Assembly (NCBI GenBank): GCA_040221175.1
Contig: JAVJVK010000013.1
Coordinates: 62,001 to 126,000 of the forward strand
Reading direction: 5' to 3'
Origin: Phycisphaerales bacterium
GTDB taxonomy: Bacteria; Planctomycetota; Phycisphaerae; Phycisphaerales; UBA1924
Length of the DNA: 64,000 nucleotides
Positions 1 to 64,000 of the stretch are shown here, in pieces. The notes beneath the pieces were generated by a model. It was not told the origin of the DNA. It did no database searches and saw only the letters and a program-made list of their open reading frames with translations. Numbering within the stretch: the first letter of the stretch is position 1; each line of letters starts with the position of its first letter. The translations under genes were made by a program, and so were the position numbers.

Positions 1-235
1 CCACTTCCCGCACCGTCGCCACGAACCGGTCGAGGGTCAGCAGGCCCACGTCGGGCACGCCCGCCGCCGCGCTCGTGGCCGCTCCAGAGACGTACGCCGC
101 CTCGAAGCCGTGCCGGGCGACGGCGCGGGCGGTCAGGCCGCTGAAGGCCCCCGGAGCCATGACGCAGCCGCGTTCCATGGCAGACTTCAGGCGTTGGGCG
201 GGTGTTTGGACGGTATTTGTCAGCGTTTCAGGCAT
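1..235 (-). CDS. prpB: Methylisocitrate lyase / PEP mutase family protein (N-terminal fragment)
   Basis: Only the first 78 codons are in the window; the gene runs off the left edge. The protein opens MPETLTNTVQTPAQRLKSAM and then carries the family signature PGAFSGLTARAVARHGFEA, YVSGAATSA and GVPDVGLLTLD. This matches the first strands of the isocitrate lyase/PEP mutase TIM barrel and is closest to PrpB, which splits 2-methylisocitrate into pyruvate and succinate in propionate breakdown. The ATG at 235 was chosen because an in-frame leader typical of the family follows it; an internal ATG at 178 would shorten this. Other members of the superfamily, such as carboxyphosphonoenolpyruvate mutase-like enzymes, cannot be excluded because the catalytic KKCGH-type loop lies outside the window. 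Confidence 0.8.
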   Translation of the reverse strand, partial: MPETLTNTVQTPAQRLKSAMERGCVMAPGAFSGLTARAVARHGFEAAYVSGAATSAAAGVPDVGLLTLDRFVATVREV

Positions 236-282
236 CCTGACATCGTAGGAATGCGGCTTTTGCCGGCTGGCGCGATTTTTTC

Positions 283-307
283 GATTCAGGCCATATTGGA
301 CTGAATC
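283..307. promoter_or_regulatory. Inverted repeat between prpB and the divergent hypothetical gene
   Basis: Two perfect 7-bp arms, GATTCAG (283-289) and CTGAATC (301-307), flank an 11-base centre. The repeat lies between two divergently transcribed genes, about 50 bases upstream of the prpB start and about 60 upstream of the start at 365. That is a plausible place for an operator, but the regulator is unknown and no binding evidence exists. Confidence 0.3.
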
Positions 308-364
308 CGCGTTTGCGGACGGTCGATGGACCTTGCAAGAGGACACGCCAGACCGGAGCAAGCC

Positions 365-1468
365 ATGAGCCGAATCGAAGAAATCCGCCACGCCGACGAC
401 CAGTGCCAGGGTGCCTGCGACGGCTGCCAGTGCCAGGACGACGCCATCGCCGGACGCGTGGGCGTCACCGTCGAGGGGGAATCGGGCGACATCGAACCGG
501 GCGGCATCGAGCCGGAAGTCGACGCCCTGACCCGCGGGCTGCTGGGCAGCTTCTCGCGGTTCATCGAGTCGGGCGAAGACCAACCAACCGACGACGAGGC
601 CAGCAACGCGACGGCCAAGTCCAGCGCTTCCGATCACCATTCCGCCACCTCGGCGGGGTCTCCACGAGAGGAGCGGCCCGAAGGCGCGGCGCTCGACGAG
701 GCCCTGGGACGCGTGGAATCGGCGATGGCGGCGCTGGTCTCGGCCGTGCCGAGCCTTGAAGAACGTCTGGCGTGCGTCGAGACCACCATCGGCGCGGGCG
801 ACGGCGTGCCCGAGGGCGTCGACCGCGATGCCGTCGCGGGCAAGCTCAAGGACCAGCTCGCCCAGGTCGACCGCGAGTGCAAGCGGCTGGCCAGCGTGCC
901 CATCGAGCGCCTCGAGGCGCGCGTCGCCTCGGCCGAACGCTCGCTGGGCGGGTTCATCGAGCGGGCCGAGGCCGTGCTGGGTGCGTGCGAGCAGGAGCGC
1001 CACGCCGCCGAGGGCGTGGCCGACCGGCTGACCGAACTGGCAGCGGCGCTCGAGCCCTGGACCGAACTGCTCGACCTGCGCCAGACCGAAGACGGCATGC
1101 CCAGGCCGCTGGCGGCGCTGCTGCGCATCGCCGGGGCCGAGCTCTCGCGCGAGATGGCGGGCGTGCGCGGCAGCCTCGAGCGATTCGCCGGCGTGCTCGA
1201 CCTGACCGGCGCCGAGCTCGAGACCGAACAGACCGCCGACGCCGATGCGGGCGACGGCGTGCAGGAGGGAGACACCGTGACGCCTCAGGAACCGGGCGAG
1301 GACGATTCGCGCAAGCGGAGCCGTCGGAAGAATGGCAAGTCGCGGGCCGTGCGCGCCAAGGGTGCCGAGGCCGAGGCCCCGCGCCGCGGCGCCTCGGAGC
1401 GTAGATTGAGCGCCGAGGCGCGACTGCGGGCGCGCAGCAGGGCCGAGGGCCGCCCGCCGCGCCGCTAG
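365..1468 (+). CDS. Hypothetical acidic coiled-coil protein
   Basis: A 367-residue protein with no family I recognise. It begins MSRIEEIRHADD, has an early Cys cluster (CDGCQCQDD, about residues 18-26), then a long stretch rich in Glu, Ala, Arg and Leu (about residues 100-300) that reads as alpha-helical coiled coil. It ends in a strongly basic, low-complexity tail (KRSRRKNGKSR and repeated Arg/Ala). There is no signal peptide or membrane segment, so it is probably cytoplasmic. An open frame extends upstream to 326, but the ATG at 365 was preferred because translation from there starts with a normal polar N-terminus. It is followed by apaG on the same strand with a 32-base gap. Confidence 0.65.
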   Translation: MSRIEEIRHADDQCQGACDGCQCQDDAIAGRVGVTVEGESGDIEPGGIEPEVDALTRGLLGSFSRFIESGEDQPTDDEASNATAKSSASDHHSATSAGSPREERPEGAALDEALGRVESAMAALVSAVPSLEERLACVETTIGAGDGVPEGVDRDAVAGKLKDQLAQVDRECKRLASVPIERLEARVASAERSLGGFIERAEAVLGACEQERHAAEGVADRLTELAAALEPWTELLDLRQTEDGMPRPLAALLRIAGAELSREMAGVRGSLERFAGVLDLTGAELETEQTADADAGDGVQEGDTVTPQEPGEDDSRKRSRRKNGKSRAVRAKGAEAEAPRRGASERRLSAEARLRARSRAEGRPPRR

Positions 1469-1500
1469 CCCGCGGCCGAGAGGGCGCTAGGGTTCATGCG

Positions 1501-1977
1501 ATGGACCCGATGGCCTCGCACATGCCCAGCAGCGTCGAGCCCGGCCAACACGGCTCGGACACCACCACGCGCGTGCCCACGGCCGCAGGCGACGGCTGGG
1601 TGCGCATCCGCGTGCAGCCCGAGTACCTGCCCCAGCGCAGCGACCCGAGCCAGCCCATGCACGTCTTCGCCTACCGCGTGCTGGTCGAATACGACGGGCC
1701 CGCCGATGCCCCGGCCATCCAGCTGACCGACCGCGCCTGGCGCATCATCGACGCCCACGGCGTCGAGGAGATCGTCCAGGGCGAGGGCCTCGTCGGCCAG
1801 CAGCCCGTCCTGCGCCCCGGCGGCCACTTCGAGTACGCCAGCTACTGCCCGCTGCGTTCCAGCTGGGGCACGATGGAGGGCCGCTACGGCCTGGTCATCC
1901 TCGACGACGCGGGCGAGCCCGCCGGCCGCCACGAGGTCGAGGTCGATCGGTTCTATCTGGTCGCCGGCGAGGGCTGA
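1501..1977 (+). CDS. apaG: ApaG domain protein
   Basis: A 158-residue protein of the ApaG (DUF525) family, an immunoglobulin-like fold whose cellular role is unresolved. Conserved family elements are visible: VFAYRVLVEY, IQLTDRAWRIIDAHG, the glycine-rich motif VQGEGLVGQQPVLRPGG, YASYCPLRSSWGTMEGRY, and the terminal strand VEVDRFYLV. The N-terminus is about 30 residues longer than typical ApaG (about 125 residues), so translation may start later. Its TGA stop (1975-1977) directly abuts the TCA that encodes the kynureninase stop on the other strand (1978-1980), leaving no spacer between the two convergent genes. Confidence 0.88.
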   Translation: MDPMASHMPSSVEPGQHGSDTTTRVPTAAGDGWVRIRVQPEYLPQRSDPSQPMHVFAYRVLVEYDGPADAPAIQLTDRAWRIIDAHGVEEIVQGEGLVGQQPVLRPGGHFEYASYCPLRSSWGTMEGRYGLVILDDAGEPAGRHEVEVDRFYLVAGEG

Positions 1978-3249
1978 TCAGGCGCCGGCCGGCGTCGCCA
2001 CGCGGGCGATGGTCGTCGCCGCGCGGGCGACGTCCTCGAACGTGTTGTAGAGCGGCACGGGCGCAAGCCGGATCACGTCCGGCTCGCGGAAGTCGGCCAC
2101 CACGCCGTGCTCTTGCAACGCGTCGCGCACGTCGCGGGCGTGCTCGCCGAAGCCGATCGAGAGCTGGCAGCCGCGCTGGGCCGGATCGCTGGGCGTGATG
2201 ATGCGAGCCGCGGGCGCGATGGCGGTGATCGAGCGCTCCAGGAAGCCGGTGAGCTGCAGGCTCTTCTCGCGCAGGGCGGCCATGCCCACGCGGTCGAAGA
2301 TCTCCAGCGACGCGGCGAGCGGCGCCATGGCGAGGATGGGCGGGTTGCACAGCTGCCAGCCATCCGCCCCCGCGCGCGGCACGAAGCCCGATTCCATCTT
2401 GAAGCGCGTCGCGGGGTCGTTGCCCCACCAGCCGGCCAGCCGGGGGATGTCGAAGTTCTGCGCGTGCCGCTCGTGCACGAAGCAGCCGGCGATGGCCCCC
2501 GGTCCGGCGTTGCAGTACTTGTAGCTGCACCACACGGCGAAGTCGGCCCCGGTGTCGTGGAGCTGCAGCGGCACGTTGCCCGCCGCGTGGGCGCAGTCCC
2601 AGCCGACCCTCGCACCAACTCGATGCCCCGCCTCGGTGATGGCCGGCATGTCGAACCACTGGCCCGTGCGGTACTGCACGCCCGCGAGCATCACCAGCGC
2701 GAGCGTGTCGCCGGCCTCTTCGATCGCGCCGACGATATCGTCGGTCCGCAGCGTGTCCTCCCCGCTGCGCGGCGTGAGGCGGATCATGTTCGCCTTGGCA
2801 TCAAGCCCGCGGTGGTTGATGTGGCTCTCCACCGCGTAGTCGTCGCTGGGGAAGAGCGCGTCCTCCACCATGATCCTGGTGCGGCTGCCTTCGGGCTGGT
2901 AGAAGCTGGCCAGCATCAGGTGCAGGTTGGCCGTCAGGCCGTTCATCATGACGACCTCGCCGGGCTTCGCGCCGACCAAACGCGCGCCGGTCTCGCGGAA
3001 GCGTTCGTGGTAGCTGAACCAGGGGTTCTGGCCCTTGGTGTGCGCATCGACGCCCAGCGTCGCCCAGTCGTCCAGTTCCTGCGTGACGGCGTCGCGGGCC
3101 GCGTGCGGCATCAGGCCCAGCGAGTTGCCGGTGAAGTAGGCGACCTCGTTGCCCGCGTCGTCTTTCGGAATCGCGAACAACGCGCGCTCGCCCTTCAAGG
3201 GGTCCGCCGCGTCGAGCCTCTTGGCTTCCTCGAACAGCTTCTCGCTCAT
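1978..3249 (-). CDS. kynU: Kynureninase
   Basis: A 423-residue PLP-dependent fold-type I enzyme that cleaves kynurenine or 3-hydroxykynurenine to (3-hydroxy)anthranilate and alanine. Diagnostic stretches are FTGNSLGLMP near residue 40, the cofactor-binding DCAHAAGNVPL, the WCSYKYCNAGPG motif containing the Schiff-base lysine, LAGWWGNDP, and the C-terminal VIRLAPVPLYNTFEDV. Length is normal for the family. Its ATG (3249) overlaps the stop of the upstream ACMSD gene by four bases (ATGA), which implies translational coupling in a two-gene operon. Confidence 0.95.
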   Translation of the reverse strand: MSEKLFEEAKRLDAADPLKGERALFAIPKDDAGNEVAYFTGNSLGLMPHAARDAVTQELDDWATLGVDAHTKGQNPWFSYHERFRETGARLVGAKPGEVVMMNGLTANLHLMLASFYQPEGSRTRIMVEDALFPSDDYAVESHINHRGLDAKANMIRLTPRSGEDTLRTDDIVGAIEEAGDTLALVMLAGVQYRTGQWFDMPAITEAGHRVGARVGWDCAHAAGNVPLQLHDTGADFAVWCSYKYCNAGPGAIAGCFVHERHAQNFDIPRLAGWWGNDPATRFKMESGFVPRAGADGWQLCNPPILAMAPLAASLEIFDRVGMAALREKSLQLTGFLERSITAIAPAARIITPSDPAQRGCQLSIGFGEHARDVRDALQEHGVVADFREPDVIRLAPVPLYNTFEDVARAATTIARVATPAGA

Positions 3250-4379
3250 TTCCCCGTCTCCGCGGGAAAGGTCGCCGGCCGCTCGCGCGCCGCCTTGCGC
3301 TCTTCCACCAACCCGGGAAACCGCGACTCGTCCATGCCCAGGAACTCGAGCGCCGAGCCGCTGAGGAGCTGTCTTTTCGTCTTGTCGGTCAGGTCGTACA
3401 TCGAATCGATCATGGCTCCGGGTTTCGCTTCGCCCAGCGGGAACGGATAGTCGCTGCCCAGCGCCACGCGCCGCTCGTCCATCATGGCGACGAGGTACCG
3501 CAGGGCGTTGCGGCTATACACCGCCGAATCGACCCAGAACCGGGCCGGCTGGCCGTAATCAGCAAGATAGCTCCACGGGTTCTGCGCACAGTCGACCGCC
3601 ACGATGTCCGGCCGGCTGTTGTACCCGTGCTCGATGCGCCCGATCGTGTAGGGGAACGAGCCGCCGCCGTGCGCGAAGCACACCCGCAGGTCGGGCAGCC
3701 GGTCGAACACGCCGCCGAAGATCATCGCGCACACCGCCCGCGCCGTCTCGGCGGGCATGCCAACCAGCCACGGCAGCCAGTACTTGCCCATCTGGTCGCG
3801 GCCCATCATGTCCCACGGGTGCACCAGAATCGCCGCCCCCAGGTCCTGGCACGCGGCGAACACGTCCAGCAGCGCCGGTTCCCACAGGTTCCAGTCGGGT
3901 GCGCCGGGACGCTCGATATGGCTGCCGATCTGGATGCCCGCCATGCCCAGGTCCTTCATGCACCGCTCGAGCTCTTGAATAGCAAGCTTGGGGTCCTGCA
4001 TCGGCAGCGTGCCCAGGGCGATGAAGCGGTCCGGGTGCGCCCGGCAGCGCTCGGCCAGGTCGTCGTTGAGGTACCTGGAGACTTCGAGCGCATCCTCGGC
4101 CTTGGCCCAATACCCGAACATGACCGGCACCGTCGAGACCACCTGCACCTGCACGTTGTGCAGCTCCATGTCCTTCAGGCGGGGCTCGGCGTGCAGGCAG
4201 TTGGGCTTGACGTCGCGGAAGAACTTACCGTCGATGGTCATGCGGGCCCCGCCGGCGAATTGGCCGGGGTCGTCCTGGGCGATCGGCGTCAGGTTCACCC
4301 ACCCCCCATACCCGAACTTGGCGGCGTAATCGGGGATGGTCGCGGGCAGCATGTGCGTGTGCAGGTCGATCTTGAACAT
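3246..4379 (-). CDS. 2-amino-3-carboxymuconate-6-semialdehyde decarboxylase (ACMSD)
   Basis: A 377-residue amidohydrolase-superfamily decarboxylase, first gene of the operon with kynU. It converts 2-amino-3-carboxymuconate semialdehyde to 2-aminomuconate semialdehyde and so diverts the kynurenine pathway away from quinolinate. The metal-site HTHMLP motif is at residues 7-12. It is followed by ACMSD-specific stretches: VVSTVPVMFGYWAKAEDAL, ALGTLPMQDPKLAIQELERC, VHPWDMMGRDQM, YWLPWLVGMPAETA, CFAHGGGSFPYTIGRIEHG and the final Asp in LGSDYPFPLGE. The start was set at 4379 (MFKIDLHTH); the open frame upstream is low-complexity and not conserved. No 3-hydroxyanthranilate dioxygenase lies beside it. 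Confidence 0.93.
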   Translation of the reverse strand: MFKIDLHTHMLPATIPDYAAKFGYGGWVNLTPIAQDDPGQFAGGARMTIDGKFFRDVKPNCLHAEPRLKDMELHNVQVQVVSTVPVMFGYWAKAEDALEVSRYLNDDLAERCRAHPDRFIALGTLPMQDPKLAIQELERCMKDLGMAGIQIGSHIERPGAPDWNLWEPALLDVFAACQDLGAAILVHPWDMMGRDQMGKYWLPWLVGMPAETARAVCAMIFGGVFDRLPDLRVCFAHGGGSFPYTIGRIEHGYNSRPDIVAVDCAQNPWSYLADYGQPARFWVDSAVYSRNALRYLVAMMDERRVALGSDYPFPLGEAKPGAMIDSMYDLTDKTKRQLLSGSALEFLGMDESRFPGLVEERKAARERPATFPAETGK

Positions 4380-4548
4380 GGGGGGGATGGTATGGGGGGC
4401 CGAAGGCACCAAGGCACGCAGGGGGAAAGAGACGGAGAGACGGAGCGACGAAGCGGGGAGGGAGCCGCTCGCCAGCGAGCCCCTCCCGCGAGGGATGGGA
4501 TGGACGCCGAGAACACGGGCCGGACGCCGGCCACCGGGCGTTTGCGGA

Positions 4549-4611
4549 CCCTCGCCGGAGCCCGCGGGGAGCGACCCGAGGTCCGCCGGGAAGCCACAGG
4601 GCGCCGCCCGA
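4549..4611. repeat. Degenerate 21-bp repeat units (3)
   Basis: Three consecutive 21-base blocks at 4549, 4570 and 4591 resemble the units of the 21-bp array at 9070-9300. The middle block (AGCGACCCGAGGTCCGCCGGG split at 4570-4590) matches the unit at 9133-9153 at about 17 of 21 positions, and the next block begins AAGCCACAGGGCGCC like the unit at 9154. They look like eroded copies of one repeat family. Confidence 0.45.
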
Positions 4612-4856
4612 GTCCTCGTCGGGCTTGGGCAAGAGATCGGCGCCTCCCCCGGAGTTGCCGCCTGCCGCGTCGCCCACCTACCGCTGGTGTTCGCGTTGTC
4701 CACCGCGTTCTTGTTCGTGCCATTCCGGCGTGGAGCAAGTTTCCGCTGGCCACGCTCATCACGATCGGCCGCTTGCTGGCCAGCTATGCGCTGTTTGTGC
4801 GGTACACGTTCATCGCCGGCTGCTCAACGCAAACCACGAGCGGCGCAGTGCGGACG

Positions 4857-4888
4857 CCACTCGGCACGCTCGTCGGCGTGCCGAGTGG
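4857..4888 (-). terminator. Strong 13-bp hairpin downstream of the PEP-CTERM gene
   Basis: A perfect inverted repeat: CCACTCGGCACGC (4857-4869), a six-base loop, and GCGTGCCGAGTGG (4876-4888). It lies 30 bases past the stop of the minus-strand gene at 4919. No T-run follows on that strand, so it could be a transcript-stabilising hairpin or a dispersed palindrome rather than a classic Rho-independent terminator. Confidence 0.45.
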
Positions 4889-4918
4889 CTCGGGGGGGTG
4901 ACGACCAGATACACGGTT

Positions 4919-5575
4919 TTACCGCGGGCGCCTGCGACGCACGGCCATCGTGCCCGCCGCCACGGCCAGCAGCCCCAGCGAGGCCGGCGCGGGGATGATG
5001 CGGATCTCGCCCATGCCCTCCATCAGCAGGGCGGTGGAAATCTGCCGCGACGAGGAGCCACTCGCGGACGTGTAGACCCAGAAGCCTTTGGGGCCCGGGT
5101 CGGTAATGGTCTCCAGCGGCATGATGCGATCGGTGCTGAAGTCGGTGGCGGTGTAGTCGATGGTCCAGACGACGGCCGGGTTGCTCGAATCGCCCACGGT
5201 GCCCCCGCCCGGCAGGGGCAAGTGAAGCTGGCCGGGCAGCACGCCCATGGCCCCGGTCGTCGTCAGCACGCCGTCGGACGTGCCCGAGAAGTCAAAGGGC
5301 GTGAGAAGGCCGTTGGCCGTCCAGTTGACCCCGGCGATGCCCGGGCCCAGCGGGTCGGTGCCCACCAGGTCGAACAGGCCGCTGGCGAAGGCGAAGTCGA
5401 CGGTGTCGTCGAACTTGGCGCTCACCGTGATGGTGGTCGACTGGGGAAAGCCGCTGCCAAGGGGGCCCAGCGTGGGATCGCCGACGCTGATCTCCCAGCC
5501 GTAGAGCTGGCCGAAGGCCATGGGCGTGGCGGTGGCGAGGGCGAGCAGGGTCGTGATGCGTGTGATTCGTTGCAT
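4919..5575 (-). CDS. Secreted PEP-CTERM-like protein
   Basis: A 218-residue exported protein. It has an N-terminal signal peptide (MQRITRITTLLALATATPMAFG, cleavage expected near residues 22-23), a beta-rich body of about 165 residues with no recognised enzyme motif, and a C-terminal sorting tail: IPAPASLGLLAVAAGT, then VRRRRPR. That proline motif, transmembrane stretch and Arg cluster is the PEP-CTERM layout as seen in Phycisphaerae, which exosortase recognises to anchor or process surface proteins. The start at 5575 is supported by AGGAG eight bases upstream; a TTG six bases earlier is a weaker option. No exosortase gene lies in the window. The body could be a structural matrix or surface component. 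Confidence 0.8.
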   Translation of the reverse strand: MQRITRITTLLALATATPMAFGQLYGWEISVGDPTLGPLGSGFPQSTTITVSAKFDDTVDFAFASGLFDLVGTDPLGPGIAGVNWTANGLLTPFDFSGTSDGVLTTTGAMGVLPGQLHLPLPGGGTVGDSSNPAVVWTIDYTATDFSTDRIMPLETITDPGPKGFWVYTSASGSSSRQISTALLMEGMGEIRIIPAPASLGLLAVAAGTMAVRRRRPR

Positions 5576-5605
5576 GTTCAAGTCTCCTTCTGTCGTGTCA
5601 GCGGC

Positions 5606-7120
5606 TTACGGGCACCCGGCGTCGAACGCGTTGAGGAAGCACAGGAAGTCCAGGAAGTCCAGCTGGCCATCGCCGTCGCAGTCGGCCGCCGGATCGCCCG
5701 CGTCGAACTGGTTGAGGAAGCACAGGAAGTCCAGGAAGTCCAACTGGCCGTCGCCGTCGCAGTCGGCCACGCAGTCGATGGCGAACGACTCGCTGAGGAT
5801 GGTCATCTGGTCGACGCCCCTGGCGCGCATGCTGAAGCTCTCGAGACCCTCGAAGGGCACGGTGGCATCAGAGGCCAGGATGCGGACCTCGTCGGCGCGG
5901 TAGGGCGGGCCGACGATGGGCGAGATGAGCGTCTCGTCGAAGCGCCAGATGAAGCAGGGGAAGGGCGGGAAGGGGGGCAGGGGCAGCGAGGGCTGCTTGC
6001 CGCAGCCATGCACGACGATCTCGTCCATCACGATCACGCGGTCGCCGGCGGGCACCTCGCGGCGGTCGACCACGACGCCGTCCAGCAGGCCGATGAGCGT
6101 GGCCGTCTGGGCGCCGATGTCGCGGAACTCGGCGGTGACCACGCCGTTGTTGATGCTCGAGCTGCCCAGCGCGACCAGGTCGCCGCCCGGCAGGCGGCCG
6201 GTGGCCTCGAGCAGCAGGCCCTGGTCGGGCCCGCGCAGCGGGAGGGCGACCATCTCGACGTCGAAGCCCTCGCGGGGGCCGGTCTGTTCGAGCCAGCTCA
6301 TGCTGACGCCGTCCAGACCGCTCGAGCCGATGTTGGCGATGGTGAGCTGGCCGCCGCGGGCGTCGAAGAGCGCCTCGCCCAGCACGCGGTGCTCGAAGTC
6401 GAACATGCCCAGGGCCTCGTCCAGCAGCTCGAACTGCCCGTATCCGGCGCTCCGCATCTCGGTGCTCGAGAGCATGCCCACGTCGGCCCGCATGCCTTCG
6501 GTGGCGATGATGACCCGGTCGGCCTGCACGGGCCGGCCGCCGAGCAGCGTGAGCTCGGCCGGCGTGGGGAAGCCGATGATGGCCCAGATCTCCGGCTCCA
6601 TCTGCCAGACCGGGTCGATGATGCAGCCTTCCAGCCGGGGGATGTCGACGATGACCAGCTCCGGGTCCAGGTCGGCCACGAAGGTCTCGCTGACGGTCTG
6701 GCCACCCAATTGGGCGACCAGCCGCAGGCCGTCGGGCCGCAGGCGCGTGGCGTCGACGCTGACCTGCGACGCGCCGCCGCGCGCCGTCGAGCGCAGCGAC
6801 CACACGGGCGAGCCCGTCTGGCCGTCGACCTCGCCGAAGGCGGTGGTCTCGAGGAACGCGCCCTCGGGGAGCGTTGACAGGGGCGGGGGCTCGAAGGTGA
6901 CCACGTGGAAGCCCGCCTCCCCCAGGCCGACGCGGACCCCGTCCTGGCCGCTCGAGCCGATGCCGGCGACGAGCAGCCCGTCGGCCGTGGGCCGCAGCAC
7001 GGCGTCGCCCACGGCCTCGTGGGCGAGGCCGAAGGCCGAGAGCGGCTGGGCGTGGGCGAGGCTCGCCCCCAGCGCGAGCGTCGCGGCGGCGGTCATGGTG
7101 CGTGCGTTTCGCAAATGCAT
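5606..7120 (-). CDS. Secreted protein with C-terminal GC-type dockerin pair
   Basis: A 504-residue exported protein of unknown role. It opens with a signal peptide (MHLRNARTMTAAATLALGAS, cleaved near AHA-QP). The beta-rich body repeats an 'IGSSGLDGV'/'GIGSSGQDGV' motif at about residues 53-60 and 268-275, which hints at an internal duplication. The last about 55 residues are two Ca-binding-type dockerin repeats, each with DCDGDGQLDFLDFLCFLN and FDAG, ending GCP. This copy is unusual in having CFLN where the window's other dockerins have AFQN. The two repeats are nearly identical at DNA level (about 72-bp tandem duplication, 5606-5770). It lies 30 bases upstream of the PEP-CTERM gene, so the two may be cotranscribed. 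Confidence 0.85.
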   Translation of the reverse strand: MHLRNARTMTAAATLALGASLAHAQPLSAFGLAHEAVGDAVLRPTADGLLVAGIGSSGQDGVRVGLGEAGFHVVTFEPPPLSTLPEGAFLETTAFGEVDGQTGSPVWSLRSTARGGASQVSVDATRLRPDGLRLVAQLGGQTVSETFVADLDPELVIVDIPRLEGCIIDPVWQMEPEIWAIIGFPTPAELTLLGGRPVQADRVIIATEGMRADVGMLSSTEMRSAGYGQFELLDEALGMFDFEHRVLGEALFDARGGQLTIANIGSSGLDGVSMSWLEQTGPREGFDVEMVALPLRGPDQGLLLEATGRLPGGDLVALGSSSINNGVVTAEFRDIGAQTATLIGLLDGVVVDRREVPAGDRVIVMDEIVVHGCGKQPSLPLPPFPPFPCFIWRFDETLISPIVGPPYRADEVRILASDATVPFEGLESFSMRARGVDQMTILSESFAIDCVADCDGDGQLDFLDFLCFLNQFDAGDPAADCDGDGQLDFLDFLCFLNAFDAGCP

Positions 7121-7507
7121 AACTTCACTCCTGCTTTGATCCGGTGACGGTCACGTCCCGCTCGCGGCATGCGACACCGTGTCGCGCCGTGCGGGCCGGT
7201 TCCGGGGGAGAGCCGAGGCACGAAACGTTCGTTTGACGTTCAAGAATGCACGAGCCCCATACGAAGAACACCGGGGCCAATGAACGACAGCGTAAAGTGC
7301 GCGGCGTACTCACGCCCATATGCGACCGCGCGCGTCATTTTGACGGCATGGCGCTTGCACGCTGGGGTGTTCTGCGGAGAGAGAAGTACGCAGGCCGAAG
7401 CGGCGGCGCCGCACGCGGCCTGCCCGCCAGACTGCAACACAGAAAAAGACCGGCGCGTGGCCGGTCGGTGGGTCAGGCTGTGGGCCGAGCGCGCGTGCCC
7501 GGGCGCT
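7121..7507. other. Gene-free stretch between two GC-dockerin genes
   Basis: About 390 bases. At the right end it carries the terminator of the upstream dockerin gene (7441-7466). The left half must contain the promoter and ribosome site of the gene starting at 7120. A short perfect palindrome GCGACACCGTGTCGC lies at about 7168-7182. Short open frames cross the region but none looks real. Confidence 0.5.
7441..7466 (-). terminator. Rho-independent terminator of the GC-dockerin gene at 7508-8881
   Basis: On the minus strand, GACCGGC, a five-base loop and GCCGGTC form a 7-bp stem (7448-7466) followed by TTTTTCT. It lies about 40 bases beyond the stop codon at 7508. Confidence 0.75.
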
Positions 7508-8881
7508 TTACGGGCAGCCCGCGTCGAAGGCGTTCTGGAAGGCCAGGAAGTCGAACAGGCTCAGCCGGCCGTCGCCGTCGAAGTCGGCGCTGGGCAGGCC
7601 CGCGTCGAAGGCGTTCTGGAACGCAAGGAAGTCGAAGATCGTCAGCGTACCGTCGCCGTCGAAGTCAGCGGCGCAGGGCAGGCCGTACTCGATGGTCAGG
7701 CTCGGGGCGACGCCGCCGTCCTCGCCGTGGACCTCCAGGGACTCGCCCTTGATGTCGCCGACGGTGAGGTAGCCCGCGTGCAGGCGCAGCTCCACGGGCT
7801 CGCGGGTGAATCCCTCGAAGACGCGGGGGATCTCGACATACAGGGGCTCGTCGTCGCAGGTGGTCATCACCAGTTTATCGACGCCGGTCGCGTGATCGGA
7901 TTCGATGGCGAAGCTCAGGCACTCGGGCACGCGGCCGAAGAAGACCGGCGTGTCCACGACGCTCTGGCAGATCAGCTCGCCATCGGGGCCGATCAGGCAC
8001 AGCAGGATGGCGCTGAGGTCCAGGTCGCTCTGCACGTCGATCTCGTACAGCTCGGCGCCGGGCACCTTGGTGTAGGTGATCTGGGTCTCGGCCTTGTCGT
8101 GCACCGTGCCGGTCAGGATCGACTCGCACAGCTTGGGCGTCGACTTGTCGCTGTGGATCTGGGCGCGGCGGGCGGCCTCGCGGGCGGCCTGCACGGCGGG
8201 CAGCAGCAGGGCGGCCGTGGTCGTCCCGCCCCCGCCTTCGGCCACAATGCTCCCGCCGGGCAGGACGTCGATGCGCGTGCCCTGGCCGGGCGCCACGAAG
8301 CCCAGGCCGGGGACGACGATCGGATCGACCATCAGCCAATCGGTGCCGCCCGTGGGGGTCGACACCGGCGCGGACGACGCCGTCAGGTCGCTGGGGTACA
8401 CCCAGAAGTCCCCCGGCAGCGCGTGCACGGGCAGGAAGGCCGGGCCGGCGACGTCGGGCCGCCACGTGCCGCTCCAGATGGCGATGGGGTTGGCCGGATC
8501 GGCCAGCACGCCCGCGGCCGGGTCGTGGGCCTGGGCGTAGCTCGCGCCCAGCACCACCGCGCCCACCATCGCCCCGCTGCTGGCCGCCTCCCACTGCGGT
8601 GCGGCCGCCCAGACGTCGAAGCCGACCGACGCCAGGGCGTACATGTCGGCCGAGACGTGGCCGTGCACGCCCACGCCCACGGCCTGGCCGGCCGAGATCA
8701 CCGGCTCGTCCAGGCGGACGGACAACCCGCCGTCCTGGGCGGTAGCGCCGGGGGCGCCGGTGGCGATGGCCGCCCCGGCCAGCAGCGCGAGGGCGAGCGG
8801 GCGGGCGGCAAGGAGGGTTTGGGTCTTGCGAGTCGTGCGAGTCATATGAGTCTTCAGAGTCTTGTGGGTCATCGGGTTCAT
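7508..8881 (-). CDS. Secreted GC-type dockerin protein carrying a pilin-like helix motif
   Basis: A 457-residue exported protein. A signal peptide (about residues 15-45, ending GATAQ) precedes a beta-rich domain of about 180 residues, then a Gly/Thr linker and the stretch ALLLPAVQAAREAARRAQ (about residues 224-241). This stretch is almost identical to the start of planctomycete DUF1559 prepilin-like proteins, but here it sits mid-protein without the preceding GFTLVELL prepilin helix. A second beta domain follows, then two dockerin repeats ([19 protein letters not shown] and SADFDGDGRLSLFDFLAFQN), ending GCP. The start was set at 8881 because GAAGGA lies nine bases upstream; an in-frame ATG at 8911 is less likely. 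Function unknown. Confidence 0.82.
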   Translation of the reverse strand: MNPMTHKTLKTHMTRTTRKTQTLLAARPLALALLAGAAIATGAPGATAQDGGLSVRLDEPVISAGQAVGVGVHGHVSADMYALASVGFDVWAAAPQWEAASSGAMVGAVVLGASYAQAHDPAAGVLADPANPIAIWSGTWRPDVAGPAFLPVHALPGDFWVYPSDLTASSAPVSTPTGGTDWLMVDPIVVPGLGFVAPGQGTRIDVLPGGSIVAEGGGGTTTAALLLPAVQAAREAARRAQIHSDKSTPKLCESILTGTVHDKAETQITYTKVPGAELYEIDVQSDLDLSAILLCLIGPDGELICQSVVDTPVFFGRVPECLSFAIESDHATGVDKLVMTTCDDEPLYVEIPRVFEGFTREPVELRLHAGYLTVGDIKGESLEVHGEDGGVAPSLTIEYGLPCAADFDGDGTLTIFDFLAFQNAFDAGLPSADFDGDGRLSLFDFLAFQNAFDAGCP

Positions 8882-9520
8882 GGGATCCAGTTCCTTCGTG
8901 CGTGCGCCCATACCTGGGCCCCCTTGGTGGGTGGTGCTCGGGCCGTCGAAGTCGCGGCCTCGGTCCGACGCAAGCGGACGGCACGCCCCTTGCTCACGAA
9001 ACCCACGCCGAAAAAATCCACGCCGGTGAGGGGTCCTGGCAGCGGGCGACGTTCAACGCGACCGAAGCGACGGCTGAGAAGCTCTCGGGGAAGCCACGGA
9101 ACTCCGCGGGGAGCACACAAGACTCCTGTGGCAACGACCCGAGTTCCTCGGGGAAGCCACGGCGCTCCGTGGGGAACACGCAGAATTCCGCGGGGAGGCC
9201 ACGGAGCTCCTCGGGGAACACACAGAACTTCTTGGGGAGGCCACAGAACTCTGCCGGGAACACACGGCACTCCTCGGGGACCGCCCAGAACACCGCGGGC
9301 GCGTTCTGGCGGGGCCTGGTGGACGTCCAGAACCCGCGCCGGACGCAGGAAGCGGCGTGTTGTTCGAGTTACGTGCGTCGACGCTCTTCTCGGACGTGAC
9401 CGCGGATCCCGACCGGGTCACGCGAATCGAGCGTCGAGCTCGTGCACTTGCAGCTCAAAGAGCGCGGGCAGGACGCCCCCCCGCGCGCGAGAGCATCACG
9501 GCGGCTGGGGCGCTGGCGGC
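8882..9520. other. Gene-free stretch dominated by a 21-bp tandem array
   Basis: About 640 bases between two minus-strand genes. The array at 9070-9300 fills the middle. Because the period is a multiple of three, several frames stay open across it; none has both a supported start and a recognisable protein, so no gene is called. Just right of the array, GTTCTGG and CCAGAAC (about 9303-9333) form a 7-bp inverted repeat. Confidence 0.6.
9070..9300. repeat. 21-bp tandem repeat array, 11 imperfect units
   Basis: Eleven consecutive 21-base units start at 9070, 9091, 9112, 9133, 9154, 9175, 9196, 9217, 9238, 9259 and 9280. Most end in CGGGG or TGGGG. From the second unit the heads tend to alternate between a GCCACGG type (9091, 9154, 9196, 9238) and a CACACAG type (9112, 9175, 9217, 9259), giving a partial 42-bp higher-order period. 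Read on the plus strand in one frame it would be a heptapeptide repeat of the form GKPRNSA/GNTQNSA; on the minus strand it would read LPAEFCVFPEELRG-like. Whether it is translated is unknown. Confidence 0.85.
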
Positions 9521-10918
9521 TCAATGCGTGTGGCTTCCACCACCGCCGAAGTCTCCGCCCATGCCGCCGCCCATGCCGCCGTCGAAGCCGCCGCCGATGT
9601 CGCCCATGCCGCCGTGTTCATCAAGGTCGCCAAACCCACCGCCACCGGGGTCACCTCCAGAGCCACCTCCCCCATCGGGGGCCCCTCCGGCATCGCTGCC
9701 ACCGCCCACGCCCTCGTCGGGCTGGGGTGCGAAGTCGCCGCCGCCTCCCGCATCGCCTGCGCCCGCACCCGTGCCGCCACCATCTCCGGCATCGCTGCCA
9801 CCGCTCACGCCCTCGTCGGGCTGGGGCGCGAAGTCACCGCCGCTTCCGGCATCGCCGCCTCCGGCATCCGCGTCGCCGCCCCCTGTTGAATTGCCGCCAC
9901 CATCCGCACCATCTCCGCCCGCGTCGTTGTTGGGCGGCTGAACTGACGGCCCTGAGTCGACGGGCGTGAGGACGGGGTTGCCGTTGGCGTCCCACGTCAC
10001 TTCAACCTCGATGAAGCTGGAACTCGGGTATGCCTCGCCACCTCCGGCATCGCCCCCGGTGGTATCGCCGCCGCCACTTGTGTCACCAGCTCCGGCATCG
10101 CCCCCGGTGGCATCGCCGCCACCGCCAGCGTCTCCACCGCCGACATCACCGCCGCCACCACCAGCGTCAGCACCGCCGACGTCAGCACCGCCGCCACCAG
10201 CGTCTCCACCGCCGGCGTCATCGCCGCCGCCACCAGCGTCTCCACCGCCGACATCAGCACCGCCGCCACCAGCGTCTCCACCGCCGACGTCAGCGCCGCC
10301 CGCGTCATTGAGTGGCTGGAATGCCGGCCCTGAATCGACGGGTGTGAGGACGGGGTTACCGTCGGCGTCCCAGGTCACTTCAACCGGTGTGCGGATCGGA
10401 AATACCTGGATACTGCCGGCGGCATTGCCCGTGTCTGGCCCCGGCGTCCGATCCGGAGCTGGATTTGCATCTCGATCTGGGTCTGGATCTGGGTCCTGAA
10501 TAGGCTCTGGCTCGGGTGGCGGCGTCGGTGGAAGCTCAACCACTTGCTCTTCCGGGCGAGCAACAACTTCCACTCCGAATTGGCCGCGATACGTTGAATC
10601 TGGCTCCTTGACCAGACGCATGACGATCCGATGCACCTGCTCGTCTGGCGCAATCTCGGGCAGAACAGCTTCGGCGAGGAGTTTCTCAATCTCTGCCGGA
10701 TCGGTGTATATTCCGGGGCGATGGGCTTTTTCCGGATGGACCTGCTCGTGGTTGTACTGCGCTCGATTGGCCAACCATATTGCAGCATTTCCGATCGGTT
10801 CGTCGGGATCGACTATTGGTGTGTGGATTTGATATACAATTGCACCTTCCTGGGAAGGCATCAGAAAGCCCCCTTGCCATACCGTCCGAACGACCTGGGC
10901 GTCGGACTCCTCTGGCAT
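9521..10918 (-). CDS. Gly/Asp-repeat low-complexity protein
   Basis: A 465-residue protein with no recognised family. Residues 1 to about 130 look globular (QGGFLMPSQEGAIVYQIHTP, then a helical DPAEIEKLLAEAVLPEIAPDE). A Pro/Asp linker follows (PPPEPEPIQDPDPDPDRD). Two copies of a module beginning VEVTWDADGNPVLTPVDSGP (about residues 200 and 320) are separated by long GGGDAGGGGADVGG-type repeats, and a duplicated GGDFAPQPDEGVSGGSDAG block precedes a Gly-rich tail ending SHTH. The ATG at 10918 shares one base with the stop of the TPR gene (TGATG), which suggests coupled translation. No signal peptide is visible. It may be an intrinsically disordered partner of the TPR membrane protein. Confidence 0.7.
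   Translation of the reverse strand: MPEESDAQVVRTVWQGGFLMPSQEGAIVYQIHTPIVDPDEPIGNAAIWLANRAQYNHEQVHPEKAHRPGIYTDPAEIEKLLAEAVLPEIAPDEQVHRIVMRLVKEPDSTYRGQFGVEVVARPEEQVVELPPTPPPEPEPIQDPDPDPDRDANPAPDRTPGPDTGNAAGSIQVFPIRTPVEVTWDADGNPVLTPVDSGPAFQPLNDAGGADVGGGDAGGGGADVGGGDAGGGGDDAGGGDAGGGGADVGGADAGGGGGDVGGGDAGGGGDATGGDAGAGDTSGGGDTTGGDAGGGEAYPSSSFIEVEVTWDANGNPVLTPVDSGPSVQPPNNDAGGDGADGGGNSTGGGDADAGGGDAGSGGDFAPQPDEGVSGGSDAGDGGGTGAGAGDAGGGGDFAPQPDEGVGGGSDAGGAPDGGGGSGGDPGGGGFGDLDEHGGMGDIGGGFDGGMGGGMGGDFGGGGSHTH
10030..10310. repeat. GGC/GCC-rich codon repeats encoding Gly-Asp-Ala tracts
   Basis: Imperfect tandem repeats of about 27-45 bases (recurring CCACCAGCGTCTCCACCGCC) inside the minus-strand Gly/Asp-repeat gene. 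They encode the GGGDAGGGGADVGG tracts. Arrays like this tend to change length between strains. Confidence 0.7.
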
Positions 10919-11571
10919 CACGGGCCTCCGGGCGATTGTTGGATCGGTGATACCGCTGATTTCTGCGGTGTAACATCCGGGAACGAAGGCGCGCCTTGCT
11001 GCGGAGACGTTGAGCGCATTTGTGACATCTTCTGCCAGCCCCACACCATGAACGCCACGAACAACAAGAACAGCGGCACGAAGATGATCCACTTGATGGC
11101 CACGCGCAGGGGGTGCAGCCGTCGATCGAGCCGGCGCTGCATGCGGCGGTAGTAGCGTTCGCGCCGCGCACGCTTCTTCAGCGCACGTCGTTCGCGGCCC
11201 GTGGGCCGTGCCGGTCCTGGGTTCGTCGGAGTCGATGATCCGCCAACGGCGTCCAGCCGATCGCGGGCCGCGGCGTAATCAGGTTTTAGCTTGAGTGCGT
11301 TTGCATAGCACTCGCGAGCATTGGCCGTGTCGCCCTGGGCCTCGAGGCACAGGCCAAGGTTGTGCATGGCCGAGTGCGCTCTGGGTTGGACAGCGAGGGC
11401 TTTGCGGAAGTACGCCTCGGCCGCCGCATATTCCTTCATCGTCTGGCACACGAAGCCGAGCTGGAACAGCGTTTCGTAGTCGCCCGGGTCCTCCCGGAAC
11501 GCTTCGAGCAGTAGCCGCTTCGCCTCCGCGTAGCGGCCCGCCCCCACGAGCTGGCGGACGTCGTCTGCCAT
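10918..11571 (-). CDS. TPR-repeat membrane protein
   Basis: A 217-residue protein with three tetratricopeptide repeats (residues about 4-105; for example YETLFQLGFVCQTMKEYAAAEAYFRKAL, AHSAMHNLGLCLEAQGDTANARECYANAL in shorter pieces). A very basic stretch (GRERRALKKRARRERYYRR, about 128-146) follows, then one transmembrane helix (about 158-180, WIIFVPLFLLFVAFMVWGW). The layout implies a cytoplasmic TPR scaffold tethered by a C-terminal anchor with a short external tail. It is the first gene of a pair with the Gly/Asp-repeat protein (one-base TGATG overlap). Partners are unknown. Confidence 0.78.
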   Translation of the reverse strand: MADDVRQLVGAGRYAEAKRLLLEAFREDPGDYETLFQLGFVCQTMKEYAAAEAYFRKALAVQPRAHSAMHNLGLCLEAQGDTANARECYANALKLKPDYAAARDRLDAVGGSSTPTNPGPARPTGRERRALKKRARRERYYRRMQRRLDRRLHPLRVAIKWIIFVPLFLLFVAFMVWGWQKMSQMRSTSPQQGAPSFPDVTPQKSAVSPIQQSPGGP

Positions 11572-11771
11572 TGCTCGATTCTACCGCATCGATTCGCGGT
11601 TCGATCGCCTGACCCGCTCACGCTCGCTGGGTCGCCCGCAGGATCTCTCTCAATCTGCCGTTTTTTGATGAAGTCGCCCCCGGATCACCCCGATGAACCC
11701 TCCAGACCGCCCCTGGGGCCCTGCGGCACGGTGCCGTGGGTCCGCTCGTGGGGCAAACTGGAGAGTCGATC

Positions 11772-12461
11772 ATGACGAACTCAACTCGCTATCCGCGCCG
11801 TGAAGCCCTCCTCCTGGCATGGTCGCGCCACCACTCCACCGTGTGGAGCGGCGGGCAGGCCGGGCCGCCCGACACGGGCCTCAGCGCACAGCAATTGCAG
11901 GATTTTGCCGATGCGGTTTCCCAGGCCGAAGCGGCCTTCAATAACCGCGTCGCAAAGTTGGCCGCAGCGAAAACGGCGACCACGGACAAGAACGACAAGT
12001 TCGACGTGCTGCTCGACCGCCTGGGCTCGTGCATGTCGACCATCGACTCGTACTTCAAGGAAACCAAGGACCCCGGCGTCTACGTGCGGGCCGAGATCGA
12101 CCCGCCCAAGGAGCCCAGCGAGCGCCCCGCGCCGCCCAAGCCCAGCGACGTCGAGCTCACCTCGATCACCGGCGGATCGATGGAAGTGGCCTTCAAGGTC
12201 ACCGCCGCCGGCGCGGTCTTCGAGATCCAGCGTGCAAGCACGCCCATCGAGGGCCAGCTCGGCGAGTGGAACACGATCGCCATCACCGGCGAGAAGCAGT
12301 TCACCGACCCGGGCGTGCCCGTGGGCCTGCAGAGCGTGCAGTACCGCGTGCGGGCCGTGCTGCCCAACAACAACGCCAGCCCGTGGAGCAGCCCGGCGCT
12401 GTTCACCTTCGGCGCCCAGGGCAGCCAGGGCGGCCCGGCGGCGCGCGAGCGGGCGGGGTGA
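11772..12461 (+). CDS. Hypothetical protein with fibronectin type III-like C-terminus
   Basis: A 229-residue protein. Residues about 35-95 are helical (LSAQQLQDFADAVSQAEAAF, then KLAAAKTATTDKNDKFDVLL). A proline linker (PPKEPSERPAPPKPSDVEL) leads to a beta-sandwich-like C-terminus of about 90 residues (VFEIQRAS, QYRVRAVLPNNNASPWSSP) that resembles a fibronectin type III domain. There is no signal peptide. The ATG at 11772 was chosen over the upstream frame start because GGAGA lies seven bases before it. The Asn-Asn-rich loop and SPWSSP are typical of FN3 repeats. Function unknown. Confidence 0.7.
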   Translation: MTNSTRYPRREALLLAWSRHHSTVWSGGQAGPPDTGLSAQQLQDFADAVSQAEAAFNNRVAKLAAAKTATTDKNDKFDVLLDRLGSCMSTIDSYFKETKDPGVYVRAEIDPPKEPSERPAPPKPSDVELTSITGGSMEVAFKVTAAGAVFEIQRASTPIEGQLGEWNTIAITGEKQFTDPGVPVGLQSVQYRVRAVLPNNNASPWSSPALFTFGAQGSQGGPAARERAG

Positions 12462-12853
12462 AGTTTCGTTCTGACGCTTCGCCAGCGGGGCCATGCGCGG
12501 CTGCGCCGTCGCGTGAGGCCCTCAAGCACCGCGTGCAGCGTGGGAGACCCGTCAGAAGCGTCTTGTAGAGCGAAGGTTGGGAAGGGGAGGTAGGCCGGAG
12601 GCCGCCTCCCGCTTCGCATGCGCCAGATATCTCACGCTCGCGTCCTGCACCCCCCGTCGGGCGCAGCCCGCGCCCGGCCCCGCCGGCGAGGTGCCAAGAC
12701 GAACCCCCGCCGGCGAGGCGACAAGACGAACCCCCCTCCGGCGAGGCGAAAGGACGGACCCCCGCCGGCGAGGCGCCTCAGGGTCAACCCCCGGCCGGCC
12801 CCGGCCCAAGGCGCGCCATCGTCGGCAGGGGTAGCCTTGGCCTCACCCTGGGA
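12462..12853. other. Gene-free stretch with short tandem repeats
   Basis: About 390 bases upstream of the SpoIIE-type phosphatase. The right half holds the 27-28 bp repeat (12680-12790). The left half shows no promoter or RNA gene that I can support. Confidence 0.5.
12680..12790. repeat. 27-28 bp tandem repeat, about four units
   Basis: The core CGCCGGCGAGG recurs at 12681, 12708, 12736 (as CTCCGGCGAGG) and 12763, with a fading fifth copy near 12790. Each core is followed by a variable segment such as CGACAAGACGAACCC. The array ends about 60 bases upstream of the phosphatase start. Confidence 0.75.
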
Positions 12854-14923
12854 ATGGTGGGCCAGGACATGCTCGGCCGCGTCTCGATCCGCATCCTGCT
12901 GCCGCTGCTCATGGGCCTGCCCGTGGCCGTGGCCGCGCTCGTGCTGGTTGGGCTGTGGAGCGGCAACGCCCGAGAGAGCGCCCGCACGCTCAACGCGGCG
13001 GAGATGGCCCAGATCCACGCGCGCATCAACGAGCGATTGCGCACGCTGCTGAGCATGCCCGCGCGGGCCACGGGCTTCCAGCGCGAGGGCATCCACTCGG
13101 GCCGCCTGGACGCGGGCGACCCCAGGAGCTGGCACGACCAGCTCTTCGACCTGACCCGCGCCATGGACATGATCAGCGGCGTCACCTGGGGGAACGCGGA
13201 CGGCCACGCCGCGTGGGTCTACCGCTACCCCGGCAAGCCTTACCCCGAGCTGGCCATATCCGACGAACAGACGGCCCGGGACGGCGCGCTGTGGATCGAG
13301 GAATTCTCGCTCGACGAATCGGGCGCGACCATCGAACGGATCGGCGGGTACGCCTACGACCCGCGCACCCGGCCGTGGTACGCCGGCGCGGTCGAGGCCG
13401 GCGGCCCCACGTTCCTCGAGCCATACGCCTGGGTGAACGGCGACGGCCAGGCCACCACGCTGGGCCTGCCGTTCGTCGAGCCCGTCTTCGATCGGGAAGG
13501 ATCCGAAGACTCGAGCGAACTCCTGGGCGTGCTCGCCGCCGAGTTCAGCCTGCAGGACCTCTCCGACTTCCTACGCACGCTCCGCGTCGGGACGGCGGGC
13601 TTCGTGCTGGTGCTCGACGCAAACGGCCGGCTGATCGCCCATTCGCTGCCCACCGGCGACGTGCCCGCGGCGGTGGAAGTCGAAGGCGTGCCCACCGTGC
13701 CCGTGGCGGCATCGATGGACGACCCTCGCGTGCGCGAAATGGCAGGCGTGGTCGACGCCGCGCTCTCGGCCGGCGCGGATGGCCGGGCGGTCGTGCCCGT
13801 GGAAGGCGAGCCCATGCTCGTGCGCGTCTCGGCCTTCGGCGGCCTGCCCGGGCTCGACTGGCGGATCATCACCGCCGTACCCGAGGCCGAGCTGCTCGCG
13901 CCCGTAGCCGCCGCGCGAGCGAGCAGCCACCGCGCCACGCTCATCGCGGTGCTGGCGACCATCCTGCTGGGCCTTGGCGTCGGGCTCGCCGCCACCGTGC
14001 CCGTGCGGCGGCTGGTCCGCGAGATCCGCCGCGTCGGCCAGGGCGAGCTCGACGAGCGCGTGCGGCCCGAGCCCAGCAGCGAGCTGCGCCAGATCGCCGA
14101 AGCGGTCAACGCCATGGCCGAGGACCTGCGCGACCGCGTCCGCGTGCGCGAGAGCCTGCTCGTGGCGATGGAGGTCCAGAAGAACCTGCTGCCCCAGGAG
14201 CCGCCCACCGTCACGGGCCTGGACATCGCCGGCCACAGCACGTACTGCGACGAGACCGGCGGGGATTACTACGACTACCTCGACGTCCAGCCTTTGGCCG
14301 GGGGCCAAGGCGACGGACAAGCGCGCGTCGCGCTGGCCATCGGCGACGTCATGGGCCACGGCGTTGCGGCCGCCATGCTGATGGCCACCGCGCGCGGCAT
14401 CCTGCGCAGCCGCTGCGATGAACCGGCTTCGCTGGGTGAATTGCTCACCCACCTGAACGAGCTGCTCGTCGGCGATACCGGCGGCAAGCGATTCATGACC
14501 ATGCTCCTGGTCGTCCTCGATGGCGAGACCGGCGAGATGGACTGGGCGTCGGCCGGCCACGATCCGCCCATCGTCTACCTTGCCAAGCAAGACCGCTTCG
14601 CCCAGTTCGATGGCGGCGGCATCCCGCTGGGGCTCTTCGCGGGCCAGGCCTACGAGACCGACACCGAGGGGCCGTTCGCCGCCGGCGACGTCGTCGTGCT
14701 CTCGACCGACGGACTGTGGGAGGCCCGCACGATCGAAGGTGAGTTCTACGGCAAGGAGCGCCTCGAGCGCGTGATTCGCGAGAACGCCGGCAAGACGGCG
14801 GAGAAGATCGCAGCCGCCATCCGCACCGACCACATCGCCGCCTGCGGCGAGGCGTCCCAGGACGACGACATCACCTTCGTCGTGGCGAAGATGGGGCCGT
14901 CCGTGCCGGGCGTTACGCGGTAG
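12854..14923 (+). CDS. Membrane sensor PP2C (SpoIIE-type) serine phosphatase
   Basis: A 689-residue signalling protein. A first transmembrane helix (about 13-33) is followed by a large extracytoplasmic sensor region (about 40-350) with double-Cache-like features (WVYRYPGKPYPELAISDE, RTRPWYAGA, AAEFSLQDLSDFL, GFVLVLDANGRLIAHS). The second helix (about 360-378) leads into a HAMP domain (VRRLVREIRRVGQGELDERV). From about residue 440 on is the RsbU/SpoIIE phosphatase domain, with metal-ligand motifs GGDYYDYLDV, IGDVMGHGVAAAM and the terminal DDDITFVVAK. It probably dephosphorylates an anti-sigma-factor antagonist in response to an external ligand. No anti-sigma or antagonist gene is adjacent. The start could also be the ATG 15 bases downstream. 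Confidence 0.9.
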   Translation: MVGQDMLGRVSIRILLPLLMGLPVAVAALVLVGLWSGNARESARTLNAAEMAQIHARINERLRTLLSMPARATGFQREGIHSGRLDAGDPRSWHDQLFDLTRAMDMISGVTWGNADGHAAWVYRYPGKPYPELAISDEQTARDGALWIEEFSLDESGATIERIGGYAYDPRTRPWYAGAVEAGGPTFLEPYAWVNGDGQATTLGLPFVEPVFDREGSEDSSELLGVLAAEFSLQDLSDFLRTLRVGTAGFVLVLDANGRLIAHSLPTGDVPAAVEVEGVPTVPVAASMDDPRVREMAGVVDAALSAGADGRAVVPVEGEPMLVRVSAFGGLPGLDWRIITAVPEAELLAPVAAARASSHRATLIAVLATILLGLGVGLAATVPVRRLVREIRRVGQGELDERVRPEPSSELRQIAEAVNAMAEDLRDRVRVRESLLVAMEVQKNLLPQEPPTVTGLDIAGHSTYCDETGGDYYDYLDVQPLAGGQGDGQARVALAIGDVMGHGVAAAMLMATARGILRSRCDEPASLGELLTHLNELLVGDTGGKRFMTMLLVVLDGETGEMDWASAGHDPPIVYLAKQDRFAQFDGGGIPLGLFAGQAYETDTEGPFAAGDVVVLSTDGLWEARTIEGEFYGKERLERVIRENAGKTAEKIAAAIRTDHIAACGEASQDDDITFVVAKMGPSVPGVTR

Positions 14924-14954
14924 CCCGTCCGTCGCTCGCGAGCCGGACTACCGC
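14917..14954. terminator. Inverted repeat spanning both convergent stop codons
   Basis: GCGGTAG (14917-14923) and CTACCGC (14948-14954) form 7-bp arms that contain the TAG stop of the phosphatase gene and the complementary CTA of the OppC-like gene's stop. No T-run follows on either side, so a bidirectional terminator role is only possible. Confidence 0.3.
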
Positions 14955-16522
14955 CGCCCGCGCTTGGGATCGAACGCCTCGCGCAGTCCCTCGCCCACGA
15001 AGTTCAGCGCCAGCAGCGTCGCGCCCAGCAGCAGGCACGGGAAGAGGATGAGCCACCACAGGCTCTCGTAGGGGTTCAGCTCGTTCAGCCCGTCGGCCGC
15101 CAGGTTGCCCCAGCTGGGCAGCGGGGGCTTCACACCGATGCCCAGGAAGCTCAGGAAGGACTCCTGGAGAATCGCCAGCGGGACCGTCAGCGTCGCGTAC
15201 ACAATGATCGGCCCCAGCAGGTTGGGCAAGAGGTGCACGAAGAAGATCCGCCGCGTGGGCGCGCCGGCCGAGCGGGCCGCCTCGATGTAGGGCATGCTCT
15301 TGAGGCTCAGCACCTGGCCGCGGATGACGCGCGCCATCGTCAGCCAGCTCACGCCGCCGATGGCCACCAGCAGCACGACCAGGTCCAGGAACAGCATCGT
15401 CGAGTCGCCAAGCTTCCGGGGCGGGCGGGCGCTCAGCGCCATCGCGTCCAGCACGGCGCCGTTCGAGAGCACGGGCGCGCCCTCGGGGTTGGCTTCGTCT
15501 GGATTGGTCTCGTCTGGAGCCGCCCCCGCGTCGGCCGCGGCCTGGACCACGCCGGCGACGGCGTCCTGCAGGCCGAGCCGATCCGCCAGTTGGTCCAGCG
15601 GCGAGCCGGCCTCGAACGGCTCGGCCCGCCACGTGCTGACGTCGCGCTCGCTGGCGTTCTGGCCCAGCACGTCCAGCTCGCGCGCATCGGTCCAGGCCGT
15701 GCGCGCCTTCTGCTGGTTGACGTACTCGTCGATCGCCGCGTCGCTGGCGACCGCCAGCAGCACGACCAGCAGGATGTACGGCAGGCCGAAGAGCACGTCG
15801 ACCACGCGCATCATCGCCGCGTCGGTCTTGCCGCCCGCGTAGCCCGAGATCGCGCCGTACAAGGTCCCGATGAACACGCTGATGAGGGCGGCGCTCAGGC
15901 CGATCCCAAGCGAGATCCCCCCGCCGGTCATCACGCGGTACAACAGGCTGCGCCCCAGCACGTCGGTGCCCAGGATCATCGACACGCGGTTGCCGTCGTA
16001 GACCCAGTGCTCGGCCATGGCGTCGGCCAGTTCCCCCTCGGTTGCCTGCCGGGCCTCGCGCTCGGTCACGCTGAATTCGGCCGCAACCTGGTCGACCGCC
16101 TCGGCCGGCACCAGCGCGTTGAGCTTGAGCGCACTCTCTTCGCCCACGGCCCACCACGGCGGCAATCGCCCGTACTCGGCGCTGCCCGCGTTGTACCGCG
16201 CCACGCTCGAGCCCTCGCTCACGCCAGGGTAACTCGGTGACGCCGGGTTGAGCGTCCAGAACAGGCCAAGCAGGCACACCAGCAGCGTGACGGCCAAGAA
16301 ACCCATGCCCAGCATGCCCGCCCACGAACGCGTGAGGGGGTTGTCACGCTCCACCGGTGGCGCCGCCATCGCGGGCACCGACTTCGCGTCGGCGTGCACG
16401 GGCGCGTTGGCGGCCTCGGTGATCTCGCCGGGCAGGTTCGGCGGGATCGCCTGCCCTCTCTCGGGAAGGGGCCCCGGGGGTGGGTCGAGATTCGGTCGGT
16501 CCTCGCCGGGCGTGTCGCGCAT
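14948..16522 (-). CDS. OppC/DppC-type ABC transporter permease (last gene of amidoligase operon)
   Basis: A 524-residue binding-protein-dependent transport permease. The first about 65 residues are a Pro-rich cytoplasmic extension. The first membrane helix is at about 70-90, and the permease core starts near residue 185 (GTDVLGRSLLYRVMTGGGIS). The EAA loop that contacts the ATPase is clear (YIEAARSAGAPTRRIFFVHL). About 100 extra hydrophilic residues are inserted inside the core (about 270-370), and an extra periplasmic segment follows helix 1, so it is far longer than OppC (about 300). No OppA, B, D or F gene is beside it. It lies 47 bases after the small gene at 16570-17013, on the same strand as the amidoligase genes. 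A peptide or amino-acid amide substrate is inferred from family and context. Confidence 0.85.
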   Translation of the reverse strand: MRDTPGEDRPNLDPPPGPLPERGQAIPPNLPGEITEAANAPVHADAKSVPAMAAPPVERDNPLTRSWAGMLGMGFLAVTLLVCLLGLFWTLNPASPSYPGVSEGSSVARYNAGSAEYGRLPPWWAVGEESALKLNALVPAEAVDQVAAEFSVTEREARQATEGELADAMAEHWVYDGNRVSMILGTDVLGRSLLYRVMTGGGISLGIGLSAALISVFIGTLYGAISGYAGGKTDAAMMRVVDVLFGLPYILLVVLLAVASDAAIDEYVNQQKARTAWTDARELDVLGQNASERDVSTWRAEPFEAGSPLDQLADRLGLQDAVAGVVQAAADAGAAPDETNPDEANPEGAPVLSNGAVLDAMALSARPPRKLGDSTMLFLDLVVLLVAIGGVSWLTMARVIRGQVLSLKSMPYIEAARSAGAPTRRIFFVHLLPNLLGPIIVYATLTVPLAILQESFLSFLGIGVKPPLPSWGNLAADGLNELNPYESLWWLILFPCLLLGATLLALNFVGEGLREAFDPKRGRR

Positions 16523-16569
16523 GGGCCGCTTCCCCCTTCACGCCCCGTACGCCAGTACGGGGCCGGGCC

Positions 16570-17013
16570 TCAGGCGTCGGCCTTGGGCGTAAAGCTCGCG
16601 CCGTCGAGCACGGCGAAGGTCACCATGTCGCCCACCTTGAAGTCGCTGGCGTGCTGGCGTTCGTCGGTCAGCGTGCAGTGGAACGGCACGCCCGCGTCGA
16701 CGATGATCGTGTCGGCCGCGTGCCCCACGATGCGCCCCTGCACCCGCCGCGGCCGGCCGATGACCGGCTCAACGTACAGGCCCCCGCTGGGCACCGGATC
16801 GACCCGACGCGCCCGGGCCTGGATCGTGCCGAAGACCTTGTCGCCCGGCTCGGCCTTCACCGGCGCCGTCGGCAGCAGGTGCAGGTCGTAGCTGGTGTTG
16901 GCAAAGCCAAGGCGGACGTGGGCCGGCCGGGTGGCCGTAGCGGCCACGGCCTCGCGAAACGTCGCGCGGGCAAGCCCGGGGGCGATCTTGGTGGTCGGGG
17001 CGGGGTGGATCAT
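16570..17013 (-). CDS. Small hypothetical protein in the amidoligase operon
   Basis: A 147-residue protein with no recognised family. It lacks a signal peptide and membrane helix. The sequence alternates short hydrophobic strands with charged turns (HVRLGFANTSYDLHLLPTA, DKVFGTIQARARRVDPVP, RRVQGRIVGHAADTIIVDAG, FKVGDMVTFAVLDGASF), which suggests a compact beta-barrel such as an OB-like fold. It starts 23 bases downstream of the amidohydrolase stop and ends 47 bases before the OppC-like gene, so it is probably part of the same transcript. A ligand-binding or structural role is possible; nothing in it points to catalysis. Confidence 0.65.
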   Translation of the reverse strand: MIHPAPTTKIAPGLARATFREAVAATATRPAHVRLGFANTSYDLHLLPTAPVKAEPGDKVFGTIQARARRVDPVPSGGLYVEPVIGRPRRVQGRIVGHAADTIIVDAGVPFHCTLTDERQHASDFKVGDMVTFAVLDGASFTPKADA

Positions 17014-17036
17014 GGCCCAGTCTACGCCCGGAACGC

Positions 17037-17792
17037 TCAGCCGATCGCCGGCTTGACGGAAGGGGCGAGCACCGCAGACAGCGCCCGAACCAGCACGTCG
17101 CCCACGTGCCGCCGGGCGTTCATGCCGGCGATCAGGCCCTGACGCACCTCAACCTCGGCGCCCGCGTAGTAGTCCCCGGGGAACTTCCCGCGCAGCCACG
17201 TCGTCAGCCCGTCGTCGGTGCCCTTGTACGGCTCGTTGAACGGCAGCCGCCACGCGGGCTCGAGCATCGCAAGCTCGGTGTTCCACGCCTGGCAGATCTC
17301 GGCCTCGCTTTCGCGATCCGGGTCGAACAGCAGCGAAACTTCCAGCTCCCGCACGCGGCCGTCGAGTTCGTCCGTGCATGAATGCACGCCCACGTGCAGC
17401 ACCCGCCGGCCCGCGCCAATGGCGTCGCCCACCACCCGTTCGACGCTGCCGCGGTGGCGCTCGTAATAGTCGCGTGTGATGATCGCCTTGGTCGCGTCAT
17501 CCAGCCCCTGCGTGTACCTGCTGAAGAGCGTGCCCGAGTCGGGCGAGCGGTTGGGCTCCACGAGCAATCGTGTGAACGTGCACGCCACCAGCGGCCAGCT
17601 CGTGACGCACGCCATCCGCTGGGCCACGCCCAGGGCGCCGATGTCCCACCCGCGGTGGCTGGCCAGCACGTCGTCGGCCCCCTTGAACAGGTATGCATAT
17701 GCCGGGGGTACGTCGTGCCCGCCATGCTCGCAGGACAGGACCACCACCTCGGGCGCCCACGTGGGTTCGTCACGCACGGAACAGCGTCCCAT
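17037..17792 (-). CDS. N-formylglutamate amidohydrolase family protein
   Basis: A 251-residue member of the N-formylglutamate amidohydrolase (PF05013) superfamily. These are metal-dependent amidases related to carboxypeptidases. Family motifs are VVLSCEHGGHDVPPAY near the N-terminus, SHRGWDIGALGVAQ, RLLVEPNRSPDSGTLF, and HVGVHSCTDELDGRVRELEV with the later Asp and Glu of LLFDPDRESEAEI. In operons with an RLAN ATP-grasp ligase and a GCS2 ligase, this enzyme is thought to hydrolyse or trim the amide product. The ATG at 17792 overlaps the upstream GCS2 gene by 23 bases; a GTG at 17777 is an equally possible start. Confidence 0.85.
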   Translation of the reverse strand: MGRCSVRDEPTWAPEVVVLSCEHGGHDVPPAYAYLFKGADDVLASHRGWDIGALGVAQRMACVTSWPLVACTFTRLLVEPNRSPDSGTLFSRYTQGLDDATKAIITRDYYERHRGSVERVVGDAIGAGRRVLHVGVHSCTDELDGRVRELEVSLLFDPDRESEAEICQAWNTELAMLEPAWRLPFNEPYKGTDDGLTTWLRGKFPGDYYAGAEVEVRQGLIAGMNARRHVGDVLVRALSAVLAPSVKPAIG

Positions 17793-19035
17793 CCCGGAGA
17801 CAGTCGGCCAGTTCGCGGTACACCTCACGCAGCTCGTTTCGCGTCGGATATCGCTTGATCGCCCCGCCGATGCGTTTGGACAGGGTGCCGGCGTTGAGCA
17901 GGCGGCCCATCACCGCCGTGTCCTCGTGGCCTTCGGGCATCACCTGCTCGGCCAGCCGCTGCCACAGGTCCTTGGCCCACACCAGCGAGCCGCCGACGCC
18001 GTGGGCGTCCAGCAGCGATCGCTCGCGGATGCGCGTGCGCTCGGCCGTGCGGATGGTCTCCAGCAGCACGTCGTACAGCGCGTCGGTCGAGACCTTCTTC
18101 TGCTGTTCGTAGGGCATCCACCGCTCTTCCACGTGCGCCCGCACCAGTTCGCTCACCAGCCGAACGACGGCCAAATCGGCCGCGGGGCACTCCTGGATGT
18201 CCAGCAATCGCAGCTCGATGGCGCCGCGGTCGAAGCGCGCCATCGCGCCGCGCGCATTGGCGAACTCGTGCCGCAGCACGCCGGAGGGGTCCAGCGGCGC
18301 GAGCTGGTCGTACAGCTTTCCCAGGATGTCGCGCTCATAGCCCTCACGCGTGTACACCGGCTCGGGCACAACCTTGGCGGCCATGAGCGGCACGCGCTTG
18401 GAGTTGTTGCGGTAGTACTCCAGCCGCTGGTCGGCCACGGGGCTCCACCGGCCTTCGAGGATGGGCGAACTGGCCGCGATCGCAGGCACCAGTGGCAGCA
18501 CGAGCCGCAGCGCCGCATGCAAGCGCCCGAACTCCTCGTCGTTGCCGAAGGGCAGGTTCAGGTGCGTGCTCTGCAGGTTGCTCCAGCCGTGCCCCTGGCA
18601 GTTGAAGATGGCGTCGTAGGCCTTGTAGACCTCGGTGTACTCATGGGGCCACAGCCTGGTGTCTTTCAGTGGATCCATCCAGGGGTGCGCGCCCGTGGGC
18701 AGCAGCCGGCAGCCCATTTGTGCCAGCCTTTCGTTTGCGATGCCAACGTGCCGCTGAAAATGCCCTGCCAGACCATCGAGCGACGGTGCGGGCTTCTGCG
18801 TCTTCAGCTCCAGCACGTGCAGCACCAGTTCGTTCGACCAGCTCACCGGGCCGTCGGGCCCGTCGGGCTCGGCTTCGCCCACGCTCTGGTCGCCGTCGTT
18901 CATCATGGCAAAGAGCTCGTCGGCCACCGGCCGCACGTCGAGCGTCTGGGCATCGACGATCATGTACTCCAGTTCGACGCCGTACGCGCCGAACAGGCCA
19001 ATCGAGTTCCGCCACGCTTGGACCGCGCTACTCAT
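17770..19035 (-). CDS. GCS2-family carboxylate-amine (glutamate-cysteine-like) ligase
   Basis: A 421-residue ligase of the glutamate-cysteine ligase type 2 superfamily (glutamine-synthetase-like fold). It opens with GVELEYMIVD, which provides early metal-binding Glu residues, and continues with AHPWMDPLKDTRLWPHEYTE (shown here in part), GWSNLQSTHLNLPFG, LLPLVPAIAASSPILEGRWS in pieces, and the conserved IELRLLDIQECPAADLAV. The family activates a carboxylate as acyl phosphate and joins it to an amine. In this genomic setting it is expected to make an amide bond in a small metabolite or on a protein tail rather than glutathione. Its ATG overlaps the ATP-grasp stop by four bases (19032-19035). 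Confidence 0.9.
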   Translation of the reverse strand: MSSAVQAWRNSIGLFGAYGVELEYMIVDAQTLDVRPVADELFAMMNDGDQSVGEAEPDGPDGPVSWSNELVLHVLELKTQKPAPSLDGLAGHFQRHVGIANERLAQMGCRLLPTGAHPWMDPLKDTRLWPHEYTEVYKAYDAIFNCQGHGWSNLQSTHLNLPFGNDEEFGRLHAALRLVLPLVPAIAASSPILEGRWSPVADQRLEYYRNNSKRVPLMAAKVVPEPVYTREGYERDILGKLYDQLAPLDPSGVLRHEFANARGAMARFDRGAIELRLLDIQECPAADLAVVRLVSELVRAHVEERWMPYEQQKKVSTDALYDVLLETIRTAERTRIRERSLLDAHGVGGSLVWAKDLWQRLAEQVMPEGHEDTAVMGRLLNAGTLSKRIGGAIKRYPTRNELREVYRELADCLRDGTLFRA

Positions 19036-20486
19036 CGGGCTTCGAGCTCCCAGAAGAAGTGCTCCATGATCCGGCGATACAGCTCCATGCCCAGCACCTG
19101 ATCCTCCACGCCCGAATCAATGTTCGGGTTGTCGTTCACCTCGATCACGATCGGCTTGCCGTTCACTTCCTTCAGGTCCACGCCATACAGCCCGTTGCCC
19201 ATGAGCGCCGCAGCCTTCACCGCCAGCTTCACCACGTCGTTGGGCGCCTCTTCCACGGGCATGGTCTGCCAGTCGCCATACTTGGCGTTCGACTTGCCCC
19301 TGGTCTTGTGGTTGACGATCTGCCAGTGCCCGGGCGCCATTCCGTATCGGCACGCAAACAACGGCCGCCCCGCCAGCACGCCGATGCGCCAGTCGAAGTC
19401 CGTGGGCAGATACTCCTGCGCCACGATCAGGTCGGTGTGCTCGAACTGCGCATCAAGGACGGCATCGAGGCCTTCCTCGCCGTCGACGCGAGACACGCCG
19501 GCCGAGAATGAACTGTCCGGCTGCTTCAGCACGCACGGAAAACCCAGCGACCGAAGTCCCTCCACCGCGTTGTCGCGCGTCAACACAAGCGTGCGGGGCG
19601 CCGCCAGCTTGTGCCTGCCGAGCGTCTCGGCCAGGAACACCTTGTTCGTGCACCGCACGATCGACTGCGGATCGTCGATGACCACCATGCCCTCGGCCGC
19701 TGCCCGCCGGCTCATGCGATACGTGTAGTGGTCCACGTACGTCGTGTCGCGGATGAACAGCGCGTCGTATTCGGCGATCCGACCCGCGGCCGACTTGTCG
19801 ATCAGATCGCAGCGGATGCCCATCTTCTCGCCCGCCTCGATGAATCGCGAGAGCGCCCTCTTGTCGCTGGGCGGCATCGGATCGTCGGGATCGTGCAGGA
19901 TGGCAAGGTCGAATCGAGCCGCCGGAGACTCCTTGGCCTTCCGCGGGGCTCGACGCAGGTACCGCTCGGCTTGCTGCACCACGAACGAACGATGGCTTTC
20001 GGGAACGTCCGCCAGGCCGATCACGCGGACCGATGCAAGCCGCCAGTGCCCATTGTGCTCGAAGCGTGCCCGCAGCAACGGCGCCGGAAAAGCGTTGAAC
20101 AACGCCAGCGCCAGCGACTCGTGACCCTCGGCCATGTTGTGGCCAAAGTACACGCTCAGCTCGAAGGCTTCGCTCTTGATGCGCCGCAGGCTCTTCTGGA
20201 TCAACTCGTCAAGGTCGTCGCCCGCAAGTCTGACCACCGCAGCGAGCCGGATGTCCTGAATGGCCGCAACCGACGGCAGGCACCGATGCCCGCGTGCCTC
20301 GGCCAGCAGCGAGACGTAATAGCCCGACGCCTGGTAGCGAAGGCTCCGGCACAGGTTGAACACCTTGCGCCCGCGACCGTGCGCCAGTTGCGGGTCGGTG
20401 AGATACCGGTACGCGGAAACAGTCTCCGCGCCGGGCACGTCCATCGGGAAGCGCTTGGGCGAGTCAACGATCAACAAGGGTTTCAT
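19032..20486 (-). CDS. RimK-like ATP-grasp ligase with N-terminal RLAN domain
   Basis: A 484-residue protein. The first about 190 residues match the RLAN (RimK-like ATP-grasp N-terminal) domain (PLLIVDSPKRFPMDVPGAE, LCRSLRYQASGYYVSLLAEA, QDIR). The ATP-grasp fold follows: YDALFIRDTTYVDHYTYRMS, DDPQSIVRCTNKVFLAETL, the Lys of FPCVLKQPDSSFSAGVSRV, and the metal-binding terminus VIEVNDNPNIDSGVED. Relatives of RimK ligate amino acids, often glutamate, to carboxylates. The gene is translationally coupled to both neighbours (four-base overlaps at 20483-20486 and 19032-19035). The substrate is unknown. Confidence 0.92.
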   Translation of the reverse strand: MKPLLIVDSPKRFPMDVPGAETVSAYRYLTDPQLAHGRGRKVFNLCRSLRYQASGYYVSLLAEARGHRCLPSVAAIQDIRLAAVVRLAGDDLDELIQKSLRRIKSEAFELSVYFGHNMAEGHESLALALFNAFPAPLLRARFEHNGHWRLASVRVIGLADVPESHRSFVVQQAERYLRRAPRKAKESPAARFDLAILHDPDDPMPPSDKRALSRFIEAGEKMGIRCDLIDKSAAGRIAEYDALFIRDTTYVDHYTYRMSRRAAAEGMVVIDDPQSIVRCTNKVFLAETLGRHKLAAPRTLVLTRDNAVEGLRSLGFPCVLKQPDSSFSAGVSRVDGEEGLDAVLDAQFEHTDLIVAQEYLPTDFDWRIGVLAGRPLFACRYGMAPGHWQIVNHKTRGKSNAKYGDWQTMPVEEAPNDVVKLAVKAAALMGNGLYGVDLKEVNGKPIVIEVNDNPNIDSGVEDQVLGMELYRRIMEHFFWELEAR

Positions 20487-21295
20487 GACGTTTGGCCGTT
20501 GGCCTCCGAGACGGTTTTCTTCGGTTCGATGACGAGCAAGTTGGCGTCGTACGTCAGCACGCCCAGCATGATGGCCGGCACCAGGCGGGCAAGCGGAATC
20601 TCATAGCCCTGGACCTCGAAGCCCGGGTTGTCGGCAAGCGGGTCGGCCACGCGCACCATTCGAGCGGTTTCGTCGTAGCCATGGAGCACCACGAAGTGCC
20701 CCGATGGCTCGCCGCGAACGTCATCGTAATCGTCATTGGGCCCATACTCGCGCGCACACTTGTACAGGTACGTCGCACTGAGCCCGGTCAACACCGGTCG
20801 GCCAGAACTAATGAACCCCGACACCAACTCGCTCGTCAGGTCGTTGAACAGGATCTGACCGCCAAGCCGAACGAACTCCTGGTAGCTTTCGGTCGCCACC
20901 GGAAAGCGCATGTCTTCGTAGCTCTTGGCGGCCACCTGGGCCGCAAGCTTCTCGCCGAGCAGCCGCGGGTCCGCTTGGCCTAGAGCGTCGAACCACGTGG
21001 GATCGAACATCTGAAGATTGAACGTGTACAGCGAGGCCGAGTATCCCTGGGCCAGCGCGTGCACGCCCAGCATGACCGCCAGCGTGCCGCGACCGGCCCC
21101 GGCGTTGTTCAACGAACGCACCGACTCGATCACCGAGCCAAGCGGCCGCTGGTCGCCCCAATACCGATACACCGCGTGCAGGCAGGTCGGCCCGCACGTT
21201 TCGTCGTCCGGTTGGGGAAGCATGTCGATGTCCAGCTGCCGCGAGTGTGCGGGCGCGCCAGATTCGGGTTGTTCCACGGATGCACCGATCCCCAC
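20483..21295 (-). CDS. C39-like cysteine peptidase (first gene of amidoligase operon)
   Basis: A protein of up to 270 residues with a papain-like C39 fold. Catalytic features visible are the Gln/Cys motif LPQPDDETCGPTCLHAVYRY, the His of SGHFVVLHGYDE, and the Asp of VRVADPLADNP. The frame opens at a GTG (21295) with a poorly conserved leader of about 20 residues; a later GTG or the ATG just before LPQPDDETCG may be the true start. No signal peptide is seen, so it probably acts in the cytoplasm. It could cleave a ribosomal peptide or the amide made by the two ligases encoded downstream. The ATP-grasp gene overlaps it by four bases. Confidence 0.85.
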   Translation of the reverse strand: MGIGASVEQPESGAPAHSRQLDIDMLPQPDDETCGPTCLHAVYRYWGDQRPLGSVIESVRSLNNAGAGRGTLAVMLGVHALAQGYSASLYTFNLQMFDPTWFDALGQADPRLLGEKLAAQVAAKSYEDMRFPVATESYQEFVRLGGQILFNDLTSELVSGFISSGRPVLTGLSATYLYKCAREYGPNDDYDDVRGEPSGHFVVLHGYDETARMVRVADPLADNPGFEVQGYEIPLARLVPAIMLGVLTYDANLLVIEPKKTVSEANGQTS

Positions 21296-21409
21296 CCACG
21301 AGCCGGGCTATTCGGCGGGCCGACGCGATGTGCGTGGCCGCGCCCGGCGAGGTGTCGATAGTGTATATCGTCAACAGCAGCCGCGCTATTTCCAGCCTCG
21401 TGGATTCCC

Positions 21410-22558
21410 ATGCCAGATACGCAACCCAATCCCTCGCCCCAAGGCGGCTCGGTCGACATCGCCGGCTGGGCCTGGACCATGCTCGCCTTCGACATCGGCT
21501 TCCAGGTCGACCTGGACAGGGCCGAGCCCTGGGTGCAGGAAGCCACCCGCCGCCGCGTCGTCCGCGCACGCCGTCCGGCCCCGGTCTGGTTCGACTACAG
21601 CCCGCCGCCGTTGATGCTCGTGCTCTCGGGAAACCAGATTCCCCTGGCCGATGGCCCGTCGGCGCCGATGACCGATGCCAGCGTGGAACTGCTGCTCTAC
21701 GACTTCGGCGCCGCCCTGTTGACCTACCGGACCCCGCTGCCCACCTCGCTCGACCAGCTCCCGGCCCTGGCCTGCGCCCTGCACGACAACGCGGCTCTCG
21801 AGGCCGATGCCAGGGCCCATCTTGAGCGCATCATCGAGGCCATCGGCTCGGCCGTCGTCCGCCCCAAGCTCCACGAGGCCGTCGAGGACTACACCGTCCT
21901 TTCCATCGAGCAGTGGCCCGCCGACGCCAACCCCCAGGAATTGGCCAGGGACTTCCAGGCAACGCTGGCCATGGCGTTGGAGGCCGAGCGTGAACCCGTC
22001 TCGCACGAACAGGCCGAGCGAACGCTCTCGGGCCGCATCGCCTACACGGACAACGACCTGGCCATCATCGACTGGAACGCCGCGGTGCTCTTCGACAAGG
22101 AGCCCCAGGACGTCATCGCCGTCCTCCAGCACGCCAACGTCGAGCTGCTCGAGCTCCGCGTGCTCGACCAGGAGCTCGACGCCATCCTCGACCACGCCGA
22201 CGAAACCCTCAACGACCTCATCAAGCGTCGCATCTGGCCGGGCTTTGCCACCGGCCGCATCCTGGGCCGCGTCGCCGCCGCCCACACCGACGCCGCCGTC
22301 ATGTTCGAGGGCGTCAACAACGCCATCAAGCTCCTGGGCAACCAGTACCTGGCCCGCCTCTACCGCGTGGCCGCAAGCAGGCTCGACCTGCCCGCCTGGC
22401 ACGCCAGCGTCCGCCGCAAGCTCGAGGCCACCGACAACCTCTACGACAAGATGGAAGGCGTCGCCGGCACGCGCCGTCTCGAAACCCTTGAGTGGGTCAT
22501 CATCGTGCTCATCCTCGTCTCGATCGTCCTGCCCTTCACGCCCATCAATCCATACTGA
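21410..22558 (+). CDS. RMND1/DUF155-like membrane-anchored protein
   Basis: A 382-residue protein divergent from the amidoligase operon (114 bases between starts). The N-terminal 120 residues are mixed alpha/beta. The C-terminal half is helical with regular hydrophobic spacing (LFDKEPQDVIAVLQHANVEL, LELRVLDQELDAIL, KLEATDNLYDKMEGVAG). It ends in one transmembrane helix (LEWVIIVLILVSIVLPFTP, about 358-376). This helical bundle plus terminal anchor resembles the RMND1/Sif2 (DUF155) family, which is poorly characterised in bacteria. The match is by pattern only. Whether it works with the operon opposite is not known, though the shared promoter region is suggestive. Confidence 0.7.
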   Translation: MPDTQPNPSPQGGSVDIAGWAWTMLAFDIGFQVDLDRAEPWVQEATRRRVVRARRPAPVWFDYSPPPLMLVLSGNQIPLADGPSAPMTDASVELLLYDFGAALLTYRTPLPTSLDQLPALACALHDNAALEADARAHLERIIEAIGSAVVRPKLHEAVEDYTVLSIEQWPADANPQELARDFQATLAMALEAEREPVSHEQAERTLSGRIAYTDNDLAIIDWNAAVLFDKEPQDVIAVLQHANVELLELRVLDQELDAILDHADETLNDLIKRRIWPGFATGRILGRVAAAHTDAAVMFEGVNNAIKLLGNQYLARLYRVAASRLDLPAWHASVRRKLEATDNLYDKMEGVAGTRRLETLEWVIIVLILVSIVLPFTPINPY

Positions 22559-22573
22559 GCGGCGGCGGACGTG

Positions 22574-23014
22574 CTAGTTTGATCCCGGCAGCCTGGGCGG
22601 TGGCGGGGGATAGGGCGCCGGCGGAAGGTGCCGGGCAGCCTGCGGCTGCGCGGGCCCCGGTGCCGGCCGCTCGAACCACCACCACGTGAACGTGGACGCC
22701 AGCAACACCACCACGCCGAGGAACAGCAGTCGCTTTCGCGGCTGCCAGTCATACCGCTCGAACCGGCCCGTCCGCGTGGGCGTGCTGCGGAAGCCGCACT
22801 CGGGGCACAGGAAGCGATCATCGTCGACCGCCAACCCATCGAGCGAGTAGCGGCACTTGGGACAGTGCCGCCGGCGCGCGCCCACCGCGGCCCGCGCAAG
22901 GCGATCAAACAGCGCGAACACGATGATCGCGACCGCCACGAAGACCAGCCCCCGAGCGACGCCGACGTGCACCGACGGCGCTGCGAGGATTCGCTCGAGC
23001 ATGCTCGAGATCAT
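22574..23014 (-). CDS. Zinc-ribbon membrane protein
   Basis: A 146-residue protein with two membrane helices (about 18-38 and 94-112) flanking a cytoplasmic zinc ribbon: CPKCRYSLDGL and, after the loop, CPECGFRST. A Pro-rich tail follows (PPAPYPPPPPRLPGSN). Small proteins with this exact ribbon between helices are common in planctomycetes and have no assigned function. The start at 23014 is supported by GGGAG five bases upstream; an in-frame ATG at 23002 is the alternative. Confidence 0.75.
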   Translation of the reverse strand: MISSMLERILAAPSVHVGVARGLVFVAVAIIVFALFDRLARAAVGARRRHCPKCRYSLDGLAVDDDRFLCPECGFRSTPTRTGRFERYDWQPRKRLLFLGVVVLLASTFTWWWFERPAPGPAQPQAARHLPPAPYPPPPPRLPGSN

Positions 23015-23043
23015 GCCGTCTCCCGTCGTGGCGGTGAACCGTC

Positions 23044-23730
23044 TTAGCCGCAGCCCACCGCAAATTCGTTCTGGAACGCCAGGAAATCAAACAGCGTCAG
23101 CGATCCATCGCCATCGAAGTCCGCGATCGGGTCGCCCATGTCGAAAGCGTTCTGGAACGCAAGGAAGTCGAAGATCGTCAGGCTGCCATCGCCGTCGATG
23201 TCCGCCCGGCAGTCGATCTCGACGCGCTCGATGAACGCCGTGCCCTCGGTAAACGTGAGCGAGCCCACGAGGAAGCTCGGCGAGAGCGTGACGTCGCGAA
23301 TGTTGAAGAACGCCACGTCGTCGGCGCCGATGCCCGCGTCGAACGTCGCCGCGAAACGCACGGTGATGCCCGCCAGCGTCTCCTCGCCCATGAACGTCTC
23401 GCCGAGCACCTGAAACGGATGCGTGCCGGCGAGGTTGTCGACCTCCCCGGTCAGGAAGTCCGAAGACCCGGGCGAGAGCTGCTCGAGTGCGTCGGCCAGA
23501 GGCGTGGGATCGGGAAACAGCGAGCCCAGCACGACGCCGCTGCCCTGCACCATGCCCGAAACCTCGTAGCGGTACCGCGTGGCCGGAGTGATCGTGTCCG
23601 GAGCACTGCTCCGCGACACGTCGCGCCCGTCCTCAAGCCGGACGCCTGCCAGGTCGATCGAGACCGTCTCTTGGGCCACCGCCACACATCCGAGGCCAAG
23701 CACCGCCGCCATGCAGATCCGCGTATCCAT
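23044..23730 (-). CDS. Secreted protein with C-terminal GC-type dockerin pair
   Basis: A 228-residue exported protein. The signal peptide MDTRICMAAVLGLGCVAVAQ is followed by a beta-rich domain of about 150 residues (PATRYRYEVSGMVQGSGVVL, ITVRFAATFDAGIG). The C-terminus holds two dockerin repeats, [20 protein letters not shown] and ADFDGDGSLTLFDFLAFQNE, ending GCG. A Cys (IDCRAD) lies just before the first repeat. The start at 23730 is supported by GAGGAGGGGGC just upstream; the longer open frame to 23811 is rejected. Role unknown; probably a surface-attached component. Confidence 0.83.
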   Translation of the reverse strand: MDTRICMAAVLGLGCVAVAQETVSIDLAGVRLEDGRDVSRSSAPDTITPATRYRYEVSGMVQGSGVVLGSLFPDPTPLADALEQLSPGSSDFLTGEVDNLAGTHPFQVLGETFMGEETLAGITVRFAATFDAGIGADDVAFFNIRDVTLSPSFLVGSLTFTEGTAFIERVEIDCRADIDGDGSLTIFDFLAFQNAFDMGDPIADFDGDGSLTLFDFLAFQNEFAVGCG

Positions 23731-23833
23731 CTCGCCCCCTCCTCTAGATAAGTAGGCCTGAACCAATAGCCTACCCCAAACCGGCCGTTCCGCCAACGCT
23801 TCTTGCACCAAACCGGCTCCATACCCTCGCCCC

Positions 23834-24514
23834 GTGTTCCTTGCCCTCGTCCTTGCCGCCGCAGCCTACCTGATCGGGGCCATCCCCTTCGGCTACCTCA
23901 TCGCCCGTGCCAAGGGCGTGGACATCTTCAAGGCCGGCTCGGGCAATATCGGGGCCACCAACGTGAAGCGAGTTCTCGGACGTGGGCCGGGCAACCTGTG
24001 CTTCACGCTCGACGTGCTCAAGGGCCTGCTGCCGACCCTTGCCGCGGGGCTTGCGCTCGGCACGCTGGCCGATCTCGACGCGCCGTCCGCCGACGTATGG
24101 CTCTGGCTGCTCACGCCGGTTGCCACCGTGCTGGGACACATGTTCTCGCCTTATCTGGGTTTCCGGGGCGGCAAGGGGGTCGCGACGGGGCTCGGCGCCC
24201 TGCTGGGCGTGTTCTGGGTGCTTTCCGTCGCCGTCGTCGGCGGATTGCTGGTCTGGCTCATCGTCCTGAAGATGTCGCGATACGTCGGTCTCGCGTCGGT
24301 CTGCGCCGCCGCAAGCGTTCCCATCTGGGCGGCCTTGGTCCCGGCGTTCGTCCATGGTGGTTTGCGGCCGGCGGTCTATCCGATGCTTGCAATCGCCACG
24401 CTGCTTGCGCTGCTCGTGGTAGTCCGCCACCGGGGCAATCTCAGCCGCATTGCGGCAGGAACCGAGCCCAAGATCCGCAGCAAAGCAGAGCGCCGGGCCG
24501 CCAGGGCCCAATAA
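23834..24514 (+). CDS. plsY: Acyl-phosphate:glycerol-3-phosphate acyltransferase
   Basis: A 226-residue integral membrane enzyme that makes lysophosphatidate from acyl phosphate and glycerol 3-phosphate, the first step of phospholipid synthesis. All three conserved motifs are present: GAIPFGYLIARAKGVDIFK leading to GSGNIGATNVKRVLG, then DVLKGLLP, and FRGGKGVATGLGALLG. Five hydrophobic helices are visible. It starts at GTG (23834); no upstream ATG fits. The gene is divergent from the dockerin gene at 23044-23730. The C-terminus is a basic tail (RSKAERRAARAQ). Confidence 0.95.
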   Translation: MFLALVLAAAAYLIGAIPFGYLIARAKGVDIFKAGSGNIGATNVKRVLGRGPGNLCFTLDVLKGLLPTLAAGLALGTLADLDAPSADVWLWLLTPVATVLGHMFSPYLGFRGGKGVATGLGALLGVFWVLSVAVVGGLLVWLIVLKMSRYVGLASVCAAASVPIWAALVPAFVHGGLRPAVYPMLAIATLLALLVVVRHRGNLSRIAAGTEPKIRSKAERRAARAQ

Positions 24515-24634
24515 CAACGTCCGAACGTCATTCCGCATCGCGCATGCCGATTGGAGCGGCCCAAACCGTGTTTCGCGCGCCGATTCGCGGCGATCGGCGC
24601 AAAGACATCGTGTGGCTAAGCCGATGCCATAGCG

Positions 24635-24868
24635 ATGCTTACGTATACCGATACAACCCCGCCCGAAGGTCCGTCGCCCAAAGGCAAACGCGCCAAGACG
24701 CCGCCGGCGCCGGACAGCCCGCTGCGGCTGTCGGTGGGTCCGGCCGGCGATTCGGTCGCACAGGTCAACAAGGCTCTGGAGCAGACCCAGCGCCGGCTTG
24801 ACAACCTCCGCGACCTGATCGACCGGTTCGATCTGGACGGCGACGACGACGGCCCCCGCGCCGCCTGA
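24635..24868 (+). CDS. Small hypothetical protein
   Basis: A 77-residue protein with a Pro/Lys-rich N-terminal half (PPEGPSPKGKRAKTPPAP) and a short amphipathic helix (VAQVNKALEQTQRRLDNLRD), ending in an acidic Asp-rich tail. No family is recognised. It lies 120 bases after plsY on the same strand. Codon use fits the neighbourhood, but with no clear ribosome site the call is tentative. Confidence 0.45.
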   Translation: MLTYTDTTPPEGPSPKGKRAKTPPAPDSPLRLSVGPAGDSVAQVNKALEQTQRRLDNLRDLIDRFDLDGDDDGPRAA

Positions 24869-25095
24869 TCGCGACCCATCGGGTTCCCCCTGTCGGGCTC
24901 GTACGCCGCATTCGCGGCGTGTGGGCCCGTGTTCTGTTTGAGGGTCGGCTAGGCCGCGCAAGTGCCGCGATGGGCCTCGGGCTTCATAATCCCTGCACGC
25001 TACACTAGCGATGGGTGCTGGTGGCTCTTTATCACTGCGCCCACTCGAGAGCCGAACACGCCTGCTGGGGTCAAAGACCCGCCGAGGTTTGGATT

Positions 25096-27027
25096 ATGCA
25101 GAACAATTTCGGTCTGAAGGACCTGATCGTCATCGCGCTCATCCTGGGGCTGTTCGTCAGCGTCTGGGTGGCCATCTATCAGGATGACCGCCGCTGGGAC
25201 AAGACCGTCGAGGCCAACGCCAAACTCGAAGCCCTCGAGAAGCAGATCGTCCGGCTGGAGACCGAGATCACCCGCCGCCCGGTCGTCGTCGCCGGCCAGG
25301 GCGCTCCCATGCCCGGCGGCCAACCGGTGACCACCGATACCGCTCCGGCCAGTACCGACTGGGCCCGGGAAGGCGTCGAGGTCACCGTCAGCGAGCCCTG
25401 GACCTTCACCAGCGACCCGCGCGACGACGAAGGCTTCACCCCCGGGGGCGAGTTCACCGAGATCTACGAGGGCCAGCCGCCCAAGCTCACGCCGTACACC
25501 TACGCCGACGTCTACGGCCGTCGCGTGGTGGACCTGGTCTGCGAGAGCCTGGGCTGGTATGACCCCAAGACGCTGAAGATGCGCGGCTTGCTGGCCGAGG
25601 CATGGCAGTACCCCGAGGACGGCACGTGGCTGCGCGTCAAGATTCGCGACGAGGCCCGCTACAGCGACGGCTCGCCCGTGCTGGCCGAAGACGTCCGCTG
25701 GACGTATCAGGATCTGCTCTTCAACATGCAGATCGAGGCCGAACGCTTCCGCAGCGTGTACAACTCGATCGAAGACATCGAGGTCATCGGCGATCCCGAG
25801 ACCAGTCGCGTGGTCGAGTTTACCTTCAAGACGCCCCGGTTCGATAACCTCGACCAGGCGATGGGCTTCAAGATCCTGCCCAAGCACATCTATCAGGAAT
25901 GGATCGCCAGTCCCACGCGGTATAACCAGAGCACGGCCTTGACGATCGGCTCGGGTCCGTTCCGCTTCGCGACGGTCTCGCCCGATTCGCAGTGGAGCCC
26001 GCCCAGCGACATCGTTCTGGTGCGCAACGAGCAGTACTGGGGCCCCAAGCCCGCCCTGGACAGCTACCGCATCACGGTCATCAGCGATTACACCACCAAG
26101 CTCATCGCCTACAACAGCGGCCGCGGCGACATGATGCGTCCCAACGCCCAGCAGTTCGTCGAGCAGCGTGCCGATCAGCGATTCCTGGAGCAGCACGATC
26201 CCCGCATCTGGTACAACATGCGCGGTGGCTACTCCTTCATCGCCTGGCAGTGCGGCCCACGCAACGGCCAGAAGCTGACCCCCTTCCACGATGCCCGCGT
26301 CCGCAAGGCCATGACGATGATGATCGACCGCGATCGCATCCGTCGTGACATCTCCAAGAACCTCGTGCGTCCGGCCACGGGCCCGTTCCTCAGCTCCACG
26401 CCGCAGTCGAATCCCGAGATCGAGCCGTGGCCGCACGACCCCGACGCCGGGCTCGCGCTCCTGGCCGAGGCCGGATGGGAGGACCGCGACGGCGACGGCA
26501 TGCTCGAGGACGAAGATGGCAACCCCTTCACCTTCGAGTTCACCTTCTCCAACGGGTCCGACTCGACGCTCCAGATGGCCAACTTCATGAAGGCCGACTT
26601 TGCGCGTTACGGCATCGACATGCAGCTGCGCACCATCGACTGGTCGGTGCTCGTTGACATCCTCAACCGCCGCGACTTCGACGCCATCACCTTCGCGTGG
26701 TCGGCCTCGGCGCCCGAGAGCGACCCCTACCAGATCTGGCACTCGGACAACATCGAGAACCAGGGCGACAACTTCATCCAGTGGAACAGCCCCGAGGCCG
26801 ACACGCTCATCGAGAAGGGACGTCAGACGCTGGACTTCGATGAACGCATGAAGGTCTGGCACGAGCTGCACTCGGTCTATCACGAAGAGCAGCCGTACAC
26901 GTTCATGAACGAGATCCCCTGGATTCGCTTCACGACCAAGCGGTCGGGCAACATCCAGGAGTACAACTCGGGCCTGCAGTACGCCGAGTTCTGGGTCGGC
27001 CGCGAGAGCCAGCCCACGCAGAACTGA
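25096..27027 (+). CDS. Oligopeptide ABC transporter substrate-binding protein, membrane-anchored
   Basis: A 643-residue family 5 (OppA/DppA) solute-binding protein, first gene of a peptide importer operon. Instead of a cleaved signal it has an N-terminal membrane anchor (about residues 8-28, LIVIALILGLFVSVWVAI) followed by a short coiled coil (KTVEANAKLEALEKQIVRL). Family regions include RGLLAEAWQYPEDGTWLRVK, the DGSPVLAEDVRWTYQD motif, and TALTIGSGPFRF. The ligand-pocket C-terminal lobe contains DFDAITFAWSASAPESDPYQ. The ATG at 25096 is chosen because GAGG lies a few bases before it; the extended frame to 25015 has no ribosome site. Confidence 0.92.
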   Translation: MQNNFGLKDLIVIALILGLFVSVWVAIYQDDRRWDKTVEANAKLEALEKQIVRLETEITRRPVVVAGQGAPMPGGQPVTTDTAPASTDWAREGVEVTVSEPWTFTSDPRDDEGFTPGGEFTEIYEGQPPKLTPYTYADVYGRRVVDLVCESLGWYDPKTLKMRGLLAEAWQYPEDGTWLRVKIRDEARYSDGSPVLAEDVRWTYQDLLFNMQIEAERFRSVYNSIEDIEVIGDPETSRVVEFTFKTPRFDNLDQAMGFKILPKHIYQEWIASPTRYNQSTALTIGSGPFRFATVSPDSQWSPPSDIVLVRNEQYWGPKPALDSYRITVISDYTTKLIAYNSGRGDMMRPNAQQFVEQRADQRFLEQHDPRIWYNMRGGYSFIAWQCGPRNGQKLTPFHDARVRKAMTMMIDRDRIRRDISKNLVRPATGPFLSSTPQSNPEIEPWPHDPDAGLALLAEAGWEDRDGDGMLEDEDGNPFTFEFTFSNGSDSTLQMANFMKADFARYGIDMQLRTIDWSVLVDILNRRDFDAITFAWSASAPESDPYQIWHSDNIENQGDNFIQWNSPEADTLIEKGRQTLDFDERMKVWHELHSVYHEEQPYTFMNEIPWIRFTTKRSGNIQEYNSGLQYAEFWVGRESQPTQN

Positions 27028-27096
27028 CGTCGCCCGAGGCGTTCGCGCCCCGGCTCGCGCCGCGATCCATTTCCTCGTTCACGAGCGCCACCGCGT

Positions 27097-28632
27097 ATGA
27101 CCACTTACATCATCCGACGCCTGTTCCTCATGATCCCCACGGTGATCGGCATGACCCTGCTGATCTTCCTTCTCGTGGCCATGAGCCCCGGCGGCGTCGG
27201 CGCCGCCCTTCAGGTTTCGGGCGGCGGACAGATGGACTCCGGTAGCGTCGCCCAGCAGCGGGCATACCTCGAAGATCGATACGGGCTCGATGCGCCGTAT
27301 CTCGTCCAATACGTGCGGTGGCTTGGCCGGGTCAGCCCGATCAAGTTCGGCGCCCGCGACCAGTTCACGCCGAGCGGCGAGCGATTCTCCGAGCCCAAGA
27401 AGATCGATGCGCCGCCCCTGTGGCAGTGGTTTGCCGAAGACTTGCCCGAAGCCGAGCCCGCCGCAGAGGTCGTCCCTCCGGACGATGCCGAGGCCCGCGC
27501 CCAGATCTATCGCCGAGCGGCAGGCAACTACGCCCAGGTGCGTGCGGCGTACCTGGGATCGCGCACGCGGTTCGAGATCGCCATGGGCGATCTGGCCAAG
27601 GCCATCGACCACCCCGAAGCCGTCAAGGATCGCGGACAGATCAAGCCCGGACCCGCAAAGCGCATCGGTAAGAGCGCGTTCGCGTCGGCCGACGAAGCGC
27701 TCTGGGCAACGGCCGAGGCTCGCGCCGCCGACATGCTGCGCGACTACGAGCTCCTGTTGAACGCGACGGCGCGCTCGCAGGCGGTGTTCGACGCCAAGCT
27801 GTTCCGGCAGGCCGGCGTGCCGATCATCCCCGGCACCGTGTCGCTTGCCGCTCCCGACCTGGGCATGAGCTTCTCGCGTTCGCGCCCCGTATCGACGCTG
27901 ATCTGGGAGGCGCTCCCGGTCACGCTGATGCTGAACCTGATCGCGGTGCCGATCATCTATTTCGTTGCCATTCCTTCGGGCGTGCTGGCCGCCAGCCGGC
28001 AGGGCTCGCTGGTCGACGTGGGCCTGGGAGCCTTCTACGTGGCCCTGTGGTCGATCCCGGTCGTGTGGGCGGGCGTGCTGGCGGTGGGCTTTCTGGCAAG
28101 CAAGGACTGGCTGGGCTGGTTCCCCGTCACCGGGCTGCACTCGCCCGAGGCCGAGTCGATGACCATGCTGCCCCAGGTGGTCGAAGGGCGCTGGCAGCGG
28201 GGCTACATCCTCGACACGCTGTGGCACCTGGTGCTGCCCGTGGCGTGCCTGGTGTACACCGGCTTTGCGATCTTGAGCAAGCAGACTCGCGCAGCGATGC
28301 TGGAGAACTTCAACGCCGACTACGTGCGCACGGCCAAGGCCAAGGGCGTCTCGCACAAGGACGTGGTCTTCCGCCACGTGTTCCGCAACAGCTTGCTTCC
28401 GATCATCACGATGTTCGTCTCGATCTTCCCGGCCATGCTGGGCGGTTCGGTCGTCATCGAGCGCATCTTCAGCGTGCCGGGCATGGGCAGCCTGATCATC
28501 GACGCCATCGGGCTGCGTGATCGCGAGTTGCTCATGGCCAACGCCCTGATCGTCGGCCTGGTGAACATGCTGGCGCTGCTGCTTGCCGACATCCTGTATG
28601 CCCTTGCAGACCCACGGATCTCCTACGACTGA
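27097..28632 (+). CDS. Oligopeptide ABC transporter permease, OppB type, enlarged
   Basis: A 511-residue permease. The usual OppB start is present (MTTYIIRRLFLMIPTVIGMT with the first helix). After YGLDAPYLVQYVRWLGRV there is an insertion of roughly 190 mostly hydrophilic, helical residues (about 80-265) before the standard DLGMSFSRSRPVSTLIWEAL. Normal OppB is about 310 residues. The rest is typical: five further helices and the EAA loop (YVRTAKAKGVSHKDVVFRHV). The stop overlaps the next gene's ATG by one base (TGATG at 28630-28634). Confidence 0.93.
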   Translation: MTTYIIRRLFLMIPTVIGMTLLIFLLVAMSPGGVGAALQVSGGGQMDSGSVAQQRAYLEDRYGLDAPYLVQYVRWLGRVSPIKFGARDQFTPSGERFSEPKKIDAPPLWQWFAEDLPEAEPAAEVVPPDDAEARAQIYRRAAGNYAQVRAAYLGSRTRFEIAMGDLAKAIDHPEAVKDRGQIKPGPAKRIGKSAFASADEALWATAEARAADMLRDYELLLNATARSQAVFDAKLFRQAGVPIIPGTVSLAAPDLGMSFSRSRPVSTLIWEALPVTLMLNLIAVPIIYFVAIPSGVLAASRQGSLVDVGLGAFYVALWSIPVVWAGVLAVGFLASKDWLGWFPVTGLHSPEAESMTMLPQVVEGRWQRGYILDTLWHLVLPVACLVYTGFAILSKQTRAAMLENFNADYVRTAKAKGVSHKDVVFRHVFRNSLLPIITMFVSIFPAMLGGSVVIERIFSVPGMGSLIIDAIGLRDRELLMANALIVGLVNMLALLLADILYALADPRISYD

Positions 28633-30851
28633 TGAAGAACGAACCGACCACATCGAGCGAGGCCGGCGGCGTGCCCGGGCCCATGGACGATCCGGGCAAG
28701 GACATGCGCGCCCCCGGCGACTTCGAGGGCGAGCAGGAGCTGACCTCGGTCACCGGCGTGCACCTGATGCAGGGCATCGGGCATCGGCCGGCCGAAGGCT
28801 TCTGGACCGAGGCCTGGAAGCAGGTCTTCAAGCGTCCGGGCGCGGTCATCGGCATCGCATGGGTGGCGATGATCGCATTCTTCGCCGTCTTTGCGCCGCT
28901 GGTGGCCAATGGACATCCGATCCTGATGGTCGCCCAGCCGGACGTGAACCCGCTGGCCAAGCTACTGGGTGATCTCGGCCCTGCCATCACCAGCTTCGAT
29001 GGCGTCCGCTTGATCCTGTTCACCCTGATCTGGTCGGCCGCATGGATACTCGCGCCTCGTCGATTGCCCATGCCTGCGCTGGCCGGTCTTGCCTTGCTGG
29101 TGACGGGCGTGTTTGCGTTGCGGGTGTTCGCCCAGTTCTTCATCGGCAAGAGCGAGGAAGAACTCGGCTCGGCGCTCTATGGCTTCGCGCAGTTCCTGCT
29201 GGGCCGACCCCAGGACGGGCAAGCCACCAGCTTCGCCTTCCAGATCATCGTGGACCTTGCGGCCACTGGTGGTCTCGTCTGGGCGGCCGGCGCGTTCGAC
29301 CTTTCGCGGCGGGCGCGCATCGCCACCACGCCGGTGCTCTGGCTCGTTGCGATCGGTTCGCTCGTTGGCATCGCCGCGGGCATCGACGAGCAGGCGCCGG
29401 TGCGGAGCCCCTTGCTGCGCTACCTCACGGTGGTCGATCTCACGCTGCTGGTTGGTGCGATGGTGGGGCTGGTGTTGCTCGTGCCTCGTTGGTGGGGCTC
29501 GCGTGGCGATCGCGCGAAGGTGCTGCTGACCGTTTCGCTGCAGGCCGGGCTGACCATGCTGGTGCACTCGATCGTGAGCGGGCAGGCGGCCAACCGCGAC
29601 GCGGCCCCGTGGCTGCGTGCCTTCGAGCGCCAGCCGTACTTCGAGACCATCGCCTCGCTCATCATCGCCGCGGTCATCGGCGGGCTCTTCATCGTGGCCC
29701 ACCCCCTGAACAAGCTGCGCAACCGTGCGGGCGTCGCCTTGCTGGTGGGGCTCGTGATGTTCGGGCTGATGGCGGTCCGCTGGTCCACGCCGCTGCCCAA
29801 CTTCCGCTACGTCGCCCAGGAGACCCAGGGCCGCATCAGCGCGATCTACACGATCATCCCGTGGTCGCCCAACCAGGGCGGGACGGCCGTCGACCTCCTG
29901 CCGCCGGGCAGCACCGTGTATTCACAGGTGCTCAAGGGTCTGGAAGACGTCGCGCTCAGCGATCGATCGCGCAGCACGGGCACGCCGGTGGAAGAGATGC
30001 CGCTGGACGCCGAAGTGCTCGCTGCCATCGAGGACCAACTCGGCTACGCGGCCGACACGCTGCCGACCGATCCCGATGTGGCCTTCGCCGTCGTGGCCGA
30101 GGCAGCGGCGGCAGATCCCGATCTGGACGTGGCGGGCGCGATCGATCTGCTCGAGTCGCTGCCCGGGCCAGCGTACGTGCTCGGCACCGATTCGGGCGGG
30201 CAGGACATGCTCAGCCAGTTGCTTCACGCCTGCCGGCTGTCGATTTCTATCGGGCTGGTCTCGACGGCCATCGCGGTGGTCATCGGCGTGACGGTGGGCG
30301 CGCTCATGGGCTACTTCGGCGGATGGGTCGACATGCTGCTCTACCGCGTGGTGGAGGTCTTCATGGCCATCCCGCTGCTGTTCCTGCTGATCGTCGCCGC
30401 CGCCGTGCTGCCCCGCAATACCTACGTCATGATGGCCATCATCGGGTGCGTCACGTGGACGGGCAGCGCACGCTTCATTCGCGCCGAGTTCTACAAGCTT
30501 CGAAATCAGGACTTCGTCCAGTCGGCCCGCTCGGTCGGCCTGCCGCTTCGCAGCGTGCTGTTCAAGCACATGCTGCCCAATGGCGTAACGCCCGTGCTGG
30601 TGGATGCATCATTCGCCATCGCGGCGGCAATCCTTGCCGAGGCCGTGCTGAGCTACCTGGGCCTGGGGCCTGCAAACCAGGCAAGCTGGGGCCGACTGCT
30701 GAGCGACGCGAATAACCAGGTTGGCAAGTTCATGTGGTGGCTGGCCATCTTCCCCGGTTTTGCCATCTTCCTGACCGTGCTGAGCTACAACCTCATCGGC
30801 GAGGCGCTCCGCGACGCCATCGATCCCAAGCTCAAGAAGGCCCGCGTGTGA
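28632..30851 (+). CDS. Oligopeptide ABC transporter permease, OppC type, with extra membrane domain
   Basis: A 739-residue permease, more than twice the usual OppC length. The N-terminus has the OppC_N-like helix ([20 protein letters not shown]). About 300 residues with roughly eight extra hydrophobic segments follow (for example [20 protein letters not shown]), then a soluble part of about 130 residues. The permease core begins at [20 protein letters not shown] (near residue 510) and includes the EAA loop ([20 protein letters not shown]). It is coupled to the OppB gene by a one-base overlap. The extra helices may be a fused module unique to this lineage. Confidence 0.92.
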
Positions 30852-30912
30852 TCACGGTGCCGACGCCACACCCCCGGACGAAGAACGAGCCAGACGACTA
30901 CGGAGTCCCGAC

Positions 30913-32055
30913 TTGACCGACGCGACCACACTCAAGAGCACCAAGGCCGGCGACGTTGATCCCAACGCCAAGCCACTGATCCAGGTGCGTGATCTTGCCG
31001 TCTCGTTCGACAATGGGAATGGTCCGCGCATCCAGGCCGTCGACGGGGTGCGCATGACCATCTACCCGCGCCAGACGCTCGCCGTGGTGGGAGAGAGCGG
31101 CTGCGGAAAGAGCGTGACGGCGATGAGTTCCATGCAACTCGTGCCCCGTCCGCCCGGCCGCTTCGATCGCGGTCAGATCCAGTTCCGAACCGAGGACGGC
31201 AACACCATCGACCTGCTCCGCCAGAGCGAAAAGGAGATGCGTGAGATCCGCGGCAACGACATCGCCATGATCTTCCAGGAGCCCATGACCAGCCTCAACC
31301 CGGTGTACACCGTGGGCGATCAGATCATGGAAGCCATCCTGTTACACCAGAGCGTCAGCGCGAGCAAGGCCCGTGACATCGCCCTGGAAGCCATGCGATC
31401 GGTGGGCATCCCCGACGTCGAGAAGCGCATCAAGGCCTATCCCCACCAGTTCAGTGGTGGCATGCGTCAGCGCGTGATGATCGCGATGGCCCTGGCCTGT
31501 CGTCCGCGACTGTTGCTGGCCGACGAGCCGACCACCGCGTTGGACGTGACCATCCAGGCTCAGATCCTCGAGTTGCTCTCGTCGCTCAAGGACGAGATGG
31601 ACATGGCCGTCATGCTCATCACCCACGACCTGGGCGTGGTGGCCGAGAACGCCGACGTGGTATGCGTCATGTACGCCGGGCGCGTAGTCGAGTACGGCAC
31701 CGTGTTCGACGTCTTCGACAACCCCATGCACCCCTACACGCGCGGGCTGCTGGCGAGCATTCCCAAGATCGGCAGCCGGCTCGATCGCCTGGTGACCATC
31801 AAGGAGGTCGTCGAAGACGAGGCCCAGTTCAAGCGCCTGCCCGGAGCCGACCAGGGCGTGCGCCCGTGGTGGCCCTGGCACAAGCCGCCGGCAGACCTTG
31901 CCGCCAAGGACGAACCCGCCGGCGATTACTACCTCCAGGAAGTCGAGAAGGGCCACTGGGTCGGCGTGTGGCGGACGCGTGCCGTCAGCGACCACGAGAG
32001 CCGCCCGCCGGACCTGAACTATCGCGCTAAGCGTGAGGCCGTTGCCAGCGTTTGA
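30913..32055 (+). CDS. Oligopeptide ABC transporter ATP-binding protein, OppD/DppD type
   Basis: A 380-residue ATPase. Walker A is GESGCGKS, the Q-loop region is [17 protein letters not shown], the signature is [15 protein letters not shown], and Walker B is [12 protein letters not shown] with a following ITHDLGV His switch. The oligopeptide-type C-terminal extension ([13 protein letters not shown]) is present, plus about 60 further residues ([20 protein letters not shown]). It starts at TTG (30913), with CGGAG seven bases upstream. No OppF partner follows, so either this ATPase forms a homodimer or a second ATPase lies elsewhere. Confidence 0.93.
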
Positions 32056-32084
32056 GCGCCCTTGCATCAACCAAGCGAGGCGCC

Positions 32085-33176
32085 ATGCCCGCCGTCATGA
32101 TCCTGGCCGACGAAGACTTCGCCTCGCGCGAGCGCGATCTGCTCTCGCGGCTGGAGGTCGGCCTGGTTACCGGCGGCACGCGCGTGTTCCATGCCGTGCC
32201 CGATACGCTGCCCGAGTTGCTCGACGGGCGGGTGTTCTCCCAGGCCATCGGCTACACGCCCCACGGCCCGCTGCCGCCGCTCGGTCGCCGGGCGCGGAGC
32301 CTGGCGCAACAGGCCCTCGAGTCGAGCGGCAGCGACGGCGTCGCGCTCGTTCACGTGTTCGGCGCCCAGGCGTGGCCCCTGGCCTTCGAAACGGCAGGCC
32401 TGCTGGGGGCCGGGCTCGTTCTGGAGGTCTACAGCGCGCCATTGGCCGACGCGCTGGGCGGCGCACACCTGGACAGCGTTGACGATCGCGTCATCGCAAG
32501 CGTCCCGAGCCCGGGCCTGGAACGTCGCTGCCTTCGCAAACTCGACAGCCGGCACCTCAGGCTCGTCCGCTGGGGCGTCCATGCCGAGCCCAGTTCGGGT
32601 GCCGATCGGCCCATGGCCGCGGGCGATCGTCCAGCCGTCCTGCTGGCGGGTACGGGCCATGATCGCGAGTGCTGGGCCCATGCGATGGAAGCGCTCTCGC
32701 GCGTTCGGCTCGATGGCGATCAACCCCCGCTCATCTTCGCTGATGCCGACGCGGCCCATCATGCTCACCTGCGGACGGTGGTCGAGCGACTGGCCATGGC
32801 CGAGCACGTGAGCTTCGTGCCCTCGGTCGAGGCCCACCGCGAGCCAGCCCTGCGTGTCGACGCGCTGCTTGTGCCCGAGGCCCTGCACGAACACCGAAGC
32901 ATGGTGCTCGACGCCCACGCCCAGGGCATCCTCGTCGCGGCGGTGACGGATCCGATCATCGACGAACTCGGCCCGGACTATGGGGTCACGCAACTCGATC
33001 CGGGTGATCCCGATCGATGGGCCGAAGAACTCCGCCGCGTCTTCGAAGACAAGCGGCTGGCCGAGGAGCGCCGCGGCAAGGGCCTGGAAGCCATCGAGCG
33101 CTTTCACGTTGGAGCCGCCCACGTGGCCGCGGTCGAGTCGATCTATGCGGGCATGACGGCCGGGAAGTCCGGATAA
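32085..33176 (+). CDS. Glycosyltransferase-like protein
   Basis: A 363-residue protein with a two-lobed Rossmann pattern like GT-B glycosyltransferases of family 4. The N-terminal lobe carries MILADEDFASRERDLLSRLE and VALVHVFGAQAWPLAFETAG. The C-terminal lobe has a strand-helix series (AVLLAGTGHDRECWAHAMEA, VERLAMAEHVSFVPSVEAHR) and the acceptor-end VDALLVPEALHEHRSMVLDA, followed by the usual Leu/Glu-rich terminal helix. The Glu-x7-Glu donor motif is only partly preserved. The ATG at 32085 (GAGG upstream) is preferred; a TTG at 32052 would overlap the oppD stop by four bases. Function in the peptide-transport operon is unclear. Confidence 0.7.
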   Translation: MPAVMILADEDFASRERDLLSRLEVGLVTGGTRVFHAVPDTLPELLDGRVFSQAIGYTPHGPLPPLGRRARSLAQQALESSGSDGVALVHVFGAQAWPLAFETAGLLGAGLVLEVYSAPLADALGGAHLDSVDDRVIASVPSPGLERRCLRKLDSRHLRLVRWGVHAEPSSGADRPMAAGDRPAVLLAGTGHDRECWAHAMEALSRVRLDGDQPPLIFADADAAHHAHLRTVVERLAMAEHVSFVPSVEAHREPALRVDALLVPEALHEHRSMVLDAHAQGILVAAVTDPIIDELGPDYGVTQLDPGDPDRWAEELRRVFEDKRLAEERRGKGLEAIERFHVGAAHVAAVESIYAGMTAGKSG

Positions 33177-33230
33177 GTCAGGCTGTGCGGGTCCTCCGGG
33201 CGTGTGCTTGAACCATTTTTGGCTCTCGAT

Positions 33231-33261
33231 GCATAAAGCCTTGCAACAGATTGGTTTATGC
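33231..33261. promoter_or_regulatory. Inverted repeat upstream of the secreted protein gene
   Basis: GCATAAA (33231-33237) and TTTATGC (33255-33261) are perfect 7-bp arms in an unusually AT-rich patch about 75-100 bases before the start at 33335. It could be an operator. No -35/-10 pair here is convincing. Confidence 0.3.
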
Positions 33262-33334
33262 GGTTGAATAGTCCTGTGCAGGGGGTCTGACCCACACGCC
33301 GCCCGGAGGGTGGCAGAGCGGGAGAAGTGAAGAT

Positions 33335-33925
33335 ATGAAGAACGGAACTGCAATCGCATTGCTTGCTTGTGGCGCGATGGCCGGCTCGGCCCTTGCCCAG
33401 GGCCTGCACCCGGTCAGCGACGTGCGCACGGTGGAAGCCGCCACGTCCTCCAGCGACGCTCAGGGCGAGACCCGGATCGTCGTCGAAGTGCCGACCATGG
33501 ATCGGCTCGAGCCATTCCAGCGGTTTGTCATCAACCCCCACGAGCGTCAGAACGACCCGTCGCGCTTCGAGATTCGCGTCGATGGAACCATCCGCAACTA
33601 CGCCCGCGTGACCAACGGCTTCGTCCGCGCCCAGCGGTACGTGGCCGATCGTCTGGAAGAAGCCAGGCTCGCGTGGCTGCGCGAGAACGCGGCGGTGACC
33701 TCTTATGCCGGTGAGCGCGTCGGCGCAGACCGCGCCGCCATCGTGCCCCGAGCGACGATCCGCATGCCCGAAGGCGCCAGCGGAGGCGGGGGTTTCCGCG
33801 TGCAGGCGCCTGCGTCTGACCGTGCCCGCCTGGTCGCCGCGTTGGAGCGCATGAAGGCCCACGAGGCAACGGTGCGTGCCTCTGCCGAACCCGAGCAGGA
33901 GGCGACGGTCGCGTCCGCCGACTGA
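33335..33925 (+). CDS. Secreted hypothetical protein
   Basis: A 196-residue exported protein: signal peptide MKNGTAIALLACGAMAGSAL (cleavage at ALA-QG), then a charged soluble region with no family match. Its middle (RFVINPHERQNDPSRFEIRV, then TNGFVRAQRYVADRLEEARL) is predicted mixed strand and helix. The C-terminus is helical and Ala/Glu-rich. It stands alone with its own terminator (33957-33994). GGAG lies in the leader about ten bases from the ATG. Confidence 0.75.
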   Translation: MKNGTAIALLACGAMAGSALAQGLHPVSDVRTVEAATSSSDAQGETRIVVEVPTMDRLEPFQRFVINPHERQNDPSRFEIRVDGTIRNYARVTNGFVRAQRYVADRLEEARLAWLRENAAVTSYAGERVGADRAAIVPRATIRMPEGASGGGGFRVQAPASDRARLVAALERMKAHEATVRASAEPEQEATVASAD

Positions 33926-33956
33926 TCTCGTCCGAGAACGTTCTCCTTCTTTGCCT

Positions 33957-33994
33957 GGGGGGCCCTGCTGCGTGGTGGGGCCCTTCCTTTTTGG
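33957..33994 (+). terminator. Terminator of the secreted protein gene
   Basis: Two GGGCCC blocks (about 33960-33965 and 33978-33983) can pair across an 11-12 base loop; TTCCTTTTT follows. It lies about 35 bases past the stop at 33925 and just before xseA. Confidence 0.6.
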
Positions 33995-34011
33995 GGTGCG
34001 ATAATCTGTGG

Positions 34012-35502
34012 ATGACGCGCCCGCTGTTCGATCCATCCAAGATGGCCTCCCGCCCGCGCCAGCCGGAGCCATCCAGTCCGGCGTCTGGCGGCGAGGCGCC
34101 CATGCGGGTGCGCGAGCTGGCGGCGCTGGTCGACGGGGCCATCCGGCGGGGGGTGGCCAGCCCGCTTCGTGTCGTGGGCGAGGTCAGCGGGCTGCGTGAT
34201 CGCACGCACCTGTACTTCGACCTCAAGGACGGCGAGGCGGTGATCTCGTGCGTGCTGTTCGCCAACGTGGTGCGCAAGCATCGAATCGTGCTGCGCGACG
34301 GGCTCGAGGTCGTCGTCACCGGGTCCCTGGAGTTCTACGCCAAGGCGGGCAAGCTCTCGTTCATCGGTACCAACGCGCAGCCAGTGGGGGCCGGCGCACT
34401 GGATCTGGCGTTCAAGCAGCTCTGCGAGGAGTTGCGCGGGCTGGGCTGGTTCGACGAGGTTCGCAAGCGGCCGCTTCCCACGTTCCCGCGCCGCGTGGCT
34501 GTCATCACCAGCCGCAGTTCGGCCGCCTTGCAGGACGTGCTGGACACGATGCGTCGCCGTTGCCCGGCCGTGGAAGTCGCCCTGGTTGATGCGCGCGTGC
34601 AGGGTGAATCGGCCGCCGCCGAGTTGCGCGCCAAGCTGGTGGCCCTCTCTCGCCGTCATCGGGAGATGGGCGTGGACGCGATCATCATCACCCGTGGCGG
34701 CGGGTCGGCCGAAGACCTTTGGGCCTTCAACGACCGAGCGTTGGCCGAGGCGATCCTGAAGTGCCCGGTTCCGGTGGTGGCGGCCATCGGGCACGAGACC
34801 GATACGACGATCGCCGAACTGGTGGCCGACGTCCGGGCCGCGACGCCTACGCAGGCAGCGATGCGGCTGACGCCCGATGGCGACACGCTGCTCGAGCAGG
34901 TCGACCTTGCCTACGCCCGGATGCGTGGCGCGCTGCTGCGCCGGACGGCGGAGGCCGCGCGCGCAATCGAGGCCCTCGCCCGTCGCCGGCCGATGGCGAA
35001 CCCGGCGACCATGACCGCCGATGCACGCGGGCGGCTCGAGCGATCCGCCGATCGACTGGCCGACCGGTTGCGCACAAGGATGCACCACGCCACGCTTCGG
35101 CTCGAACGGCTGCATGCGCGCCTCGATGCGCACAAGCCCGCCGCCGAGCTCTCTCGCCGAGCGCAGCGGCTGGATCACGTGGCCGAACGTCTGGAGCGCG
35201 CGGTGGCGCAGCGCCTTCGCGCCGCGGGCCAGACGTTGGATGCCCAGGAGCGTCAGTTGCGAGCCGTCGGGCCGCAGGCCGTCCTCGCGCGGGGGTATTC
35301 CTATACCACGCTTGGCGATGGTCGGCTCGTTCGCTCGGCGACGGCGGTGTCGGCCGGAGACGAACTGGTCACCACGCTTGCCGACGGGCGGGTACGCTCG
35401 ACGGTTGGCGGGCAAGCGCCGGCAAGCCGACCTGCCGGGTCCAGGCGTACGAAGAAGAGCGAACCGCCCCAGCCGGGCCTGTTTGGCGATCCGGGAGATT
35501 GA
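34012..35502 (+). CDS. xseA: Exonuclease VII large subunit
   Basis: A 496-residue nuclease subunit. Residues about 35-130 form the OB-fold DNA-binding domain (VRELAALVDGAIRRG, LRVVGEVSGLRD, HLYFDLKDGEAVISCVLF). The catalytic region follows: RVAVITSRSSAALQDVLDTM, IIITRGGGSAEDLWAFND, VVAAIGHETDTTIAELVADV and ATPTQAA. A long coiled coil with C-terminal ARGYSYTT ends it. The enzyme degrades single-stranded DNA from both ends and acts in repair with XseB, which is encoded five bases downstream. Start at 34012 follows the terminator of the preceding gene closely. Confidence 0.96.
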   Translation: MTRPLFDPSKMASRPRQPEPSSPASGGEAPMRVRELAALVDGAIRRGVASPLRVVGEVSGLRDRTHLYFDLKDGEAVISCVLFANVVRKHRIVLRDGLEVVVTGSLEFYAKAGKLSFIGTNAQPVGAGALDLAFKQLCEELRGLGWFDEVRKRPLPTFPRRVAVITSRSSAALQDVLDTMRRRCPAVEVALVDARVQGESAAAELRAKLVALSRRHREMGVDAIIITRGGGSAEDLWAFNDRALAEAILKCPVPVVAAIGHETDTTIAELVADVRAATPTQAAMRLTPDGDTLLEQVDLAYARMRGALLRRTAEAARAIEALARRRPMANPATMTADARGRLERSADRLADRLRTRMHHATLRLERLHARLDAHKPAAELSRRAQRLDHVAERLERAVAQRLRAAGQTLDAQERQLRAVGPQAVLARGYSYTTLGDGRLVRSATAVSAGDELVTTLADGRVRSTVGGQAPASRPAGSRRTKKSEPPQPGLFGDPGD

Positions 35503-35507
35503 AGTCC

Positions 35508-35768
35508 ATGGCCGAGAAGAAGCCCAAACCCGATGCGTCCCGGCCCGAGCCGAGCTTTGAGGAGGCCCTGGCCGAGGTCGAGGCCATCATCGAGCGGATC
35601 GAGACCGGCCAGAGCGGGCTGGAGCGGTCCATCGGTGAGTACGAGAAGGGCATTCGGCTCCTGGCGCGGTGCCGCAGCCTTCTGAAGGACGCCGAGCAGC
35701 GGATCGAAGACGTGACGGGCAAACTCCAGGCCGAGGGAGCCGACGGGCAGGCGAGCAAGGCCGATTGA
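35508..35768 (+). CDS. xseB: Exonuclease VII small subunit
   Basis: An 86-residue helical protein. It contains the family core FEEALAEVEAIIERIETGQS and GLERSIGEYEKGIRLLARCR. It coats the coiled coil of XseA and activates the enzyme. The gene starts five bases after xseA, clearly as one operon. Length matches the family (about 80). Confidence 0.95.
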   Translation: MAEKKPKPDASRPEPSFEEALAEVEAIIERIETGQSGLERSIGEYEKGIRLLARCRSLLKDAEQRIEDVTGKLQAEGADGQASKAD

Positions 35769-35814
35769 CCCTGCCGAGCGATCTGGCCGATAGCCCTGCC
35801 GGAGCCCTGAACGC

Positions 35815-37356
35815 GTGCAAGACCTGCTGATTATCCTGCCCCGAGTGGCCACCCTGCTGTTCGTGTTCGCCTTCGGCGCGTGCGTGGGGTCGCTCATCAA
35901 CGTACTGGCGTATCGGTTGCCTCGTGGCATCGGGGTGGTCACGCCGCCCTCGCGCTGCCCGGCGTGCGAGACCCGGCTGCGCTGGAACGACAACATCCCG
36001 ATCTTCGGCTGGGTCATCCTGCGGGGTCGGTGTCGCTACTGCCGGACGCCCATATCCCCCGAGTATCCGCTCGTCGAATTGTTCGCGGCCAGCCTCTTTA
36101 CGGTCTTCTACATCGCGTGGTACCTGATCCCCGCGATGAGCGTGACGAGCTCGGGCTTCGAGGTGCTCGGGCTCGACCTGGCGACCCTGCGGCCCGATTG
36201 GGCGGCGGTCGACCGGTACAACGGCGTGCCGGCGCAATCGGCGCCGATTTTCGCCGTCGTGCTGCTGCTGCTCGGTTCGCTGCTGGCGATGACGCTGACC
36301 GACCTGAAGACCACCATGATTCCGCTGGTCCTGCCGTGGTTCGCCACGCTCGCGGGCGTGCTCATCCACACCGGCTACGGCGTGTTCATGACCATCAAGG
36401 GCCTCGAGTATCCCATGCCCGGCGGCGAGATGGCCTGGCGATGGGCGATTCCCTCGCACGGCTGGGCGAGCCTCGGGCTGGGCGTGGGCGGCGTCGTGGG
36501 CCTTGGCGTGTCGCTGCTGCTGGTCAAGCTGGGCCTGATCCGCCGGAGCTTCGCCGACGCCGAGGCATGGGAAGAAGCCCACCGCAAGGAGCAGGGCCTG
36601 CCGCCGCTGCCGACGCTCGAGGAGATGGACGCCTCCGAAACCGGCCAGTGGCGACCGCAGACCGGCTGGCTGCGCGGCCCTGCGATCGTCGTGATTTTGG
36701 TGTTGCTCAGCGCCATTGCCGGTGGCGTCGTGGCCGGGGTGTTGGGCTACGCCCCGGGCATCGGTGCGGGCATCGGGGCGGCCATCGGCCCGGTGCTCGC
36801 CGGGGTTCCCTTGCGGCTGCTCGTGCCGGCACGATCGCAGGACGCGTCCGAAGAGGCCAGCGATGCCGAGGTGTGGATTGCCTATCCGCACGCCCGGCGC
36901 GAGATGGTGAAGGAGATGGCCTTCCTGGCGCCGCCCATGGTGCTCGCGATCGCCGGATTCGTCCTGGCCGGTTCGTTCGAGGGCCTGTGCCCGCTGTGGC
37001 TGGACGTGCTGGGCGGCTCGCTCCTGGGCTACCTTGTGGGTGGCGGCGTGGTATGGGCCATCCGGCTGTTCGGCAGCCTGGGCTTCGGCAAGGAGGCCAT
37101 GGGCCTGGGCGACGTACACCTGATGGCCGCGGTGGGGGCCTGCGTGGGCTGGGTCGATGCCGTGCTGGCCTTCTTCGGGGCAGCGTTCGTGGGCATCCTG
37201 CTGACTTTCTACAGCCTCTCGCTCAGCCGCGGCGTGGGGCGGGCGATGCCCTACGGCCCTTCGCTTGCGATCGCCACCGTGCTGGTGCTGCTGTTCAAGC
37301 CGGCGGTTGAGTTCGGGCTGAGCCTGATGACGGGGCAGCCGGTGAATCTTCCGTAG
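35815..37356 (+). CDS. Prepilin peptidase (A24), enlarged
   Basis: A 513-residue membrane aspartic peptidase that cleaves and methylates type IV pilin-like signal peptides. The N-terminal methylation-associated domain has both Cys pairs (RCPACETRLRWNDNIPIFGW and GRCRYCRTPISPEYPLVE). The first catalytic Asp is in MTLTDLKTTMIP and the second is in the GMGD-like MGLGDVHLMAAVG. A typical enzyme has about 250-290 residues; here about 200 residues with extra helices separate the two aspartates. It starts at GTG (35815). The 3' end overlaps the convergent small membrane gene by about 60 bases. Likely clients are pseudopilins outside this window. Confidence 0.9.
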   Translation: MQDLLIILPRVATLLFVFAFGACVGSLINVLAYRLPRGIGVVTPPSRCPACETRLRWNDNIPIFGWVILRGRCRYCRTPISPEYPLVELFAASLFTVFYIAWYLIPAMSVTSSGFEVLGLDLATLRPDWAAVDRYNGVPAQSAPIFAVVLLLLGSLLAMTLTDLKTTMIPLVLPWFATLAGVLIHTGYGVFMTIKGLEYPMPGGEMAWRWAIPSHGWASLGLGVGGVVGLGVSLLLVKLGLIRRSFADAEAWEEAHRKEQGLPPLPTLEEMDASETGQWRPQTGWLRGPAIVVILVLLSAIAGGVVAGVLGYAPGIGAGIGAAIGPVLAGVPLRLLVPARSQDASEEASDAEVWIAYPHARREMVKEMAFLAPPMVLAIAGFVLAGSFEGLCPLWLDVLGGSLLGYLVGGGVVWAIRLFGSLGFGKEAMGLGDVHLMAAVGACVGWVDAVLAFFGAAFVGILLTFYSLSLSRGVGRAMPYGPSLAIATVLVLLFKPAVEFGLSLMTGQPVNLP

Positions 37357-37561
37357 CCTGAGGCTTCGAGCGTTTCGGTCGATCGAACCAAGTGAGGATC
37401 GCGAAAGCAAGCGCCATCGCCGCGACAAGCACGAACACGATCACCATCGGGATCCTGATCTTCCACGACGCGTCGGGCGCCATTTCAAGAGCCAGAAGGC
37501 CGACCATTGTGGTCAGGGCCAGCATGCTGGCGATCGATTGGCCCCTGGCGTACCTGCTCAT
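37295..37561 (-). CDS. Small two-helix membrane protein
   Basis: An 88-residue protein starting MSRYARGQSIASML, with two hydrophobic helices (about 8-26 and 36-57, IPMVIVFVLVAAMALAFAIL) and a polar, Ser/Pro-rich cytoplasmic tail. Its 3' end overlaps the prepilin peptidase gene on the opposite strand. No family is recognised. Local base composition is less GC-rich than the neighbours. Confidence 0.5.
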   Translation of the reverse strand: MSRYARGQSIASMLALTTMVGLLALEMAPDASWKIRIPMVIVFVLVAAMALAFAILTWFDRPKRSKPQATEDSPAAPSSGSARTQPPA

Positions 37562-37664
37562 GCCAGAGTTGTACCCGAAATCTTGGCCGGATGCAAGGCG
37601 TTTTGATCGGCATGCACATCCGGACATCCATCCCCTTCACTCGCGCGCGGGGCTCGGTCTGTTG

Positions 37665-38000
37665 TCACCCAATCCGGCTCGTTGAATGGGCCGTCGATAC
37701 CGCCCGAGATGACGCATGGCGACGCGAACCCATCCACCACAGCATTGACACGATTATCACTGCATCTAGTACCAAGTGAACGACGAGCCTGTAACCCGTG
37801 TTCTGCTCGATCGCGTCATAAACAGCCTTACTCGCATCCTGAAAGTCGGAGTCCGATACCGCCTCGGAGGCTGACAGATCTCGTATGACGCCGTTGGTTG
37901 CCCCGATGGCAGCCAGATCGAAAAAGACGATCGTCAAGTACCTCGCCGCCAGAGCTACCAAAAGCAGCACGATGAGGGTAAAGAGGTTGGTTCTCGTCAT
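37665..38000 (-). CDS. Small two-helix membrane protein
   Basis: A 111-residue protein (MTRTNLFTLIVLLLVALAAR) with one helix at about 7-28 and another at about 75-95 (VVHLVLDAVIIVSMLWW). Between them lies a soluble loop (GVIRDLSASEAVSDSDFQDA). No family is recognised. It lies about 100 bases upstream of the other small membrane gene, on the same strand, and shares its lower GC content, so the two may form a unit. Confidence 0.55.
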   Translation of the reverse strand: MTRTNLFTLIVLLLVALAARYLTIVFFDLAAIGATNGVIRDLSASEAVSDSDFQDASKAVYDAIEQNTGYRLVVHLVLDAVIIVSMLWWMGSRRHASSRAVSTAHSTSRIG

Positions 38001-38235
38001 GGCGATGTATACGACATCAGAGTCACGGCTGATGCGGCCTGAATGGGGAAAACGCTGACGGATCACCCATGGCCGGTCGCCACGGTCAAAAAGCGCCCCT
38101 GCACGGTTTTTGCTCGCAAGCGACAGCTTTCGGGGCGGTCTCGCCGATAAGGTTGCGGTGTTCGGTTGCCCTCACGGAGGGGGCGTTGCCGGACCGTTGC
38201 ATTCCGCTCCGCATCGGCGTTGGAGGATCCAAGGC

Positions 38236-38889
38236 ATGCCCATGTGCGTCTCGCTTCGCAATTCGATCTCTCGTGTGGCCTGTATGTCGGTGCTGCTGGC
38301 CGTGGCGCTGGCGACGGTGGGCTGCGCGAGCAACGGCCCGAACCCCGACGACCCGCTGGTCATGGAGAACCAGGAACTCCGCCGCGTCAACGAAAGCCTT
38401 GAGATGGCCCTCAGCGATGCGGAGGCCCGCTACCGCGCCCTGGACGAGCAGAATCGTGATTTGGCGGCACAGCTGGCCGCCCAGCCGGCGCCGGGCGACA
38501 TGACCGGCTTCGAGGGCTTGGGCGCGGGCGTTAGCCGCCGACCGGGCGAGGTCGTGGTCGACATTGCCGGCGAGGTGCTGTTCGACTCGGGCTCGGTCAC
38601 GATCAAGTCGGGCGCCCGCAGCGTGCTCGATGGCGTGGTGCGGGTCATCCAGCAGAGGTATCCGAACGCCGAGATCCGCGTGGCGGGCTATACCGACAAC
38701 GATCCCATCAAGAAGAGCGACTGGAAGACCAACGAACGCTTGAGCGCCGAGCGAGCCATGGCGGTGGAGAGCTACCTGGTCTCCAAGGGCCTGAGCAACG
38801 ACCGCGTGCACTCGGCCGCATATGGCCCAGCCAAGCCCAAGGGCACCAAGCGCGAAAGCCGTCGCGTGGAGATCATCGTGCTCGAATAA
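38236..38889 (+). CDS. OmpA-family (Pal-like) lipoprotein
   Basis: A 217-residue lipoprotein. The signal peptide ends in the lipobox ATVGC (Cys about residue 33). A coiled coil follows (LVMENQELRRVNESLEMALS). The OmpA C-terminal domain has VDIAGEVLFDSGSVTIKSGA, IRVAGYTDNDPIKKSDWKTN and LSAERAMAVESYLVSKGLSN, with RRVEIIV at the end. It binds peptidoglycan and links the outer membrane to the wall. The ATG at 38236 is preferred: GGAGG sits nine bases upstream. A strong terminator follows (38912-38952). Confidence 0.9.
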   Translation: MPMCVSLRNSISRVACMSVLLAVALATVGCASNGPNPDDPLVMENQELRRVNESLEMALSDAEARYRALDEQNRDLAAQLAAQPAPGDMTGFEGLGAGVSRRPGEVVVDIAGEVLFDSGSVTIKSGARSVLDGVVRVIQQRYPNAEIRVAGYTDNDPIKKSDWKTNERLSAERAMAVESYLVSKGLSNDRVHSAAYGPAKPKGTKRESRRVEIIVLE

Positions 38890-38911
38890 CCGAGCGGGCC
38901 GAAACCAGGCA

Positions 38912-38952
38912 CGCCATCCTCAGCCGTTCGTGGCCGAGGATGGCGTTTTCTC
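38912..38952 (+). terminator. Rho-independent terminator of the OmpA-like gene
   Basis: CGCCATCCTC (38912-38921) pairs perfectly with GAGGATGGCG (38936-38945), followed by TTTTCTCTTT. This is a 10-bp stem with a 14-base loop. Confidence 0.85.
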
Positions 38953-38988
38953 TTTGAGGCGGGCTTTGAGCCAGCCGTGTGCGGCCGA

Positions 38989-39483
38989 TCAGGCGCTGGA
39001 GACGCGATCCGCGTCGCAGTCCTTGAAAGTCTGCTTGGCGATTGACTGGTGGTCTGAATCGTCGCAGTGCACGCCCACGAGCACCGAGCCCTTCTGCACG
39101 GCGTCTTCGTAGTGCTTTACCTCGTGCTCGGGAATCGCAGCGCCAATCGCACCGCCGACGACGCCGCCCGTTGCCGCACCAGCGCCGGCGCCCGCGAGCG
39201 CTGCGACGATCGGTCCGGCAACCAGCAATCCCGCGCCGCCGGTCGCAACGGCGCCGACGGTGGTCAGGCCGGCGGCGAGGGCCGCAACGGCACCGCCCGT
39301 TCCTGCGCCGATCGCGACGCCTTCGGGCAGCTTCGAGTGCGAGTCAATGGCAAAGGCGTCTTTCTTGAAGTTCTCGCCGGCCATGATGCTGATCTCGTTC
39401 TCGGGTATGCCACGGGCTTCGAGGGTGTGGACGGCGGCGGCAGCATCGCCGGGCGTGTCGAAGAGACCTGTCACAACGGTCAT
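38989..39483 (-). CDS. Glycine-zipper stress-type protein
   Basis: A 164-residue protein. Residues 1-60 resemble the general stress protein 17M/YflT-like fold (VVTGLFDTPGDAAAAVHTLE, then IPENEISIMAGENF). The middle is a long Gly/Ala-rich hydrophobic stretch with glycine-zipper spacing (GAGTGGAVAALAAGL, AGAGAATGGVVGGAIGAAIP), and the end returns to soluble sequence (VLVGVHCDDSDHQSIAKQTF). Related proteins respond to desiccation or oxidative stress. The ATG at 39483 is supported by AAAGGAG about eight bases upstream; the longer frame to 39600 is rejected. Confidence 0.75.
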   Translation of the reverse strand: MTVVTGLFDTPGDAAAAVHTLEARGIPENEISIMAGENFKKDAFAIDSHSKLPEGVAIGAGTGGAVAALAAGLTTVGAVATGGAGLLVAGPIVAALAGAGAGAATGGVVGGAIGAAIPEHEVKHYEDAVQKGSVLVGVHCDDSDHQSIAKQTFKDCDADRVSSA

Positions 39484-39596
39484 GGGTGTGCTCCTTTCGG
39501 GTGGTTTGTATCCGAACGCAGTAACGTGCGGACCACTATCAAAGAGAGCATACAGGTCGAATCTGGTGCGGCCGTGAATCGGACATGAATCCGCGT

Positions 39597-40727
39597 TCAA
39601 CCTGCCTCATGGTGATCTGCCGATTCGCGGCCCGCCGATTCTTCGTCCACGGGGTCTTGCCACAGCGAGGTCGCCAGCACGGCGTCGACGAGTGCATCGC
39701 CGCCGGTGTCCAGCTGCAATTCCAGGCTCGGGCGAACGATCGGGCAGGGCCATTGCTCAGCGGGCGCGTGAGCCAGCTTGGTCCAGTCCTTCTGCGTCAC
39801 CAGGAGGGCGTCGCAGCCGGCAGCCAAGCGCATGAGGCGTTGGATGGTGGCGGGCGCGTACGGGTCGTGGTCTCGCAGCACCATCTGCCTGGTGGGTGAA
39901 CCAAAGGATCGTTCGGCTTGCTCGATGAAGGCTTCGGGCTTGCCGATGGCGCACGCCAGAGCATACCTGCGTCCGCGCAACCACTCGATGGGTTCGGTCC
40001 GCTCGTCGCCTTCGACCGAGACGAGAAGATCGGCCCAGGCATGCGAGCCGTGGGCAATCATGAGACGGGGGAAGCGTCGGCGCAGCTCGGCCTCGATGCG
40101 CGTCACGTCGGCGGGACGCGCTCGATCGGCATGGGTGAGCACGACGGCATCGGCGCGCGCCAGGCTCGCGACCGGTTCGCGCAGCCAGCCAGCGGGCAAC
40201 AGCCGCTGGGAGAACGGATCCTGCGTCGCATCGATGAGCACGATGTCGAGCTGGCGTGCGAGACGACGATGCTGGAAGCCATCATCGAGCACGATCGTGT
40301 CGACGCTCTCGCCCTGTGGACTCGCGAAGAGCTGGATGAGCTGCTGGACGCGATTTGGGCCGATGGCCAGGGGAACATCGGGCAAGGCGGCGCGATGGAG
40401 TTCGGCTTCGTCGCTCAGGCCGTCTCGTGCGCCGTACCCGCGCATGGCGATTGCTGGATGGCGGCCGGCGTCCAGGAGCCACTTGCAGATCAGCTGGACC
40501 GTGGGCGTCTTTCCCGTGCCGCCCACGCTCAGGTTGCCCACCGAGATCACCGGGCGGTCGAGCGTGACCGTCAGGCCTCCGGGGGAGAAGGCAGACGCTC
40601 GGGTCCGCGCGTCATAGCGAGCGTTGCGACGGGCGATCGCCCGGGTATACAGGCGTTCGGCCAGCGGGGCCAGCGGGCGCAGCACGGCCGGCATGGGCCC
40701 GTGGTCGGCGCGGCGATCACGGGCCAT
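39597..40727 (-). CDS. lpxK: Tetraacyldisaccharide 4'-kinase
   Basis: A 376-residue membrane-associated kinase that phosphorylates the lipid A disaccharide. The P-loop is unmistakable (VISVGNLSVGGTGKTPTVQL), as are RGYGA, IVLDDGFQHRRLARQLDIVL and the C-terminal HDPYAPATIQRL. It shows that this organism makes lipopolysaccharide. The ATG at 40727 overlaps the preceding small membrane gene by 11 bases, so maf, the small gene and lpxK form one transcriptional unit. An ATG at 40694 is an alternative start. Confidence 0.94.
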   Translation of the reverse strand: MARDRRADHGPMPAVLRPLAPLAERLYTRAIARRNARYDARTRASAFSPGGLTVTLDRPVISVGNLSVGGTGKTPTVQLICKWLLDAGRHPAIAMRGYGARDGLSDEAELHRAALPDVPLAIGPNRVQQLIQLFASPQGESVDTIVLDDGFQHRRLARQLDIVLIDATQDPFSQRLLPAGWLREPVASLARADAVVLTHADRARPADVTRIEAELRRRFPRLMIAHGSHAWADLLVSVEGDERTEPIEWLRGRRYALACAIGKPEAFIEQAERSFGSPTRQMVLRDHDPYAPATIQRLMRLAAGCDALLVTQKDWTKLAHAPAEQWPCPIVRPSLELQLDTGGDALVDAVLATSLWQDPVDEESAGRESADHHEAG

Positions 40728-41118
40728 CGTCGTCCTTCCGCTGCGCGGCCAGGTGCTGGCGCAGGCTGTGACCCATCGATCGGCCAAGCTGACGGCGCTG
40801 GTGGCGCGCCAGGCGGAGGTTGTTGGCCATGTCGACGAACGCCATGAGGATGACCAGGCCCAGCAGCAGGATCGCCACGGCCCACACGAGTGCGAAACGC
40901 CTCGGGTTGGCAGGCGAAACTACCGAGAACGCGATAGCCAGCACCGGAGCCGTGATGAGGATGAGCCAGCCGTTGGCCGTGCGGATTCGCCGCCGGCTCT
41001 CGGGCATGTCGGCGCCGCGCATGGCCAGGAGGTGTGCCGCCACGATCACCAGCGTGACCATCGCGAGCGGACCGGAAATCCAGATGGGCGCCAGGCCACT
41101 CACTCGGGGGCGCCCCAT
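40717..41118 (-). CDS. Small integral membrane protein between maf and lpxK
   Basis: A 133-residue protein with three or four hydrophobic helices (IWISGPLAMVTLVIVAAHLL, WLILITAPVLAIAFSVV, ALVWAVAILLLGLVILMAFV) and a basic C-terminus (RLARHQRRQLGRSMGHSLRQ). No family is recognised. It overlaps the end of maf by 19 bases and the start of lpxK by 11, so it is translated with them. Confidence 0.65.
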   Translation of the reverse strand: MGRPRVSGLAPIWISGPLAMVTLVIVAAHLLAMRGADMPESRRRIRTANGWLILITAPVLAIAFSVVSPANPRRFALVWAVAILLLGLVILMAFVDMANNLRLARHQRRQLGRSMGHSLRQHLAAQRKDDDGP

Positions 41119-41762
41119 GATTGCGCATGGCCGAGCCAGCCGCCCAGGCGACGTGTCGGCAGGCCGACGACCGTGTCTGGGTCGCCCTCGACGGTGATCG
41201 GCCATCCATCGCCGATGCGTTCGGTCAGGTTGTAACCGCCCGCCTTGCCGCGCCATGCCCCCGTGACGAGGTAGCGATCGATGGCGTCCTCGTAGATCAT
41301 GCCGAAGGTCACCCGGGCAACGTCGGCGACGACGAGCCGCGGGCCCCGGGGCTGGCTGGCATCGATGACCGCCACGCCGGTGACCACGCATTGGCTCTGG
41401 CCGACCATGGATCGAAGCATCTGGCGTGCTTGGTTCTCGTCGGTTGGCTTGCCGATGATCCTGCCGTCGAGCTCGCAGGCCGTGTCGGCGCCCACGATGA
41501 AGCCCGAGCTGCCCGGGGCGAGTTCCTGTGCTGCGCTGCGTGCCTTCAGGTAGGCCATGGCCATGGTCCACGAGATGGCCGAAGCGGTCGAAGGTGGTGA
41601 GAGCTGGCCGTCGTCGATGCTGGCCGGTACGACGTGGAAGTCCGCGCCCAGCCTCGTCAGCAGATCCCGCCGCCGGACGCTGCCGCTAGCCAGCAGCAGG
41701 CGCACGGCTGGCAACGGCGGGATCTCGGGCCCGCCCGCTATGCTGTCGTCATGCGTGCGCAT
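41100..41762 (-). CDS. maf: Maf-like nucleotide pyrophosphatase
   Basis: A protein of up to 220 residues of the Maf/HAM1-like house-cleaning family, which hydrolyses non-canonical nucleoside triphosphates. Core motifs are LLLASGSVRRRDLLTRLGAD, the catalytic GADTACELDGRIIGKPTDE, TGVAVID, and the terminal GWPITVEGDPDTVVGLPT. Starting at ATG 41762 gives a 20-residue leader and a 12-base overlap with the divergent omega-amidase start (41751). A GTG at 41705, directly before RLLLASGS, would remove the overlap and fits the family better. Confidence 0.88.
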   Translation of the reverse strand: MRTHDDSIAGGPEIPPLPAVRLLLASGSVRRRDLLTRLGADFHVVPASIDDGQLSPPSTASAISWTMAMAYLKARSAAQELAPGSSGFIVGADTACELDGRIIGKPTDENQARQMLRSMVGQSQCVVTGVAVIDASQPRGPRLVVADVARVTFGMIYEDAIDRYLVTGAWRGKAGGYNLTERIGDGWPITVEGDPDTVVGLPTRRLGGWLGHAQSWGAPE

Positions 41763-42566
41763 CTGGTCCAACTGGACATCGTATGGGAAGACCGCGAGGC
41801 GAACTTCGCCCGCGTCGACCGGCTGCTGGACGGCGTGGACGTCGGGTCGGGCGACCTGGTGCTGCTGCCCGAAATGTTCGACAGCGGGTTCTCCCTGAAT
41901 ACCGAGACGACGGCCGACGACGGCACCACCCAGCGCTGGCTCGCCCAAGTGGCCGACGACCTTGGCGCGGTCGTGATCGGCGGGCGGACCGTGGCCGGCT
42001 GCGCAAACGGTGGCTGCGATAAGGCCACCAACCACGCCACGGTGTTCGCCCCCGGCGTTGATGGCGGCGAGCCCAGGCTGCTGTGCGATTACGCAAAGAT
42101 CCACCCCTTCACCTATGGCCGCGAGAGCGAGAAGTTCGTCGGCGGCCGGCACGTGGAGACGTTCGCGTGGGCGTCGGGCGATGCATCGCTGACGGTGTGC
42201 CCGACCATCTGCTACGACCTTCGCTTTCCAGAGCTCTATCGCATCGGCCTGGAAAAGGGGGCGGAGGTCTTCACCTGCATCGCCAACTTTCCGGCGGCCA
42301 GGCAGTCCCACTGGCGGGCGCTCGCCATCGCTCGGGCCATTGAAAACCAGGCGTTCATGCTCGCGGTGAATCGTCGGGGAGACGACCCGCACGTGGCCTA
42401 CGCCGGCGGCACGGTCGCGGTGGACGGCAAGGGCGAGATCATCGGCGAACTGGGCGAAGAGGAAGCGGTGCTGACCGTCGACCTGGACGTCCCGGCGTTC
42501 CGCGCCTGGCGGGCCGAGTTTCCGGCCTGGAAAGACGGACGGCTTCTCGACGGGCGAGCACGCTAG
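41751..42566 (+). CDS. Carbon-nitrogen hydrolase, omega-amidase (YafV/NIT2-like)
   Basis: A 271-residue nitrilase-superfamily enzyme. The Glu-Lys-Cys triad is visible: Glu in LVLLPEMFDSGFS, Lys in CDYAKIHPFTYG and Cys in CPTICYDLRFPELYR. The PEMF/FS and KIHPF contexts match omega-amidases, which hydrolyse alpha-ketoglutaramate or ketosuccinamate (metabolite repair after glutamine transamination). The C-terminal region is standard (AVNRRGDDPHVAYAGGTVAV). It is divergent from maf; its stop shares three bases with the convergent transporter stop (42563-42566). Confidence 0.9.
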   Translation: MRAHLVQLDIVWEDREANFARVDRLLDGVDVGSGDLVLLPEMFDSGFSLNTETTADDGTTQRWLAQVADDLGAVVIGGRTVAGCANGGCDKATNHATVFAPGVDGGEPRLLCDYAKIHPFTYGRESEKFVGGRHVETFAWASGDASLTVCPTICYDLRFPELYRIGLEKGAEVFTCIANFPAARQSHWRALAIARAIENQAFMLAVNRRGDDPHVAYAGGTVAVDGKGEIIGELGEEEAVLTVDLDVPAFRAWRAEFPAWKDGRLLDGRAR

Positions 42567-44494
42567 CTGTTCGAGCGAATGGCGTGCGGCGTATTGGCCG
42601 AGCGCGTGATGAGCGCGATCTCGCCGGGCAGGTCGTGGGCGATCCGCGTCGTAACGTCGCCTTCGAGCTTCCGTGCCAGCAGGGGGCGACGGCTCTCGCC
42701 CATGATGAGCGTGTCGCAGCCGTAGGTGACGGTGTAGTCGAGGATCTCGTGCACCACGTCGTTGCTGGTGACGTAGATGGGCACGCACGGCACGCCGTGC
42801 TCGCGAGCCAGCAGGATGGTGGTGCCAAGAGCTTCCTGGGCCTCGTGGTCTTCGTCGATCCTGGGCAGGCGCTGGGGGCCCAGGTCGGCCACGCGGAACG
42901 TGCGCACGAAGATGACGAAGAGCACGGCCCCGCGGCTGCGGGCCAGATCGACGGCGAACTCGGACTGGTAGCGACCGCGGGCGGCGAGCATGACGCGGGG
43001 CTTGCTGGAATCCAGGGCGATGGGCTCCCGGCGAACCTCGGCCAGCCATCCCTGGGATGGCGCTTCGAGCGGTTGCGGCTCGCGGCTGCGCTTGGCCTGC
43101 ACCAGCGCGCGCATCGTGAGCACGAGGACCACCAGGCCGCCGCTGAAGGCAAGGCTTTCGAGCTGCGTGACGGCAATGGTGATTGAGACGGCCGCCAGGA
43201 TGCCGCCGAAGATCCACATGAACAGGCGCACGACTCGCGGGATGTCGAGCTTGCGATTGACGGCGCCGCACAGGATGTTGGTGCTGATGGCCCCGCACAC
43301 GCCCAGCACGTAGAGCTTGGCCAGCACCTGCACGTCCTGCTCCACCAGGATCACGCCCGTAGGCACCACGACCGCGACGATGAGGCCCACCCACGGCACG
43401 CCCGAGTAGTTCAGCCTGGTTAGTGATCGCGGAAGCTCTCGGTCCTGAGCCATGGCGAACATCACGCTGACCATGGCCATGACGGCCGTATTGGCGGCGC
43501 TGAGCAAGAGCAGGCCGAACGTGACGCCCGCAACCTTGCCCAGAATGAAGGCGGCGGTGTCGTTGCCCGTAATGCGCTGGCCGCTCTCGATGGCGATGCG
43601 CTTCATCGCGGTATCGCGATAGGCGATGACGCTTTCGAGCTGGTCGGCCTCGTCCTGGCTCATCTCTCCGGCCTCGACGGCTTCGACCACCTGGTGGTGG
43701 GTCATGGAGAGCTTCGGGCCGTAGGTCAGTTCGTCGGGCTGGTGCGTGTTCAGCGTCGTGCTCATGCCCGCCAGCGCGATGCCGAAGACCATGTTCAGCA
43801 CGACGACCTCGAGGCTGACCGGCCAGATCGTCCGGCGAGCCGTCTTGCCCACGGGCTTTTTCATGATGCCCGTCATATTGGCGACGGCTTCCAGTCCGGC
43901 GAGCGCAAGGCAGATCTTGGCGAAGCTGACCCAGGCGTCGAAGGGACCAACCTGGGTGAAGTAGTCGAAGCTGATGGTGCTCAGCCCGTCGATGAAGAGC
44001 GGTACGGCCAGGACGGCCAGGATGGCCGAGACGACCATGGCGATGATGGCGATGATGAGCGCGAACTGGCCCGATCGCTTCGAGCCCAGCCAGTTGATGG
44101 CGCCGATGCCCACGAGCGTGCCGACGGCCAGGGGCAAGGTGATGGCGCGCGGCACGCCGAAGTAATGGAAAGCCTCGATCACGCTGATGGCGGCGGTCAT
44201 GATGTAGCCGCTCATCAGCAGGGTGGCGCCGATGACGCTGAGCACCGGCTTGACGTCTCGTGCGGCTGAGTAGACGCCGCCACCATCGGGGTAGCAGCGA
44301 CAGATGTGCGTGTAGATCCAACTCACCGCCAGCATCAGCACGCCGATCGCGGCGAGATAGACGACGCTGGCGTGCCCGGTGTACAGGAACGCCAATCCCA
44401 GCACGTACAGGCGGCTGGTGCCCCAGTCTCCGTAGAGCAGCGGGCCGGCGTGGATTGGCCCCAGGTTTCGCGGGCGGGATGTTCCGATGACCAT
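42563..44494 (-). CDS. APC-family amino acid transporter with universal-stress-like C-terminal domain
   Basis: A 643-residue transporter with about 11-12 membrane helices in the first 470 residues (YVLGLAFLYTGHASVVYLAA, GPFDAWVSFAKICLALAGLE with the APC-typical glycine breaks). A large external loop of about 80 residues with charged helices sits near residues 255-330. From about residue 495 a soluble Rossmann-type domain resembles UspA (RVMLAARGRYQSEFAVDLA, VPCVPIYVTSNDVVHEILDY, CDTLIMGESRRPLLARKLEG). Some APC proteins carry such tails, thought to regulate transport by nucleotide binding. Substrate not predictable. Confidence 0.88.
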   Translation of the reverse strand: MVIGTSRPRNLGPIHAGPLLYGDWGTSRLYVLGLAFLYTGHASVVYLAAIGVLMLAVSWIYTHICRCYPDGGGVYSAARDVKPVLSVIGATLLMSGYIMTAAISVIEAFHYFGVPRAITLPLAVGTLVGIGAINWLGSKRSGQFALIIAIIAMVVSAILAVLAVPLFIDGLSTISFDYFTQVGPFDAWVSFAKICLALAGLEAVANMTGIMKKPVGKTARRTIWPVSLEVVVLNMVFGIALAGMSTTLNTHQPDELTYGPKLSMTHHQVVEAVEAGEMSQDEADQLESVIAYRDTAMKRIAIESGQRITGNDTAAFILGKVAGVTFGLLLLSAANTAVMAMVSVMFAMAQDRELPRSLTRLNYSGVPWVGLIVAVVVPTGVILVEQDVQVLAKLYVLGVCGAISTNILCGAVNRKLDIPRVVRLFMWIFGGILAAVSITIAVTQLESLAFSGGLVVLVLTMRALVQAKRSREPQPLEAPSQGWLAEVRREPIALDSSKPRVMLAARGRYQSEFAVDLARSRGAVLFVIFVRTFRVADLGPQRLPRIDEDHEAQEALGTTILLAREHGVPCVPIYVTSNDVVHEILDYTVTYGCDTLIMGESRRPLLARKLEGDVTTRIAHDLPGEIALITRSANTPHAIRSNS

Positions 44495-44825
44495 GGGCGA
44501 GCCTTCTCAAGTCCCTGCTAGCGACAGGGCGGGAACCGCAACGGTAGCGGCCTTATCGGCCCGGAATGGGTACCCCCCGGCTGCCGGAAATGCCGAACCT
44601 GGCGCGAACTTTCGGCCGTCTCGTGCGAATCGTCAGCCCGGTGGGGAGCGAAAGTGGCCCGTTCGGGCAGGCCCGCTGGGCTTGGTGCCCGCGGGCGTCG
44701 ATAACACCTGCGGCGGGCCCGGGCCGCGGCCGGGTGATTCCGCGAGGATTTGTCCGTGCGCGGCTGAGCCGCTATGTTCCCCTCCCATCAACGGGAGCGA
44801 CTTCGAGAATCCGGTATTACGAGCA
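44495..44825. other. Divergent intergenic region before the kinase gene
   Basis: About 330 bases between divergent genes. It contains the candidate kinase promoter (44750-44778). Open frames run through it but have no support as genes. Confidence 0.5.
44750..44778 (+). promoter_or_regulatory. Candidate sigma-70-type promoter of the kinase gene
   Basis: TTGTCC (44750-44755) and TATGTT (44773-44778) are separated by exactly 17 bases and would start transcription about 40 bases before the ATG at 44826. Each box matches four of six consensus positions. Confidence 0.4.
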
Positions 44826-46250
44826 ATGGCCGACCCAACCCCGACACCTGCCAGAAAGTCCGCCGAAGCTTCGGCCTCGGGTACTGGCGCATTGTCGGGC
44901 AGCCGGACGGCGGCCCTGCCGGCCATGGATCGATCGGGCATCACGCCGCTGAGCGGCGTTTCGACGCCCGAGGATCTCGACGCAGCGATGGCCGAGGTGG
45001 CCAAGGGCGGGTCGAACGTTGATACCGCGCTGGGCCGGCTGGTCGTCGACTATGGGCTGGCAACCCGCGAAGAAGTCGATCTGTGCAAGGATCGACTCCG
45101 CGAGGTTGGCGCGGCCGAGGGCGAAGAAGCCGGCCAGCGATCGCTCGCGGTCGAGTTGATCGATCAGGACTTCGTCACCAAGCGCCAGATCGCTCGGTTG
45201 AAGGCGATACTCGACGCCGAGCGGAGCGGGCAGAAGATTCCCGGCTACCGCTTGCTGGGCAAGCTGGGCGCCGGCGCGATGGCGACGGTGTACAAGGCGC
45301 GGCAATTGAATCTTGATCGCCTGGTGGCCATCAAGGTGCTGCCGCGCAAGTTCAGCCAGAATCCGCAATTCATCGAGCGGTTCTACGCCGAGGGCCGTGC
45401 CGCCGCGCAGCTCAACCACCCGCACATCGTGCAGGCCTACGACGTCGGCAAGGCGGGCGAGTACCACTACTTCGTGATGGAGTACGTGGACGGACGCACC
45501 GTGTACGACGACATCGTGAAGAACAAGCGCTTCAGCGAGGCCGACGCGATCGAGATCGTGCGTCAGGTGGCTACGGCGCTGGGCCACGCCCACGAGCGGG
45601 GCATCATCCACCGCGACGTGAAGCCCAAGAACATCATGATCACCAAGGACGGCGTGGTGAAACTGGCCGACATGGGCCTGGCCCGCGCCATGAGCGACAA
45701 GGAAGCCGCAGAGGCCGAGGCGGGCAAGGCCTTCGGCACGCCCTTCTACATCAGCCCCGAGCAGATCCGCGGCGAGACCAACGTGGGCGCCGAGGCGGAC
45801 ATCTACTCGCTGGGCGCCACGTTGTATCACATGGTGACCGGGGCGGTGCCCTTCGACGGCAAGAACCCCACCAGCGTGATGCACAAGCACCTGAAGGCCG
45901 ACGTGGTGCCGCCCGATCAGGCGAATCCGAAACTCAGCGGCGGCATCAGCGAGGTCATCGAGATGATGCTCGCCAAGAAGCGCGAGCAGCGGTATCGGAG
46001 CATCCCTGACCTGATGGGCGATCTCGACGCCGTCAAACAGGGCAAGGCTCCGCCGCTGGCCCACCGCGGGCTGAACGAGGCCGATCTGGCGTCGCTGAGC
46101 CACCTGGAGACGGCAAGCGTCGCGGCTCCCGAGCAGATGCAGCCACCGCAGCCGGCAGCCGGGGGCAGCGACTTCCGGACGCCGCTGCTCATCGCCTTGG
46201 GCGTGCTGTTGGCGATCAGCCTGGTGATCAACCTGATCCAGTTGGCATGA
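44826..46250 (+). CDS. Membrane-anchored serine/threonine protein kinase
   Basis: A 474-residue Hanks-type kinase. Residues about 40-125 hold two similar helical segments (LGRLVVDYGLATREEVDLCK and LAVELIDQDFVTKRQIARLK) that resemble the small N-terminal module of GspE/MshE-type proteins. The kinase domain (about 140-410) has LLGKLGAGAMATVYKARQLN, the Lys of VAIKVLP, catalytic HRDVKPKN, DMG in place of DFG, and GTPFYISPEQIRGET. A single C-terminal helix (LLIALGVLLAISLVINLIQL) anchors it with almost nothing outside. All catalytic residues are present, so it is likely active. Confidence 0.93.
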   Translation: MADPTPTPARKSAEASASGTGALSGSRTAALPAMDRSGITPLSGVSTPEDLDAAMAEVAKGGSNVDTALGRLVVDYGLATREEVDLCKDRLREVGAAEGEEAGQRSLAVELIDQDFVTKRQIARLKAILDAERSGQKIPGYRLLGKLGAGAMATVYKARQLNLDRLVAIKVLPRKFSQNPQFIERFYAEGRAAAQLNHPHIVQAYDVGKAGEYHYFVMEYVDGRTVYDDIVKNKRFSEADAIEIVRQVATALGHAHERGIIHRDVKPKNIMITKDGVVKLADMGLARAMSDKEAAEAEAGKAFGTPFYISPEQIRGETNVGAEADIYSLGATLYHMVTGAVPFDGKNPTSVMHKHLKADVVPPDQANPKLSGGISEVIEMMLAKKREQRYRSIPDLMGDLDAVKQGKAPPLAHRGLNEADLASLSHLETASVAAPEQMQPPQPAAGGSDFRTPLLIALGVLLAISLVINLIQLA

Positions 46251-46345
46251 GCGGCCGTCGGGATTGGGTAGTCTTGACCACGTACGGAACATCCCCGGCG
46301 ATCCCGTGGTTTGCAGTTTGTGTGGAGAATCCCGCACAAATTGGC

Positions 46346-46374
46346 TTGCTCGGCATGCGTGGATCTGTTATTCT
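46346..46374 (+). promoter_or_regulatory. Candidate sigma-70-type promoter of infC
   Basis: TTGCTC (46346-46351) and TATTCT (46369-46374) are separated by 17 bases, in a locally AT-richer patch after the kinase stop. Confidence 0.4.
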
Positions 46375-46560
46375 CTACGGCGTGACGGGCACGATGAGCC
46401 GCCAGACTTGAGCGGCCACCACCGCGAACCGATGCTGGACTGGGCGCACGGCCCGGCCGGGACGACGCCGCCAAGGGTGTAAGCCCTTGCGTGAGTGATT
46501 TGGTCGCTTGCCGCTTTCTGGAGGAGAGTGGCGGCCGGGCGGCCGGAATTCTGGAGTTTC

Positions 46561-46605
46561 GCCGGAACGGTTCCGGCGTGAGCACGAAGCCGGTGCATCA
46601 CCGGC
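46561..46605 (+). promoter_or_regulatory. Paired hairpins in the infC leader
   Basis: GCCGGAA-CGG-TTCCGGC (46561-46577) and GCCGGTG-CAT-CACCGGC (46589-46605) are two perfect stem-loops with three-base loops. The second ends eight bases before the AAGGAG ribosome site (46613-46618). They could control access to that site. Confidence 0.45.
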
Positions 46606-46625
46606 GACCCTGAAGGAGAACACCC

Positions 46626-47396
<771 letters not shown>

Positions 47397-47416
47397 TCCA
47401 GGTCAACCGGCCGAAT

Positions 47417-47749
47417 TCAAACGCGCCCCTCCAGGGCCGCCACCAGCAATGACCGCACCCGTGCGTGCCGGTACGCCTCGTCGGTGAAGATCGACGCGGG
47501 CTGGTGCTGGCGTGGCGCGATCGTCGCGGGCTGGCGGCTCCAGTCGATGCGGCTGGAGCCACGGGCCGAAGCGGCGGAGTCTGTTGCCGACTCCTGTGCT
47601 TCGGATTGCTCCTGGCTCGTCCCTCTGGGCAACACGGGCTCGGTCGAGGCGGGCACCGGGATCGAGGTCGGATCGACCCTCGCGGGCGGCACGCGCCCGT
47701 CTTGGGCCAGTCCTTCAAAGAGCCCAATAAGCAGCAGCGAAATGATCAC
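47417..47749 (-). CDS. Small exported protein after the TonB-like gene
   Basis: A 110-residue protein beginning at GTG (47749), inside the preceding gene's end (GTGA, four-base overlap). The N-terminus is hydrophobic (MIISLLLIGLFEGLAQDG) and reads as a signal peptide. A Ser/Gln/Ala-rich linker follows, and then a basic C-terminus (AYRHARVRSLLVAALEGRV). No family is recognised. Coupling to the ExbD/TonB-like pair suggests a periplasmic accessory. Confidence 0.55.
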   Translation of the reverse strand: MIISLLLIGLFEGLAQDGRVPPARVDPTSIPVPASTEPVLPRGTSQEQSEAQESATDSAASARGSSRIDWSRQPATIAPRQHQPASIFTDEAYRHARVRSLLVAALEGRV

Positions 47750-48648
47750 ATCAGAATCCTCATGCGAATCAGCAACGGGGCGTCGCCCTCCTGCAACTGG
47801 TCGATCGGTTCGCCTTGGGCGGTCCACTCATAGATGGCGTTGATGAGAGCCTGATCGATGTCCGAGCGGCCCGAGCCGCGGCCGGGCGGCACACGTGCCT
47901 GCGACACCTTGCCCTCGTGATCGAAGAAGATCTCGACGAGCGGGCTCTGCGAAGGTCGGTAGGCTCGCTGCAAGCTCGTCAGGTGCATGCGCGTCGTGTT
48001 AATGCGCAGGCCCTGGGCTGAGACGACGCGTCCGAGTTCCAGCCGTCGCAAGTCCGTCGGTTCGCTCGAGGGCGGCGCCGAGCGCGTGTCGTGGATTCCC
48101 GGGCTGCCCTCCCCTTGATCGTCCTGGGCGGGCGTTGGCTCGGCGGGCACGGTTTCGGGCGTGGGTTCTTCGGCTGGTTGTGCCGGGGCTTCGGTTTGCT
48201 CTTGGGCCTGTGCCTCTCGCCGTTGGCGTGCTTCGGCCTGGGCTTGGGCCAGCCGATCGCGGAAGACGTCCAGCAGGGTCCGGGCCTCGGCGAGTGCCTG
48301 GGCGGTGCTGGCCTGGAGGCTCGCGGCCATGGTTCGGGCGAAGTTGTCCCGCTGGCTTCCCTCGGCACGGGTCAGCGGGCTCTGCTCGGTGGTGGATGGC
48401 GCGGCAACGTGGGGCGTAGACGTTTCGAATCCCAGCCAGCTTGGCGTGACGGCGTCGCTCTTCTCGATGCCCAGCTTGACGGGGATTTCCAGTGGCGGCA
48501 TCCGCTCGGCCGCCTCGGCCATCTTCCCAGGGTCGACCCCGCCCCGCAAGAGCAGCACGGCGACGAGCGCATGGCATCCAACGCTCGCCGGCAGGGCGAT
48601 GGCCCACCGAGCGATGGACACGGCTCTAGGATGTCTGCTGCCAGTCAT
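47746..48648 (-). CDS. TonB-like energy-transducer protein
   Basis: A 300-residue protein with one N-terminal membrane helix (about 15-36), a long periplasmic part with a helical Ala/Gln/Arg-rich segment (about 100-150) and a Pro/Glu/Gln linker (APAQPAEEPTPETVPAEPTP). The C-terminal domain of about 90 residues (SPLVEIFFDHEGKVSQARVP, DIDQALINAIYEWTAQGEP) resembles the TonB/TolA fold. It lies 27 bases after exbD on the same strand. No ExbB gene is present here. A TolA-like envelope role is the alternative. Confidence 0.7.
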   Translation of the reverse strand: MTGSRHPRAVSIARWAIALPASVGCHALVAVLLLRGGVDPGKMAEAAERMPPLEIPVKLGIEKSDAVTPSWLGFETSTPHVAAPSTTEQSPLTRAEGSQRDNFARTMAASLQASTAQALAEARTLLDVFRDRLAQAQAEARQRREAQAQEQTEAPAQPAEEPTPETVPAEPTPAQDDQGEGSPGIHDTRSAPPSSEPTDLRRLELGRVVSAQGLRINTTRMHLTSLQRAYRPSQSPLVEIFFDHEGKVSQARVPPGRGSGRSDIDQALINAIYEWTAQGEPIDQLQEGDAPLLIRMRILM

Positions 48649-48675
48649 GAAAGAAATGCTACGAAGCGGCGATGG

Positions 48676-49188
48676 TCAGGGATCGCCTTGGGCGGGCGTC
48701 GCGGGCGTAGTCGCTTCTGGCTCGGCGGGGGAGCCCACCAGTTCGATTGCCTCGTATCCCTGGGTTCGCAGTACGTCGAGCACGCGGAGCAGGGCGCCGG
48801 AGACGCCTCGCTCGTCGACTTCCAGGCGGATCGTGGGTTTGGTGGCTGGTTGGTCGGCCGGCGTGGCTCCGGGGCCGGCGGAGAGCTTAATCGCATCGAT
48901 CAGCGCGGTCCGCGTGGTTTCCGCCAGCGGCTGGCCCTGGGCCGAAGCCGGGCCCACGGGCTGGCCGTCGACGAACACCATGCCCTGGCTGTCGACGGCG
49001 ACCACGATGGCCTGCGGACCCTGCCTGGGCTCGCCCGAGCCCATGGCCGGCAAGTCCAGATCGACCACGCTGACACGCGAAAGGAGCAGCAGGGAGAAGA
49101 CAAAAAAGGTCAGGAGGAGGAAGACCACGTCGATGATGGGGGCCATCTCGATGCGTGGCTCGGCGCTGGTGCGTCGTGTCTTGAGCAC
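48676..49188 (-). CDS. exbD: ExbD/TolR family biopolymer transport protein
   Basis: A 170-residue protein. A short cytoplasmic stretch with RIEMAPIIDVVFLLLTFFVF contains the conserved Asp in the helix (about residues 13-35). A periplasmic domain of about 110 residues follows (VSVVDLDLPAMGSG, TIRLEVDERGVSGALLRVLD). ExbD uses the proton gradient with ExbB to energise TonB, or, as TolR, to work with TolQ/TolA. The frame starts at GTG (49188) with no strong ribosome site. First gene of a three-gene set with the TonB-like and small exported proteins. Confidence 0.88.
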   Translation of the reverse strand: MLKTRRTSAEPRIEMAPIIDVVFLLLTFFVFSLLLLSRVSVVDLDLPAMGSGEPRQGPQAIVVAVDSQGMVFVDGQPVGPASAQGQPLAETTRTALIDAIKLSAGPGATPADQPATKPTIRLEVDERGVSGALLRVLDVLRTQGYEAIELVGSPAEPEATTPATPAQGDP

Positions 49189-49292
49189 GCACGGATGGTA
49201 GAGGGATGGGTCGGGCGCGTTGACGGTGCGGGCCGGCGAGCCTTCGATGTTCTGCAGGCCCGGGCACTGGCGCCCGGCGGAGGGAGGCGGCG

Positions 49293-49778
49293 ATGACGGT
49301 ACGAATGGAGTTGTCGCGCATTCTCATCCGCGAATTGACCGATTACCAGGTCATCGAGTTGCGGGAAGTCTCGGACAACGGCACGCCCCAGGATGAGTTG
49401 CGGACCTTCCCGATCGTCATCGGGCTGCCCGAGGCCCAGGCCATCGAGCGGCGGCTGAGCGGGGTGCCCGTCAAGCGGCCGCAGACCCACGATCTCCTGG
49501 CGAACATCCTGGACAGCCTGAGCGCCTCGCTCGAATCGGTCGCCATCACCGACTTGTCGGAGGCGACGTTCTATGCGGTGCTGAGCATCCGGGATGCGGA
49601 TGGCCAGATCGTGGAGGTCGACGCCCGGCCGAGCGATGCCATCGCGCTGGGCATCGGGCTGAGTGTCCCGATCTACGTCGCCGAGCACGTCCTGGCACAG
49701 GCAACGAGCACGAATCCGCTCGAGGACCAGTTCGAGCCCGACGAAGACGACGACGAGGACGAAGGGCCTCCCTTCTGA
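49293..49778 (+). CDS. Bifunctional nuclease family protein (DUF151)
   Basis: A 161-residue protein of the BFN/DUF151 family. Motifs: LRTFPIVIGLPEAQAIERRL, RPQTHDLLANILDSL, and VDARPSDAIALGIGLSVPIY, then VAEHVL. Members cleave DNA and RNA in plants and are of unclear use in bacteria. An acidic tail (DQFEPDEDDDEDEGPPF) extends it. GGAGGGAGG lies upstream. Its stop shares one base with the truD start (TGATG at 49776). Confidence 0.88.
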   Translation: MTVRMELSRILIRELTDYQVIELREVSDNGTPQDELRTFPIVIGLPEAQAIERRLSGVPVKRPQTHDLLANILDSLSASLESVAITDLSEATFYAVLSIRDADGQIVEVDARPSDAIALGIGLSVPIYVAEHVLAQATSTNPLEDQFEPDEDDDEDEGPPF

Positions 49779-51079
49779 TGGAGCGCCACCACGCAGGCAT
49801 GCCTCCCGGCTCGACGGCGGGCTCACCGCCCAAGACGCTGTACCGCAGCGAGGGCGTACCGGGCATCGGCGGCGTGCTCAAGCAGCGTGAGGACGACTTC
49901 CTGGTCGATGAACTGCCGCTGTATCCGCCCTCGGGCGAGGGCGAGCACCTCATGCTTTTCGTCGAAAAGAAGGGGCTGTCGACGTCGTACCTGATCGGCA
50001 TGCTCGCGCGGCACTTTGGTGTGCGCGAAGGCGACATTGGCTACGCGGGACTGAAAGACAAGACGGCCATCACCCGACAGCACGTCACGGTGCACGTGCC
50101 GGGCAAGCGGATTGAAGACTTCCCCGACCTGCGGGACGATCGCGTGCGCATCCTGTGGGCCGAGATGCACGATCGCAAGATGCGGCGCGGGCACCTGGCG
50201 GGCAACGGGTTCTCGATCCGTGTGCGCGGCGTCCACCCCCAGAGCGTGTTGCATGCCCACAAGACGCTGGGCATCCTCGAACGCAAGGGGCTGGCCAACT
50301 CGGTGGGCGAGCAACGGTTTGGTCAGTGGAACACCAATCACCGCATCGGCCGGGCGCTGGTGCTGGGCGAGGCGCAAGAGGCGTGCGACCTGCTGCTGGG
50401 CCCGACGCCCGACGGCCGTACCGATGAGTCTCGCGAGGCATACGCGGCCGGTGACCACGCCGAGGCACTGAACAAGCTGCCGCACAGCGCCCAGGGCGAG
50501 CGGCGCGTGCTGAACGCGCTGGTGCAGGGCAAGTCTGCCAAGGCGGCCATCGAGCGGCTGGGGCGCAATGAGACGGGCTTCATGGTGAGCGCCCTGCAGA
50601 GCGCGATCTTCAACGACGTGCTCCGCGAGCGCATGCGGCTGGACATGCTTGATACCCTGGTCGAGGGCGACGTCGCGGTCGTGCATGGAGCCGGGCGAAC
50701 GACCTTCGTGGTCAGCGCGGAAGAAGCGAAGAGCAGCGAACTGGCCGAACGTCTGGCAAGGCTGGAGGTCAGCCCGACCGGCCCGCTGTGGGGTCCTTCG
50801 ATGCGGACGGCTTCGGGAGAGCCCGGCCGAATGGAGACCGAGGCGCTCGAGCGGTTTGGCCTGACCCCCGAGGATCTGGCAAGGTTCGCCAGGCGTCATC
50901 GTGGATCGATGGAGGGCGATCGTCGGCCGCTGCGGGTGCCGCTGATGTATCCGCAGGTCGAAGGCGGGGCCGACGCGCACGGGACGTACGTGCGTTGCGG
51001 GTTTGAGCTTCCCAAGGGGAGCTTCGCCACCGAGGCGATGGCCGAGGTGATGAAGCCGGATCAGTTGCCGAACGCATGA
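49778..51079 (+). CDS. truD: tRNA pseudouridine(13) synthase TruD
   Basis: A 433-residue pseudouridine synthase that modifies U13 in tRNA. The catalytic Asp is in GYAGLKDKTAITRQHVTVHV; the region around NGFSIRVRGV and the later VGEQRFGQWNTNHRIGRALV are characteristic of TruD. An inserted TRUD domain spans about residues 190-330. It is coupled to BFN upstream (one-base overlap) and to the HAD gene downstream (four-base overlap, 51076-51079). Confidence 0.93.
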   Translation: MERHHAGMPPGSTAGSPPKTLYRSEGVPGIGGVLKQREDDFLVDELPLYPPSGEGEHLMLFVEKKGLSTSYLIGMLARHFGVREGDIGYAGLKDKTAITRQHVTVHVPGKRIEDFPDLRDDRVRILWAEMHDRKMRRGHLAGNGFSIRVRGVHPQSVLHAHKTLGILERKGLANSVGEQRFGQWNTNHRIGRALVLGEAQEACDLLLGPTPDGRTDESREAYAAGDHAEALNKLPHSAQGERRVLNALVQGKSAKAAIERLGRNETGFMVSALQSAIFNDVLRERMRLDMLDTLVEGDVAVVHGAGRTTFVVSAEEAKSSELAERLARLEVSPTGPLWGPSMRTASGEPGRMETEALERFGLTPEDLARFARRHRGSMEGDRRPLRVPLMYPQVEGGADAHGTYVRCGFELPKGSFATEAMAEVMKPDQLPNA

Positions 51080-51711
51080 GCATCCAGCGGCCCGAGGACG
51101 TCCGCGTGGTGTGCCTGGACTGGGGCGGTGTGCTGCTGCGTATCTGTGGCGGCTGGGAAGAGGCATGTACCGCCGCGGGATTGCCGTTGCCAGAAGCACC
51201 GGTGAGCGACGACATACGCGCCCAGAGACGGAAGCTGGCCGAGGCGTATCAACTCGGGCAGTTACCTTGCGAGCAGTACTTTCCGGCCGTGGCCGAGCTC
51301 TCGCCGGGGTACTCGGCACGCGACATCGAGCGGTTGCACGACGCGTGGCTGCTGCACGAGTACGAGGGAGCCAGGCGGTTGGCCGAGGAATTGGCGGGCC
51401 ATGAGAGGTTGCAGAGTGCGCTCTTGAGCAACACGAACGCCCGGCACTGGACGCGCCGCGAAGAGTTCACCGCCGCGGCCCTACTCGAGCACCAACTCGC
51501 CAGCCACCTGCATCGTACCGCTAAGCCCGACGTGGGGTTCTATCAGGCTTTGGAGAGGTCGGCCGGGGCGTCGGGATCGCAGATCGTGTTCTTCGATGAT
51601 CTCGACGGGAACGTCGCGGCGGCGCGGGCGATGGGTTGGCAGGCGGTGCGGATCGATCCGACGGGTGACACGGTGTCGCAGGTGCGGGCGGCGCTACAGG
51701 GCGTGCTCTAG
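51076..51711 (+). CDS. HAD-superfamily hydrolase
   Basis: A 211-residue haloacid dehalogenase-type phosphatase. Motif I is VVCLDWGGVLLRI (nucleophile Asp), motif II is ALLSNTNARH, the Lys is in TAKPDVGFYQALE, and motif IV is IVFFDDLDGNVAAARAMGWQ. The second position after the nucleophile is Gly, as in the YihX-like branch, not Asp. The cap is a short helical insert. Substrate unknown. It ends the BFN-truD operon. Confidence 0.87.
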   Translation: MSIQRPEDVRVVCLDWGGVLLRICGGWEEACTAAGLPLPEAPVSDDIRAQRRKLAEAYQLGQLPCEQYFPAVAELSPGYSARDIERLHDAWLLHEYEGARRLAEELAGHERLQSALLSNTNARHWTRREEFTAAALLEHQLASHLHRTAKPDVGFYQALERSAGASGSQIVFFDDLDGNVAAARAMGWQAVRIDPTGDTVSQVRAALQGVL

Positions 51712-51718
51712 GGGCAAT

Positions 51719-51744
51719 GAAAAACCGCGTGCTTTCGCACGCGG
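51719..51744 (-). terminator. Rho-independent terminator of gdhA
   Basis: On the minus strand, CCGCGTGC, the loop GAAA and GCACGCGG form an 8-bp stem (51725-51744), followed by TTTTT (51724-51720). It also sits just past the convergent HAD stop. Confidence 0.85.
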
Positions 51745-51768
51745 CCTTGGTTGAGACGTTGTGGGTCT

Positions 51769-53160
51769 TTACGGGAAGATGCCGCGGGTCTTGTAGACGC
51801 GGCCGATGTGATCGAGCGCGGCCAGGTAGGCGGCGGTACGCATGTCGCACTCGTAGCGCTGGCGGGCCAGCAGGGTGCGGCGGGCGGACATGCACATGAC
51901 CTTGTTGAGCTCGCGGTCGACCGTCTCAACGTCCCAGATCTGGCAGGCCTTGTTCTGGACCCACTCGAAGTAGGACACGGTCACGCCGCCGGCGTTGCAC
52001 AGGATGGCGGGGAGCACCTCGATGCCGCGGCGCTGCAGCACGCGGTCGGCGGCGGGGGTACACGGGGCGTTGGCGCCCTCGGCCACCACGCGGCACTGGA
52101 GCATCTCGGCCTCCTGCGGGCCGATCATCTGCTCGAGGGCGGCGGGGATGAAGGCGTCGACGGGGGTGCTGTAGAAGTCTTCCTTCGAGATGGCGTCGGC
52201 GCCCTTGCCGTCCTTGCCGCTTTCGGTGGCGGCCTTGGACTTCTCGAAGCCGGCGATGCCGTAGTGCTCGTAGCTGTACTCGCTCAGGGCGTGGGCATCG
52301 ATGCCGGTGTCGCATCGGAGGGCGCCCGAGTGGTCCATGACGGCGATGAGGGTGGCGCCCATGTCCTGGAGGATGCGGGCGGCCCACGAACCCACGTTGC
52401 CGAAGCCCAGGATGCTGAAGCGCAGGCCTTCGATGGGGATCTTGATCTGCGGGAGGATCTCGGCCATAACGTCGGCGACGCCCTGCCCGGTGGCCTTCTC
52501 ACGACCGACCGAGCCGCCGACCTCGACGGGCTTGCCGGTGACGACGCGCATGCCGTCGTAGGCGCTCTTGCTGTTGGACATCTGGTACGTGTCGGCGATC
52601 CAGGCCATGTGCTGGGCGTTGGTGCCCACGTCGGGGGCGGGGATGTCGTAGTCGGGCCCGATGTCGTTCATGATGGCGCTTGTGAAGCGGCGGGTCACGC
52701 GCTCCATCTCGTCGGGGCTGAGCTTGCGGGGGTCGACCTTGACGCCACCCTTGCCGCCGCCCAGAGGCAGGCGTGCGAGCGAGCACTTCATGGTCATGAG
52801 CAACGCCAGCGCCTTCACGTCATCGAGGTGGACGTCGGGGTGGAATCGCAGGCCGCCCTTGAACGGGCCCAGGGCGTTGTTGTGCTGGACGCGGTAGCCC
52901 TTGAACAGGTGGTGGTGCCCGTCGTCCAGGCGGACGGGGAAGTGCACCATGATCTCGTTCTTGGGCTGGGCCAGGATGATCTTGACGCGGTGCTGCAGAT
53001 CCAGCATGTCGGCGGCATGGAGCATGCTGCCGACGGTCTGGGTGTACAGATTGTTCGGATCCTTGGGAAACCCAAGCTCGTCGAACACCGGGTTGCGATT
53101 CTCGTCGTCGAGGGCGGGGGCCCCCGCGGAGCCTTGGGTCTGCGTCGCGATCGTTGTCAT
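51769..53160 (-). CDS. gdhA: Glutamate dehydrogenase
   Basis: A 463-residue Glu/Leu/Phe/Val dehydrogenase. It has the substrate-binding GGLRFHPDVHLDDVKALALL with catalytic Lys context PLGGGKGGVKVDPRKLS, a DVGTNAQHMAWIADTY segment, and the nucleotide-binding SILGFGNVGSWAARILQDMG. A short 20-residue basic insert (KAATESGKDGKGADAISKED) lies near residue 325. It interconverts glutamate and 2-oxoglutarate plus ammonia. The start is set at 53160 (ATG, with GAGG upstream); the open frame extends much further without conservation. Confidence 0.94.
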   Translation of the reverse strand: MTTIATQTQGSAGAPALDDENRNPVFDELGFPKDPNNLYTQTVGSMLHAADMLDLQHRVKIILAQPKNEIMVHFPVRLDDGHHHLFKGYRVQHNNALGPFKGGLRFHPDVHLDDVKALALLMTMKCSLARLPLGGGKGGVKVDPRKLSPDEMERVTRRFTSAIMNDIGPDYDIPAPDVGTNAQHMAWIADTYQMSNSKSAYDGMRVVTGKPVEVGGSVGREKATGQGVADVMAEILPQIKIPIEGLRFSILGFGNVGSWAARILQDMGATLIAVMDHSGALRCDTGIDAHALSEYSYEHYGIAGFEKSKAATESGKDGKGADAISKEDFYSTPVDAFIPAALEQMIGPQEAEMLQCRVVAEGANAPCTPAADRVLQRRGIEVLPAILCNAGGVTVSYFEWVQNKACQIWDVETVDRELNKVMCMSARRTLLARQRYECDMRTAAYLAALDHIGRVYKTRGIFP

Positions 53161-53779
53161 TGCTACGGCTGCCTCACGGTGAAATCGGCGGTTCCATCCG
53201 GTGCTGGGGTCCGCCAACCCCGACGGCCGCAGGGTCGTTTCCCGCGGCCCGTCCACTACTTGCCTACCTACGAGCGAACGGCCCGTCCGTTCGACCGCGC
53301 GGTCCTGTTCTACCTTGCATATCGGCCGTTTCGGCTCGACACTGGCAAGGCCCCAGCCATCGCGGGCGGCCCGGGCGATGGGGTTTTTCCATGCCGCCGG
53401 GCCCATGCGTCGAGCTGAGCCGTAAGGCTAGCAGGAACGGAGCGCAAAATCGCTCCGCGGGGTCGGCATTATCGGAGTGATGCGGCCCGCGATGACGGAA
53501 ATTGTGGGGCTGAATCCTGCCGGGATCCGAACGAGAATGATGGCTCTACCCGTTGGGGGCGGCGCCTAGTATCCAGTTCCGTTCCGCCGGTCCGGTGTTG
53601 TTCGCAGGCGTTGTGGTGGCGCCCCGGAACCCAGAACGAGCCCCAAGCCGCCTTCGGGCGGGCCGACTCGAGCGATACGCCCGCGGGGCGTGCGAGCCGG
53701 CACGGCGGCGTGTCGATTGATTTCGGTGGCCCGGCGGCCCGGAATCGACGAGCACGACCGATGTGAGAGACGCAACTTT
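53161..53779. other. Long divergent intergenic region between gdhA and rpsA
   Basis: About 620 bases. It holds a terminator-like hairpin in the plus direction (53357-53388) and a small stem-loop GGAGCG-CAAAAT-CGCTCC (about 53438-53455). The promoters of gdhA and rpsA must be here, but I could not choose among weak candidates. Short frames cross it without support. Confidence 0.5.
53357..53388 (+). terminator. Orphan terminator-like hairpin between gdhA and rpsA
   Basis: CCATCGC (53357-53363) and GCGATGG (53375-53381) pair, with an inner GGG/CCC extension, followed by GGTTTTT. No plus-strand gene lies upstream within 1.5 kb, so it may end a small RNA or act as an attenuator in a long rpsA leader. 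Confidence 0.5.
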
Positions 53780-55516
53780 ATGGTGGACGAAACCCTGATC
53801 GCATCGCTTGGCCTGGAAGACAGCGAGGCCGAGGCGATGGTCCGTGAGGCGCTTGGCGAGGCTGTCGCCAGCGGCGACATGGACAACCTGCTGGACAACC
53901 AGATCTCCGACCTCGAGCCGGGCAAGATCATCAAGGGCAAGGTCATTGGCTTTGCCGGCGATGACGTCGTGGTGGAAGTCGGGCTCAAGAGCGAGGGCCT
54001 CGTGCCCCGCGAAGAGTTCGACGAAGAGCCCAAGATCGGCGACACGGTCGACGTGCTGCTGCGGAGCCTCGAAGGCTCCAGCGGCGTGGTCGAGGTGTCC
54101 AAGCGCCAGGCCGATCGCCAGATCGCCTGGAACCGCATCGTCGACAACACCAAGGAAGACGACATCGTCGAGGGCAAGGTGGTCAAGCAGATCAAGGGTG
54201 GTCTGCTGGTGGACATCGGCGTGCCGGTGTTCCTGCCGGCCAGCCAGGTCGACGTCCGTCGCCCGCACGACGTGCGAGACTTCGTGGGCCGCTCGGTCCG
54301 CGCCATGGTGCTGAAGATCGACACCGAGCGCCGCAACATCGTGATCAGCCGCCGCCGCCTTATCGAGAAGGAGCGCGACGCGGCCAAGAAGCGCCTGCTG
54401 GACACCCTGGAAGAGGGCCAGATCGTCAAGGGCGTGGTCAAGAACCTGGCCGATTTCGGCGCGTTCATCGACCTTGGCGGCATCGACGGCCTGCTGCACA
54501 TCACCGACATGAGCTGGAGCCGGGTGAACCACCCCAGCGAGATGCTCAAGGTCGACCAGGAGGTCGAGGTCAAGGTCCTCTCCATCGACATGCAGAAGGA
54601 GAAGATCGCCCTGGGCCTCAAGCAGAAGGACCCCAGCCCGTGGGAGGCCATCGAGGCCAAGTACCCCGTGGGAAGCCGCATCACCGGTGAAGTGGTCAAC
54701 ATCATGTCCTACGGCGCCTTCGTGCGTCTGGAGGACGGCATCGAGGGCCTGGTGCACATCTCCGAGATGAGCTGGACCCGCCGCGTCAACCACCCCAGCG
54801 AGGTGGTCAGCGTGGGCGACCAGGTCGAGGTCGTCGTCCTGGACATCGACAAGAACAAGCAGGAAATCAGCCTCGGCATGAAGCAGACCGAGGTGAACCC
54901 CTGGGAGCTGGTAGCCGAGAAGTATCCTCCCGGCACCATCATCGAGGGCTCGGTGCGGAACCTGGCCAACTACGGCGCGTTCATCGAGATCGAGCCGGGC
55001 ATCGACGGCCTGCTGCACGTCAGCGACATGAGCTGGACCAAGAAGGTCACCCACCCCAACGAGATCGTCGCCAAGGGCGATGTCGTCAAGTGCGTGGTGC
55101 TCGACGTCGACCAGGAAAAGCAGCGCATCAGCCTGGGCGTCAAGCAGCTCACCGAAGATCCGTGGCTCAACGCCATTCCCGGCGCCTACCAGCCCGGCAT
55201 GGTCGTGCGTGGCACGGTCACCAAGATCACCAACTTCGGCGTGTTCGTCGAACTCGAGGATGATCTGGAAGGCCTGCTGCACATCTCCGAGCTGGCCGAC
55301 CACAAGGTCGAAGACCCGCAAGAGGTCGTCAAGGCCGGCGACGAGGTGGACGTCAAGATCCTCCGCGTGGACATCAGCGATCGCAAGATCGGCCTGAGCC
55401 TGAAGCGCGCCCAGTGGGGCGACGCGGGCGATGGCTCCTACTCGGCCGATGCGGGCCCCACCCGCGGCGGCATGGACGACCACGACGCCATGGGCACCAA
55501 CAAGATCGAGTTCTGA
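53780..55516 (+). CDS. rpsA: 30S ribosomal protein S1
   Basis: A 578-residue S1 with six S1 (OB-fold) RNA-binding domains. The first two (about residues 40-110 and 120-190) are the diverged, ribosome-binding ones (KIIKGKVIGFAGDDVVVEVG; GGLLVDIGVPVFLPASQV). Domains 3-6 carry the usual FGAFIDLGGIDGLLHITDMS, YGAFVRLEDGIEGLVHISEM, YGAFIEIEPGIDGLLHVSDM and FGVFVELEDDLEGLLHISEL. It recruits mRNA to the 30S subunit. The start at 53780 gives the family-like MVDETLIASLG. A strong terminator follows. Confidence 0.96.
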   Translation: MVDETLIASLGLEDSEAEAMVREALGEAVASGDMDNLLDNQISDLEPGKIIKGKVIGFAGDDVVVEVGLKSEGLVPREEFDEEPKIGDTVDVLLRSLEGSSGVVEVSKRQADRQIAWNRIVDNTKEDDIVEGKVVKQIKGGLLVDIGVPVFLPASQVDVRRPHDVRDFVGRSVRAMVLKIDTERRNIVISRRRLIEKERDAAKKRLLDTLEEGQIVKGVVKNLADFGAFIDLGGIDGLLHITDMSWSRVNHPSEMLKVDQEVEVKVLSIDMQKEKIALGLKQKDPSPWEAIEAKYPVGSRITGEVVNIMSYGAFVRLEDGIEGLVHISEMSWTRRVNHPSEVVSVGDQVEVVVLDIDKNKQEISLGMKQTEVNPWELVAEKYPPGTIIEGSVRNLANYGAFIEIEPGIDGLLHVSDMSWTKKVTHPNEIVAKGDVVKCVVLDVDQEKQRISLGVKQLTEDPWLNAIPGAYQPGMVVRGTVTKITNFGVFVELEDDLEGLLHISELADHKVEDPQEVVKAGDEVDVKILRVDISDRKIGLSLKRAQWGDAGDGSYSADAGPTRGGMDDHDAMGTNKIEF

Positions 55517-55548
55517 TCTCGTAGGTCCCAACCCTGCAACGCAACGAG

Positions 55549-55574
55549 GCCCGGGCGCAAGCCCGGGCTTTTTC
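55549..55574 (+). terminator. Rho-independent terminator of rpsA
   Basis: Two copies of GCCCGGGC (55549-55556 and 55561-55568) enclose GCAA, a GNRA tetraloop, followed by TTTTTC. It is about 30 bases past the rpsA stop. Confidence 0.9.
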
Positions 55575-55633
55575 GTGCATACAGAATGGGGCCACGGCCC
55601 CGGCTGGCGCCGGAGCCTGGTTCTACCTTCGGC

Positions 55634-55714
55634 TCACATCAGAGCGATGAAGCTGAGGACCGTCAGGAGCATGACCCGCTTGCCGTTGTCGGAGACCTTG
55701 AGGACGCTCTTCAT
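55634..55714 (-). CDS. Possible 26-residue peptide
   Basis: MKSVLKVSDNGKRV followed by a hydrophobic end (LLTVLSFIALM). AAAGG lies about ten bases upstream of the ATG. It could be a tiny membrane peptide, but length and lack of conservation data make this speculative. Confidence 0.25.
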   Translation of the reverse strand: MKSVLKVSDNGKRVMLLTVLSFIALM

Positions 55715-55927
55715 GGTTTTCGGCCTTTCTGCTGTTGTCGCCGACCCGCACCCGGGTCGGCTCGACGGTACACCTTCAACCCCGGTGCCAAACCGGCTCG
55801 GGAGCAAACGACGGCGGCGGAGCACGCTCCAGGGGCGTGCCAGGTCGGTTATCAGACATGTGATGATGGCGCCTGGCAACGCCACCGAGCAACATGTTGC
55901 GGATTCGCGACGCGGCGGAAGATATTT

Positions 55928-55964
55928 GCATCTGCATGGATTCGTCCGATACAGATGCAGATGC
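55928..55964. promoter_or_regulatory. Inverted repeat over the marR start, candidate operator
   Basis: GCATCTGCAT (55928-55937) and ATGCAGATGC (55955-55964) are perfect 10-bp inverted arms 27 bases apart; the right arm contains the marR ATG. MarR proteins usually bind palindromes in their own promoter, so this is a good candidate for self-repression. Confidence 0.55.
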
Positions 55965-56413
55965 TTCCCACACCGCCCCAGAACGATCGAGAACTGGCCG
56001 AGACCTTCACGGGGTGCCTGGCCTCGGCGATCCGCCAGGCCGATCGACTGGTTGCGGCGGTGTTCGACGAGCGGCTGCGCGAGGTCGGGCTCCGCGGCAC
56101 GCAGATGTCGTTATTGGGCATGATCGCCAAGCTGGGCCGGCCGAGCCAGAGCGAACTGGCTGAGGCGACGCACACCGACGCCACGACGCTCAGCCGAAAC
56201 CTCGATCGCCTGGTCGAGCGCGGGCTGGCCGAGCGCGTGGAATGCGAACGAGACAAGCGGGTGCGGCGATACTCGCTGACCGTTGAAGGCAGGGCCCTGC
56301 TGCTCGAGGCCCTGCCGCACTGGCACGCGGCCCAGCGGGAAGTCTCAGAGCGGTTGGGCGCCGACGTGTGCGAGGTGCTGCGTCAGCTCTCGGTATCGCT
56401 GTCGAAGGACTAA
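55955..56413 (+). CDS. MarR-family transcriptional regulator
   Basis: A 152-residue winged-helix dimeric regulator. The recognition helix region QSELAEATHTDATTLSRNLD and the wing GLAERVECERDKRVRRYSLT are typical, with flanking dimerisation helices (ASAIRQADRLVAAVFDERLR; ALLLEALPHWHAAQREVSER). Such proteins release DNA on binding phenolic or other small ligands. It starts at 55955 (MQMLPTPPQND); an ATG six bases later is also possible. No efflux or catabolic gene lies immediately downstream in the same direction. Confidence 0.88.
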   Translation: MQMLPTPPQNDRELAETFTGCLASAIRQADRLVAAVFDERLREVGLRGTQMSLLGMIAKLGRPSQSELAEATHTDATTLSRNLDRLVERGLAERVECERDKRVRRYSLTVEGRALLLEALPHWHAAQREVSERLGADVCEVLRQLSVSLSKD

Positions 56414-56416
56414 TCG

Positions 56417-57211
56417 CTACTCGCAGCCGACATCAAACAGGTTCTGGAACGCCAGGAAGTCGAATACCGTGAGGGAGCCATCGAGGTCGAAGTCGGCCGC
56501 GGGGTCTCCGGCGTCGAACAGGTTCTGGAACGCCAGGAAATCGAACACGGTGAGCGAACCATCGCCATCGAGATCGACCTTGCACGCCGGCCCGGTCGTG
56601 CCGTGGATCTCGAAGGCCCATTCCTTGGGCGTGGGGTGGAAGTCGGTCATGGGTTGCCAGGCTTCGATCACCTCGCCGGTTTCGAGCGCCGAGAAGTTCC
56701 AGTGGGCCGTCGCGTCGCCGTTGGTCCACTCGGGGTGCAGGGGAGCGTTCACGGGCTTGCCGCTGCCGGGCGCACAGTAGGTGCGGAAGCCCAGGAAGTA
56801 TCGCCCAGGAATGAGTTCGACGTCGACGGTGATCGTGTTTCGATAGATCGTGCCGAACGTCGGGTTCCGCAGCCCGCTATCGACCACCTCCACGGCGACG
56901 TCCGATGCGCCCGCGATGAGGGCCCCGGGCGCGTGGATCGGATCGAGGTACCAGTAGATGTACCAGTCGGCCCCGAGGATTACCGGCGGATCGATCCACA
57001 CCGAGTAGAAGACGATCTGGGTGATCGTGGTGTCCTCGATGACGCGAAAGTCGTCCGCCGCGATGCGCAGCGAGTCGGGCATGCGGACGGCACTGGACGC
57101 GAAGCCGGTCGCTTCGAGCGCGGCCTCGCTCTCGTAGTTCACCCAGTGGTAGTCCTGGGCGAAGAGCGACGCGGGCAGGAGGCAGAGACCGGCAAGGGCG
57201 GGCAGTCGCAT
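56417..57211 (-). CDS. Secreted protein with C-terminal GC-type dockerin pair
   Basis: A 264-residue exported protein. Signal peptide MRLPALAGLCLLPASLFAQ. The body is beta-rich and aromatic (ITQIVFYSVWIDPPVILGAD, YIYWYLDPIHAPGALI, GRYFLGFRTYCAPGSGKPV), suggesting a jelly-roll or similar sandwich that could bind carbohydrate. The two C-terminal dockerin repeats read DLDGDGSLTVFDFLAFQNLF and ADFDLDGSLTVFDFLAFQNL, and the protein ends GCE. The second repeat has DLDG in place of DGDG. Three bases separate its stop from the convergent marR stop. Confidence 0.84.
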   Translation of the reverse strand: MRLPALAGLCLLPASLFAQDYHWVNYESEAALEATGFASSAVRMPDSLRIAADDFRVIEDTTITQIVFYSVWIDPPVILGADWYIYWYLDPIHAPGALIAGASDVAVEVVDSGLRNPTFGTIYRNTITVDVELIPGRYFLGFRTYCAPGSGKPVNAPLHPEWTNGDATAHWNFSALETGEVIEAWQPMTDFHPTPKEWAFEIHGTTGPACKVDLDGDGSLTVFDFLAFQNLFDAGDPAADFDLDGSLTVFDFLAFQNLFDVGCE

Positions 57212-57271
57212 GGCATGGCTCCTCGGGGATGACCGACTTGAGTACGCTTGGACGCCGTCCCCCGTTGCGGC

Positions 57272-58627
57272 TTACGGGCAGCCGGCATCGAAAGCCGTCT
57301 GGAATGCCAGGAAATCGAAGATCGTGAAATCGCCATCGCGGTCGAAGTCGGCGACGGGGTCGCCAGCGTCGAATGCGGTCTGGAAGGCGAGGAAGTCGAA
57401 GATGGTGAGGCTGCCGTCGCCATCGATGTCGGGTAGGCAGGGGTTGGGTTCGAAGACGTAGGCGGCGCCGGCGCGGAACGCGTCGTCGCTCTCGAGCGCG
57501 GCTGCCGCAACGATCGTCTGGCCATCAACCGCCACCGAGTTTCCGAACAACGCGAACTCTGTGGGATTGCTCGAGTTGATCAGGTCGCTCAATACCCAGG
57601 AACCATTTCGGAGCTGGTAGATGAACGCGCGGCCTGTTGCTCGAGCGCCCAAGTCGAAATTCTGGGCGCCAACGACGGCGATGCCTCCGTCGATTGAGAC
57701 GGTGCCGAAGGTGCTGCCCTCGGTATTTGGCGCGATAAGCTCGGTTTCCTCTTGCCACATCTCACCATCATTGAGGAAGATGAATGCTTTCCCCTGCTGA
57801 CGTCCGGCAGAGATGCCGCCTGCGATGATTCGATCCGCGTCGATGTCGACGTCCCAGCCGAAGCGGGCCCCGCTTTGCAAGCCAGTGCCGACGAGCCGGA
57901 CGGTCTCGATCCAGTTCCCATCGCTTCGTTCGTAGACGTACACCGCGCCGGGGCGATCGTCGTCAGTACCGCTCCGAGTGGCACCGACCGCCAAGACTTC
58001 ACCACTGACCGCGACCGAAGAGCCGAAGGACCCGGTCATCGGAAACGATATCGGTTGGAGCTTTGCCGATTCGACCCACGCGCCTGCGTCTGGCTCGAAG
58101 ACATAGACGGACCCGGTATCGCTGTCGGTCACGGCTCCAATGGCAATCGTGCCATGGTCAATGGTGGCACTGTGCCCGAACTGTGCGCCAGTTTCGCCGT
58201 CGCTGGCTGACAGCGTCGTGATCGCAATCCACTCATCCCCAGATCGACGAAACACTGTAGCTGTACCGCTATCCACCTCGATGCCATCACCCAAGATGGA
58301 GCCAACGACGGCGAGATCACCCTGAATGGCGACGGACGATCCGAATATGCCGTCAATCTCGGGCGAGGCCGATCGAAGCACCGCCTGCCGGCGCCAGCCT
58401 TCGCCATCACGAACGAACACGTATGCGCCGCCTTCGTTCTCCAGGTCGCTGTCAAGATTCGGAACGCCAACGATGATCGACTCCCCATCAAAGTCGATGG
58501 CACTACCAAATACGTCCTCCATCGCCGGTTCGTCAGCCGTGAGCCGTTGGGTTTCGATCCAATCCTGCCCGAACGCCGCTCCGCTCAGCATCAGCGTCAT
58601 CCCAACAATCGTCGTTGACTTCAACAT
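57272..58627 (-). CDS. Secreted FG-GAP repeat protein with GC-type dockerin pair
   Basis: A 451-residue exported protein. Signal peptide [20 protein letters not shown]. Then about seven FG-GAP beta-propeller blades of about 50 residues, each with an [16 protein letters not shown]-like turn (for example [67 protein letters not shown]). The end has dockerin repeats [20 protein letters not shown] and [20 protein letters not shown], closing with GCP. The start at 58627 is supported by AGGA eight bases upstream; the open frame continues antisense to the mutase gene and is not used. FG-GAP proteins often act in adhesion. Confidence 0.88.
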
Positions 58628-58870
58628 CGTGGTTTCCTCCCAGGACGGGGGTTGTGTCGTGCGCCGGGTGGCCCCGGCGGCTTTGGTGGGTCTGCGACAT
58701 CCAGTACCGTCCGATGCGGGGCGGGTTGCACCCGTGGGGAAGCCCCAGCCAGCGTCGTCGATCGGTCGGGCTGTCCGGCCTCCGGACGTATACTTGAAAT
58801 CGGATTCGAAAGAGAGACCAACTGGCCGCCCGGCCCGCCTGCCATGCCCCAAAGGGCCACGGAGACGACC

Positions 58871-60601
58871 ATGACCACCGCCAACACGAACATCACGGGC
58901 TCTGGCCTCGACGCGAGCGGCAAGCCCGCGGGCGTCGACCCGGCCGCCGTCACCATCTCGGGCATCGTGCTCGACGAGTCGTACGGGCCCGATAACCTGA
59001 CGACCTCGCTCAAGAACTTCGACCGCGACATCGCCGAGGCGGGTCAGTACCCGTACACGCGGGGGCTGTATCCGCAGGGCTACCGCAGCCGGCTGTGGAC
59101 GATGCGGCAGTTCGCGGGCTTCGGGAGTGCCGACGACACCAACAAGCGCTTCAAGTACTTGCTCAACGCGGGCAAGACGACCAAGACCAAGGCCAACACC
59201 GGGCTCTCCACCGCCTTTGATCTGCCCACGCTCATGGGCCGCGACAGCGACGATGCGCTGAGCGTGGGCGAGGTGGGCAAGTGCGGCGTGGCGATCGACA
59301 CCATCGAGGACATGCACCGGCTGTACGCCGACATCCCGATCGATCAGGTCACGGTGAGCCAGACCATCAACGGGCCGGCGGCGGTGATCTGGGCGATGTA
59401 CCTGGCGATGGCCAAGCAGCGCGGCTTCGACATCGCCGACCTGGGTGGCACGCTCCAGAACGACATCCTCAAAGAGTTCCATGCCCAGAACGAGTTCATC
59501 TATCCGCCCGAGCCCAGCGTCAAGCTGGTCGTCGATACCATCGAGTTCCAGGCCCAGCACATGCCCAAGTGGAACTCGGTGAGCATCAGCGGCTACCACA
59601 TCCGCGAGGCGGGGAGCACGGGGCCGCAGGAGCTTGCCTTCACGCTGCGAGACGGCATGGAGTACGTCGAGGCGTGCCTGCTGCGCGGGCTGGACATTGA
59701 CAAGTTCGGGCCACGCCTCAGCTTCTTCTTCAACAGCCACAACGAGTTCTTCGAGGAAGTCTGCAAGCTCCGCGCGGCACGCCGCATCTGGGCCCGCATG
59801 ATGCGCGAGCGATACGGCGCGCAGAGCGAGCGAAGCTGGTTCATGAAGACGCACGTGCAGACGGCCGGGTGTTCGCTCACCGAGCAGCAGCCGCTGAACA
59901 ACATCGTGCGCGTGGCCTATCAGGCGATGGCCGGCGTCCTGGGCGGCTGCCAGAGCCTGCACACCGACAGCATGGACGAGACGCTGGGCCTGCCCACCGA
60001 GCAGGCCGTGACCGTCGCGCTCCGCACGCAGCAGATCCTGGCCCACGAGACCGGCGTGACGCGCACGGTTGATCCGCTTGGCGGCAGCTACTTCGTCGAG
60101 GCGCTCACGGATGAAGTCGAGGCCGAGGCGCTCAACTACATCGGCGAGATCGACGAGATGGGCGGCGGCATCTGGAAGGGCCAGGATGGTGGCAAGCCCA
60201 CCGGCGGCTACGGGGGCGTGGTGGAGGGCATCCACCAGGGCTACTTCCGCCGCAAGATCGCCGAGGCGAGTTACCGCTTCAGCGAGGAGTGCGAGGCGCA
60301 CGACCGCATCATCGTGGGCGTGAACGAATACAAGGACGACCAGGAAGGCCGGCCGATCGACATCCTCCAGATCGGGCCTGAGGTCGAAGAGGCCCAGCTC
60401 GACCGCCTGGGCGCCTTCAAGAAGAACCGCAACGCCGACGAGACGAAGAAGGCCCTCGACGCCATCCGCACCGCCTGCCAGAAGGGCGAGAACGTGATGC
60501 CCCACCTGATCGAGGGCGCGCTGGCGAACGCGACGCTGGGCGAGATGGTGCAGGCGATGGCGGATATTTATGGGCGGTATGCGGGGGGGCCGGAGTGGTA
60601 G
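58871..60601 (+). CDS. Acyl-CoA mutase (methylmalonyl-CoA mutase) large subunit, catalytic domain only
   Basis: A 576-residue TIM-barrel subunit of a B12-dependent acyl-CoA mutase. Family signatures are [20 protein letters not shown], the [18 protein letters not shown] substrate region, [18 protein letters not shown], and [20 protein letters not shown], followed by [18 protein letters not shown]. It lacks the C-terminal B12-binding domain, which in this class is a separate small subunit not present here. The region YPYTRG favours methylmalonyl-CoA over 2-hydroxyisobutyryl-CoA substrates, though this is not decisive. ATG at 58871 has GGAG six bases upstream. Confidence 0.92.
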
Positions 60602-60770
60602 TGGGCGTTCCCAAGCCGGTCGGGGTTGACCACCAAGTCCGCGAGTTCTGCTAGCGTTGGCAGTTTGCGAAGATGGTGCCATTCGACTGGCGCGTTAGTA
60701 GCGTAACACCTCACGGGCAGCGCCGCTGGGGTATGCCGCTTGGGTGTAAATTCACTTCTTGGGGGGAAGT

Positions 60771-61328
60771 ATGGATGATAGCGAGGTGGCAGCCTTCATT
60801 GCCATGAAAGCCTGGCTCGAAGGCAAGACTCATCCTGACGACGACGCACTCTTGAGCCTGTGTTCCAAGGCAATCCAAAATCTCGACATTGAAAGGCGAG
60901 AGCCACCAGAGGATGGGGAGTTGCAGCGACTGTGGAGATTGTCCTTCTACTTGCTATGTAAGCTTTCCATTGACCAGTCTGCCAGCATTGTCGACCGTGA
61001 GCGGGCGTGGGAAATTGGCAAGTCGATCGAAGAGAAGTGCACATTCAACCCGTTTGAGCGATGGATGCAACTGGTTGATAAAGACACTAGAACGCTGAAT
61101 GCGGGCGACTTTGGCGATTTTGTAGCTCATCACGCTGACGATCGTGGCTATGTTCGCGTCGACTACTACGGCAAGCCCGAGTATGGAATGGACTTGAGGA
61201 GCCAGAGTGCTGCGTGGGGTGTACACCCTCATGTGCAACACAAGTTCATTAGGATGCTTGATTTTGCTTTGAGCGCTTTCTTTGAGCATCACTTTCCTGA
61301 GACCCAATTGCCAGGGCAGGTTGAGTAG
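60771..61328 (+). CDS. Orphan hypothetical protein with atypically low GC
   Basis: A 185-residue protein with no recognised family. It is rich in aromatic and charged residues (LSFYLLCKLSIDQSASIVDR, FNPFERWMQLVDKDTRTLNA, GYVRVDYYGKPEYGMD). It has no signal peptide. The gene and its upstream region are close to half G+C by eye while neighbours are about two thirds, a sign of recent acquisition. The start is after GGGGGGAAGT. The HHADDRGYVRV segment has a pair of His and Asp residues, but nothing proves an active site. Confidence 0.6.
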   Translation: MDDSEVAAFIAMKAWLEGKTHPDDDALLSLCSKAIQNLDIERREPPEDGELQRLWRLSFYLLCKLSIDQSASIVDRERAWEIGKSIEEKCTFNPFERWMQLVDKDTRTLNAGDFGDFVAHHADDRGYVRVDYYGKPEYGMDLRSQSAAWGVHPHVQHKFIRMLDFALSAFFEHHFPETQLPGQVE

Positions 61329-61337
61329 ACGGCGCGG

Positions 61338-62927
61338 CTAATTCGGCGGGGACTCATCCAGTCCCCTCGACGCCTCCTGCACCAACTGCCGCTCCACTTC
61401 CTGAACACTCGCCAACTCCCCCTCCGTCCCCGCCACCACCGTCGCCACCATCGCGTCGCCGGTGATGTTGCAGGTGGTGCGGCACATGTCCAGCAGGCGG
61501 TCGACGCCCAGGATGGCGGCGATGCCCTCGAGGGGGACACCCACGCTTTGCAGCACGATCACCAGCATGATGACGCCCGCGCCGGGCACGCCGGCGGTGC
61601 CGATGGAGGCGAGCGTGGCGGTGCCGACGATGGCGAGCTGGTCGCCGAGCCCGAGGTTCATGCTGTAGAGCTGGGCGATGAAGACGGCCGCCACGCCCTG
61701 ATACAGCGCCGTCCCGTCCATGTTGATGGTGGCGCCCAGGGGCAGCACGAAGCTGGAGACCTCGTCGCTCACGCCCAGGCGCTTCTCGACGCACTCCATC
61801 GTCACCGGCAGCGTCGCGCTGCTGCTGGCGCTGCTGAAGGCCAGGAGCTGCGCGGGGGCGATGGCCTTGTAGAACCGGCCCGGGCCCACGCCCGTGAAGA
61901 GCTTCAGGACTAATGGGTACACGGCGAACACCATGAGCGCCAGCCCGCCCACGACGCACAGGCTGTAGACCGCGAGCGCACCGAGGACCTCGAGTCCCAG
62001 GTCGGCCACCACCTTCACGATGAGCGCAAAGACGGCGATGGGGGCGGTGAGCATCAGCAACTCCACGAGCTTGATGACCGCCTTGGTCATGCCATCGCAG
62101 AAGTCGACGACGGGCTTGGCTTCGGACGGCAGGATGAGGCTGAGCCCGATGCCAATCAGCAGCGCGAGGAACACGATCTGCAGCATGTTCCCCTCGGCGA
62201 TGGCCGCGAAGGGGTTGGCGGCGACGAGGTCGACGATGCGCTCCCACGGGTTCAGGTCGCCGCTGGCCTGGGCGACGTCCACGCCGCCCTGGGCCGCGTC
62301 CTTGTAGTCGGCCAGCAGGCGATCGCGCATCTCCTGCGGCACGAACGCGCCCGGGCGCGCAATGTTGGCGATGACCAGGCCCAGCGAGATCGCAACCGCC
62401 GTCGTGACCAGGTAGATGCCGATGGTCTTGCCGCCGATGCGGCTGAGCTTGGTCAGGTTGTTCAGCGTGCTGACGCCCACGATGAGGCTGAACAGCACGA
62501 TGGGCACGGCGATGAAGCGCAGGCAACGCATGAACAGGTCGCCCACGAAGAGGTTGGCGTTGCGGATGAACCGCGACGCGTGGGCCAGGAAGCTGGCGTC
62601 CTGGTTGGCGACGGCGATGCCGAGCCGCTCGAGGTCGGAGTCTTCGAGTTCGGTCGGATCGAGCACGGCCCACTCGGGCAGGCCGGCGTCGGTGGCGACC
62701 TGGGCGAAGGGCTTGCCATCGGGCATGACCAGCACGCGCTCTTTTGCCAGGAAGGCCGGCACGTTGTCGACGCCCATCGACGCCCAGGTCCCCTGCGTCC
62801 ACGCGAGGTTGATGATCAGGCCGACCACGATGCCGGCGACCAGGCCGATGATGATCTGCCAGTGCAGGGCCAGGCCCTTTCGGCGGGACGGAATGCGGCC
62901 CGGGGTGGTCGTCGGGGCGTCGGCCAT
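61338..62927 (-). CDS. Dicarboxylate/amino acid:cation symporter (DAACS family)
   Basis: A 529-residue sodium or proton symporter of the GltP/DctA fold. Diagnostic segments: SSASSSATLPVTMECVEKRL (hairpin 1), GATINMDGTALYQGVAAVFI (helix 7), and ASIGTAGVPGAGVIMLVIVL (hairpin 2). About 110 extra residues after helix 1 (VDNVPAFLAKERVLVMPDGK onwards) extend the outer loop compared with typical members of about 430 residues. Substrate is glutamate, aspartate or C4-dicarboxylates; sequence alone does not decide. ATG at 62927 has AGGAGG upstream. Confidence 0.92.
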   Translation of the reverse strand: MADAPTTTPGRIPSRRKGLALHWQIIIGLVAGIVVGLIINLAWTQGTWASMGVDNVPAFLAKERVLVMPDGKPFAQVATDAGLPEWAVLDPTELEDSDLERLGIAVANQDASFLAHASRFIRNANLFVGDLFMRCLRFIAVPIVLFSLIVGVSTLNNLTKLSRIGGKTIGIYLVTTAVAISLGLVIANIARPGAFVPQEMRDRLLADYKDAAQGGVDVAQASGDLNPWERIVDLVAANPFAAIAEGNMLQIVFLALLIGIGLSLILPSEAKPVVDFCDGMTKAVIKLVELLMLTAPIAVFALIVKVVADLGLEVLGALAVYSLCVVGGLALMVFAVYPLVLKLFTGVGPGRFYKAIAPAQLLAFSSASSSATLPVTMECVEKRLGVSDEVSSFVLPLGATINMDGTALYQGVAAVFIAQLYSMNLGLGDQLAIVGTATLASIGTAGVPGAGVIMLVIVLQSVGVPLEGIAAILGVDRLLDMCRTTCNITGDAMVATVVAGTEGELASVQEVERQLVQEASRGLDESPPN

Positions 62928-63020
62928 GGGAACCTCCTGCGAGTGCGTTCTTATCCTCGAACGGCCTAGTGAATCCGCCAACCCTATGCGGCTCGCGTTC
63001 GCGACCCGTTACCATACGGG

Positions 63021-64000
63021 GTGGCGAGGAACCAGCAAGTCAGCAGCCGGCGATACCGGCACTACATCGAGCGTGAACGCGAGCGGCGGGCGGAGGCCAG
63101 GGAGCCCAGCGACGACCCCCTCGCCAGGAAGGGCAAGCGCTCGCGCGGCTTCGGCACGCTGGCGCGCCAGTTCTGGAAGCTGCTGCGCGGCCATCGCGGC
63201 ATGGTCATCGCCTCGCTGGTCACGCTGACGATCGCGACCGGCCTGGGCCTGCTGCTGCCGCTGTCGACCAAGATCGCCCTGGACTACATCCTGAGCACCG
63301 AGCCCGGTCTGAGCGGGCTGGCCGAGAACCTGCCCGAGCCCCAGCGCGGGCGGTCGCTCGAGGCTCTGGGATCGATGGGCGATGCCGAACTGAGGACGCT
63401 GCGGTGGCGGGCGCTGCTGGTCTTGTGCGGGGCGATGATGATCGTCGCGACGCTGGGCGTGGCCTTCGGCATCTGGGGCCGCTGGCAGATGACGCGCATG
63501 ACCAAGCGCGTGCAGGCGATGCTGCGCCGCCGCGTGTTCGAGCACGCCGCGCGGCTCCCGCTGCACAGGGTCCAGGCGATGCGCTCGGGCGGCGTCTCGA
63601 GCATCCTGAGAGAAGACGCCGGCGCGGCGGCCGAACTGCTCTTCGGCATGATCTACAACCCCTGGCGCGCCGCCGTCACGCTGCTGGGCGCGCTCATCGC
63701 CATGGCGGTTGTCGACTGGCGGATGCTGGTGGGGGCCATCTTCCTGCTGCCGGTCGTGTGGGTCACGCACCGCGCGTGGATCGGGCGCATCCGGCCCATT
63801 TACCGCGATGTCAGAAAGACCCGCAGCGAGATCGACGCCCACGCGACGGAAGCGTTCGGTGGCGCAAGGGTCGTCCGCGGCTTCCACCGCGAGCAGCAGG
63901 AGGCCAGCCGCTTCACCGGGGGCGTGCACCTGATGGCCCGCCAGGAGCTGCGCGCGTGGTGGTGGAGCCGGTCTGTGGAACTGGTCTGGTCGGTCATGAT
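63021..64000 (+). CDS. ABC exporter membrane domain (partial, runs off the right edge)
   Basis: The first 326 codons of a type IV (MsbA-like) ABC half-transporter. A basic cytoplasmic N-terminus (SSRRYRHYIERERERRAEAR) precedes the membrane domain: helices near residues 55-80, 130-155, 210-230 and 235-255. The conserved helix 2-4 features include MTKRVQAMLRRRVFEHAARL and the coupling-region MRSGGVSSILREDAGAAAEL. Residues YRDVRKTRSEIDAHATEAFG and VVRGFHREQQEASRF mark the second intracellular loop. The nucleotide-binding domain is outside the window. It starts at GTG (63021). Confidence 0.87.
   Translation, partial: MARNQQVSSRRYRHYIERERERRAEAREPSDDPLARKGKRSRGFGTLARQFWKLLRGHRGMVIASLVTLTIATGLGLLLPLSTKIALDYILSTEPGLSGLAENLPEPQRGRSLEALGSMGDAELRTLRWRALLVLCGAMMIVATLGVAFGIWGRWQMTRMTKRVQAMLRRRVFEHAARLPLHRVQAMRSGGVSSILREDAGAAAELLFGMIYNPWRAAVTLLGALIAMAVVDWRMLVGAIFLLPVVWVTHRAWIGRIRPIYRDVRKTRSEIDAHATEAFGGARVVRGFHREQQEASRFTGGVHLMARQELRAWWWSRSVELVWSVM

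Follow-up and report, generated by a model that had tools for sequence, protein, structure and literature searches.

A recurring C39–RLAN–GCS2–FGase gene block in a Phycisphaerales bacterium as a further case of a predicted amidoligase neighbourhood

Four minus-strand genes for a C39-like peptidase, an RLAN-ATP-grasp ligase, a GCS2-type ligase and an N-formylglutamate-amidohydrolase-like (FGase) hydrolase were found to form a block whose order recurs across the bacterial order and in distant bacteria, and which is a further case of the predicted, uncharacterised RLAN–GCS2 amidoligase neighbourhood kind. Such neighbourhoods, with an RLAN-RimK ligase, GCS2, a papain-like peptidase and an FGase-like hydrolase as a unit, were reportedly predicted by Iyer et al. 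in 2009. The recurring unit includes no dedicated transporter. Its genes are read here, tentatively and at slightly below even probability, as a small peptide- or amide-metabolism unit of glutathione-like synthesis and turnover, with a two-step ligase route followed by trimming or recycling.

Layout and recurrence of the block

The window is the whole 64,000-nucleotide stretch of contig JAVJVK010000013.1 that was analysed. The ORF check of the window returned six predicted genes where the initial annotation had placed them, all on the minus strand; they are given below with the plus-strand neighbours referred to later.

20483-21295, minus strand: C39-like cysteine peptidase of papain fold, 270 aa, at the head of the block (Pfam Peptidase_C39_2, 6.7e-11)
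19032-20486, minus strand: amide ligase with RLAN domain and RimK-like ATP-grasp domain, 484 aa (Pfam RLAN, 6e-46; RimK, 1.6e-8)
17770-19035, minus strand: GCS2-type carboxylate-amine ligase, 421 aa (Pfam GCS2, 2e-26)
17037-17828, minus strand: FGase-like hydrolase (Pfam FGase, 1.7e-15)
16570-17013, minus strand: small gene, 147 aa, judged outside the system (adjacency; 58/61 relatives)
14948-16522, minus strand: OppC-like permease, 524 aa, judged outside the system (Pfam BPD_transp_1, PF00528, 6.6e-26)
21410-22558, plus strand: up382, divergent and uncharacterised, hydrophobic over part of its C-terminal region; may be a loose partner (co-occurrence in relatives)
25015-27027, plus strand: solute-binding protein (SBP) of an Opp-type operon (Pfam SBP_bac_5)
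27097-28632, plus strand: permease of the same operon (Pfam search of the operon: BPD_transp_1, OppC_N)
28632-30851, plus strand: next permease of the operon (Pfam search of the operon: BPD_transp_1, OppC_N)
30913-32055, plus strand: ATPase of the operon (Pfam ABC_tran with oligo_HPY)

The initial annotation had described four genes joined by overlaps of 4, 4 and about 23 nt, and this was borne out: the C39/RLAN and RLAN/GCS2 overlaps are 4 nt each, and the GCS2/FGase overlap is 23 nt from the ATG at 17792 (251 aa) or 59 nt from the GTG at 17828 (263 aa). The names it had given to the C39, RLAN/RimK, GCS2, FGase and OppC-like products are backed by Pfam, and the gaps it had measured agree as well (FGase to small gene, 23 nt; small gene to OppC, 47 nt). 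For the small gene, no Pfam family scored above cut-off. Purifying selection acts on all four genes of the block, with dN/dS values of 0.06-0.29 between the window and a sister genome (G005), and the four are probably co-transcribed. No Rfam element within the window exceeded its gathering score, promoter and terminator scans gave nothing exceeding shuffled sequences, and none of the six proteins matched a PADLOC anti-phage defence family at E 0.01.

Among 61 related genomes, the RLAN ligase was counted in 27 at an author-set cut of E < 1e-100 (42/61 pass E 0.001 via remote ATP-grasp paralogues). Of these 27, 26 were inspected in long form, with G055 left out and the locus of G001 split over two contigs. 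From 586 confirmed candidates the best 80 were taken as distant loci, a choice biased to window-like ligases; at least L135 and L137 lie on contigs that are also within the order-level set. In the best 80 of 586, the C39 gene was present in 63 loci and missing in 17; a stricter script gave 60/79, a count that is too low because of over-long ORF starts (L147, L180). GCS2 was present in 63 of the 72 loci with enough downstream DNA, and FGase, the least constant block member, in 32 of 59, being missing after GCS2 in the other 27 (in L171 it follows 1.5 kb further on). Where C39 or FGase was missing, inspection of the next ORF by eye (17 and 26 loci, L171 excluded for its displaced FGase) gave no common replacement gene. 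The C39–RLAN junction was most often a 4-nt overlap (16/60, best 80 of 586 loci). As the same order is found across the named loci of this set, under many phylum labels, the arrangement exceeds chance.

Pairwise distances of the four block proteins were correlated (r 0.45-0.72 over six pairs, with 0/500 shuffles as high for each), a pattern that can stem from joint transfer of the block or from shared ancestry and not from function. RLAN ligases lacking all three partners were found at order level (L050, L055) and in stretches from the wider phylum (L230-L234), and the loci of Azospirillum, Tistrella, Pseudomonas and Aeromonas held no GCS2, C39 or FGase gene within the fetched flanks; more distant RLAN ligases thus look different in setting. 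A canonical glutathione synthetase above cut-off was found in 0/27 genomes with the RLAN ligase and 3/34 without it, an absence that is uninformative since 31 of the 34 ligase-less genomes lack it too (p 0.25).

Active sites, folds and a natural ligase fusion

Loss of active-site residues from the ligases, raised in the initial annotation as a possible flaw, was looked for on alignment, and the residues proved to be conserved. In the RLAN ligase, whose RLAN and RimK domains both score above the Pfam cut-off, K321, D437, E449 and N453 are invariant in 22/22 sequences, and the PDB relatives of its ATP-grasp part by sequence include the S6-modifying RimK and LysX. In GCS2, G19, E21 and E23 are each conserved in 90/92 sequences and correspond to the GhExE signature of GCS2-type ligases as given in PMC2588565. 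The GCS2 profile had no match among PDB sequences at 0.001. Residue counts for C39 (86), GCS2 (92) and FGase (49) refer to rows passing the length and score filters. Against curated subfamily models, the RLAN ligase scored 27.9 bits for glutathione synthetase (TIGR01380, cut-off 299.05), 67.5 bits for the RimK subfamily (TIGR00768, cut-off 143.4) and 29 bits for RimK (NF007764, cut-off 331), and GCS2 scored 43.4 bits for the YbdK/GshA type (TIGR02050, cut-off 176.4); as both ligases lie far under these cut-offs, their substrates are unreadable from family.

The two ligases also occur as one protein. A search of 392 genomes of the phylum gave 80 matches, from which 12 stretches were chosen for long frames or low identity; five carried RLAN, ATP-grasp and GCS2 in a single open frame of 990-1028 aa, two carried separate block genes (L228, L229) and five the RLAN ligase alone. 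Fusions are hence present in at least five planctomycete genomes, a lower bound since further long-frame matches were left unopened. In the RLAN half, 10 of 11 checked positions are as in the window in all five fusions, and D324 is Glu in L227. In the GCS2 half, 14 of 16 checked positions are as in the window, but R177, kept in 92/92 stand-alone sequences, is Ala in all five; with this exchange, the GCS2 part of the fusions may act on another substrate. Fusion of the ligases fits stepwise building better than breakdown.

In the aligned homologues of the peptidase, Cys34 (85/86), His200 (86/86) and Asp218 (86/86), which we take from the C39 fold to be the catalytic positions, are kept along with Gln28 (85/86). 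Its structure model (pLDDT 84.6) predicts a papain fold, for which phytochelatin synthase 2bu3, a glutathione acyl-enzyme (rmsd 3.2, 167 aligned), and the C39 peptidase 6mpz (rmsd 2.0, 134 aligned) tied as nearest at Z 15.4, and Foldseek alone ranked the leader-peptidase transporter PCAT1 first. Judged by the model, the enzyme would be equally near to leader peptidases and to phytochelatin synthase. The phytochelatin synthase family PF05023 did not match the window protein at E 0.1; it matched 1/25 members of one sequence set (A4) at E 0.001, and the homologue from G012 reached 19 bits against a gathering score of 24.9.

In the FGase-like hydrolase, E34, H35, H58, D62, R87, N93, H145 and H149 are present in 49/49 homologues (the L042, L045 and L053 rows, with misplaced FGase starts, were excluded from the profile and their FGase junctions set aside), and the nearest solved structure by sequence is 2odf (Atu2144, E 2.1e-36).

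Proposed role and its alternatives

In the reading that is tentatively preferred, one ligase, most likely GCS2, would use ATP to activate a side-chain carboxylate of the glutamate type, and the activated carboxylate would be joined to an amine to yield a gamma-linked product, which the RLAN-ATP-grasp ligase would extend by another residue. The papain-fold enzyme, resembling C39 peptidases and phytochelatin synthase, could then cut the product or transfer a residue of it, and the FGase-like amidohydrolase could strip an acyl or terminal amide group, by which the pool would be trimmed or recycled; both hydrolases probably cut amide bonds. The recurring order, the overlaps, the correlated divergence, the ligase fusion in some genomes, the kept active-site residues and, through the model, the papain fold of the peptidase are features read from sequence, and co-transcription, the order of the steps, the identity of the substrates, a small-molecule (not protein) product and the making direction are what we infer. 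Cooperation of two ligases, a peptidase and an amidohydrolase had been put forward in the initial annotation together with the small gene and the permease; the grouping of the four enzymes is supported by the recurring unit, the kept active sites and the fusions, and the other two genes drop out. A literature search found no biochemical study of the C39–RLAN–GCS2–FGase quartet, and we know of no product of such two-ligase units with their own hydrolases. A bolder version, in which the block makes a new and widely used gamma-peptide, a glutathione analogue, with ligases fused in a GshF-like way in some planctomycetes and with its own phytochelatin-synthase-like peptidase and amidohydrolase for recycling, is considered distinctly unlikely.

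The kinship of the ATP-grasp part with RimK, which adds amino acids onto ribosomal protein S6, raises the alternative that a protein is tagged: the RLAN ligase would add amino acids to it, GCS2 would act in a PafA-like manner, and C39 and FGase would remove the tag. A ligase combined with a peptidase suits such an add-and-remove cycle, and PafA, the Pup ligase, is described as a GCS2 relative in PMC2588565. Yet the RLAN ligase stays well below the RimK subfamily cut-off, and clustering of flanking ORFs of at least 60 aa in the best 80 of 586 loci, from which a shorter tag could escape, gave no recurring tag-like or target-like gene. Tagging is regarded as unlikely, though deserving of consideration.

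A catabolic role in amine or amino-acid utilisation, in which GCS2 would glutamylate the substrate in the manner of gamma-glutamylation routes and the FGase-like hydrolase and the peptidase would free the carbon skeleton and glutamate, is improbable. It would suit GCS2 as a member of a carboxylate-amine ligase family, the patchy presence in 27/61 relatives, as expected of an accessory catabolic trait, and the FGase family, named for freeing glutamate from N-formylglutamate. However, when the flanking ORFs (≥60 aa) of the best 80 of 586 loci were clustered, no neighbour family extended beyond 5 loci; an aminotransferase-like gene (named by eye, within 7 kb) was found in 4 of these 80, three from one genus, and an MFS transporter likewise in 4, which would favour utilisation weakly at best, and the two-ligase fusion again speaks for building.

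Maturation of a ribosomal peptide, with cross-linking by the ATP-grasp ligase and leader removal by C39 in the manner of graspetides, has little probability. To our knowledge, graspetide ligases carry neither an RLAN domain nor a GCS2 partner. The leader peptidase 6mpz does tie as best fold match, and C39 peptidases with ABC transporters are described alongside ATP-grasp enzymes in graspetide loci in PMC8939145. The window enzyme, however, is a stand-alone protein with no ABC transporter domain by Pfam, and in the best 80 of 586 loci flank clustering gave neither an ABC exporter family recurring beside C39 nor a recurring precursor gene (ORFs ≥60 aa).

A six-gene operon, in which the small gene and the OppC-like permease would take part and move the product, is largely refuted and keeps scarcely any probability, despite the short gaps and an arrangement kept in all four ligase-bearing members of the genus. 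Homologues of the small gene and of OppC (E 1e-30) each occur in 58/61 relatives without association with the RLAN ligase, and the two genes stand side by side in three sister genomes without it. They follow the block on the same strand in 4/26 order-level genomes, all of one genus; in the best 80 of 586 loci the small gene was found in none and OppC in one, on the opposite strand. The sole nearby copy of the small gene outside the genus among order-level loci lies about 0.1 kb from FGase in L054, on the opposite strand. The membership of both genes claimed in the initial annotation thus failed its own recurrence check, and a further argument against a "private" permease moving the product is G002 (locus L211, without RLAN ligase), in which the small gene and OppC lead directly into an Opp operon of SBP, permease, second OppC-like permease and ATPase. 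The window counterpart of this operon (25015-32055) lies 8.5 kb off on the other strand, and from these relationships the window OppC is predicted to belong with an Opp peptide ABC transporter. Removal of both genes from the unit averts a mistaken transport hypothesis.

Two further neighbours were considered. Of the 27 relatives with the RLAN ligase 21 carry up382, as do 11 of the 34 that lack the ligase (p 0.0007, ignoring relatedness; the 21 genomes include five and four from two genera). This gene adjoins the block in two differing orientations and is a possible loose partner. No Pfam family was found in more than 1/22 members, no profile match in the PDB at E 0.1 (best 0.51) and no fold match at E 0.001 with a weak model (pLDDT 61.2). 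Assignment to DUF155/RMND1 was not supported, with no PF02582 match in the window's own genome and no common family in the 22 members. An MFS gene of one subfamily stands directly beside the block in 5/107 loci at three positions, after GCS2 (L130, L160), after FGase (L049, protein with Pfam MFS_1) and before C39 (L138, L140), with a sixth about 5 kb away in L050. At E 1e-15 the subfamily was present in 19/61 relatives (11/27 with the RLAN ligase, 8/34 without; p 0.17) and missing from the window's genome. It was rejected as the true exporter and is an occasional partner at most.

Comparison with known systems

Opp/Dpp peptide ABC transporters share with the locus the adjacent OppC (BPD_transp_1; operon in G002), a gene that lies outside the amidoligase unit. 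From C39 leader peptidase systems of ribosomal peptides the block differs in that its peptidase is not joined to an ABC exporter and, in the best 80 of 586 loci, has no such family recurring next to it. The RimK S6-glutamate ligase shares the ATP-grasp domain and ranks, by sequence, with the best PDB relatives, whereas the window ligase, below the RimK cut-off, has an extra N-terminal RLAN domain and is accompanied by GCS2, C39 and FGase. Phytochelatin synthase is resembled by the papain-fold model of the peptidase, to the same degree as the C39 peptidase 6mpz. Glutathione synthesis (GshA and GshB, or the fused GshF) likewise uses two ATP-dependent ligases, of GS fold and ATP-grasp type, which are sometimes fused; it differs in that the window ligases lie far under its cut-offs, the block adds an FGase-like hydrolase and the fusion described here runs from ATP-grasp to GCS2.

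In Legionella adelaidensis (NZ_LR134436.1), a RimK family, a glutamate-cysteine ligase family and an N-formylglutamate amidohydrolase gene follow one another as in the window and overlap at their ends; this record begins inside the RLAN frame, so that an upstream C39 gene is not visible, and is unannotated for function. With this trio already annotated gene by gene in the public record, the designation as an undescribed system in the initial annotation was too strong. The closest match is the RLAN–GCS2 amidoligase neighbourhood itself, of which the window has the RLAN-ATP-grasp ligase, the adjoining GCS2 with GhExE signature and the linked hydrolases with intact residues. Two ligases with hydrolases of their own keep their gene order under many phylum labels, and the natural fused ligase, a single protein open to expression and assay, makes the old prediction directly testable.

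Gene block and conserved residues

All six open reading frames of the initial annotation were confirmed. The first four overlap in turn by 4, 4 and 23 nt (the last by 59 nt from the GTG start of the FGase gene), and gaps of 23 and 47 nt follow. The assembly carrying them comprises 3.44 Mb in 20 contigs. Families were assigned using Pfam:

20483-21295, minus strand: C39-like peptidase
19032-20486, minus strand: ligase with RLAN and RimK-like ATP-grasp domains
17770-19035, minus strand: GCS2 ligase
17037-17828, minus strand: N-formylglutamate amidohydrolase-like protein (FGase)
16570-17013, minus strand: small gene, no Pfam family above cut-off
14948-16522, minus strand: OppC-like permease (BPD_transp_1)

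Comparison with the sister genome G005 gave dN/dS values of 0.06-0.29 for the first four genes, which are therefore real and under constraint. In homologue alignments, Gln28 and Cys34 of the C39 peptidase were kept in 85 of 86 sequences, His200 and Asp218 in all 86, and E34, H35, H58, D62, H145 and H149 of FGase in 49/49. The active-site residues of both ligases, on which the initial reading depended, were likewise present: K321, D437, E449 and N453 of the ATP-grasp domain in 22/22 sequences, and G19, E21 and E23 of GCS2 in 90/92 each. Catalytic labels are presumed throughout, except for the GhExE signature of GCS2. The latter is described in PMC2588565.

Recurrence of four genes, and the adjoining small gene and OppC

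At a cut of E < 1e-100, an RLAN ligase orthologue was present in 27 of 61 genomes (the window's own and 60 relatives), 26 of which were inspected in long form. Adjoining the ligase in these 26 were C39 (23), GCS2 (24) and FGase (18); one of the eight loci lacking FGase is cut by a contig end. From named genomes, 586 loci were confirmed and the best 80 retained. C39 was found in 63 of these 80; of those with sufficient sequence, 63 of 72 had GCS2 and 32 of 59 had FGase. The 80 loci carry 17 phylum-level labels according to the submitters' titles. One label is doubtful: WYBR01000028.1 (L135), titled Vicinamibacteraceae (Acidobacteriota), encodes a ligase identical to that of G047 from the window's own order, and is probably a misnamed assembly. 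Across the phylum, the ligase was detected in 80 of 392 sampled genomes (E 1e-60). Protein distances correlate among the four block members (r 0.45-0.72). The ligase tree mixes phyla, its 22 Planctomycetota-labelled rows requiring 10 changes, at least 3 of them forced by starred branches; this topology fits transfer without proving it. Seven loci (L230-L234, L050 and L055) carry RLAN ligases with no GCS2, C39 or FGase within the fetched flanks, possibly reflecting a different use of the enzyme.

The small gene and OppC, proposed earlier as members of the system, did not follow this pattern. Each occurs in 58 of the 61 genomes regardless of the ligase, and they remain neighbours in the ligase-free genus members G002, G003 and G004; the block lies upstream of them in 4 of the 7 genus members seen. 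Among the same best 80 of 586 distant loci, the small gene recurred in none and OppC in one, on the other strand. In G002, the same strand continues past the two genes into those for a solute-binding protein, two consecutive permeases and an ATPase, whose counterparts form a separate operon in the window:

25,015-32,055, plus strand: Opp-type operon (solute-binding protein, permeases of 511 and 739 aa, ATPase)

Since G002 joins OppC to these genes, the OppC beside the block is best read, from gene order, as a peptide-transport operon component that has been displaced. In sister genomes, secreted-looking proteins are encoded close to the small gene (L209 9665-9835, L210 12188-12391), and another lies at window positions 23044-23811, with no Pfam match; we take the ends of all three to be dockerin-like (DIDGDGSLT type).

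Ligase fusion and loosely linked genes

Twelve stretches from the phylum, chosen for long frames or low identity, yielded five genomes of four genera in which a single frame of 990-1028 aa was split by Pfam into RLAN, ATP-grasp and GCS2:

L223 (G205) and L224 (G232), one genus
L225 (G180)
L226 (G174)
L227 (G284), starting at a contig end

The other seven stretches contained separate block genes (2) or the ligase alone (5, the L230-L234 named above). C39 lies upstream of the fusion in L225 and L226, and FGase downstream in L226 only. Of 11 positions checked in the RLAN half, 10 match the window in every fusion, the exception being D324, which L227 replaces by Glu. Of 16 in the GCS2 half, 14 match in every fusion; K78 is replaced by Arg in L226 and R177 by Ala in all five. 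Because they are fused in five genomes, there is good evidence that the two ligases act in one pathway. The arrangement recalls GshF, the fused glutathione enzyme.

Of the looser neighbours, up382 (21410-22558, plus strand) is divergent from the block, or upstream on the same strand in one other genus, and was present in 21 of the 27 ligase-bearing genomes versus 11 of the 34 others. It matched no known family and its structure model is weak. Two genomes without an RLAN orthologue carry up382 beside a block-type gene. In G017 it adjoins a match to the C-terminal part of FGase only (residues 179-255 of 263; L212 7686-9187), apparently left over from a block that has been lost. In G012 it adjoins a C39 peptidase gene (L215 8959-10891) with a phytochelatin synthase match below cut-off, and the stretch contains no GCS2 match. 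A GNAT acetyltransferase directly follows the RLAN ligase, in place of GCS2, in four Nevskiaceae-type loci (L162; L175 9464-9919; L197 9464-9937; L204 9470-9928), with Pfam support in two. An MFS transporter is an occasional rather than a general neighbour, immediately adjoining the block in 5 of 107 loci (L130, L160, L049, L138 and L140; one subfamily, three positions).

Proposed role and relation to known systems

The C39 structure model (pLDDT 84.6) matched two structures equally well, at Z 15.4: phytochelatin synthase Alr0975 in its glutathione acyl-enzyme form (2bu3; 167 aligned) and a double-glycine leader peptidase (6mpz; 134 aligned). Foldseek alone ranked the leader-peptidase transporter PCAT1 first. 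In combining ligases of the GCS2 and ATP-grasp types with a papain-fold peptidase, the block resembles glutathione and phytochelatin metabolism. Neither ligase reached the curated glutathione, YbdK or RimK family cut-offs, so the likeness tells what the unit may work like, not what it is. On this analysis, a small peptide or amide pathway working in the manner of glutathione/phytochelatin metabolism is tentatively favoured, at a little under an even chance. Smaller shares fall to tagging, to catabolism and to peptide maturation. The share of catabolism was raised very slightly on account of an aminotransferase-like gene found at 4 of the 80 best distant loci out of 586 (three from one genus).

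Literature searches listed no study of the C39-RLAN-GCS2-FGase quartet. The RimK-type ligase/GCS2/FGase trio is already annotated gene by gene in a public Legionella adelaidensis record, and Iyer et al. 2009 reportedly introduced the RLAN name and predicted such neighbourhoods; for these reasons the block belongs to a known, uncharacterised kind of system. PMC10318531 cites the same work for DUF3335 peptidases, which are frequently found as acetyltransferase fusions. To this known kind, the ligase fusion and the reduction of the gene set to four are useful additions.
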